NCBI GenBank assembly: GCA_028874195.1
Contig: JAPPLM010000080.1
Coordinates: 1-33,588, forward strand
DNA: 33,588 nucleotides
Direction of reading: 5' to 3'
Source: Chloroflexota bacterium
GTDB taxonomy: Bacteria > Chloroflexota > UBA11872 > VXOZ01
Below the pieces are notes generated by a model that did not search any database, had not been told where the DNA came from, and worked only from the letters and a program-made list of their open reading frames with translations. A program made the translations under genes and the position numbers. Position 1 is the stretch's first letter, and each line of letters opens with the position of its first letter. Of this stretch, positions 1 to 33,588 are shown in pieces.

Positions 1-32
1 ACCAGGTGTTGCACTTGAAATGTGAATCCACC

Positions 33-50
33 TTCCGGCTTTCGCCGGAA
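33..50. repeat. Short perfect hairpin at the left edge
   Basis: Seven-base arms TTCCGGC and GCCGGAA enclose a TTTC loop, and the hairpin is followed by AATGACG. This resembles the small dispersed palindromes of the 'cgccggaatgacg' type found between genes in many bacterial genomes. I see no second copy in this window, so its repeat nature is inferred from form only. It lies upstream of the first gene and has no T-run, so a terminator role is weak. Confidence 0.4.
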
Positions 51-131
51 TGACGAACTGCAGAATGTTTCGTATCATCAACTTCCAAGTGCTAGGTCTT
101 AGTCTTTCTTGTAAGCATCACGAGTACACCA

Positions 132-953
132 ATGGCATTCCGACGGTTCATTGACGCGCACGTCCACTATCCGCAAGCCGCTTTCGACCCCACGGGATCC
201 CAAGTTCCGGTCGAGCGGCAACTTGAAGAACTGCTGGCAATGGAGCGCGCTCTCGGCTGCCGGCGATTGTGCCTGCTTTCGACCGGAAACCCGCCCACAC
301 ATGATGCTGTGGCGCAACTGATCCAAGATCATCCTGACTTGATCATTGGCTTCGGCTACATCCGGCTCGGTATCGACGAACCGAAGGTGGTGGATGAGTT
401 GAACGACCTGGGCTTTCGCGGTCTAAAGACCATTAGCCCCACGGACAATTACGACAGCAAGGCCTTCTATCCGATTTATGAGCGAGCGGAAGCGCGCAAT
501 ATGCCGATGCTCTTTCACACAGGACAGCTCTTTCGCGCGCCGGGGACCGGGTCGCGGGAAGAGGATGTGAGTACGGCCCGCATGATGCCCTGGATGCTCG
601 ATCCCATCGCGCGGGCGTTTCCGAAATTGACGCTCATTGGCGCGCATCTCGGTTCGCCGTCGTTCGCGGAAGCCGCGTGGGTAGCACGGTGGAATGAGAA
701 CGTCTACTGGGACCTTAGCGGCCCCATCACCATCCGCTACGGTAACCGGAAGATCGTGCACGACATGATGTATCAGGCGGTGGCGGGAGCGGGCATCACG
801 CACAAGCTCGTCTTTGGCTCAGACGTTACGCCGCCGGAGATACCGGATGTTGTCACTGCGTATGATGCCTTTCTGGACCGCCTCGACGCTGATTCGTTGG
901 ATAAAGACCAGGTATTCTACGGCAACATGGCACGCATACTCGGCATTGAGTGA
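132..953 (+). CDS. Amidohydrolase family 2 metal-dependent hydrolase
   Basis: This 273-residue protein has the TIM-barrel amidohydrolase (amidohydrolase_2 / ACMSD-like) pattern. The N-terminal HxH metal motif is in DAHVH (H10, H12), the next metal-ligand histidine is in FHTG (H129), another is in GAHLG (H172), and the catalytic acid is in FGSD (D231). The C-terminal GNMARILGIE matches the usual 'GNA-RLLG' end of this family, and the length is normal. Members hydrolyse or decarboxylate small cyclic or carboxylated substrates in the cytoplasm; the substrate cannot be read from the sequence. The ATG at 132 is just ahead of the FIDAHVH strand, which leaves no room for a signal peptide. The next gene begins 11 bases downstream, so the two are probably co-transcribed. 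Confidence 0.85.
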   Translation: MAFRRFIDAHVHYPQAAFDPTGSQVPVERQLEELLAMERALGCRRLCLLSTGNPPTHDAVAQLIQDHPDLIIGFGYIRLGIDEPKVVDELNDLGFRGLKTISPTDNYDSKAFYPIYERAEARNMPMLFHTGQLFRAPGTGSREEDVSTARMMPWMLDPIARAFPKLTLIGAHLGSPSFAEAAWVARWNENVYWDLSGPITIRYGNRKIVHDMMYQAVAGAGITHKLVFGSDVTPPEIPDVVTAYDAFLDRLDADSLDKDQVFYGNMARILGIE

Positions 954-964
954 GGAATTCAACG

Positions 965-1783
965 ATGACCGAATACGCCTTTAGCGCAATTCCCATGTTG
1001 GAGCGTCCCGCCAAGCCACGAGCCTCCGGCCAGACCATGATGATTGACTTTGGGCTGGGGCTGCGACAGCAGGAGGACATTCTTCAACTAGCCAGCGCGT
1101 TCATCGACTCTGCCAAGATTGCTGTCGGCGTGGCCCGCCTCTTGCCGCGCGATCTGGTCCAACGCAAGATCGACCTTTATAAGCAATACGAGGTTGTGCC
1201 CTATCCGGGCGGGCAGTTCCTCGAGTATGCAGTGCTTTGCGATACAGTGGATGAGTTCTTGGCGGAAGCCCGCGCGATTGGCTTCCCTGCTATCGAGGTA
1301 TCCGACAATCTGCTCTCGATTACGTTAGAAGAGAAGCGGGCGCTCATTGCCAGGGCGCGAGAAGCGTACGGTCTCGACGTCTACGGAGAAGTGGGCAAGA
1401 AGGAGGGCCTGGCTGTTACTGTCAGCCTGGAAGACGACATTCAGGCATGTCTGGAGGCAGGCAGCAGCAAAGTGCTCATCGAAGCGGCGGAGATCTTCTC
1501 TCACGGAAGAGATAAAGCCGCGGCCGCGCAGCTTACGAAAGCGGCGCCTCTTGAGAAGCTGATGTTCGAGCTTACAGGCCCTTGGATCGAGGGAACCGCG
1601 TACTCCGAACCGGATACCCTGGCCCGCTGGCTCATGCAGACGTTCGGTCCTAACGTAAACATCGGCAACGTTCTACCGGAGAGCCTGCTGCGTATTGAGA
1701 CCGCGCGCCGAGGCTTGGGCGTCAATGCCGGCGGAGAACTCCCCAGCGGACTATTGGGCGGCAACACAACTACAGACAGATAA
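965..1783 (+). CDS. Phosphosulfolactate synthase-like protein (ComA family)
   Basis: A 272-residue protein that aligns end to end, from memory, with archaeal ComA. ComA adds sulfite to phosphoenolpyruvate to give phosphosulfolactate, the first step of coenzyme M synthesis; the fold is a TIM barrel also used by the plant HSA32 protein. Visible landmarks are MMIDFGLG (25-32), PYPGGQFLEYA (79-89), IEVSDN (110-115), GEVGKK (141-146) and ETARRGLG near the end. Two ComA positions differ: the FGWGT segment reads IAVGV (52-56) and IEGRE reads IEAAE (172-176), so the substrate may not be the classical one. The ATG at 965 is chosen because GAGGA lies 8 bases upstream; a GTG at 950 would overlap the previous stop by four bases and is the alternative. 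It follows the amidohydrolase closely, which suggests a shared pathway. Confidence 0.8.
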   Translation: MTEYAFSAIPMLERPAKPRASGQTMMIDFGLGLRQQEDILQLASAFIDSAKIAVGVARLLPRDLVQRKIDLYKQYEVVPYPGGQFLEYAVLCDTVDEFLAEARAIGFPAIEVSDNLLSITLEEKRALIARAREAYGLDVYGEVGKKEGLAVTVSLEDDIQACLEAGSSKVLIEAAEIFSHGRDKAAAAQLTKAAPLEKLMFELTGPWIEGTAYSEPDTLARWLMQTFGPNVNIGNVLPESLLRIETARRGLGVNAGGELPSGLLGGNTTTDR

Positions 1784-1937
1784 AACGTCGCAGAGAATAG
1801 GGTCGGAGTGGACCGCCAGAAATGGCGCACAATTCAGGCTGGCGCGCGAGTCTGCAATTCCAGCCGCACTCCCATTGCTCTAGCCATGTGCTCTCTCAAT
1901 CAGCAATCCGCGTGCAAGGAGCAAGCGACACTGGCAT

Positions 1938-2636
1938 TCAAGCATAGTGTCGGTCCAGCAGACCGGGTATTTCCGTTAACGCTTGAATCTCGCGCACTCC
2001 TTCTGTCGCTGGCGCTCCATCGCGATTAAGCCAAACTGCCTGAAGTCCTGCCTGCCGGGCGCCGAAGTAGTCATTGTCCACGTCGTCTCCGACGTAAAGC
2101 ACACGGTCGGCAGACACTTTCAACTCCTCAATTGCCGCGTGATAGATGCCGGGATGTGGCTTTTGCTCGCCAAAGTCCGCGGAGTTAACCATCACGCTGA
2201 ACCAGTCCGCTAGGCCCAAGTCTGCAAGGTGCGCGCTCAGGAGCGCGTTGTAGTTGCTCACGACGCCGAGCGCCAACCCGCGCTGGTCCAGGAGACGGAG
2301 CGTGGGTTCCGCATCGCGAAACACGGTCAACGCAAAGAGGTCCAGCAAGTGCTGGCGCATGCGGTCACGTGGGAAGTCCGGCAAGGCGAGTTCGCTGAGC
2401 ACGATGTCAGTGGCCGCATACTCTAAGCGGCACAATTCTTCCTTGCCGCGGATTAGGGGAAACCTCTCGCGGTAGAGAGCGACCTCTGCGATGATCGCTC
2501 TTTCCGCGCTTTCAGGTGGCACTCGCACGCCGTCTGAGGCCATGAGCCGGCACAGGTGCGCCACCGGCGATCCCGCCGAGACCGGCGCAAAGAGCGTGCC
2601 AAAGGCATCGAATAGGACGGCATCCAATCTTTGCAC
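1938..2636 (-). CDS. HAD superfamily hydrolase (subfamily IA)
   Basis: A 232-residue haloacid-dehalogenase-like hydrolase. Motif I is FDAFGT with nucleophile D10, motif II is VVSNYN (S127), motif III is EQKPHPG (K159), and motif IV is GDDVDND (D184, D185). The residues between motifs I and II match the helical C1 cap of subfamily IA. In motif I the second acidic residue of the usual DxD is Phe. That form (D-A-F/Y-G-T) is shared with L-2-haloacid dehalogenases and some IA proteins, so dephosphorylation is not assured. The GTG at 2636 has GAAGG six bases upstream. It starts 47 bases after the NIF3-like gene stops, so the two probably form an operon. Cytoplasmic; substrate unknown. Confidence 0.85.
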   Translation of the reverse strand: MQRLDAVLFDAFGTLFAPVSAGSPVAHLCRLMASDGVRVPPESAERAIIAEVALYRERFPLIRGKEELCRLEYAATDIVLSELALPDFPRDRMRQHLLDLFALTVFRDAEPTLRLLDQRGLALGVVSNYNALLSAHLADLGLADWFSVMVNSADFGEQKPHPGIYHAAIEELKVSADRVLYVGDDVDNDYFGARQAGLQAVWLNRDGAPATEGVREIQALTEIPGLLDRHYA

Positions 2637-2683
2637 CGTGCACCTTCAACACTTCCGAATAGATAGGGTTCGTTAATTCCATG

Positions 2684-3508
2684 CTACCACCACCGCCACG
2701 GCATGGGGTTTTCGTAGAAGTGTACCGGTACTTCCGGCAACGTTGTCTGGAGTTCTTTGGCGTACTGGGCAAGGCCGGGATTTTCGCTCACCTCGTGGCT
2801 GGTTTCGATCATGGGCACGCCGGAATCCAGGGCAAAGTGCATGCCATAGTTGTCGCTCTCGCCGGCTATGAAGACATCGCAGCCGTACTTGAGAATTGAC
2901 TGCATGTAGCCCACGTTCACGAAGAGGCCCAAGCCGCCCCAAGGCAGGCCTGCCCGGTGTACCAGTGCCGACGGATCGTGTGGCGTGGCGCGGACGGCCT
3001 CCATGCCCAGCGCAGACTTGACACGCTCCACGAGTGCGCCATAGGTGGTGTCCGGTGGCAGGTCGTAGGCCTTCAGATACGGTCCGTCGTTCACGACAGG
3101 CGCACCGAGACTGAGCTTCTCAGCGAAGGCATCGAATATGCAATAACGGTCGAGCGAGCCGTGCGACCGAATCACCGCAATGCCGTGTTGTGCTAGCAGA
3201 CCGAGGCGCCGCTGATTCACACGCCAGCTCAGGTACTCAACCGGCGTCGTGCTGCCGGGCGGACGCCACGACGGGAAGTAGAGGTCTTCGTGAGCGATGA
3301 TGAGATTGTCGCCGGATTTCCCAGCATGTTCGATGGCATCAAGGCTCGCCATCCAGCAGACTTGGATGCCGGTAACTTCCTGCTCCCGGTCGCCAAAGAG
3401 AATGCCTTCATCGCCGCCCGGCGGGCCGCAGGAATCTATGATCGTTTGTAGTACGTCTGCCGTTCGCATCGCTCTGTCTCTTTCATTGGTAACTTGCACG
3501 TTCGACAC
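2684..3508 (-). CDS. NIF3-like dinuclear metal-centre protein
   Basis: A 274-residue member of the NIF3 / YbgI family, hexameric proteins with a two-metal site; several are annotated as GTP cyclohydrolase 1 type 2, but the true role is unclear. Family signatures are VTGIQV, NLIIAHEDLYFP (the usual 'HHG' metal segment, here with only one His), IAVIRSHGSLDR, GCDVFIAGES and the C-terminal SHEVSENPG, which carries the H..E metal pair four residues apart. Length is typical of the short form without the inserted PII-like domain. The GTG at 3508 has GAGG five bases upstream; an internal ATG at 3469 is a possible alternative start. It is the first gene of a two-gene leftward unit with the HAD hydrolase and is divergent from the ceramidase-like genes. 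Confidence 0.78.
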   Translation of the reverse strand: MSNVQVTNERDRAMRTADVLQTIIDSCGPPGGDEGILFGDREQEVTGIQVCWMASLDAIEHAGKSGDNLIIAHEDLYFPSWRPPGSTTPVEYLSWRVNQRRLGLLAQHGIAVIRSHGSLDRYCIFDAFAEKLSLGAPVVNDGPYLKAYDLPPDTTYGALVERVKSALGMEAVRATPHDPSALVHRAGLPWGGLGLFVNVGYMQSILKYGCDVFIAGESDNYGMHFALDSGVPMIETSHEVSENPGLAQYAKELQTTLPEVPVHFYENPMPWRWW

Positions 3509-3588
3509 CGCTGCCTCATGATAGCGGATAGCGGCAAGGAACTTTCGTTACGACCCGCTGGCAGTTTGCATGTGTACTCTGTCTGCGA

Positions 3589-5001
3589 ATGACCCGAAAT
3601 GTGTCCAAGTCTGCAAGGGATTCTATTGTGCGGCAAGTCGAGTTAGGGGCCGCGCGAGCGGATGAAGTGCTGCCGGAACGCGCCCCCCTTTGGGCGGGCG
3701 CCGCCAAGACGCAAATCACCCCGCCAATTGGCAGCCTGCTCCAGAGCGGCATGACGGTCGTGTCAACCGGCGTGCACGACGACCTCTACAGCACCGCCGT
3801 CGTCTTGGATGACGGCGAAACGAAGGTCGCGCTGGTAGGCAACGACATCATCTACATGGAAGCCCCGCTGGCGGCGGAAATTCGCGCCCGCATCGCTGAA
3901 CAGACCGGAATTCTTGGCGAAAACGTCCTTTTGAATGCTTCTCACACACACTCCGGGCCGAACATCTGCGTCATTTCGCCGTATGAGATCGACATGGAGT
4001 ACCGTGAATGGCTGATCCGGCAAATCGTGGATACGGTGGCCAAAGCGGAGGCGGCCCTGGAACCCGCTTCACTGGCTATCGGAGAAGCGGAGGGCATGTT
4101 TGCCGTCAATCGCCGCAAGGTGGTGGACGGCACGTCGAGCATGCTGCCGAACTACGCGGCTACCGTCGACAACCGGGCGCGGGTCTTGCGCTTTGATCGT
4201 CTGGATGGCTCGGTGCTGGCCGTAGTCTTCTCGGTCGCTTGCCACGGCACCGGCTTCGACTACCGAGGCAACGATCCCCTCATAGGCGGCGACTACATTT
4301 CCCCGGCCAAAGACGAGATTGAGCGCTCGTTCGCCACGGAAGGAGCGCCCATTGCAGTCTTTCTCACTGGCTGCGGCGGCAATATTCGCCCGCGCGTGCT
4401 CACGCCGGACGGTGAACGCTTTCATCCGTGCACGGCAGCGGAGATTGCGGCCCTCGGCCGCGGCGCGGGCGCGGTGGCCGTGCGCGCCGCCCGCGAGAGC
4501 CACATGGCCGTGGGGTATCCGCTTGCGGTGGCTCGAGAGCAGTTTCCGTTGCCCTTTCAAGAGCCGCCAACTATTGAGGAACTGCGTGCCTACCGCGCGG
4601 ACCCACGTCGCACCCGTTATCATCCCTGGGCCGACCGTCTCATAAGGAAACTGGAAAACGGCGAGGACCTACCGCGCACCGTGGATATGGAAGTGCACGT
4701 CCTGCGGCTCGGCGGCGTTTGCATCATCGCTATGGGCGGAGAAGTGTTTGTGGAGATCGGGCTCGCCATTGAGCAGGCGCTGCAGGAGAATCACGAGGTG
4801 CAAATGGCACTCACCCTCGGCTACAGCAACTCGGAAGTGGGCTACGTTTGCACCGCCAGCGCCTATCCCGAAGGCGGTTCCGAACCGGCCGACTTCTACC
4901 GCTGGTTCTGGTATCCCGCGCCGTTCAAGCCGGAGACTGAGGACTTTGTCGTGGATCGGGCCGTCGCGCTCGCTCGGCGGGTTTGCGATCTACATAACTG
5001 A
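3589..5001 (+). CDS. Neutral/alkaline ceramidase-like hydrolase (first copy)
   Basis: A 470-residue protein of the neutral/alkaline non-lysosomal ceramidase N-terminal family, a zinc amidase fold. The start of the fold is AGAAKTQITPPIG (36-48). The zinc motif is SHTHSGP (H119, H121), and further conserved segments are ACHGT (H219), GGDYISP and TGCGGNIRP. There is no signal peptide and no C-terminal immunoglobulin-like domain. The protein is much shorter than true secreted ceramidases, so 'ceramidase-like amide hydrolase' is safer than ceramidase. The ATG at 3589 has no clear ribosome-binding site; a GTG at 3628 preceded by AAGGGA at seven bases may be the real start. The second copy begins 50 bases after the stop. 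Confidence 0.75.
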   Translation: MTRNVSKSARDSIVRQVELGAARADEVLPERAPLWAGAAKTQITPPIGSLLQSGMTVVSTGVHDDLYSTAVVLDDGETKVALVGNDIIYMEAPLAAEIRARIAEQTGILGENVLLNASHTHSGPNICVISPYEIDMEYREWLIRQIVDTVAKAEAALEPASLAIGEAEGMFAVNRRKVVDGTSSMLPNYAATVDNRARVLRFDRLDGSVLAVVFSVACHGTGFDYRGNDPLIGGDYISPAKDEIERSFATEGAPIAVFLTGCGGNIRPRVLTPDGERFHPCTAAEIAALGRGAGAVAVRAARESHMAVGYPLAVAREQFPLPFQEPPTIEELRAYRADPRRTRYHPWADRLIRKLENGEDLPRTVDMEVHVLRLGGVCIIAMGGEVFVEIGLAIEQALQENHEVQMALTLGYSNSEVGYVCTASAYPEGGSEPADFYRWFWYPAPFKPETEDFVVDRAVALARRVCDLHN

Positions 5002-5051
5002 ATGATGAGACTGACGATAGTTGTAACGTCTTTGAATTGAGGAAACAGAGA

Positions 5052-6449
5052 ATGTCTGGAAAAGTGCGCATGGGCGCGGTGAAAGTGAACATCACACCGC
5101 CGGTAGGCACCCATCTCGGCGGGTACGGAAACCGCCAGAGACCTTCCTACGATATTCACGATGACCTCTTCGCTTCTGCCCATGTGTTTGCGGACGAGAC
5201 AACGACCGTTGCCGTCGTCGGCGCGGATCTCGTCGACATATCACTGCAGCGTACGCGCGCCATTCGCAAGAAGATTGCGGCTGCGACGGGCATACCGGGC
5301 TCCCACGTCATGTTGGGCATGACTCATGCCCATAGCGGGCCCAATACAAAAGACTGGGGCGCGGGATTGCCGGGCGCCGGCGTCCCGTATCCGGGCGGTA
5401 TACCGGATGAGGACCTCACCTATGCTTTGCCCATCCTCGACCATGACTACCTTGCCGAGTTGGAAAACAAGATCACCGGCGCGGTTGCCATGGCGGCGCA
5501 ACGACTGCGGCCCGTCGTGGGTGACATAGGCACCGGCGAGTACGGCCTCGCCATTAACCGCCGGGGCGAGCGGAACGGCGAAGTGGTCAATTGCCCACGC
5601 CCCGATGGACTCGTTGATCACTCAGTGCCCGTGCTGCGCTTTGATGCGGAAAATGGCCATCCGGCGGGTATCATCTTCAACTATGCCTGCCATCCGACGA
5701 GCATGAGCGATAACTACGCCATCAGCGCCGACTATATCGGCCCGTCTCGATCCTTCGTAGAGGAGGTCTATCGTGATGACTGTGTAGTGGGCTTTCTGCT
5801 CGGCTGCCACGGCGACATTCGACCCAACTACACCGACGAAACGGGCAGCCGCTTTCGCTCGGCGACGTTTCCCGAGCTTGAGAGGGAAGGCCGCATCATG
5901 GGCGCGGAAGTTGTGAAGACTCGGGAGCGCATCAGCCCCCGTTCCCTTGAGGGAGTTGCCGCTGCGAGCACGCCCATCGTCGCCCCTTACAGCGAACCGC
6001 CAACCGCTGAGTACCTGTGCGCGTCCCTTGAAAGTGGGGCGTACCCCGATAAGGGAAGAGGGCTGTCATTCTCTAACGCCCGATGGGCTCAGCGCATTCT
6101 CGGTCAGCTCGAAGCCGGTACTTTGGCCGACGGCTTGGAAACAGAGCTCCAAGTGATCCGCGTCGGACACCTGGTATTCGTCGGCTTTCCCGGAGAATTC
6201 TTCTTGGAGTACGGCATGGAGACGCGCACGCGCGTCAAGGAACAGTTTGGGCTGGACGTCGTCCACGTAAGCATGGCCAACGACATGATCGGCTATGTGG
6301 CTTCGGACCGAGAGATTCCGCGCCGCGGCTACGAAGTCGGCTCCTTTCATGACGATGAATTGGCACCGTCTTACTTCGACTATGGCACCCAAGGCCTCTT
6401 TGTAAACCGGGCGCTTGAGCTTGTAGGCGAGACTCTTGCGAATTCATGA
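5052..6449 (+). CDS. Neutral/alkaline ceramidase-like hydrolase (second copy)
   Basis: A 465-residue paralogue of the preceding gene, with the same order of landmarks: GAVKVNITPPVGT (8-20), the zinc motif THAHSGP (H92, H94), NRRGE after a spacer that is longer than in the first copy, YACHPTSM (H214), SADYIGP and LLGCHGDIRP. Where the first copy has GCGGN, this one has GCHGD. Identity between the two is clearly low outside the motifs, so the duplication is old or both were acquired as a pair. The ATG at 5052 is supported by GAGGAAA six bases upstream. No signal peptide is visible, so it probably acts in the cytoplasm. The tandem layout suggests two related amide substrates handled together. 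Confidence 0.75.
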   Translation: MSGKVRMGAVKVNITPPVGTHLGGYGNRQRPSYDIHDDLFASAHVFADETTTVAVVGADLVDISLQRTRAIRKKIAAATGIPGSHVMLGMTHAHSGPNTKDWGAGLPGAGVPYPGGIPDEDLTYALPILDHDYLAELENKITGAVAMAAQRLRPVVGDIGTGEYGLAINRRGERNGEVVNCPRPDGLVDHSVPVLRFDAENGHPAGIIFNYACHPTSMSDNYAISADYIGPSRSFVEEVYRDDCVVGFLLGCHGDIRPNYTDETGSRFRSATFPELEREGRIMGAEVVKTRERISPRSLEGVAAASTPIVAPYSEPPTAEYLCASLESGAYPDKGRGLSFSNARWAQRILGQLEAGTLADGLETELQVIRVGHLVFVGFPGEFFLEYGMETRTRVKEQFGLDVVHVSMANDMIGYVASDREIPRRGYEVGSFHDDELAPSYFDYGTQGLFVNRALELVGETLANS

Positions 6450-6663
6450 ACAGGCGCCAGGCCGATCCTTGAGACACGTCTAGTTCACGTAGACAGCCTC
6501 CTTGCCCAGGGCAACGTGGATCGATTGCGGTAACCAAGCTAGGGAACGACTGCTGGGTGGGACGGCAGGCACGATTTGAAGGCTTATAACAGCGCGTGCT
6601 ACGCTTAGACAGACCTCTCACGTAGCTCTATGCTGCTCTTATGCTCCTACTGAAAGACCCTGC

Positions 6664-7632
6664 ATGCAGACCCCCATCGAACCCGGCATCTTTCTTCCCG
6701 CGCTGGAACTCTGGCTCGATTCGCGGCGCGTGAAGCCGGAAGGGTACATCTCTCATGCCCACAGCGACCACCTGGCCTCGCACCATCACGTGCTCGCCAC
6801 CGCCGAGACCATAGCCCTCGCCGCCCAGCGGATGAAGATCAAGCAGGCGCAGCCGCTACGTTTCGGTGAGCCGCTGGAGCGCGACGGCTATACATTGACA
6901 CTCCTCCCGGCAGGCCACTGCCTCGGCTCGGCGCAGGTTGTCATAGACGTGCGCGCTACCGGGGAACGTATCGTGTATACGGGCGACCTGCACCTTGGGG
7001 ATGATCTGTTCGGGCAACCGGCGGAACCCATTCCCTGCGACACGCTCATCATCGATGCCACGTTCGGACATCCGGACTACGTCTTTCCCGCGCGCGCGAC
7101 CGTAAGCGAGGACGTGTGCGCGTGGGTGGAAGAAACTCTCCATTACGGTGAAGTACCCGTTGTCCTCGCGTATAGCCTCGGTAAAGGCCAGGAAGCGCTG
7201 TACATCCTGCTTGAAGCCGGTTTCGAGGTGCAAGTGCACGAGTCCACGTTTGCGATGACAGCGGTATACCAACAAATGGGGGTGCGATTTCCTGGACGGT
7301 TCACCCGCTGGCGCGGCAGACGGGAGGCAGGCACGGTAGTGCTGATGCCGCCGCACGTGCGCAGCCGGCGCGAGATGTTTGCCCTTGCGCCGTACCGCAC
7401 GCTTCTGCTCAGCGGCTGGGCGGCCGACCCATCCTGCAAGTATCGGATGCGCGTCGATGAGGCACTTCCCCTGAGCGATCATTGCGACTGGAATCAACTC
7501 AACGACTACGTTGCGCAGTCGCAACCCCAGCGTGTGTTTACGATGTTTGGCCCGCAGCACTTTTCTGCTTTTCTGCGTGATAAAGGTATCGATGCCTGGC
7601 CCCTGGAAGCCAGGCAACCGGCAATGTTCTGA
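6664..7632 (+). CDS. Metallo-beta-lactamase / beta-CASP exonuclease-like protein
   Basis: A 322-residue metallo-beta-lactamase-fold nuclease. The metal motif SHAHSDHL (H31, H33, D35, H36) is followed by AGHCLGS, VYTGDLH and a late LPLSDHCDW segment whose Asp-His belongs to the beta-CASP-type active site. This matches the family often annotated as DNA-ligase-associated exonuclease, usually encoded beside a helicase and an ATP-dependent ligase. Here neither partner lies in the window, so the gene is solitary. Expected role: processing or repair of nucleic acid ends in the cytoplasm. The start ATG lacks a strong ribosome-binding site but fits the family's N-terminus. Confidence 0.8.
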   Translation: MQTPIEPGIFLPALELWLDSRRVKPEGYISHAHSDHLASHHHVLATAETIALAAQRMKIKQAQPLRFGEPLERDGYTLTLLPAGHCLGSAQVVIDVRATGERIVYTGDLHLGDDLFGQPAEPIPCDTLIIDATFGHPDYVFPARATVSEDVCAWVEETLHYGEVPVVLAYSLGKGQEALYILLEAGFEVQVHESTFAMTAVYQQMGVRFPGRFTRWRGRREAGTVVLMPPHVRSRREMFALAPYRTLLLSGWAADPSCKYRMRVDEALPLSDHCDWNQLNDYVAQSQPQRVFTMFGPQHFSAFLRDKGIDAWPLEARQPAMF

Positions 7633-7686
7633 GGCAAACAGCGCGCCACGGCATTTGGGTGTAATTCGTTTTGCACACTTGTCGCT

Positions 7687-7714
7687 TTGCTCAGGCGAAC
7701 TCTTGAGCGATAAT
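7687..7714 (+). promoter_or_regulatory. Candidate sigma-70 promoter ahead of the PhyH gene
   Basis: TTGCTC (-35-like) and GATAAT (-10, five of six consensus bases) are separated by 16 bases, about 155 bases upstream of the dioxygenase start. It is the best pair seen in the 237-base gap after the exonuclease gene. Prediction by eye only. Confidence 0.3.
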
Positions 7715-7869
7715 AGAGGCGGAGTGCTGACTGAGAGTAGGAATACCCCAACGTATGTGGCGCTAAGTTGATGTATTAGGTCATATAGTCGGTTGTGCAT
7801 TCCCGCTACCACTTGGGCTATCCCCACCGATGAGACGGGCATTGGCAACTAACAGATGGAGGAGTAACT

Positions 7870-8655
7870 ATGGCACAGGCAACAGTTGAAGTAACGACCG
7901 AGGAACAAGCCTTCTACCAGGAGAACGGTTATCTCCTGATTAAGGGCTTGGTATCGGCTGAGGGCATAGCGAAACTCAAGGAGCGGTTGGAAGAGTACAT
8001 GTACGACCGCTTGCCCGTGCCGGACGGTGTCAGGATCCAGGTTGAGCCGCGTGTGGAGCGTGGCGAAATGCCTTGGCCGGAGCGGCGCGGCGACGCGTAC
8101 CGCAAGATTGACCGGCTCGTCATTCACGACGACCGCTTCCGCGCGTTGGGGACGATGCCCGGAGTGGTGGAACGCATGCAGGCGCTCATCGGCAGCAAGA
8201 ACCTCAAGCTCTTTCGCGACTCCGCACTTATGAAACCGGCCCAGGTCGGTTCGGCCAAAGGCATGCACCAGGATTCGCCTTACTGGCCGATTGAGCCGAT
8301 GGAGTTGAGCTCATGCTGGATGCCCTTTGAGCCTGCCACCCCGGAGAATGGTTGCATTACCGCCATTCCCGGCAGTCACAAGCGTGGCCCAGTCCCTCAT
8401 GAGCGCGTGCCGGACGACTATATCGTCAACGAAAGCAATTACGATCCCAACGACGTGATTGCTGTGCCGATGGAAGCGGGCGACGGTCTCTTCTTCCATA
8501 GCCTTCTGCTCCACGGCACCGCGCCCAATCTTACGGCGAACTCGCGGCGGGCAATCACGATGAGCTATATGGCAACCGAGTTTCACTACACCGGCGATTC
8601 CCCTAAGCCGGACTACCTGCTTATCTGCGGCGAGGACATCCCAGGCGGCGTCTAG
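7870..8655 (+). CDS. Phytanoyl-CoA dioxygenase (PhyH) family protein
   Basis: A 261-residue Fe(II)/2-oxoglutarate-dependent oxygenase of the PhyH family. The iron-binding facial triad is visible as MHQDSPYW (H133, D135) and LLLHGTAPN (H215), and the 2-oxoglutarate-binding arginine follows in NSRRA (R226). The N-terminal EQAFYQENGYLLIKGLVS is the standard start of the fold. Members hydroxylate lipids, polyketides or small metabolites; the substrate is not predictable. PhyH families are notably expanded in some sponge symbionts. The ATG at 7870 has GGAGGAG at good spacing. The downstream permease starts 80 bases after the stop and could share the transcript. Confidence 0.88.
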   Translation: MAQATVEVTTEEQAFYQENGYLLIKGLVSAEGIAKLKERLEEYMYDRLPVPDGVRIQVEPRVERGEMPWPERRGDAYRKIDRLVIHDDRFRALGTMPGVVERMQALIGSKNLKLFRDSALMKPAQVGSAKGMHQDSPYWPIEPMELSSCWMPFEPATPENGCITAIPGSHKRGPVPHERVPDDYIVNESNYDPNDVIAVPMEAGDGLFFHSLLLHGTAPNLTANSRRAITMSYMATEFHYTGDSPKPDYLLICGEDIPGGV

Positions 8656-8735
8656 CGATCGCGAGGCGACAAATCCCAACACATTTCCGGTGAGAGTCCT
8701 AATGGAGTTGCCGATGATTCCATAAGGGGTGCTTC

Positions 8736-10472
8736 TTGGCTGTAGCCCGCTTGAATGAGAACATCCGCCATGAGCCGGACGAACCGTGCTCGCTGTTTGA
8801 GGCGGTTGCGGTTGGAGCGCAGGGCGTACTAATAGTTGTCGCGCCCGCAGTCGTTATCGTTGCTATCACGGCGGTGGCATCCGGTCAAGACGAACGCTAT
8901 CTGACGTGGGCGGTATTTGCGTCACTCATCATTGGCGGGGCAATCACGGCGCTGCAGGCGGCTGGCATCGGCTGGCTGGGTACTCGCCATCTCTTGATAA
9001 CCGGCACTACGCCGAACTATGTAGCCGTCTCGGTGCTGGCATTGGACCAAGGCGGCCCGGCCGCACTCGCAAGTCTGATCGTCCTTTCGTCGCTGTTCTA
9101 CCTGGCCATTGCCGTTTGGCTGCCGCGCTTGCGGCGAATCGTCACGCCGGCCGTTTCCGGCACGGTGCTCATGCTTATCGCAACGATGATCCTGCCGGTG
9201 GCGTTAGATCGCATGCATGAAGTGCCCGAAGGCACCCTGCCGATCGCGGGTCCGTTCGTTGCGCTCGTTACACTCATAGCAACTGCCGTTCTGGCCTTAC
9301 GCGCGCCCGTGTCTTGGCGGCTGTGGTCACCGCTCCTTGGCATTGGCGCGGGCTGTGTGGTAGCCGCCTTCTTTGGCATGTACGATTTCGAGCGACTCGT
9401 TACCGCGCCTTGGTTCGGCTTACCCGATGGCGGGTTTCCCGGACTGGAGCTATCCCCGCCGACAGGCTTTTGGGCGTTGTTGCCGATGTTTTTGGTTGTA
9501 GCCCTCGTGCAGGCCATCAAGACCGTAGGCGACGCGATGGTCGTCCAGCAAGTCTCACAGCGCAAACAACGCGCCATCGACTTCCGCTTGTTTCAGGGGG
9601 CTCTCTACGCCAACGGAGTTGGCATACTGCTTTCCGGTCTTGCGGGCACGCCGCCCACGAGCGCATACTCGTCGTCCACCGTCTCGCTCATCAATCTTAC
9701 CGGCATCGCCGCGCGCAGAGTTGGCTACGCCATAGGCGTGATTTTTCTAATTCTGGCGCTATTCCCGAAAGTCACGGGCTTGCTGCTCACGATTCCTACC
9801 CCTATCATGGGTGCCTTCCTGTTGTTCGCCATCGGGATACTGTTCTTCGAAGGAATTCGGACAGTGGCGCGCTCCGGCCTTAGCTATCAAGATGCTATGA
9901 TTGTCGGTCTGTCATTTTCCATCGGGGTTGGATTGCAGAACCAGAACATCTTCGCGGGGATACTTAGCTCGCCTTGGGACGCCTTGCTCGGCAACGGCAT
10001 TACCATCGGCGCTGCTGTGGCCATTGGCTTGACTATCCTTTTGGATTTGACCGGCCCACGCCGTCGCCGCTTGGAAACCCGGCTGGCTGCTTCCAGTATT
10101 CCTCACATCGACGAATTCTTGCAGGAGGTTGCCGCCAAGTTGAATTGGGGAAGCGCCGCTACTGAGAAACTGCGCTCTGCGGGCGAAGAGACACTTTCTA
10201 GCCTCCTGCAGCCGGGCAACGAATACCCAACGGACGCTACGCCGCGCTTGATCATCATGGCGCGCACTGATGCGAATGCGGTGGACCTGGAGTTTCTTGC
10301 CGTATTCGCAGAAGACAACCTGGAAGATCGTCTCGCCCACTTGGACGAGCAGTCCGAGACCAGCGACAACAGAGAAGTGTCATTTCGCCTGCTCCGGCAT
10401 TATGCATCGTCGGTCCGCCACCAGAAGTATCACGGCTTGGACATTGTCACGGTGCGGGTTGAGGGCTCGTAG
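8736..10472 (+). CDS. NCS2 nucleobase permease with C-terminal cytoplasmic domain
   Basis: A 578-residue protein. Residues from about 25 to 445 are a 14-segment NCS2 (xanthine/uracil, SLC23) transporter with LLITGTTPNYVAVS, KTVGDAM in the substrate-binding TM8 region and GLAGTPPTSAYSSSTV in the TM10 region. From about residue 450 a soluble domain follows (IPHIDEFLQEVA, LRSAGEETL, NLEDRLAHL, RLLRHYASSVRHQ), which looks like a degenerate GHKL/anti-sigma-type ATPase fold; the usual N-box Asn after the Glu pair is absent. Ordinary NCS2 proteins are about 430-460 residues, so the extension adds about 130. The TTG at 8736 has AAGGGG six bases upstream. Role: uptake of a purine or pyrimidine, perhaps coupled to regulation through the tail. 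Confidence 0.85.
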   Translation: MAVARLNENIRHEPDEPCSLFEAVAVGAQGVLIVVAPAVVIVAITAVASGQDERYLTWAVFASLIIGGAITALQAAGIGWLGTRHLLITGTTPNYVAVSVLALDQGGPAALASLIVLSSLFYLAIAVWLPRLRRIVTPAVSGTVLMLIATMILPVALDRMHEVPEGTLPIAGPFVALVTLIATAVLALRAPVSWRLWSPLLGIGAGCVVAAFFGMYDFERLVTAPWFGLPDGGFPGLELSPPTGFWALLPMFLVVALVQAIKTVGDAMVVQQVSQRKQRAIDFRLFQGALYANGVGILLSGLAGTPPTSAYSSSTVSLINLTGIAARRVGYAIGVIFLILALFPKVTGLLLTIPTPIMGAFLLFAIGILFFEGIRTVARSGLSYQDAMIVGLSFSIGVGLQNQNIFAGILSSPWDALLGNGITIGAAVAIGLTILLDLTGPRRRRLETRLAASSIPHIDEFLQEVAAKLNWGSAATEKLRSAGEETLSSLLQPGNEYPTDATPRLIIMARTDANAVDLEFLAVFAEDNLEDRLAHLDEQSETSDNREVSFRLLRHYASSVRHQKYHGLDIVTVRVEGS

Positions 10473-10685
10473 GGGGAAGAGTCCGGAAAGACTGTACCGC
10501 GCATGAATCGCGCGGAGGGAAGGCGAGCGACAATCAGAGATGGCGGTTTCTTGCAAGTCTACTGTGCTTGTTTGAATGCTACACCTCCCAAAGCGGATGC
10601 CCACGCTCAGGAAGTTGACATGAGTTAGCCGCCATCGTGCGAGTGAATGCTCTCTGCTCGTATTTCGTCCGGCCTGAAGCTCTGT

Positions 10686-11600
10686 TCAGCCTTGGGTGGT
10701 TGTGATCTGATCGACAAACTCCCGCACCACAGCCGCACAGTCCTCCGGTTGTTCCAGGGGGAGAAAGTGTGTGGCATCAGGCAAGAAGTCGTAGTCCACG
10801 CTAAGAATGTCGCTTAGATCTAACGTTGGAAGGTACGAGTAGGGCAGAGTGGGATCAGCCCCGATCACCTTTATGGGACAGTGAAACTTCCCAAAATCCA
10901 CAAGCACAGCGTAGGGGCTGGCGTAGTCCACAATCTGCGCTTCATACTCTGGCGGACACCGCAACTCAAAGCCGGATCCCCCTTCACTATTGCGCAACGT
11001 GGCCTGCGCGATGAGTCTAGTAGTGCCAGGAACGGTGTGCCGGAACGTCGGCGCAAAACTGAGCAGTTCCTCGAAGTCCTCCCTGGATTTGAAGTGAAAA
11101 GTGCGTCTTCTGGCATACCCTGCCGCGCGTGTCGCTGCCGCATCGAACTCCTCGTAGCTGGCTCCTGGCTTGCAGAGCGGGGGGTCAAAGAGGATGAGCG
11201 CCGCGTGCCGGCTGCCCTTCGTCGGCGAAACGAGCGTCGCCAGAGAAGAAACTGAGTGATAAACCCCAGTCAGGGGCTTCTCGCCAAAGTGGGACTCAAT
11301 CGCATCCAGGATGAGGTCATGATCGTCGGCGAAGGTCGCAACAGTGTGCTCTCTTATCGAACTGACGGTGTTCCAGCCATGGTTTCTCAAGTCATGCACG
11401 ATGAGGTCGAAGTCGTCGGCGAGCAGAGACCAGAAGGGGTAGTACAGGTCGATGGCCAGACCGTTGCCATGGCACAGCACAAGCCGCGGGCCGTCAGGAT
11501 TGCCGTGGCGTCGCAGAGTGATAGTGGTTTCATCATCCACCGGAACGTCCAACGTGGCGAGGGGTTGGGGTACGTGCCAAATTGCATCCGAATCTGTCAT
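10686..11600 (-). CDS. Alpha/beta hydrolase, likely offloading or editing enzyme of the PKS locus
   Basis: A 304-residue alpha/beta-hydrolase. The oxyanion segment is LCHGNG (43-47), the nucleophile elbow is GVYHSVSS with Ser116, and the catalytic His is in DATHFLP (H278); D249 (IGADP) is the best acid candidate. The elbow is unusual: the two glycines of GxSxG are Tyr and Ser. No signal peptide is seen, so the protein is cytoplasmic. It lies seven bases downstream of the phosphopantetheinyl transferase, so it belongs to the same transcript. By position it may hydrolyse the finished chain from the carrier protein, because the PKS itself has no thioesterase domain; this is inference. It faces the permease gene tail to tail. 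Confidence 0.75.
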   Translation of the reverse strand: MTDSDAIWHVPQPLATLDVPVDDETTITLRRHGNPDGPRLVLCHGNGLAIDLYYPFWSLLADDFDLIVHDLRNHGWNTVSSIREHTVATFADDHDLILDAIESHFGEKPLTGVYHSVSSLATLVSPTKGSRHAALILFDPPLCKPGASYEEFDAAATRAAGYARRRTFHFKSREDFEELLSFAPTFRHTVPGTTRLIAQATLRNSEGGSGFELRCPPEYEAQIVDYASPYAVLVDFGKFHCPIKVIGADPTLPYSYLPTLDLSDILSVDYDFLPDATHFLPLEQPEDCAAVVREFVDQITTTQG

Positions 11601-11607
11601 TGAGGTG

Positions 11608-12321
11608 CTAGTCTTTCCGCGCTGAGACTCCGCTCAATTCAATTGCTACAGCAGCCGCGAATTCCTGGTTGCCGAGGTCTTCGATTTGCCACGTGACCTC
11701 GGGCAGTCGTGGCAACTGTAGCATACCGCTCTCTCTGCCGCCTACCGTCGCTGCGGGAATCCTGATGCACGTTGCGTCCAGCACGAATCCTTCGCCCAAC
11801 GCCTTCAATACCGCTTCTTTGAGGGTCCACAGCTTGAAAAAGAGGTGCGTTCGCGCTTGTCCTTGGGTCAAGGCAAGTGCCGTCTTCTCTTCCGGGCCAA
11901 GCACGGTGTCGATAAGCAAGCTGAGGTCACGCCGCGGGTCGCGTTCCTCGATGTCCACGCCCAAGCGTCCGGTTGGAGCGCACGCCACCAGCCCATGGTT
12001 CCCACTGTGGCTCACGTTGAAGCTAACGGAAGCGGGTTGGTCTTGCACCAGTGCGTACGGTTTTCCAAAGCGGGACGCGCGAAAGGCAAGCTGCTCGTTC
12101 TGGCAATGCAGCTCCTCACAGAGAATGGCGCGCAGAGCGGCGCGACACAGTGTAAAGCGACGGCGCGGCCCATCATACGCGAAGCGCTGCCGGCGAGCTT
12201 GCTCCTGGCCGTCGAGCCATCCCAAGGCTTCACTTTCCCATTCTTTATTCGGGTGATAAGTCAACGTGGATGATAGTCGTACTGCCAACGTCCCTGAAGT
12301 GGTTGCACCAACTGCTGTCAA
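11608..12321 (-). CDS. Sfp-type 4'-phosphopantetheinyl transferase
   Basis: A protein of up to 237 residues that transfers the phosphopantetheine arm from CoA to a serine of carrier proteins. Motifs in order are RFGKPYAL (84-91), SVSFNVSHSG (98-107), LGVDIEE (120-126, Mg2+ ligands D123 and E125) and FKLWTLKEAVLKALGEG (162-178, with W165, K168 and E169). Length is normal for the Sfp/Gsp class. Its place next to a PKS and a free ACP indicates those are its targets. The TTG at 12321 is the outermost start and has no obvious ribosome-binding site; internal TTG codons at residues 12 and 20 are possible. The gene follows a strong terminator, so it probably has its own promoter. Confidence 0.9.
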   Translation of the reverse strand: MTAVGATTSGTLAVRLSSTLTYHPNKEWESEALGWLDGQEQARRQRFAYDGPRRRFTLCRAALRAILCEELHCQNEQLAFRASRFGKPYALVQDQPASVSFNVSHSGNHGLVACAPTGRLGVDIEERDPRRDLSLLIDTVLGPEEKTALALTQGQARTHLFFKLWTLKEAVLKALGEGFVLDATCIRIPAATVGGRESGMLQLPRLPEVTWQIEDLGNQEFAAAVAIELSGVSARKD

Positions 12322-12354
12322 GTGTTGGCATAATGATACGCGATCAAAGTGGAA

Positions 12355-12385
12355 AGTATAGGCACTGGCGGATGTCGAATTTCAA
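12355..12385 (-). promoter_or_regulatory. Weak candidate promoter for PPTase and hydrolase
   Basis: TTGAAA and TATACT, each five of six consensus, are separated by 19 bases, slightly long. The -35 element overlaps the end of the terminator's U-tract. It would restart transcription for the transferase and hydrolase after the ACP terminator. Confidence 0.3.
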
Positions 12386-12413
12386 AAAAAGCGCCGCTCC
12401 TCATGGAGCGGCG
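12384..12413 (-). terminator. Rho-independent terminator after the ACP gene
   Basis: A perfect nine-base-pair G+C-rich stem (CGCCGCTCC with GGAGCGGCG, four-base loop) is followed on the minus strand by GC and seven consecutive T. It ends the ACP transcript about 60 bases past its stop and separates it from the PPTase. Confidence 0.9.
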
Positions 12414-12471
12414 ACTCTTCCGAACCAAGTGACGAAGACTCAGTCCCAAGTTTCATTGCTTAGGCGCCTGC

Positions 12472-12717
12472 CTAGGCAGCTTGCGAATCGAGGAACTCGA
12501 TAAGCTCTTGTAGGTTGTTGATGGTTGGGCACTGCTCGCGAGAAAACTCCAGTTTGAACTCCTGAGCGACCACTTTGGTAAAGGCGACCACATCCATGGA
12601 AGATACGCCCGCCTCCGTCAGACTGACGCTCAAATCGAGCGATGAACTGAGCGGCTTTCCGTCTACTTCAAGATTGTCAGCGACGAGTTGCCTAATTCGA
12701 TCTTCCGTTGAAGCCAT
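12472..12717 (-). CDS. Free-standing acyl carrier protein
   Basis: An 81-residue acyl carrier protein. The phosphopantetheine site is GVSSMDVV, with S40 at the position of the Ser in the canonical DSL triplet. The four-helix pattern is complete, ending in NLQELIEFLDSQ. The start ATG has a very strong ribosome-binding site, AGGAGGAAA. It is separated from the PKS stop by 172 bases containing a promoter, and is followed by a terminator, so it is its own transcription unit and could be made in excess over the PKS. The PKS ends in a KS-AT module lacking a carrier domain, and this protein is the obvious candidate to supply that function in trans. An acpP for primary fatty-acid synthesis is less likely: the site reads SSM rather than DSL and no fab genes are nearby. 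Confidence 0.9.
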   Translation of the reverse strand: MASTEDRIRQLVADNLEVDGKPLSSSLDLSVSLTEAGVSSMDVVAFTKVVAQEFKLEFSREQCPTINNLQELIEFLDSQAA

Positions 12718-12765
12718 GCCTGTTTCCTCCTCTTTTGAAATGCTTCATTGCATAGAACTGTTGGC

Positions 12766-12794
12766 AGCATAGCAAGACAAGCCGTACTCGTCAA
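12766..12794 (-). promoter_or_regulatory. Promoter of the free-standing ACP gene
   Basis: TTGACG (five of six) and TATGCT (four of six) lie exactly 17 bases apart on the minus strand, about 50 bases upstream of the ACP start codon and inside the gap after the PKS stop. Good consensus and spacing. Confidence 0.55.
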
Positions 12795-12889
12795 ATCTAC
12801 TGTACCGTCTCTTGTCTACGCTTTTAAACATTGGGCGTAATTCTGGGGCACAATCCTGAAAATCAATCCTGAGACGTAATCGCCTTTCT

Positions 12890-15800
12890 TCAGGTCGATG
12901 CAATTCCCTTCGATGCCGCTATCCAGTGGCGGCGGCGCTGGAAGGGATAGCTCGGCAGCCCGATGCGCCGCCGAGACTCCCCGGTGAAGAGTCCTTTGAG
13001 TGAGATTGTGAGGCCGGTTTCGTATGCCTTTGCCACCGCCTCGAGAAACCCACGGTCAGAGTCGCAGGGCGGACTATCGGCTGAAGGACGTAAAAGGCTC
13101 TCGATTATCACCGGCATGGGGGCGTTAGACGCCGCTCCGGTCTGAACCGGCCACAAGTCTTGTATGGTAGGAGTGAGCCCTGGCTGCGGACCAATCTCGA
13201 TAACCAGGTCTACGCCCAGTTCCGCCAACGTTTCGATGCAGCTTTGGAGATTCGCTGTCTCACCTGCTTGCTGCTCCCAGTAGGTCCCCTCGAGCAATGC
13301 TTCCGGTTCTGCCACGCGCCCCGTTACGCTGCTCACCAGCGGTACGGACGGTTGTGCAGCCTCAACGCCCGCAAAGGCCGCGTTCAGTTCACTTGAGTTC
13401 ACTGTATCCGCCTGACCGGCAGTGGCGGCTGTCGACAAAGCGCCTCGCGCTGCGGCAAGGCGCAACCCATCCTCAAGACCGAATACACCCGCTGCTTGCG
13501 CTGCCGCAAGCTCGCCGAGGTCGTGGCCCACGACCACGCTCGGTTGAATGCCTATGCTCGCCCACAGCGCCGTGAGCGCGCACTCGAGCGCGTATACGGC
13601 CGGCTGCGCCCACGTTGGGTCGTCCAGATCTGCTGCGTCACCGGCCCGACCAAACATCACGTCCAACAACGAGGTACTGCATTCCTTCAAGAGAAAAGCG
13701 TCACAGCGGTCGAGAACCGCGCGAACCACGGGATCTTGATCGTAGAGCGCTTTGCCCATGCCAACCCATTGGCTACCCTGATCGGTAAACGCAAAGGCTA
13801 CTGTACTTACTGCCCGCGGTTCAGGTTCCTCGAGGTCTCCTTCCGTTTCGGCGAGATCTTCTAACTGTTCTCGCAATTCCATAAAATCTTGGAACGTTAA
13901 TCCTGCACGATGCGGGAAATGGCTGCGTCCGACGCTGGCAGTCCAAGCCATATCCGAGAGCAGGGAAGCAGCAGCGGGGTCTGCCGGGTCAAGAACCTCG
14001 GCATAGCCATCGAGCCAGGTCAAATAGCGTTCTGCCAACTGGCGCAGAGCCTGACGGGTCTTGCCGGAGAGAGGCAACAGCTTTGTTGATCGTTCAGATT
14101 GCGCCTCCGCTACGGGAATTTCTGCGGCATCTTCCGGCAAGGGAGCAGGAACCTCACGTGATGCGCCGGCCGGCCAGCGGTCATTGGCATGTTCGGCGGA
14201 ATCATCTTCCGGCGCGCTGTAGCCTTCTACCACCACGTGCGCGTTTGCGCCTGAAATTCCAAAGACATTGACACTTGCGCGCTGTGGTTGCTTGGCAGCG
14301 CGAGGCCAATCCATGGCCTCGGACGTCACCCGCACCGGCAACCGCTCCCAATCGATGTCGGGATTCGGCGTGTGGAAGTTGAGGTGCCTTGGAATCAGCC
14401 CCCGATTCATTGCCAGGACAGTCTTGATCAGGCTGGCGACGCCGCCAGCCGCCTCCAGGTGGCCGATGTTCGTCTTGACCGAGCCGATCAACAGGGGGTT
14501 TTCAGCCTCGCGGCCTCGGCCATAGACGTTGGCTGCGGCATTGAGTTCGACCGCGTCGCCCAATGCTGTGCCGGGGCCGTGGGCTTCAAAGTAGTCCACC
14601 TCGGCCGGTGCGATACCTGCCTGCGCCAATGCTTCCTCCATAGCGCGCTCTTGGGCCGGCCCGTTGGGTAGCGTGAGACCCAAACCGGCGCCGTTCTGGT
14701 TCACTGCCGAACCACGCACCACGCCCCAGATGCGGTCGCCGTCCGCTTGAGCATCGCTCAGGCGCTTCAATATCACCATGCCGCAGCCCTCGCCCCGCAC
14801 GTATCCATCCGCTGATGCGTCGAACGTTCTGCACTGTCCGCTCAGCGAAAGCATGCCTGCGTCCGCCAAGAATCGCAGTACTGACTGTGAAAGCGCCGCA
14901 TTTACGCCTCCAGCCAGAGCCATGTCTATCTCGCCACGCTGCAAACTCGTAGCCGCTTGGTGCACCGCCACAAGCGATGCGGCGCAGGCCAACTCCAGCG
15001 GTACGGCCGGCCCTTCCAAACCGAGCGCAAAGGCAATCCGCCCCACGGTTACGCCGCCTGAAGTACCCAGGAAGTCATCGTCACTACCGCTGGCAGTAAT
15101 GACGCTCCGATACTCACTGCCGCCAACTCCTGCGTAGACACCGGTGCGGCTCCCCCGTAGACTATCGGGGTCAATCCCGGCATCCTCGAGGGCTTGCCAG
15201 CTCGTCTCCAACAGCAGCCGCTGCTGTGGGTCCATCATGCGTGCCTCGATGGGAGAAATGCGGAAGAACCGCGAATCAAAGAGGTCAATTCCTTCCAGGA
15301 ATGCCCCGTGTCGCATCGCAGCGTCTTTGGCCTCTGGGTCGCCGGCGATTCCGTTCCAGGATCCGGCGTCCTGACGCCCCTCTGTTACCATGTTTCGTTC
15401 CGATTGCATCAGCCTCCAGAAGCCATCAAGATCCTCTGCCCCCGGTACCCGGCACGCCATGCCGACAATGGCTATCCCCTCCTCTACGCTCGCAGCCTGC
15501 GGGCGCTGCTCCTGGACGGGCTGCTCGGGCAGTGTTGCCGGTACGTCAGCACCCGTGAATCCGTCGGCGCTGCCAAGTTCACCTGCCAGGTGGCGGGCAA
15601 GACCCGAGATACTCGGATAGTCGAAGACCACTGTATTGGATGCCACATACTCACCGGCAAAGCCGCGGTTGATGCGGTTGCGCAACTCTACCGCCATCAG
15701 CGAATCCATGCCCAAGTCGGAGAACTCGACGGTTGGCGCGGGAGTTGTGTTCAATCTCAGCACTGCTTGCACTTCCTGTTGCAGGAAGGCCGCCAGCACG

Positions 15801-18800
15801 TCCTCGCGCTCCGCCGGTGGCGCGTTCCGTAGCCGGGACAACAGGTCTTCCGACGTTGCTGCTTCATCGGCTTGCTCGTCAGTGGCCGAGGCGAGCAGGT
15901 CTTCCAAGAAAAGCGGACGATCCTCGACAGCCTCTGCAAACACCGACCAATCCATCGACATCACCACGGAGGTTGTGGCGTCCTGTCGCACCAGCAACTC
16001 AAGCGCCTTGATGCCTTGTTGCGGCGTAAACCAGCGACCGCCGAGGGCCGCCCGCCGCTGCTCGATCCGCTCGCGTTGTTCCGCGGCCTCGCCGATCTCC
16101 GACCACGCGCCCCAGGCAATGGCTTGTCCCGGCAGACCCAACGCGCGACGGTAGCCGGCAAGCTGGTCCAGAAAGGCATTGGCCGCGGCATGGTTCGCCT
16201 GGCCGGGATTGCCCATGACACCGACCCGGCTCGAAAAGAGGATGAACAGATCCAGATCACAGTCCAGGGTTGCGCGGTGCAGGTGCCAAGCCCCCAGAAT
16301 CTTCGGCCACAGCACGCGCTCGAAGCTCTCCCAGGTCTGGTTGGTAAGCGCGGCGTCCGACAGCACGCCCACACTGTGAATGACACCGCCCAGTGGCGGC
16401 AAGCTGGCATCGATGCGCGCCAACATGGCGTCGATGGCTGCAGTATCCGTCACGTCTGCCAGTTCGACTTCGATCCTGACCCCGCGATCACGCAGGGCAG
16501 CGATGGCTGCCTCCGCCTCGGCATCGGGATTACGGCGGCCGTTCAGCACGATTGTGCCCGCGCCGCAAGCCGCGAGCCATTCCGCCACGGCGCAGCCGAT
16601 GCCGCCCAGACCGCCGGTCACCAGGTAGGTGCGGTCCTGACGCAACTGACCCCGCAAGAGCGGAGGCGGCGTGAGCACGATCTTGCCAATGTGCCGGGCT
16701 GAGCGCATGAATCCCAAAGCGGCTCCCGCCTCGGCCAGCGGCCAGCGGCTATGGATGAGCGGCGTGAGGTCACCGGATACAATGCCATCCATGACCTCGC
16801 GCAGTACTTCCCCTACCCACGCCGGGTCGGTTTTCTTCAGAACATCCAGTTCCAGGATGTCGTACTTCACGTCCGGTCGGACGGCCGCCATCTCCTCGTG
16901 GCTGAGGATGTCCCGCCTGGCTAATTCGACAAAGCGTCCGCCCTGCGCCAGGCAGGCTAAACTGGCTTCGATAAAGCCCTCGCTTGTGAGGCTGTTCAGC
17001 ACTACATGCACACCCTCGCCGCCGGTGGCTGCGAGGATTTCATCGCCAAACGCGGTCGTGCGGCTGTCGAAAATGTGGTTGATGCCGACTGACCGGAGAT
17101 ATGCCTGCTTTGGCGCGCTGGCCGTGGCGAATACTTCCGCGCCGGCAGCTTGCGCCAACTGGATCGCTGCCAGTCCCACGCCACCCGCGCCCGCATGGAT
17201 CAGTACTCTGTCTCCCGGCTCCAGCCCGGAGTAATGGTATGACAGTGCAGCCGACACGAACGCGCTGGGCACGGTAGCCAACGCCGAGACTGACATGCCT
17301 TCAGGGGCCGGCGCCACCAACTCCTCATGCGTGACCATTTCCGGCGCAAATGCGCCGAAACCTAGTCCAACCACGCTATCGCCGACGGACACATTCGAGA
17401 CATCTGAGCCAACGTCGAGAATGCGACCGCACATCTCCCGGCCCAGATTGCCTTCCTCGATAAAGCCAAGCGAGCGGAAGACGTCCCAGAAATTCAGCCC
17501 GGTGGCCTCGACTGCGACGCGCACCTCATTCGGCTCCAAGGAGTGCGCGGGCAGCATCTTGATCTCCGGCTCGTCGAACACACCTCCTTTGTTAGGGACT
17601 AATACCCATTCCGATTCCTCTGGCAGGGAAAGGCGCTCAGACGCGGCAGCGGGCCGCAGCAGGCGTGCCGCATGACGGCTTCCCAACCGGTAGGCGATGT
17701 GGTTCTCGCGGTCGGGATACATGAGCTCATTCGCGAGGTCTGACAGCAGTTCAGGCTCGGCGGGATCCAAATCGATCATCCGGGGCTGCAGATGCGGGGC
17801 TTCCAAGGATACAACCTTGCCGAGACCCCACAGAGGGGCGCCGGCCAGTTCGCCGGCGTTCTCGCGTTCCAACACTTGTGCCCCGCGCGTGAAAAACCAC
17901 ACACCGTTTGCGGGAATCACGTCGGATTCGGCCACACCTTGTACCAGCGCCAGCGCACTTGCTCCTGCGCGTTTCACGTCCGCCGCAATCTCTTGAGTGG
18001 TTGCTTCCGCTCCGTGACCGTCCAAGCCCGCGAGGTGCACTACGCCGCTGAATGGAACATCCTGCGGTAGGCTCTCGATCAGCGTGCGCCACGCTTCACG
18101 AGACGCCATGTCAAATGCAGTTTTGCGAATCGCGGTGCCAACCACTGCCGTCACACCGCTTGCAGGCGCTGCGTCGCTTGCCAGGACGACTGTTTGATTT
18201 CGCTCCGCCAATTGCGCCGCGAGTTCTTCCGCCACGCTACCATTGTCTGCGGTCAGCACCCACACGCCGGGTGGTTCATCAATCTTTGCCGGACCGGAAG
18301 CTATGATCACACCCTTATCCGGCGTCTTGGATGAGTCGGCCTCGTCCGGCCCTAAGACTTCCGCTTCCGCGAAACCTGCGTCACTCAGAGCTTGGCGCCA
18401 CACCGCAGGGCTTGCCAAGGCGTGATGGGGGCGGTAGTCGTCGGCAAACCGCCACCAGCCGTCCAACTGTCCAAACGTCAGGTCCATCCAGCCCAGGCCG
18501 CTGAGATTCTCCAGCGCAATCAACTGTCCCGATGGCGCTAGCAGCGCCCGGCAATGCGCCAGCGTCTCTTCGAGATAGCGCGTGGCGTGCAGCACGTTGG
18601 AGGCAATCAATAGGTCATAGCCGTGGGCAGCGTAGCCCTGCTCGATGGGGTCTTTTTCAATGTCCAACGGACGGTATTCGATGCACCCGCCGCCATCGCC
18701 AAATCTCGCTTCCGCTTCTGCAAAGAAACCCGCTGAGATATCCGTGTACATGTAATCAAACTGGCCAGCAGGTAGCTCCGGCAGCACGGAGGCGGTTGCC

Positions 18801-19882
18801 GATCCCGTGCCCGCGCCGACCTCGATGACCCGCAGCCGCCGTCCTGTGGGCAGAGCGGCTACCAATGCCTGAACCGCGTCCGCCAGCATCCGGTTTGCCG
18901 CGCGGGCCACCGGCGCTTTCAGGTAGAGGTCGGCCGCCGTCGGTTCCCCGCTGCTGAAGAGCAGCGTCAAAGGGTCTTCCCGGCCGCGGAGCACCTCAGC
19001 CAGGGCGAGGCCGGACCGCCGGAAGAGGCCGATTTCAATCTGGCCCTGAGGGTATTGGCCTGTCATCCAATCTGTGAATGCTTCAATGTCGCTTGGCATC
19101 TCTTCCGGCAGCGGATCATCCGGGCCTACGACGACGACAAAGCCGTCGCTCGTTTCCTCAAGCACTTCTGACTTTGCGAGCATTTCAAATAGCCGGCGGA
19201 AAAGGCGCGTGTGCTCCGGGAGGACGTCAAGCTGCTGCCGCACCTCCTCCGGGTCCACGACAGCGCCCTTGACGCGCTGCCAGCCCAATTCCTCTAACGT
19301 CGCGAGCGCGCGGGACCGAGACCAGCGCTCCAAGTCCGCCAGCAGGGCGTCTCTGCCTTGCGGATCGACTTCCGCGTCCGTCAGGTATCCGGTGAACAAT
19401 TGCGTATGGGCCGCAATCTCGGACGGATTTGGGAAGAAGCCCGCAGGCAATACTCCAGACTCAAGCGCATGTTCGCGCCAGACGACCTCGTACAGCAGGT
19501 CGTCGACACCCTCTTCCCCTGCAACCGCCGCCAGCAAGGCCGCCTGTGTGGCGCGCTTCACCGTGTATCCGTTAATCTCACCGACTAATGCGCCATTTGG
19601 ATCGTAGATACGTACTTCGCCACTCAAGACTTCGGGCGGATCACCCCCTTCTGATTCGGCGTCCTGAGATGCTTCACTCATGACCACGTGGCAGATCACG
19701 CGCTCCGGCAGTCCTCCGGCAAGCCACAGACGCTCCCAGCCGAAGGGCAAATAGGTTGCCTCGCCCGGGGCGCCGGTCATGTTGCGTGCAACGCCTACGA
19801 CCTGAAAGCAGCCATCCAGCACAAGCGGGTGCACGTCTAGGTCATTGCGATCCAAACCCTCGGGCAGGGAGATTTCTGCCAA
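12890..19882 (-). CDS. Type I PKS, third frame segment: DH(end)-cMT-ER-KR-ACP-KS2-inactive AT2
   Basis: A 2,330-residue open frame; its natural reading begins near 19966 at the second frame break. Domains in order: end of DH with catalytic Asp in HPLVLDGCFQ (D23); C-methyltransferase with SAM motif VIEVGAGTG (352-360) and FGQLDGWWRFAD; a structural pseudo-KR; ER with HAGAGGVGLAA (896-906); KR with TGGLGGIG (1089-1096), whose catalytic Tyr position is His1231 (GQANHAAAN); ACP with GMDSL (Ser1394); KS2 with intact Cys1633, His1768 and His1808; and AT2. AT2 reads GHDLGE, with Asp2121 where the nucleophile Ser should be, and is about 70 residues shorter than AT1, missing the AFHSP catalytic His region. 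The frame ends right after LPSYPFQRRRHW with no carrier or thioesterase domain. Fully reducing, C-methylating chain extension is expected. Confidence 0.93.
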   Translation of the reverse strand: MAEISLPEGLDRNDLDVHPLVLDGCFQVVGVARNMTGAPGEATYLPFGWERLWLAGGLPERVICHVVMSEASQDAESEGGDPPEVLSGEVRIYDPNGALVGEINGYTVKRATQAALLAAVAGEEGVDDLLYEVVWREHALESGVLPAGFFPNPSEIAAHTQLFTGYLTDAEVDPQGRDALLADLERWSRSRALATLEELGWQRVKGAVVDPEEVRQQLDVLPEHTRLFRRLFEMLAKSEVLEETSDGFVVVVGPDDPLPEEMPSDIEAFTDWMTGQYPQGQIEIGLFRRSGLALAEVLRGREDPLTLLFSSGEPTAADLYLKAPVARAANRMLADAVQALVAALPTGRRLRVIEVGAGTGSATASVLPELPAGQFDYMYTDISAGFFAEAEARFGDGGGCIEYRPLDIEKDPIEQGYAAHGYDLLIASNVLHATRYLEETLAHCRALLAPSGQLIALENLSGLGWMDLTFGQLDGWWRFADDYRPHHALASPAVWRQALSDAGFAEAEVLGPDEADSSKTPDKGVIIASGPAKIDEPPGVWVLTADNGSVAEELAAQLAERNQTVVLASDAAPASGVTAVVGTAIRKTAFDMASREAWRTLIESLPQDVPFSGVVHLAGLDGHGAEATTQEIAADVKRAGASALALVQGVAESDVIPANGVWFFTRGAQVLERENAGELAGAPLWGLGKVVSLEAPHLQPRMIDLDPAEPELLSDLANELMYPDRENHIAYRLGSRHAARLLRPAAASERLSLPEESEWVLVPNKGGVFDEPEIKMLPAHSLEPNEVRVAVEATGLNFWDVFRSLGFIEEGNLGREMCGRILDVGSDVSNVSVGDSVVGLGFGAFAPEMVTHEELVAPAPEGMSVSALATVPSAFVSAALSYHYSGLEPGDRVLIHAGAGGVGLAAIQLAQAAGAEVFATASAPKQAYLRSVGINHIFDSRTTAFGDEILAATGGEGVHVVLNSLTSEGFIEASLACLAQGGRFVELARRDILSHEEMAAVRPDVKYDILELDVLKKTDPAWVGEVLREVMDGIVSGDLTPLIHSRWPLAEAGAALGFMRSARHIGKIVLTPPPLLRGQLRQDRTYLVTGGLGGIGCAVAEWLAACGAGTIVLNGRRNPDAEAEAAIAALRDRGVRIEVELADVTDTAAIDAMLARIDASLPPLGGVIHSVGVLSDAALTNQTWESFERVLWPKILGAWHLHRATLDCDLDLFILFSSRVGVMGNPGQANHAAANAFLDQLAGYRRALGLPGQAIAWGAWSEIGEAAEQRERIEQRRAALGGRWFTPQQGIKALELLVRQDATTSVVMSMDWSVFAEAVEDRPLFLEDLLASATDEQADEAATSEDLLSRLRNAPPAEREDVLAAFLQQEVQAVLRLNTTPAPTVEFSDLGMDSLMAVELRNRINRGFAGEYVASNTVVFDYPSISGLARHLAGELGSADGFTGADVPATLPEQPVQEQRPQAASVEEGIAIVGMACRVPGAEDLDGFWRLMQSERNMVTEGRQDAGSWNGIAGDPEAKDAAMRHGAFLEGIDLFDSRFFRISPIEARMMDPQQRLLLETSWQALEDAGIDPDSLRGSRTGVYAGVGGSEYRSVITASGSDDDFLGTSGGVTVGRIAFALGLEGPAVPLELACAASLVAVHQAATSLQRGEIDMALAGGVNAALSQSVLRFLADAGMLSLSGQCRTFDASADGYVRGEGCGMVILKRLSDAQADGDRIWGVVRGSAVNQNGAGLGLTLPNGPAQERAMEEALAQAGIAPAEVDYFEAHGPGTALGDAVELNAAANVYGRGREAENPLLIGSVKTNIGHLEAAGGVASLIKTVLAMNRGLIPRHLNFHTPNPDIDWERLPVRVTSEAMDWPRAAKQPQRASVNVFGISGANAHVVVEGYSAPEDDSAEHANDRWPAGASREVPAPLPEDAAEIPVAEAQSERSTKLLPLSGKTRQALRQLAERYLTWLDGYAEVLDPADPAAASLLSDMAWTASVGRSHFPHRAGLTFQDFMELREQLEDLAETEGDLEEPEPRAVSTVAFAFTDQGSQWVGMGKALYDQDPVVRAVLDRCDAFLLKECSTSLLDVMFGRAGDAADLDDPTWAQPAVYALECALTALWASIGIQPSVVVGHDLGELAAAQAAGVFGLEDGLRLAAARGALSTAATAGQADTVNSSELNAAFAGVEAAQPSVPLVSSVTGRVAEPEALLEGTYWEQQAGETANLQSCIETLAELGVDLVIEIGPQPGLTPTIQDLWPVQTGAASNAPMPVIIESLLRPSADSPPCDSDRGFLEAVAKAYETGLTISLKGLFTGESRRRIGLPSYPFQRRRHWIAASKGIAST

Positions 19883-21222
19883 AGCCTCGCCAGGACCGGA
19901 CCAGACCTTGCCAAGCGTACGGAAGAACTGACCCAGGTTGATACCGGTTGCAGCCTTCGCGCCGTATAGGCAGATTTATCAGCGGGTGAGAGACTTGCTC
20001 GCAGGCTATCCAGGTCAAGGTGTGCTGCGGTCTCCGGCGGTGCAGCGCCCGACGAGACTTGGGCCTCCACATGCAGGGTCCATTCGCCCTCAGTTCCCTT
20101 GCTGTAAATCTGGACGTGGCGCGACGCCGTTTCCTCTGATGCGTCGAGCAAAACCTGCACATGCCGGACCGCATCCTCGACCCCGTCACTCGAGTCATTC
20201 TCAGCAAATACCAGTGGGCTGTGCAGTTGCATGTCTTCAATCGCTATCGGGCCGTTTCCATCCAGGAACGCTAACGCGGCTGCCATTGCGCCGTAGAGCG
20301 CCCCCGGTACCACGAGTCGTCCGAAGACGCGGTGGTCTTGCAGCCAGGCCGGGTCTGATGGGTATACTTCTGTCTCGAAGATGATTTCGCCGCGGGCTGA
20401 TTCGTGGCGAAGGCCGAGCAAGGGGTGATCGGTGGTTGTTCGCCGTCGTTTTGCCGGTTGCAGCCAGTGGCGTTCGCGCTGGAACGGGTAGCCCGGCAAG
20501 GAGATGCGACGCCGGGTCTCTCCGGCGAATAAGCCCGCGAAAGAGACTTCGAGTCCCGCCTCGTAGGCCGCGGCTACCGCATCCACAAAGCTATTTTCAG
20601 ATTCAGGTGATGATCCATCTCGAGGCGGACGCCGCAGGCTAGAGAGCACAACCGGCGTCCCGACAGCATCTTGGTTCGATGCCGCATCAGGCCAGGCCAG
20701 CGTCGTCATGGGGCCCAGCACGGCGTGCGGGCCTATCTCGATCACGAGGTCTACGTTGCATTCAGCCAAGACTCGGACTCCGCTGGCAAACGCCACTGGC
20801 TCGCGCGCGTGCCGCCGCCAGTAAGCGCCGTCCAGCGCCATGCCGGAATCGACGGCACTGCCAGTCAGGTTGCTGATCACAGTCAAGGTGGGGGAACCAA
20901 TTGCCACATCATCCAGAGCAGCTTCCAACTCATCCAGGGCCGGTTCCACCAAGGGACTGTGGAAAGCGCGGGTCGTGTTGAGCCGCCGTACCCGTACCCC
21001 CTCCGATTCAAAGCGCTTCACGAGAGATTCAATGTTTGCAACCGGCCCGCTGACCACTGTGTGGGCGCCGTTGTCCGCCGCAAGGCTGAGACCGATGCCG
21101 TCGGACACCGCGTTGAGATCGTCAACCGCTGCCGCCACGCGCGACGCCGGGGCAAAGACGGCAGCCATCGTACCGGGTTCTGTTTCGGACAGGAGGGTGC
21201 CGCGCCGCGCGGCAAACCGCAT
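19837..21222 (-). CDS. Type I PKS, second frame segment: AT1(end)-DH(start)
   Basis: Middle part of the same synthase. The open frame continues upstream of the first ATG (21222) to the break near 21258. It holds the rest of AT1, with the ferredoxin-like subdomain and TTRAFHSPLV carrying the catalytic His88. The AFH pattern is of the malonyl-CoA type rather than the YASH methylmalonyl type, so methyl branches would come from the MT domain. After the LPGYPFQRERHW linker the DH domain starts (HPLLGLR). Its catalytic motif HxxxGxxxxP is intact as HRVFGRLVVP (H297). The frame leaves the protein sense after SPADKSAY near 19966; one added base would continue it as YGAKAATGINLGQFF into the next segment. 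It is not a separate gene. Confidence 0.88.
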   Translation of the reverse strand: MRFAARRGTLLSETEPGTMAAVFAPASRVAAAVDDLNAVSDGIGLSLAADNGAHTVVSGPVANIESLVKRFESEGVRVRRLNTTRAFHSPLVEPALDELEAALDDVAIGSPTLTVISNLTGSAVDSGMALDGAYWRRHAREPVAFASGVRVLAECNVDLVIEIGPHAVLGPMTTLAWPDAASNQDAVGTPVVLSSLRRPPRDGSSPESENSFVDAVAAAYEAGLEVSFAGLFAGETRRRISLPGYPFQRERHWLQPAKRRRTTTDHPLLGLRHESARGEIIFETEVYPSDPAWLQDHRVFGRLVVPGALYGAMAAALAFLDGNGPIAIEDMQLHSPLVFAENDSSDGVEDAVRHVQVLLDASEETASRHVQIYSKGTEGEWTLHVEAQVSSGAAPPETAAHLDLDSLRASLSPADKSAYTARRLQPVSTWVSSSVRLARSGPVLARLWQKSPCPRVWIAMT

Positions 21223-23333
21223 CCCGTCTTCCAGGCTGAAGACGCCCGTGGCCTGTGCGCGGCCAGTTCCCCGACGCTATGTCCCAGCACCACGCTCGGT
21301 TGGATGCCCACGCTTGCCCAGAGCGCCGTCAAAGCGCACTCCAGCGCGTACAAGGCCGGCTGCTCCCACGCGGTATCGCCCAAGTCGTCGCTCGCGCCGG
21401 GCCGCCCGAACATAACGTCCAGGAGAGAGGCACCTCTTTCTTCCTGGAATACCGCTTCACAACGGTCCAGCACCGCTCTCGCTACCGGCTCCGTCTCGTA
21501 GAGGGCCTTGCCCATGCCAACCCACTGGCTCTCTTGCCCCGTGTAGACGAACGCCACTTGAGATGGCGGTGAGGACTTCTCTGTAGCGGTGGCCTCAGTC
21601 AGCTCGCTGAGCCGCTCTTTCAATGAGGCGATGTCGTGAAAGACGGCGCTCGCACGGTGGTCGAAGTGGCCCCGTCCGATACCCGCTGTCCATGACATGT
21701 CCGCAAGCAAAGACTCCAAGTCTGCGACTTCTTCGGAAGTCTCTGCCGCCCGTTCGTCGAGCCACGCGAGATACCGTTGCGCAAGTTCCCGGAGCGCGCC
21801 CTCGGACTTGGCCGACAGTGGCAGGAACCGGGCTTGGCGTTGTGCAAACTCTTCCTGTTGCGGGGCTGAAGCGGTCACTGGCTCAGGTAGCGAGACCGCC
21901 ACAGCCTGTGCCGCGCCCGCCGTCTGAAGCTCCTGACTGGGTTCACCGTTTGTGCCGCGATACTCCCCCACCACAATGTGGGCATTCGTCCCGGAAATCC
22001 CGAAAGAATTCACCCCCGCGAGGCGCGGCCGTTGGCGGTCTTGCGGCCAGTCCATCATGTCTGATGTTATCTGCAGCGGCAGACGCTCCCAGTCCGTACT
22101 GGGATTGGGGTCACGGAAGTGCAGGTGTTTGGGAATCACCCCTGTATTCACCACCAGCGCCGCTTTGATGACCCCTGCGATGCCGGCCGCGGATTCCAAG
22201 TGGCCGACGTTTGTTTTCACAGAGCCTACGAGCAACGGATGGTTGGGGTCGCGCTCGCGGCCGTACACATTGGCCACGGCATCTATTTCGATGGGATCGC
22301 CAACGGCGGTTCCTGTGCCGTGCGCCTCAAGATAATCGACCTGCGAGGGGAGTACGCCTGCGTCAGCCAAGGCGGTTTCCATCACTTGTTCCAACGCGGG
22401 CGTGTGTGGAACGGTCAGGCCGACGCTGGCGCCGCCGTGATTTACCGCTGAGCTGCGAATCACCGCCCAGATGCGATCCCCGTCAGCCTCCGCCTCGCTG
22501 AGCCGCTTCAAGACAACGACCCCGCAGCCTTCGCCTCGCACGTAGCCGTCCGCAGAGGCATCGAAGGTCTTGCACTGGCCTTCCGGGGACAGCATCATCG
22601 ACTCGGCGCGCAATTCGTAAATGCGACCGTTTAAAATGGCCTGCACGCCGCCCGCGATGGCGAGGTCCGCTTTGCCGTGCTGCAGGTCTGCCACCGCGTC
22701 ATTTACGGCCACCATGGCTGAGGCGCACGCAGCGTCCACAGCCTTTGCCGGTCCCATGAGACCCAGAACAAAGGAGACTCGACCGCTGGTGCCATTGAGG
22801 TTGGTGCCGCTCAGGGCGTAGAGAGAGCCCGCAGCCTCGCCAGGCTTGGTGGAGTCTACGACCAGCATGCGGTATTCGTCGTTGCTGATGCCGGTGTACA
22901 CGCCGGTGCGGCTGCCTTTCAGTCGGCTGGGATCGATGCCCGCGTCCTCGAGGGCGAGCCAGCTTGCCTCAAGCATCATGCGTTGCTGTGGGTCTAGCAT
23001 CTCGGCCTCAACCGGCGAAATGCGGAAGAACTCCGCGTCAAACTTGTCGATGTCATCGACAAAGGCACCGAAGCGGCATGCCTGGTTTTGCACGTCAAGA
23101 TCGCGGAAGATTTCCCCCATGCGACCCTCACCGGAAGCGAGGTCGCCTTCGGTGACCGCATTCTTGCCATCTAGCAGGAACTGCCAGAAGGAGTCCAAGT
23201 CACCGGCGCCGGGAAAGCGGCACGCCATACCGACAATGGCAATTGGTTCGTCAGGTTGTGAAGTATTCTTATTCACAGGACGCGGCCGGCTAGTCGCGTG
23301 TGTAGGGCTACTTTGAATATCAGCTGACCCCAT
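21018..23333 (-). CDS. Type I PKS, first frame segment: KS1-AT1(start)
   Basis: Start of the synthase. The ATG at 23333 has AAAGG six bases upstream; a TTG at 23339 is less likely. KS1 occupies about residues 28-455, with the active-site Cys in DAACASAM (C203), His in EAHGTGTAVGD (H338) and His in KTNVGHLES (H378). The DAACASA form differs from the common DTACSSS. AT1 begins at FVYTGQESQWVGMG and reaches the nucleophile elbow GHSVGELAA (Ser686). Beyond about position 21258 this frame turns to nonsense; restoring one G (GCG to GCGG) gives GELAAAQATGVFSLEDG and joins the second segment. The three segments together encode about 3,480 residues: KS-AT-DH-MT-ER-KR-ACP-KS-AT*. The layout recalls the sup/swf mono-modular PKSs of sponge symbionts, linked to methyl-branched fatty acids. 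Confidence 0.92.
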   Translation of the reverse strand: MGSADIQSSPTHATSRPRPVNKNTSQPDEPIAIVGMACRFPGAGDLDSFWQFLLDGKNAVTEGDLASGEGRMGEIFRDLDVQNQACRFGAFVDDIDKFDAEFFRISPVEAEMLDPQQRMMLEASWLALEDAGIDPSRLKGSRTGVYTGISNDEYRMLVVDSTKPGEAAGSLYALSGTNLNGTSGRVSFVLGLMGPAKAVDAACASAMVAVNDAVADLQHGKADLAIAGGVQAILNGRIYELRAESMMLSPEGQCKTFDASADGYVRGEGCGVVVLKRLSEAEADGDRIWAVIRSSAVNHGGASVGLTVPHTPALEQVMETALADAGVLPSQVDYLEAHGTGTAVGDPIEIDAVANVYGRERDPNHPLLVGSVKTNVGHLESAAGIAGVIKAALVVNTGVIPKHLHFRDPNPSTDWERLPLQITSDMMDWPQDRQRPRLAGVNSFGISGTNAHIVVGEYRGTNGEPSQELQTAGAAQAVAVSLPEPVTASAPQQEEFAQRQARFLPLSAKSEGALRELAQRYLAWLDERAAETSEEVADLESLLADMSWTAGIGRGHFDHRASAVFHDIASLKERLSELTEATATEKSSPPSQVAFVYTGQESQWVGMGKALYETEPVARAVLDRCEAVFQEERGASLLDVMFGRPGASDDLGDTAWEQPALYALECALTALWASVGIQPSVVLGHSVGELAAHRPRASSAWKTGCGLPRGAAPSCPKQNPVRWLPSLPRRRAWRQRLTISTRCPTASVSALRRTTAPTQWSAGRLQTLNLS

Positions 23334-23524
23334 TGTCAACCTTTCATGGCGTATGCACTGAGCGCTGCGACAGCTCTTTTGCTTGCTATCGAGCGGATGT
23401 GTGATTCGGCTATATTAGTGCAGGGCACGTCGCACATTTGGCGACAACAGCTTTAGAGGTATTTTACACCGAATTGCTGCCTTGATTCGAGGGTGCTTTT
23501 ATACCAAAGCAGCGTGAGGCGACA

Positions 23525-23567
23525 TAAAGACCCCCAAGCCGGAAGCATCCGCCATCCGGCTTGGGGG
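23525..23567 (-). terminator. Rho-independent terminator of the solute-binding protein gene
   Basis: Twelve-base perfect arms (CCCCCAAGCCGG and its complement) enclose a 13-base loop, followed on the minus strand by TCTTTAT. It lies 35 bases past the stop of the solute-binding protein and insulates the PKS from upstream readthrough. Confidence 0.85.
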
Positions 23568-23601
23568 CCTAATCCTCGACCGAGCAGGTCAGAGGTTGCT
23601 T

Positions 23602-24999
23602 CTATTCGTTATAGAATTCCTGAATAGATGGCTCCTGGAGCACAGCGTCCCAGCGCGCGGCGACGTTATCGAGCGCGTCGCGGGCGTCGAGTTCGCCGGC
23701 GCCGGCTTTCGCCAACTCTTCCAGGATGATGGGGCGCATCTTGTCCCAACCGGGAATGGGTTGGCGGCCGAGGCCGACGTTTTGGAGATTGCTGAGCAAG
23801 CCGGACAGGAAAGCATTCTCCTGCACATACGGGGCCTTGTTTGCCACGGAGACGCGCGGCGGCAAGTAGAACGTCAACTCGTCATAGGCGATGAGGACGT
23901 CGTCCTCATGTACCGTGAGCAAGAGGTCCCACGTCACGTCCGGGTTCTTGGTAGCGGCGCCCATGCCCAGCCAGTCGTTGAACGAGAGGCTGACAGCCCG
24001 CTGGTCGCCCATGGGCTCAGGCGCAACGAGAATTTGGTCAACGTCTTCCGGCGCATCAGTTGAAACACGGCGGCCGATGGCGGCGTTACCCCAGATCATG
24101 GAGACATAGCCGCCGGCAAAGCCCGCACCGTAGCCACTGAATTCCGGACCGACATACGATGAGCCATGAGGATTGAAACCGAGCTTGCGACGCAACTGGA
24201 ATTCCAGCCCCGCGATAGCTTCCGGACCGTTCACAAAGCCCTGTGCCTTGCCATTGGTGACCCATTGCACGCCATTCGATTCGACAATGCCGTTCAATTC
24301 GGCTTCTTCGGGATCACGGCCGAGATTGCCCGGACTGAAACCGTAGCGCTCGATCTCCTTGCCCAGTACCTTCCACTTTGTCATCGTGGTGGCGAAGTCG
24401 GCTTGGTCGTCCATAGTCCACGCTTCAGGCGGCGTCAATCCCGCCTCCGCCATGTGGTCGTCGCGAAGCCAATACGAGCGATTGGCCGCCATCATGGGCA
24501 TGCCCTGCAACTGCCCCTTCACGCGGACGGTATCCAGTGTGCTGGGCAGGAAGTCCGGCTCCATGCCCCAGGTGGCAAAGTACGGATTGAGCGGGATGGA
24601 AAGCCCCGCCATATAAATGGACGGCGCAATCGCCTGCCCCATCTTGAAGAGATCGGGCATCTGTCCGGCGGCCAAGCCAACCGAGAGCTCCACAAACGTG
24701 TGCGCCTGGCCCCCCGTGCGGGGCGTGAAGACGACCTGACCGTTCGGGTACTTCGCCTGAAAGCGCTCGTTCAGAATGCCTTCCGCCCACTCTTGCCAGC
24801 GCCCGCCATCCTGCACGCTCAGTGTGACTTCCTCCGTCTTTGGTCCTGCTTCCGCGGCCGGCTCCGCAGCCTGCGGCTGATCCCCATCCATCTCTGTAGA
24901 CGACATTTGGGCCTGACCGCAGGCCGCCAGGAGCCCAATCGCACCTACTGTCACGCCCGATCCCAGCAGACCACGGCGCGTAATGTGCAAGCTTCGCAT
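23602..24999 (-). CDS. Extracellular solute-binding lipoprotein (ABC uptake, family 1)
   Basis: A 465-residue periplasmic-type binding protein. The N-terminus has twin arginines (R8, R9 in TRRGLLG) and a lipobox LAAC with lipidated Cys27, so it is probably a Tat-exported lipoprotein. An acidic, Ala/Pro-rich linker (about 28-56) precedes the binding domain, which starts at VTLSVQDGGRWQEWAEGILNE. Features typical of family 1 (sugar or oligosaccharide) binding proteins include MPDLFKMG, LQGMPMMAANRSYWLRDD and MIWGNAA. No permease or ATPase partner is adjacent; the closest ABC genes are an ABC-2 exporter on the far side of a dehydrogenase. The ATG has AAGGAGAG upstream. It has a good promoter at 25093-25122 and its own terminator, so it is a single-gene transcript. 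Confidence 0.87.
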   Translation of the reverse strand: MRSLHITRRGLLGSGVTVGAIGLLAACGQAQMSSTEMDGDQPQAAEPAAEAGPKTEEVTLSVQDGGRWQEWAEGILNERFQAKYPNGQVVFTPRTGGQAHTFVELSVGLAAGQMPDLFKMGQAIAPSIYMAGLSIPLNPYFATWGMEPDFLPSTLDTVRVKGQLQGMPMMAANRSYWLRDDHMAEAGLTPPEAWTMDDQADFATTMTKWKVLGKEIERYGFSPGNLGRDPEEAELNGIVESNGVQWVTNGKAQGFVNGPEAIAGLEFQLRRKLGFNPHGSSYVGPEFSGYGAGFAGGYVSMIWGNAAIGRRVSTDAPEDVDQILVAPEPMGDQRAVSLSFNDWLGMGAATKNPDVTWDLLLTVHEDDVLIAYDELTFYLPPRVSVANKAPYVQENAFLSGLLSNLQNVGLGRQPIPGWDKMRPIILEELAKAGAGELDARDALDNVAARWDAVLQEPSIQEFYNE

Positions 25000-25342
25000 A
25001 ATGCATCTCTCCTTGAACTGGAGTTTGAAAACGCCCCACTCTCAACAGGCAATGGGTAGTGGGGGACAAAGCATTGCCACTGCCTTGCGAAAACTATACT
25101 AAGCCAACACTAAGCCAGTCAAGACTTGCCAACCGGGGCTCGGCAAAATGCGGCGAGCGACATTGCAGTGCCATGACAGCTCCGGATCCCAAGAGACATG
25201 GCGCGGAGCCAATGCGCGCCGCTATGTGGAATCCCAGAAGTTACGATGACCACAGGCGTTCGGCTCGTCTGTTTGCCTCGCTCCAGGTGCCCTGCTACAC
25301 TCAGGCCAGCATTTAGCGCTCTATGATGAGGAGATTGCGGGA
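25000..25342. other. Divergent intergenic region, 343 bases
   Basis: This gap separates the leftward solute-binding gene from the rightward alcohol dehydrogenase. It holds the binding-protein ribosome-binding site near 25005-25012 and the promoter with an internal direct repeat at 25093-25122. In 25123-25342 I see only the dehydrogenase ribosome-binding region (AGGAG near 25326) and no convincing promoter or small gene. Confidence 0.6.
25093..25122 (-). promoter_or_regulatory. Promoter of the solute-binding protein with internal direct repeat
   Basis: TTGACT and TATAGT, each five of six consensus, lie 18 bases apart on the minus strand, about 95 bases upstream of the start codon. The spacer contains a nine-base direct repeat (ACTAAGCCA on the plus strand at 25098-25106 and 25109-25117) with an 11-base period, about one helical turn. 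That geometry fits an operator for a regulator sitting inside the promoter. Confidence 0.6.
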
Positions 25343-26494
25343 ATGGCGGTCCACACTTTCGCGGTGACGACGCGGGTACACAGCGGACCCGGAGCCGTTG
25401 CGGAAATTGGCCCTACGTTGACAGCGCAGGACCACAAGAGCGTATTGGTGGTCACCGACCAGGGCATCGTACGAGCAGGGCTGCTTACTCCCGTAACGGA
25501 CTCGCTGCACGAAGCGGGGGTCTCCGCCGCGGTGTTCGATGAGGTCATGCCAGACCCGGAAGAGAGCATAGTCGAGGCGGTAGTTGCTGCCTATTGCGAG
25601 GCCGATTGCGACGGCCTGCTGGCCGTGGGCGGGGGTAGTTCGCTCGACGTGGCCAAGGCTGCCGGCGTGGTCATTACCAACGGTGGCGCGGTAGCAGAGT
25701 ATGAGGGCTTTGACGCGTTTGAGAACGACTTGCCGCCTCTTTACGCAGTGCCGACGACAGTCGGCACCGGCTCGGAGGTCACCTTTGCCGCGGTAATAAC
25801 GTTGCCCAGCCAGCAGTTCAAGATGTCCATTCTGAGCACGCGTCTGGCCCCGCGCGCAGCCTTCCTCGATCCCGCCATGCTGACCACGCTGCCACCCCAC
25901 GTCGTGGCGCACTCGGGAATGGACGCTCTGACACATTCAGTGGAAGGCATGACGTCGCCGCTCTCAACGCCTTTCACTAATGCCTTCAATTTGCACGCAA
26001 TTCGCCTCATCAGCGAAAACCTACGGGCCGCTGTGGCTAACAGCGGCGATATGGAAGCCATTGGCAACATGCAATACGCAGCGTGCATTGCCGGTGTGGG
26101 ATTTGCGCACTCGCGGCTGGGAATCGTTCATGCAATGGCGCACCCCGTCGGCGCTTACCACCACCTGCCCCACGGGCTGAGCAATGCTCTCCTGCTTCCC
26201 CACTGCCTCGACTTCAACCGGATTGGCTGCGAGCCGCAGTTGGCGATTGTGGCGCGTGAATTCGACGCGACCTTCCCCGGTCAGACCGAGAGAGAAGCCG
26301 CGCTTGCCGCAATCGCAGCAATTCGCGACCTAGAGGCTGATATCGGTATTCCCGCATCAATGGGCGATGCCGGTGTGACGGACGAGCACTTCGACGCCAT
26401 CGTCAAAGACACCTTCCGCAGCCGTAATGTTGGCATCAACCCGCGAAGGGTGACCGAAGAAGACATCCGGCAGATTCTGTATACCGCGCTCTAA
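25343..26494 (+). CDS. Iron-containing alcohol dehydrogenase
   Basis: A 383-residue group III alcohol dehydrogenase. The NAD(P) motif is VGGGSSLDVAK (GGGS at 96-99). The iron ligands fall at the same numbers and spacing as I remember for FucO: D194 and H198 in GMDALTHSVEG, and H263 and H277 in VHAMAHPVGAYHHLPHG. PTTVGTGSEVT is the usual dinucleotide-phosphate loop. Members reduce aldehydes or oxidise alcohols, including lactaldehyde, maleylacetate and 4-hydroxybutyrate types; the substrate is not clear here. The ATG at 25343 is preceded by AGGAG. It is divergent from the binding protein and convergent with the ABC permease, so it is probably monocistronic. Confidence 0.9.
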   Translation: MAVHTFAVTTRVHSGPGAVAEIGPTLTAQDHKSVLVVTDQGIVRAGLLTPVTDSLHEAGVSAAVFDEVMPDPEESIVEAVVAAYCEADCDGLLAVGGGSSLDVAKAAGVVITNGGAVAEYEGFDAFENDLPPLYAVPTTVGTGSEVTFAAVITLPSQQFKMSILSTRLAPRAAFLDPAMLTTLPPHVVAHSGMDALTHSVEGMTSPLSTPFTNAFNLHAIRLISENLRAAVANSGDMEAIGNMQYAACIAGVGFAHSRLGIVHAMAHPVGAYHHLPHGLSNALLLPHCLDFNRIGCEPQLAIVAREFDATFPGQTEREAALAAIAAIRDLEADIGIPASMGDAGVTDEHFDAIVKDTFRSRNVGINPRRVTEEDIRQILYTAL

Positions 26495-26603
26495 GGCATA
26501 GGATACTATTCTCTCGAGAGGATTCTACGAGAGGAACGGGCTGTAGCGCGTCACCCCCAAACGACCTTATGCCGGCGCAAGGATGTTATTAGATCCACCG
26601 CCG

Positions 26604-27392
26604 CTATTCTACGCGCCACTTCAGCGTTCGCGCGACAATTGCCAGCGACCCCAGGCCAAAGACCGTAAGAATTGCAAGATCGCGCAGCAGCGTTGGGGTG
26701 ATTTCCGGCTGTAGGGCGGCGCGAAAGGCTTGCGCCGCGTAGGTTGGCGGCAGGATCATGCCGGTGTACTGCAATACTGTGGGAAGCTGATGAAAAGGGA
26801 TCATCACCGGCGCAAAGAACATGATGAAGAACATCGTCGCCTGCGCCACGAGGCCGGCGACGCGCCAATTCGGGATGCCGAGGCCGATTGCGGCGCCTAG
26901 GCCCGCCAGTGAGATAGCGCTGAGCGGCACCACCGCAAAGATCAGCGGATTGAGTGCCAGCGGAAAGCCGAAGTACCAGCTACCCACCAGCAGCGTAATA
27001 ATCATGCCCGGTACGGCGGCGATGCCGTTGCCGGTGACTACCGCCAAGATGAAGGCCGTCTTGCTGATCGGCAGCGAAGCGTAATAGAGAATGGCGCCGT
27101 TGCGCCGCGACTGTGCCATGTCCTGCGCGACCATCATGATGCCCAAGGTCACCAACGACATGACCGCCGCGCCGGAAACGAAATAGCGGCCAATCTCGGG
27201 CTCTCGCGAACCGCTAATGAAGGAAAAAGCAAAGACCATCCCAAGATTGAGCAGCACCGAGATGGAGAGAATCATCGTGATCCACTGCCTGAACTCCAAC
27301 ACGATCACGGCAGACAGATGGTAATAGTTTCGCCAAAAGTGGGCGAAGCGCCTCCAAGCTGCATCCAGGCGTGACGGACTTGTACTTGTCAT
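26604..27392 (-). CDS. ABC-2 type transporter permease
   Basis: A 262-residue membrane protein with six predicted hydrophobic segments in the ABC-2 pattern: one near 35-60, then segments near 70-95, 110-140, 150-170, 180-200 and 235-255. A reentrant-type FAPVMIPFHQLPTVLQYTG stretch precedes the last segment, as in exporters of lipids, polysaccharides or drugs. The ATG at 27392 has GAGGAA upstream and lies nine bases after the ATPase stop, so the two are translationally close and surely one operon. The substrate is unknown. The gene end converges with the alcohol dehydrogenase. Confidence 0.85.
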   Translation of the reverse strand: MTSTSPSRLDAAWRRFAHFWRNYYHLSAVIVLEFRQWITMILSISVLLNLGMVFAFSFISGSREPEIGRYFVSGAAVMSLVTLGIMMVAQDMAQSRRNGAILYYASLPISKTAFILAVVTGNGIAAVPGMIITLLVGSWYFGFPLALNPLIFAVVPLSAISLAGLGAAIGLGIPNWRVAGLVAQATMFFIMFFAPVMIPFHQLPTVLQYTGMILPPTYAAQAFRAALQPEITPTLLRDLAILTVFGLGSLAIVARTLKWRVE

Positions 27393-27401
27393 AAAGTTCC
27401 T

Positions 27402-28424
27402 CTAACGCAGGGCGCTCTCAGCGCCAACGTGCTCCTTATCTGAAGGTTGGGCCGCTTCCTCACCCTCGCTCTCATCAAGGGAGCGGCCCACCAGCTCTAC
27501 ATAGACGTCCTCCAGTGAGGCTGTGGCCAGGCGAAAGTCCTCCACCGCGTCTGCGCCAATCTCAGTTAAGACACTGTCAATTGTCCGGCCTACCCGCTCT
27601 TGTGGCACGCGCAAGAGGAGGTGCCGGGGTCGCGGCTGATGCAGCGCTCCGAGCATGTGAAGGTGAGATTCTTGGGCCTTGGTTAGTTCGGCGCCGTCCC
27701 GCAGCCAGAGTTCCAAGCGGATTGAGTCACCGAGGCGGCTCTTCATGGCGCCGGGTGTGCCCTCGGCGAGCACGCGGCCCTCGTCGATGAGAGCGACTCT
27801 GTCTACGACCCGTTCGGCTTCGAGGACGTTGTGCGTAACGAGGAGGCAGGCAGCGCCGTCATAGACGACCACCCGGCGAATGGCTTCCCAGACTGCCCGG
27901 CGGCGCAAAGGATCAAGGTCGTTAGTCGGTTCGTCGAGCACCAGAAGCGGCGGACTGCCAAGCAGAGCCATGATGAAGCCCGTTATGCGCTGCATGCCGC
28001 CGGACAGTTGGTTGATGGGCTTGCGCCGGATTTCATCGACTTCGAATTGCTCGATGTACGAGTCGCGCTGGCGCAAGGTCTCCTTGTGTGATAGACCCTT
28101 CAGGCGACCGGTGAAGTAGATGGCTTCTTCCGCCAGCAGATCGCGCATGGCGAACGACGTCTGTGGCAGGTAGCCGATCATGCGCTTGACGCGCTCGGGA
28201 TCGCTCTCGGCGTCGACGCCAAATACCCAGACCTGGCCGGAGGTGGGCCGGATCAGCCCCAATACTTGCTGGACGAACGTGCTCTTGCCGGCGCCGTTCG
28301 GGCCGAGCAAGCCGTATACCTGACTGCGGCGCACGGCAACGTTTAGGTTGTCATTTGCCAGCACGCCATTGCGGTACTTCTTGGATAGCTCGTTCGCTTC
28401 GACGGCGAGACCGGGTTGCGGCAA
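27402..28424 (-). CDS. ABC transporter ATP-binding protein (ABC-2 exporter)
   Basis: A 340-residue nucleotide-binding subunit: Walker A GPNGAGKST (41-49), Q-loop in GYLPQTS (84-90), signature LSGGM (140-144), Walker B LLVLDE (160-165) and an H-loop His in LVTHN. A C-terminal region of about 100 residues (from about 235) follows with LEDVYVELVGR, typical of the DrrA/CcmA class of ABC-2 exporters, then a short acidic tail. It pairs with the permease immediately downstream. Export of a small molecule or lipid is expected; a link to the PKS product is possible but not shown, since the two loci are about 4 kb apart with unrelated genes between. Confidence 0.9.
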   Translation of the reverse strand: MPQPGLAVEANELSKKYRNGVLANDNLNVAVRRSQVYGLLGPNGAGKSTFVQQVLGLIRPTSGQVWVFGVDAESDPERVKRMIGYLPQTSFAMRDLLAEEAIYFTGRLKGLSHKETLRQRDSYIEQFEVDEIRRKPINQLSGGMQRITGFIMALLGSPPLLVLDEPTNDLDPLRRRAVWEAIRRVVVYDGAACLLVTHNVLEAERVVDRVALIDEGRVLAEGTPGAMKSRLGDSIRLELWLRDGAELTKAQESHLHMLGALHQPRPRHLLLRVPQERVGRTIDSVLTEIGADAVEDFRLATASLEDVYVELVGRSLDESEGEEAAQPSDKEHVGAESALR

Positions 28425-28546
28425 TGAAAGTCCTCAGGAGTCTCCAACTGCAATGGGAATGGGAAGAGGGAGACAGCGACACACTCTCTCTCCATAGTAA
28501 TGCAAAAGGGTCGCGCGCGCGAAGAGCTTGGGGAAGTGGATAGACT

Positions 28547-29809
28547 TTATGCCACGTGCACTGGATGCGGCAGAGGTTGATTGAAGAGGTAGCCCTTTTC
28601 ATTGAAGGGGATTTCGTCCGGCTGCATATTGCCCTCCACATCCGTAGCTCGCGTGATTAGCGTGTGCTCTCCGGCAGCAGCATCCCAATCAAACTCGAAG
28701 CGCGCCCAAGAGTACTGTACTTGTGGTTCCAGCACTCTGGCCTCGTGCCAGGTCGCTCCTGAATCTGCGCTCCATTCCACAAGGGCAATCGGCCCATGCG
28801 GAGAGTGGGCATAGCCGTGCAAGCGGTGTGAACCCTCAGCGAGTCTTGCCGGCCAAGGAAGCGCCAGCGCGCTCTTGATGGACTGGGTAGTGAGCGGCTT
28901 GCCCAAGGCTTCGCCTTCGGGCGCATAATCGTCGCCAATCATCACGTACGAGGATGTGTTATTGCGCGTCCAGAATTGTTCCGTTGAAACAACAATGTGG
29001 CTCAGCCACTTGACGCTGGCGCTGCCAACCCAGCCGGGCACCATCGCGCGCAAAGGATAGCCGTGGTCTCTGGGCAAGTCTTCGCCATTCAAGGTGTATG
29101 CCAGGAGCGTATCAGGATCAAGCGCCTTCTCAATCGGCAATGCCCGACGCCATCCCTTTTCGGGTGACTCGGTGTCCATACCAATTAAAAGTACGCTTGC
29201 TGCCTCCGCGCTAACGCCTGCCAATTCAAGCACCGTGCGTAAGGGAATGCCCGTCCATATGCCGTTGCCGACAGCGCCCGTCATCCATTGGGTGTCGTCC
29301 GCCGCCTGTCCTTTTATGAGGTCGAACATGGCGCGCTGATTGCCGGCGCATTCCAGGTAGGAAACCACGGTCCGACCGGGCATCTGCCGCAATTCCCGGT
29401 AGGTAATCTCCTGAGGACTGGCTACAGCATCGCCTTCAATCGATAGGCGCCAATCGTCGGCATTCACGTCGAGACTAACGGAGTTGTTGCGAACAAATAA
29501 GAGATGATTGGGCGTAATGAATCCCTCCATCTGCTCCGAGCGAGTTTCCAGAGTAGTATCACTGTGCTTGATAAAAGGCTCCGGATCTTTGAAGAAGGGA
29601 CTCTGTGCTGGAGACTGGTCGGTGTCTGTCGTGGCCGATAGCTCGCCGAGCAGCTCCTGAGCTTCACTGGGCACGGGGACCTGATTGCACGCCATGAGCA
29701 CTGCCGCCGCTCCGCCGGATCCGAGCAACTGGAGAAGTGCACGCCGATCAACCCCCATTTCTTGCGCAAGTGCGTTAAGCCACGCGTGAACTTCAGGACT
29801 GGCTTGCAT
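28547..29809 (-). CDS. Sulfite oxidase-family molybdopterin enzyme, probable Tat lipoprotein
   Basis: A 420-residue molybdoenzyme of the sulfite oxidase family. The Mo-coordinating Cys is C154 in SYLECAGNQR. The cofactor domain continues through WTGIPLRTVLELAG, GYPLRAMVPGWVG and SVKWLSHI, and the C-terminal dimerisation domain is present (LHGYAHSPHGPIALVEWSADSG). The N-terminus has a 20-residue lead, twin arginines (DRRALLQLL) and a lipobox-like LMAC with Cys41, consistent with folded export by Tat and membrane anchoring. No haem domain or cytochrome partner is adjacent, so the electron acceptor is unknown. It may oxidise sulfite or, like MsrP/YedY, reduce oxidised substrates. The ATG has GAGAGGAAA upstream. 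Confidence 0.87.
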   Translation of the reverse strand: MQASPEVHAWLNALAQEMGVDRRALLQLLGSGGAAAVLMACNQVPVPSEAQELLGELSATTDTDQSPAQSPFFKDPEPFIKHSDTTLETRSEQMEGFITPNHLLFVRNNSVSLDVNADDWRLSIEGDAVASPQEITYRELRQMPGRTVVSYLECAGNQRAMFDLIKGQAADDTQWMTGAVGNGIWTGIPLRTVLELAGVSAEAASVLLIGMDTESPEKGWRRALPIEKALDPDTLLAYTLNGEDLPRDHGYPLRAMVPGWVGSASVKWLSHIVVSTEQFWTRNNTSSYVMIGDDYAPEGEALGKPLTTQSIKSALALPWPARLAEGSHRLHGYAHSPHGPIALVEWSADSGATWHEARVLEPQVQYSWARFEFDWDAAAGEHTLITRATDVEGNMQPDEIPFNEKGYLFNQPLPHPVHVA

Positions 29810-29832
29810 TAGTTTCCTCTCAGTTCTGTTTC

Positions 29833-29860
29833 TTTATATATAGGCGAGAAGGGCGGACAA
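29833..29860 (-). promoter_or_regulatory. Candidate promoter of the sulfite oxidase-like gene
   Basis: TTGTCC and TATAAA lie 16 bases apart on the minus strand, about 25 bases upstream of the start codon. TATATATAAA gives an unusually A+T-rich -10 in this G+C-rich setting. The short leader fits a promoter directly ahead of the ribosome-binding site. Confidence 0.4.
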
Positions 29861-29929
29861 GAAGCCCGCCAACGGCAAAAGGGTGTTCCCATCCTCGCGG
29901 TGGACACATTCCGGAACGAAAGATCTTTG

Positions 29930-30391
29930 CTACTCTTCGGCCCACTTCGCAAGAGCCTTATCCGGAGTGGCGAGTTCTTCAATGCTGGTGTAATAGTAGT
30001 CTTCCCAGCCGGTCTCAGGCACGCCGGTAAAAAGCATAAGGTTTAGGGGATACATTCCGCTATCAGCTGCGGTACGCAGATCGTCGCGGAAGAGAAACGT
30101 GGGTTTGCCCAGCGCGATGGCCATGCCCAACTCAACCATCACACCTTCGTCGGGGGGAACGCCATTGACCACGGCAAAGATCCCGTCGCAGTCGACGACA
30201 TCACGATAGTCTGCCTGACCGATCTGGTAAGCCCAACCCGGTTGGGAGAAATCCACTTGGTTATTCCGCGCGAACGGCTCCCAGACCTCCAACCCTAGCT
30301 CTTCAAGCGCCGCGATAAGCAGGGGGAGGAGCAACTCCTTCTGCTGGACGGAAAACCCATAGGGATTAGCGAGATAGATCGTCTTAGCCAG
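29930..30391 (-). CDS. Nucleoside 2-deoxyribosyltransferase-like protein, apparent CTG start
   Basis: A 153-residue Rossmann-like protein of the nucleoside 2-deoxyribosyltransferase family, which exchanges bases on deoxynucleosides or hydrolyses (deoxy)nucleotides. The N-terminal strand KTIYLANPYGFS matches the family's 'IYLAGP' start. Segments follow as DCDGIFAVVNG and PDEGVMVELGMAIALGKP, with catalytic Glu87 in the latter. The strand IYLANP lies upstream of every ATG, GTG or TTG in frame. The only start with a ribosome-binding site is CTG at 30391 (GGAGG seven bases before); the first TTG, at 30334, would delete the strand. It follows the membrane protein gene by 42 bases and probably shares its transcript. 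Confidence 0.72.
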   Translation of the reverse strand: MAKTIYLANPYGFSVQQKELLLPLLIAALEELGLEVWEPFARNNQVDFSQPGWAYQIGQADYRDVVDCDGIFAVVNGVPPDEGVMVELGMAIALGKPTFLFRDDLRTAADSGMYPLNLMLFTGVPETGWEDYYYTSIEELATPDKALAKWAEE

Positions 30392-30433
30392 TGTTTTGCC
30401 TCCAGCAGCGGAAATAGCCCTTAGCGATCAAAT

Positions 30434-30856
30434 CTAGTCCGACTGCTTGCGCAGGAGTGAGATTGCAGTGGGTATAAACAGCAGTGCGAGGGCAATGTCT
30501 ATATAGATCCAGAGTTGGTTATTACTGTTCACGGGATCGGAGAATTGCACACCGAACCAATTCCACAAATGTGCGATAAGCACGGCTGCCGCAGCGTAGA
30601 AGAGTACATTGGCTTCAAAATACTCGCGGGAAACTGGAGTATCGTTTGAATCATCGCTGACGGCACGCTTGCGCTCAAACGCCACAAGCAAAACGATGAT
30701 CACACCGATAATTTGCAGTGGATTCAAGACTTGCCATACGGGTAAAGACGCGTCCGACCACGTGGGATCATAAAACTGTGTTGCTAGAAAGTGAAGAGTG
30801 ACCGCAACACCCACCACAAGTAAATAGAGGCCTGCCAAACGCTTGAGCGCTGCCAT
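30434..30856 (-). CDS. Small four-helix membrane protein of unknown function
   Basis: A 140-residue hydrophobic protein with four predicted transmembrane helices (about residues 6-25, 43-61, 83-105 and 113-134), separated by a charged cytoplasmic-type loop (ERKRAVSDDSNDTPVS) and short polar turns. I do not recognise a named family with certainty. The ATG has GGGAGGG at good spacing. It lies just downstream of the initiator tRNA, in the same direction, and ahead of the deoxyribosyltransferase-like gene, so it may be read from the rnpB promoter as well as any local one. No catalytic motif is visible. Confidence 0.75.
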   Translation of the reverse strand: MAALKRLAGLYLLVVGVAVTLHFLATQFYDPTWSDASLPVWQVLNPLQIIGVIIVLLVAFERKRAVSDDSNDTPVSREYFEANVLFYAAAAVLIAHLWNWFGVQFSDPVNSNNQLWIYIDIALALLFIPTAISLLRKQSD

Positions 30857-30919
30857 GCTGAACCCTCCCTACAGCATAGAGACACAATCGAGCACATGGT
30901 TAGATGAAAAGTGAAATCT

Positions 30920-30994
30920 TGGTAGCGGGGGAGGGATTCGAACCCTCGACCTTCAGGTTATGAGCCTGACGAGCTGCCACTGCTCCACCCCGCG
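30920..30994 (-). tRNA. Initiator tRNA-fMet (anticodon CAT)
   Basis: A 75-base cloverleaf with all stems perfect and CCA encoded. Acceptor CGCGGGG pairs with CCCCGCT except at 1:72 (C against T), the unpaired end that marks bacterial initiators. The D stem has A11:T24, also an initiator trait. The anticodon loop is CTCATAA. The anticodon stem is TCAGG/CCTGA, so only two of the three expected G:C pairs next to the loop are present; 29:41 is A:T. It lies 53 bases downstream of rnpB on the same strand. Confidence 0.95.
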
Positions 30995-31000
30995 TCGCTG

Positions 31001-31033
31001 ACCCATCTTCGATGGGTACGCATCTTTGATGCG
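31001..31033 (-). repeat. Two tandem hairpins between rnpB and tRNA-fMet
   Basis: ACCCATC-TTC-GATGGGT (31001-31017) and CGCATC-TTT-GATGCG (31019-31033) are perfect stems with three-base loops, nearly the same sequence, separated by one base. A further GATGCG lies at 31045-31050. There is no T-run, so they are not classic terminators; they may protect or guide processing of the rnpB 3' end. Confidence 0.6.
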
Positions 31034-31047
31034 CCCGTATCAGAGAT

Positions 31048-31381
31048 GCGTGTTGAGTAGACCGATAAGCCCCATTCTGTCGCGGACAGCCATCTGTCTT
31101 GGGCGGCAGCTTGCGCCGCGCCTCCTTGCGGCCTACCCGGGACTCCGCGAGCAGCCTCTGCGTCCCTCTCTTGGCCTTGCTCCGGGTAGAGGTTACCCTT
31201 TTCACTCCGGCTAATGCCCCACTTGCGTGGAAGCAAGACCGGTCTTGGTCTCTGTGGCCCTATTCCTCGCCTCGCGGCGGACGGGAGTTACCCGCTACCC
31301 TGCTCTGTGGAGTGGGGACTTTCCTCACTACGCCCACGCTCAATGCGCACGCGCTGCGCGGCTGTCTGGTCTACTCAGCAA
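31048..31381 (-). ncRNA. rnpB: RNase P RNA, bacterial class A
   Basis: The catalytic RNA that trims tRNA 5' leaders. The minus strand reads the conserved GAGGAAAGTCC near the 5' side (about 31316-31326) and ACAGAATGGGGCTTAT near the 3' side (the usual ACAGAAnCCGGCTTA). The two ends pair perfectly over ten bases (TGAGTAGACC at 31369-31378 with GGTCTACTCA at 31054-31063) as helix P1. Length of about 334 bases is slightly short of the E. coli RNA. The exact ends are estimated from P1. A matching promoter lies just upstream. Confidence 0.93.
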
Positions 31382-31386
31382 GTGTC

Positions 31387-31415
31387 AGTATAGCATGGCA
31401 ATCCGGCCCACACAA
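31387..31415 (-). promoter_or_regulatory. rnpB promoter with extended -10
   Basis: TATACT (five of six) is preceded by TGC, an extended -10, with a weak TTGTGT at 17 bases. Transcription would begin about seven bases downstream, at 31380 or so, which coincides with the first bases of the P1 helix of RNase P RNA. The remaining bases up to 31563 show nothing else. Confidence 0.6.
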
Positions 31416-31563
31416 CCGTCATTGGCTTGGAATCGGCACCGTTTTACGGCCTAGAGACGGCAGACTCTTTTCAGTGCAAGGGTGCCGCCAGGTGTAGGGA
31501 AACCGAAGGAAATAGGCTAATCAGATACACAACCAGCAGGAATACCTGCACTTGCGGTTGGGA

Positions 31564-32253
31564 CTATTCCGTCCATTCCGGCCGTTCTCGTGCCACTCTC
31601 GCGAGAACGCTGTGGGCGTCAAGAACAATGGGTTCCGCGTGCGAGAGCAAGAGCGTTTCAACGGTTAGGTTGCTGAGCAGTCTTGGCAGGATTGAGCAGA
31701 ACTCATGGCTTCCAATCCATAGGCGACCGTCCGGCGTTCCCCACAGCGCATCTGCTACGACCAGCGTGCGCGCGGATGTGAGGTAGAATGCGACTTCCGG
31801 ATGCGGTGATTCAATGAAGAACACTTGGACACTTCCGGCAAGCAAGTCGCCTTCGCGAAAGGTGTGCGTCGGTTGGCAGTTGAGCAAGTCCTGCGGCATA
31901 GCCTCGTGGACCCAAATACCCGCTCCATATTGCTGGGAGTACCGCTCAAAGACGGCTTGCGCGCTGCGGTCATGCCAGTCGGTGCTGAGGAGAATGGTCA
32001 CCGGCTGCCGCTTCGCTTGCACCGCAGCGTCGAGCGTCTGCCAAAGCTGTCGGTGAGCCGGCGTGCCGCAAGGAGGCGCGAGCGGGTCGATGAGAACCAA
32101 TCCATCAGGAGTTTCATAGCAGACACTGGCGACCTCCTGCGACCAACCGAAACCGGTCTTCTTCATGGGATCCCACGGAGACCAGTCCGGATGCGGCGCA
32201 GTCCAGCGCCACACGCCCGGGCGGACGGATTGCATGGTGTCTGCTAGAGACAT
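31564..32253 (-). CDS. Degenerate metallo-beta-lactamase-fold protein
   Basis: A 229-residue protein with the strand and loop order of the metallo-beta-lactamase fold: GLVLIDPLAPP (51-61), LLSTDWHDRSAQAVFERY (88-105, in place of the HxHxDH metal motif), SPHPEVAFYL (149-158), LVVADALWG (164-172) and LLLSHAEPI (201-209). Only one His and one Asp of the first metal motif remain, so a normal two-metal site is unlikely. The ATG at 32253 is chosen because TAGG lies about seven bases upstream and because the 45 codons before it look non-coding. A relative that has lost or changed catalysis, or a one-metal enzyme, are both possible. Cytoplasmic. Confidence 0.65.
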   Translation of the reverse strand: MSLADTMQSVRPGVWRWTAPHPDWSPWDPMKKTGFGWSQEVASVCYETPDGLVLIDPLAPPCGTPAHRQLWQTLDAAVQAKRQPVTILLSTDWHDRSAQAVFERYSQQYGAGIWVHEAMPQDLLNCQPTHTFREGDLLAGSVQVFFIESPHPEVAFYLTSARTLVVADALWGTPDGRLWIGSHEFCSILPRLLSNLTVETLLLSHAEPIVLDAHSVLARVARERPEWTE

Positions 32254-32451
32254 GGATAAACCTAAGCTCTTTTCAAGTGCTTTCGGGTTACCAAATTGTG
32301 TGCGATCGCACGTTGAAGGGTGGGTGTAAACTGGAGAAGCACAGTATTTATTGGTGTCATTCAACGATGGCAGATTGACCCCTGTCACTGTGTCGATGCA
32401 AGGGTGTCGGAGCCATATCCCATAAGCATTACGGCTGCGTAGCTACTGGTC

Positions 32452-33222
32452 CTACGTGTGTTTGATGACGTAGGCAAGCCGGGAGACCTCTGTAAATCCC
32501 AGTTTTTGGGCGACCCGCAGCGACGCCATGTTGTCTTCACCGCAACTCCAGACCGGGATTCGCCCCGACTCTTGAATTCGTCTTGCCACAATCGAGGCTG
32601 CCGACGTCGCAAACCCGCGATTGCGCCACCGCTCGTCCGTACCGACTCCGATATCGGCGTAACGATCGGTTTGGGCAGTAGTGTGGGCTGATCCCACGAT
32701 CCGGCCGTCGACCACTGCGGCTGCGACAGATCCCTCATCGAGCAAGACGGAAAGCCCGCCGAAGTCAGTGCCGTCCACGCCGGCGGCCTCCAGCAAGCCG
32801 ATGTCGGCTGCGGTCAGTTCACGTACCGCGTGATCGACGATTTCGGGTACCGGCTTGGTCAACGTATGATAGACATCTCCGTAGTAACTGACACGCTTTC
32901 CAGTGCTAGTCTTGATGAGCGCGCCCAGTTGGGTCGAAACGGCGGGCGAGACATTCACCGCCGTCCAGTTGTCGATATTCTTTAGCAAGTCCCACAGACC
33001 TTGCGCGTTGTGGCCTAGACCGTACGGCTCCTCTGGCAGACTCTCGCTCTGTATGACCACCGCATCCAGAGACTCCGGTTCGCCGACCGCGTAGGTTTTG
33101 CAAGCCCCATGCTTCAGGAGATGGATCGGACCTACAGTCTCGGGCATTTCTTCGATGGCCTCGACGACTCTTTGGGCCTCACTAAAGTCCAAGGGTCTAG
33201 GTGTCCGGCTAGTTGCTGCCAC
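32452..33222 (-). CDS. GNAT family N-acetyltransferase
   Basis: A 256-residue protein whose C-terminal half is a GCN5-related acetyltransferase: the strand IVGSAHTT, the acetyl-CoA pyrophosphate loop VGTDERWRNRGFATSAA (the R-x-x-G-x-A type motif A) and the end motif CGEDNMASLRVAQKLGFTEVSR. The N-terminal half (HLLKHGACKTYAVGEPESLDAVVIQSESLPEEPYGLGH) resembles the degenerate first GNAT-like domain seen in two-domain members. The GTG at 33222 has GAGGTGAG seven bases upstream. The frame is open upstream to a TTG at 33381, but that start lacks a ribosome-binding site. The acceptor, amine or protein, is unknown. No partner genes are evident. Confidence 0.75.
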   Translation of the reverse strand: MAATSRTPRPLDFSEAQRVVEAIEEMPETVGPIHLLKHGACKTYAVGEPESLDAVVIQSESLPEEPYGLGHNAQGLWDLLKNIDNWTAVNVSPAVSTQLGALIKTSTGKRVSYYGDVYHTLTKPVPEIVDHAVRELTAADIGLLEAAGVDGTDFGGLSVLLDEGSVAAAVVDGRIVGSAHTTAQTDRYADIGVGTDERWRNRGFATSAASIVARRIQESGRIPVWSCGEDNMASLRVAQKLGFTEVSRLAYVIKHT

Positions 33223-33588
33223 CAGTTTTCTCACCTCGTGTAAATCTGGATTCTCCGTGCTCTTGAAGCAATAATCGCATTTGCGCAATGAAGGGTACCT
33301 GTTTCGTACTTTCAACCCTGATTCAGCCAGGAGAAGCGCGAGCTCTAGATTGCTTGACTTGCCAACTCGTCTTTCGCCCAAGGTCGCGTTTGCCTATCAG
33401 GTGTTGCCGACTTTGGTGTGGAGGTCTACAAAGTCACCTGATGACACGGCAAGTAGAATTCGAAGCACTGTCACCCAAAGCTCTCCAAGGAGTGTACACA
33501 CAGTGAGAGAGCAAAGGATAGGTAGGGAATTAGGAAAACCCCTCTCTTTGGGAGGGGTTTTCACGCAGGTGTCTCTTGCGATGATGCA
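33223..33588. other. Right-edge intergenic region, 366 bases
   Basis: No credible gene is seen. The part next to 33222 carries the acetyltransferase ribosome-binding site (33230-33237). The rest holds no strong promoter pair, and the only clear structure is the terminator at 33535-33561. A leftward gene just beyond the window could end at that terminator. Confidence 0.55.
33535..33561. terminator. Bidirectional Rho-independent terminator
   Basis: AAAACCCCTC pairs with GAGGGGTTTT over ten bases with a seven-base loop. The A-run before and T-run after make it work in both directions. Confidence 0.8.

Follow-up and report, generated by a model that had tools for sequence, protein, structure and literature searches.

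The free ACP gene beside the large PKS of the window, which is the whole stretch of 33,588 nucleotides analysed here, may encode a dedicated, separately transcribed carrier of a type II-like kind, working together with KS2, the last ketosynthase in a sup-type iterative PKS (KS1-AT1-DH-MT-ER-KR-ACP1-KS2-pseudoAT2). The probability of this reading is put at roughly 0.5. As far as can be judged by sequence, what speaks for it is a separate gene, a conserved promoter, an exact co-occurrence of ACP and PKS in the class genomes sampled, a dead AT2, an intact KS2 site, and a PPTase and a hydrolase as neighbours.

The gene order in the window is PKS-ACP-PPTase-hydrolase-permease. The PKS lies on the minus strand and is spread over three ORFs: an N-terminal one with KS1 and the N-part of AT1 (GHSVG) at 21018..23339, a middle one with the C-part of AT1 and the N-part of DH at 19837..21222, and a C-terminal one with part of DH, MT, ER, KR, the cis carrier ACP1, KS2 and pseudo-AT2 at 12890..19882. 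Over these ORFs Pfam gives the domain order KS1-AT1-DH-MT-ER-KR-ACP1-KS2-AT2, and it found no loading domains ahead of KS1 in the window. Compared with its nearest relative, the PKS is split by two single-base frame breaks (window 19837-21300), which are either sequencing errors or decay; unbroken PKS frames of more than 3,100 codons are present in other genomes. The PKS probably builds methyl-branched lipids. On the same strand follow the ACP (12472..12717), a 4'-phosphopantetheinyl transferase (PPTase) adjoining it, whose true start is probably inside the ORF (11608..12321), and an alpha/beta hydrolase that is a candidate thioesterase (10686..11600). The presumed Ser, Asp and His triad positions of the hydrolase, assigned by eye, are each kept in 70/70 covering rows. 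The permease, of the Xan_ur_permease family, is convergent on the plus strand (8736..10472), at the place expected for SupE. Beside the cassette, at 3589-6449 and 7870-8655, are what we take, by eye, to be two related neutral ceramidase-like genes and a phytanoyl-CoA dioxygenase-like gene.

The earlier note had read the PKS as stopping directly after the AT2 linker, and this is what the domain search finds: the stop codon is at 12890-12892, no PP-binding match lies past AT2, and the sole carrier domain, ACP1 (residues 1367-1432 by Pfam; 15587..15787, minus), comes before KS2. The ORF ends in ...LPSYPFQRRRHWIAASKGIAST*, with the post-AT linker ...YPFQRRRHW.... KS2, whose N and C parts were placed by Pfam at 14372..15481 (minus), has an intact Cys-His-His site. 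The same holds across the relatives, where an alignment of 76 rows, one contig being entered twice, keeps the Cys in 75/75, the first His in 71/73, the Lys in 73/73 and the second His in 72/73, gaps uncounted. For comparison, KS1 keeps its Cys in 43/43 and its His in 57/57 rows, and AT1 its Ser in 61/61. At the catalytic Ser position of AT2, 64 rows have Gly (52), Asp (8), Asn (2) or Ser (2) and 12 rows have gaps; the two rows with a retained Ser are L119 and L132. The AT2 of the window, which with the post-AT linker forms the C-terminus of the PKS (12893..13795, minus), has GHDLG in place of GHSxG, and an FHS motif was not found in it.

AT2 also appears to lack its small subdomain. The span from GHxxG to YPFQ is 150-199 residues in 60 of 66 AT2 rows and 31-139 in the other six, against a median of 263 in 60 AT1-like stretches. 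No FHS motif of the His subdomain was found in 65 complete AT2 tails, one of which, L091, has an FHA string, whereas 41 of the 51 distinct AT1-like stretches compared do have FHS, one of the 51 being the short AT2 of L119. These 65 tails, free of stops and X, end no more than about 22 residues past the post-AT linker. It is this short length and the missing FHS, and not the model, that indicate the loss of the small subdomain: the KS2-AT2 model has a pLDDT of 71.5, is poor in parts, and shows no strand of at least 3 residues in residues 660-765. Altogether AT2 is predicted to be a dead pseudo-acyltransferase. At four loci (L061, L062, L121 and L129) the pseudo-AT is nearly gone, with 31-49 residues from the motif position to YPFQ, and the linker YPFQRRR stays, hinting that the post-AT linker itself matters.

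The condensing chemistry of KS2 is less clear-cut. The KS1 motif of the window is HGTGT, as in 57/57 KS1 rows, and KS2 of the window has HGPGT; other KS2 rows have HGAGS, HATGS and further substitutions, and one or other His is absent in three alignment cells. These substitutions and the three lost His leave condensation by KS2 in doubt. In a tree, the KS2 rows (72) lie on one side of a branch and the KS1 rows (19) on the other; the tree is unrooted and has no outgroup, and it fits a KS2 that would have arisen once and kept its chemistry while the AT was lost.

That the next gene is an ACP of 81 residues, as the earlier note had it, is well supported: the ORF at 12472-12717 (minus) matches PF00550 with an E-value of 1.1e-7 and 32.5 bits, above the gathering cut-off of 20.8, and has the phosphopantetheine attachment Ser40 in GVSSMD. 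This Ser is kept in 84/84 rows. In these rows it is preceded by Ser, Pro, Thr or Ala, and in none by the Asp of the usual DSL motif. With the ACP profile, the score is 20-28 bits for five housekeeping AcpPs and 1.2 bits for ACP1 of the PKS, which rules out a detached cis PKS ACP, and in a search with the profile the solved type II ACPs come first. The modelled fold is AcpP-like, with a moderate pLDDT of 78 and a best Foldseek E-value of 2.9e-3. In size, fold and profile match the free ACP thus seems to resemble the type II ACPs of fatty acid synthases and not the cis PKS ACP. It differs from type II AcpP in its altered DSL motif and in its score against NCBIfam TIGR00517 (acyl_carrier), 24 bits against a cut-off of 70.45. 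A role as the housekeeping carrier was ruled out, as the genome's AcpP is another gene, located close to a KS gene on contig C22. The earlier note had treated the free ACP as a carrier split off from an otherwise ordinary final module, and this had to be given up: the AT of the half-module is, on its residues, dead, and the ACP is of the type II kind.

The arrangement was compared over 82 loci, made up of the window, the best 80 of 103 named contigs and one further genome; 81 of them have enough upstream DNA. Of these loci, 58 have the ACP behind the PKS on the same strand, 14 have it on the opposite strand and 4 have it upstream of the PKS; the other 6 stretches have no PKS, three of them with less than 1.2 kb upstream of the ACP. 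Where the PKS is upstream on the same strand, 83-1977 nt lie between the stop of the KS2-bearing frame and the start of the ACP in 54 measured loci, the larger gaps including PKS genes with a broken frame; in the window the gap is 172 nt. PKS and ACP are separate genes in each locus compared, and no fusion was seen. A fusion by stop read-through was considered for L039 and L015, where the frame is open into the ACP, and was taken as chance; in the sister locus L040 the gap is 112 nt and out of frame.

As 80 loci were located through ACP motifs, this set is unable to reveal a PKS without an ACP, and only the search of the class can. Among 41 class genomes, searched with thresholds of E <= 1e-12 for the ACP and E <= 1e-150 for the KS1/KS2 PKS, ACP and PKS were found together in 26 and both were missed in the same 15. 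Homologous loci without the ACP would have refuted the earlier note, and in these genomes no PKS was found without it. The cassette genes mostly travel together, and therefore the co-occurrence is not specific to KS2 and the ACP as a pair.

No PKS lies within the available stretch of L058, L108 and L134. L108 shares its MAG, SB0666_bin_1, with L112, which has the whole cassette, so this MAG has a second ACP copy apart from the full cassette. In G003, one species of the genus (L033/L058, L050 and L051), an ACP-PPTase-hydrolase-permease block with an intact ACP promoter lies beside a solute-binding gene. Loss of the PKS in G003 was ruled out by PKS pieces on contigs C44 and C52; that PKS and ACP are on different contigs is possibly misbinning. 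Two ACP copies were also seen in G011 (L043, L044), one divergent from the PKS and one beside a hydrolase only, and an Acidimicrobiia contig (L129:1-11127) has, in tandem, two ACP copies and portions of two PKS genes.

The ACP was also claimed to have its own promoter with a 17-base spacer. On the minus strand of the window this promoter consists of the -35 element TTGACG (12794-12789), an N17 spacer and the -10 element TATGCT (12771-12766) with a TG ahead of it, both elements being picked out by the scan and by comparison across loci. A consensus scan of 801 nt found 1 promoter where 0.6 +/- 1.1 are expected from shuffles. The promoter and terminator scan of the window, being no better than shuffles, was dropped as stand-alone evidence, and comparison was used instead. 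Unremarkable by scan alone, the promoter is convincing by comparison: TTGANN-N17-TANNNT is found upstream of the ACP in 50/81 loci, PKS-inverted loci included (shuffled mean 0.72, maximum 3), a count that is not a probability, the loci being related and not independent draws. With spacers of 16-18 it is found in 55/81 loci (shuffled mean 2.06, maximum 9), namely 42/58 with the ACP behind the PKS, 10/14 with it on the opposite strand, 0/4 with it upstream of the PKS and 3/6 at PKS-less loci. The strict pattern is absent from 31/81 loci, including all 4 with the ACP upstream of the PKS, and 7 loci of one Chloroflexota sub-group have the extended -10 only. Taken singly, only 15/81 loci have a consensus score higher than 95% of their own shuffles; the force lies in the set. 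As controls, the DNA upstream of the hydrolase has the pattern in 7/67 loci, which is above its own shuffles (mean 0.15, maximum 2), and that upstream of the permease in 0/46, or 5/46 with spacers of 16-18.

Within the genus, the DNA upstream of the ACP is largely scrambled except for TTGAC, the extended TGCTANNNT and the start region; the first two are kept in 5/5 ACP-bearing genomes, with a spacer of 17 and once of 18. Other genera of the class have the same site in other letters: TTGATC-17-TACACT, TTGACG-17-TATAGT and TTGAAT-17-TACCGT. The promoter is also kept in G003, where the gene upstream is that of the solute-binding protein and not the PKS, and in L047-L049, where the PKS is about 230 to 1,640 nt away. 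From sequence, we infer that the ACP promoter works.

The signals around the gene are less general than the promoter. The very strong ribosome-binding site that had been reported is there in the window, where AGGAGG (12726..12731, minus) lies 8 nt before the ATG, but it does not hold for the family: among the 82 loci, which include the best 80 of the 103 contigs, the core is GGAGG in 23, AGGAG in 10, weaker in 39 and none in 10, so 33/82 have a strong core and 49/82 a weaker one or none. Similarly, the terminator that had been called perfect does have a hairpin of 9 bp with a loop of 4 (12413-12392) and a T-run on the 3' side of the ACP (12384..12413, minus), but by scan it is at chance level, with 1 found in 801 nt and 1.0 +/- 1.2 expected. 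A terminator-like stem follows the ACP in 17/81 loci, where 1.7 are expected from shuffles keeping single-base content only. Over the locus set, a terminator after the ACP is more frequent than chance and is not general. The hairpin CGCCGCTCC...GGAGCGGCG (12392-12413) is kept in 4/5 genomes of the genus, and two show a clear T-run. Between PKS and ACP the scan found no terminator-like site in the window, and therefore some read-through is likely.

With a dead AT2 and no cis carrier, KS2 could only pass a chain on or condense it with malonyl on a trans carrier, for which the dedicated ACP beside a PPTase and a hydrolase would be the obvious candidate. In the proposed mechanism, the PPTase would arm the free ACP, and a finished or once-methylated chain would move from ACP1 to the KS2 cysteine. 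KS2 would give this chain to the free ACP directly, or by one last decarboxylative condensation, the malonyl for which would be loaded onto the free ACP by AT1 or by FabD, and the genome does contain a FabD. The free ACP would then carry the chain to the hydrolase for release or to the fatty acid synthase for elongation, and its own promoter would allow acceptor ACP to be kept in supply regardless of how much of the very large PKS is made. It is conceivable, if somewhat unlikely, that the arrangement is a hand-over port from the PKS to the type II fatty acid synthase, at which the PKS adds one methylated unit, KS2 condenses the chain with malonyl on the FAS-like ACP, and the chain returns to the fatty acid synthase to be elongated further. 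Against the free ACP as partner of KS2, the hydrolase could act on ACP1 directly.

CalA3 of the calcimycin pathway, the nearest example that has been worked out, also counts against that partnership, as there a module with neither an ACP nor a live AT functions with no ACP to accept the chain. In the available part of PMC10006239, it is described as an ACP-less PKS module that has lost the Ser-His dyad of its AT (Ser->Gly, His->Leu) and whose KS catalyses an amidation or a hydrolysis. On this precedent, KS2-pseudoAT2 would release the chain unaided, coupling it to water, an amine or an alcohol, with the free ACP serving some other step, which we consider unlikely and still worth weighing. The likeness is close in several respects: no ACP after the AT, AT Ser and His lost (with the Ser replaced by Gly in 52 and by Asp in 8 of the 64 AT2 rows), and a KS that is active in CalA3 and has an intact site here. 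CalA3 differs in its inactive DH and KR, and AT2 here is also without the small subdomain and comes with a dedicated ACP gene. The KS2-AT2 model aligns with CalA3 (7wvz) with Z 44.0 over 734 residues and an rmsd of 3.8, and with ordinary KS-AT didomains with Z 45-47 (up to 47.1); it is like CalA3 and no closer to it than to ordinary didomains, the Z for CalA3 being slightly below theirs, and therefore the structure does not choose between them. A release module, however, leaves the exact ACP co-occurrence and the neighbouring hydrolase unexplained, and it sits poorly with both His and the Lys of the condensing site being kept in nearly all KS2 rows.

The free ACP may instead be a loading carrier that brings a fatty acyl starter from the fatty acid synthase to KS1, KS2 having another role. 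This is rather improbable: its type II-like character, the lack of loading domains before KS1 and the adjoining PPTase would suit such a role, but it gives no reason for a second, ACP-less KS half-module with an intact active site. Nor do we give much credit to ACP, PPTase and hydrolase being a small pathway of their own that accompanies the PKS and nothing more. Both strands and both sides of the PKS are used by the ACP, the three PKS-less stretches named above exist, and G003 has its PKS pieces and its ACP on different contigs, all of which would be in keeping with it, but presence and absence match perfectly over 41 genomes and G003 still has both. The idea of the earlier note that the ACP is made in excess to store the finished product is hardly credible. 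It could draw on the conserved promoter, on the strong ribosome site and terminator of the window, and on the 33 loci with a strong core, but the other 49 loci have a weaker ribosome site or none, the stem follows the ACP in only 17 of 81 loci, and in the window PKS and ACP have no terminator between them.

The sup (sponge symbiont ubiquitous PKS) cluster is reportedly that of Fieseler et al. in 2007 and Hochmuth et al. in 2010. Its PKS architecture, which we take to be KS-AT-DH-MT-ER-KR-ACP, consists of domains that Pfam also finds in the PKS of the window. By gene order and content, set against sup by description only, we infer that the cassette is the sup cluster. The available text of PMC4245539 and PMC9864124 links sup, a small PKS, to methyl-branched fatty acids, and Table 1 in the accessible part of PMC3908369 names SupE as a permease. 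Here the permease is the fifth gene, after PKS-ACP-PPTase-hydrolase, and adjoins the cassette in the window and in many loci, so that by position it would correspond to the SupE named there. The sup PKS is called monomodular in what is available of PMC4245539, whereas here the module is followed by a second KS whose AT is dead, and then by the free ACP. Searches of full-text literature, with the original sup papers and most subscription papers lying outside it, returned no description of supB-supD, of a KS2-pseudoAT end, of a free-ACP partner or of the promoter; the original sup papers may already list the free ACP, or indeed the second KS as well.

Another widespread sponge-symbiont PKS/FAS, swf, is different. 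In the available part of PMC3908369, SwfA is KS-AT-DH-ER-KR-ACP with the KS motif HATGT, SwfB is a reductase-sulphotransferase, a radical SAM gene is found in two of three clusters, and neither an MT nor a free ACP is described. The window has HGTGT in KS1 and HGPGT in KS2, and its neighbours are ACP, PPTase, hydrolase and permease, which is not the swf arrangement of HATGT with SwfB and SwfC alongside.

According to the available part of PMC4245539, sup-type PKSs predominate among the PKSs of sponges rich in microbes, what they make is known by inference only, and as of 2014 the organism they come from was described as unresolved. If the cassette is sup, its conserved KS-pseudoAT end with a separately promoted ACP would be a concrete exit step, and its hosts would be named in ten phyla by submitter title. 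If the port between the PKS and the fatty acid synthase is real, it would account for mid-chain methyl branches in sponge symbionts of many phyla.

By submitter title, the MAG contigs with the cassette (a tree of 69 KS2 rows, L055-L134) belong to ten phyla: Chloroflexota, Acidobacteriota, Gemmatimonadota, Latescibacterota, Nitrospirota, Actinomycetota, Binatota, Thermodesulfobacteriota (Dadabacteria), Pseudomonadota and Verrucomicrobiota. The isolate codes of these MAGs are, we presume, sponge-derived. From these codes and the literature, the titles being silent on it, the MAGs are probably from sponges. A KS clade that is specific to sponges and occurs in several phyla was already reported, as the available text of PMC10308959 has it. 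On the KS2 tree the phylum labels are interleaved, with 20 changes where the minimum is 9 and shuffles give 38, which, with the caution that titles and bins can be wrong, suggests transfer of the cassette among symbionts.
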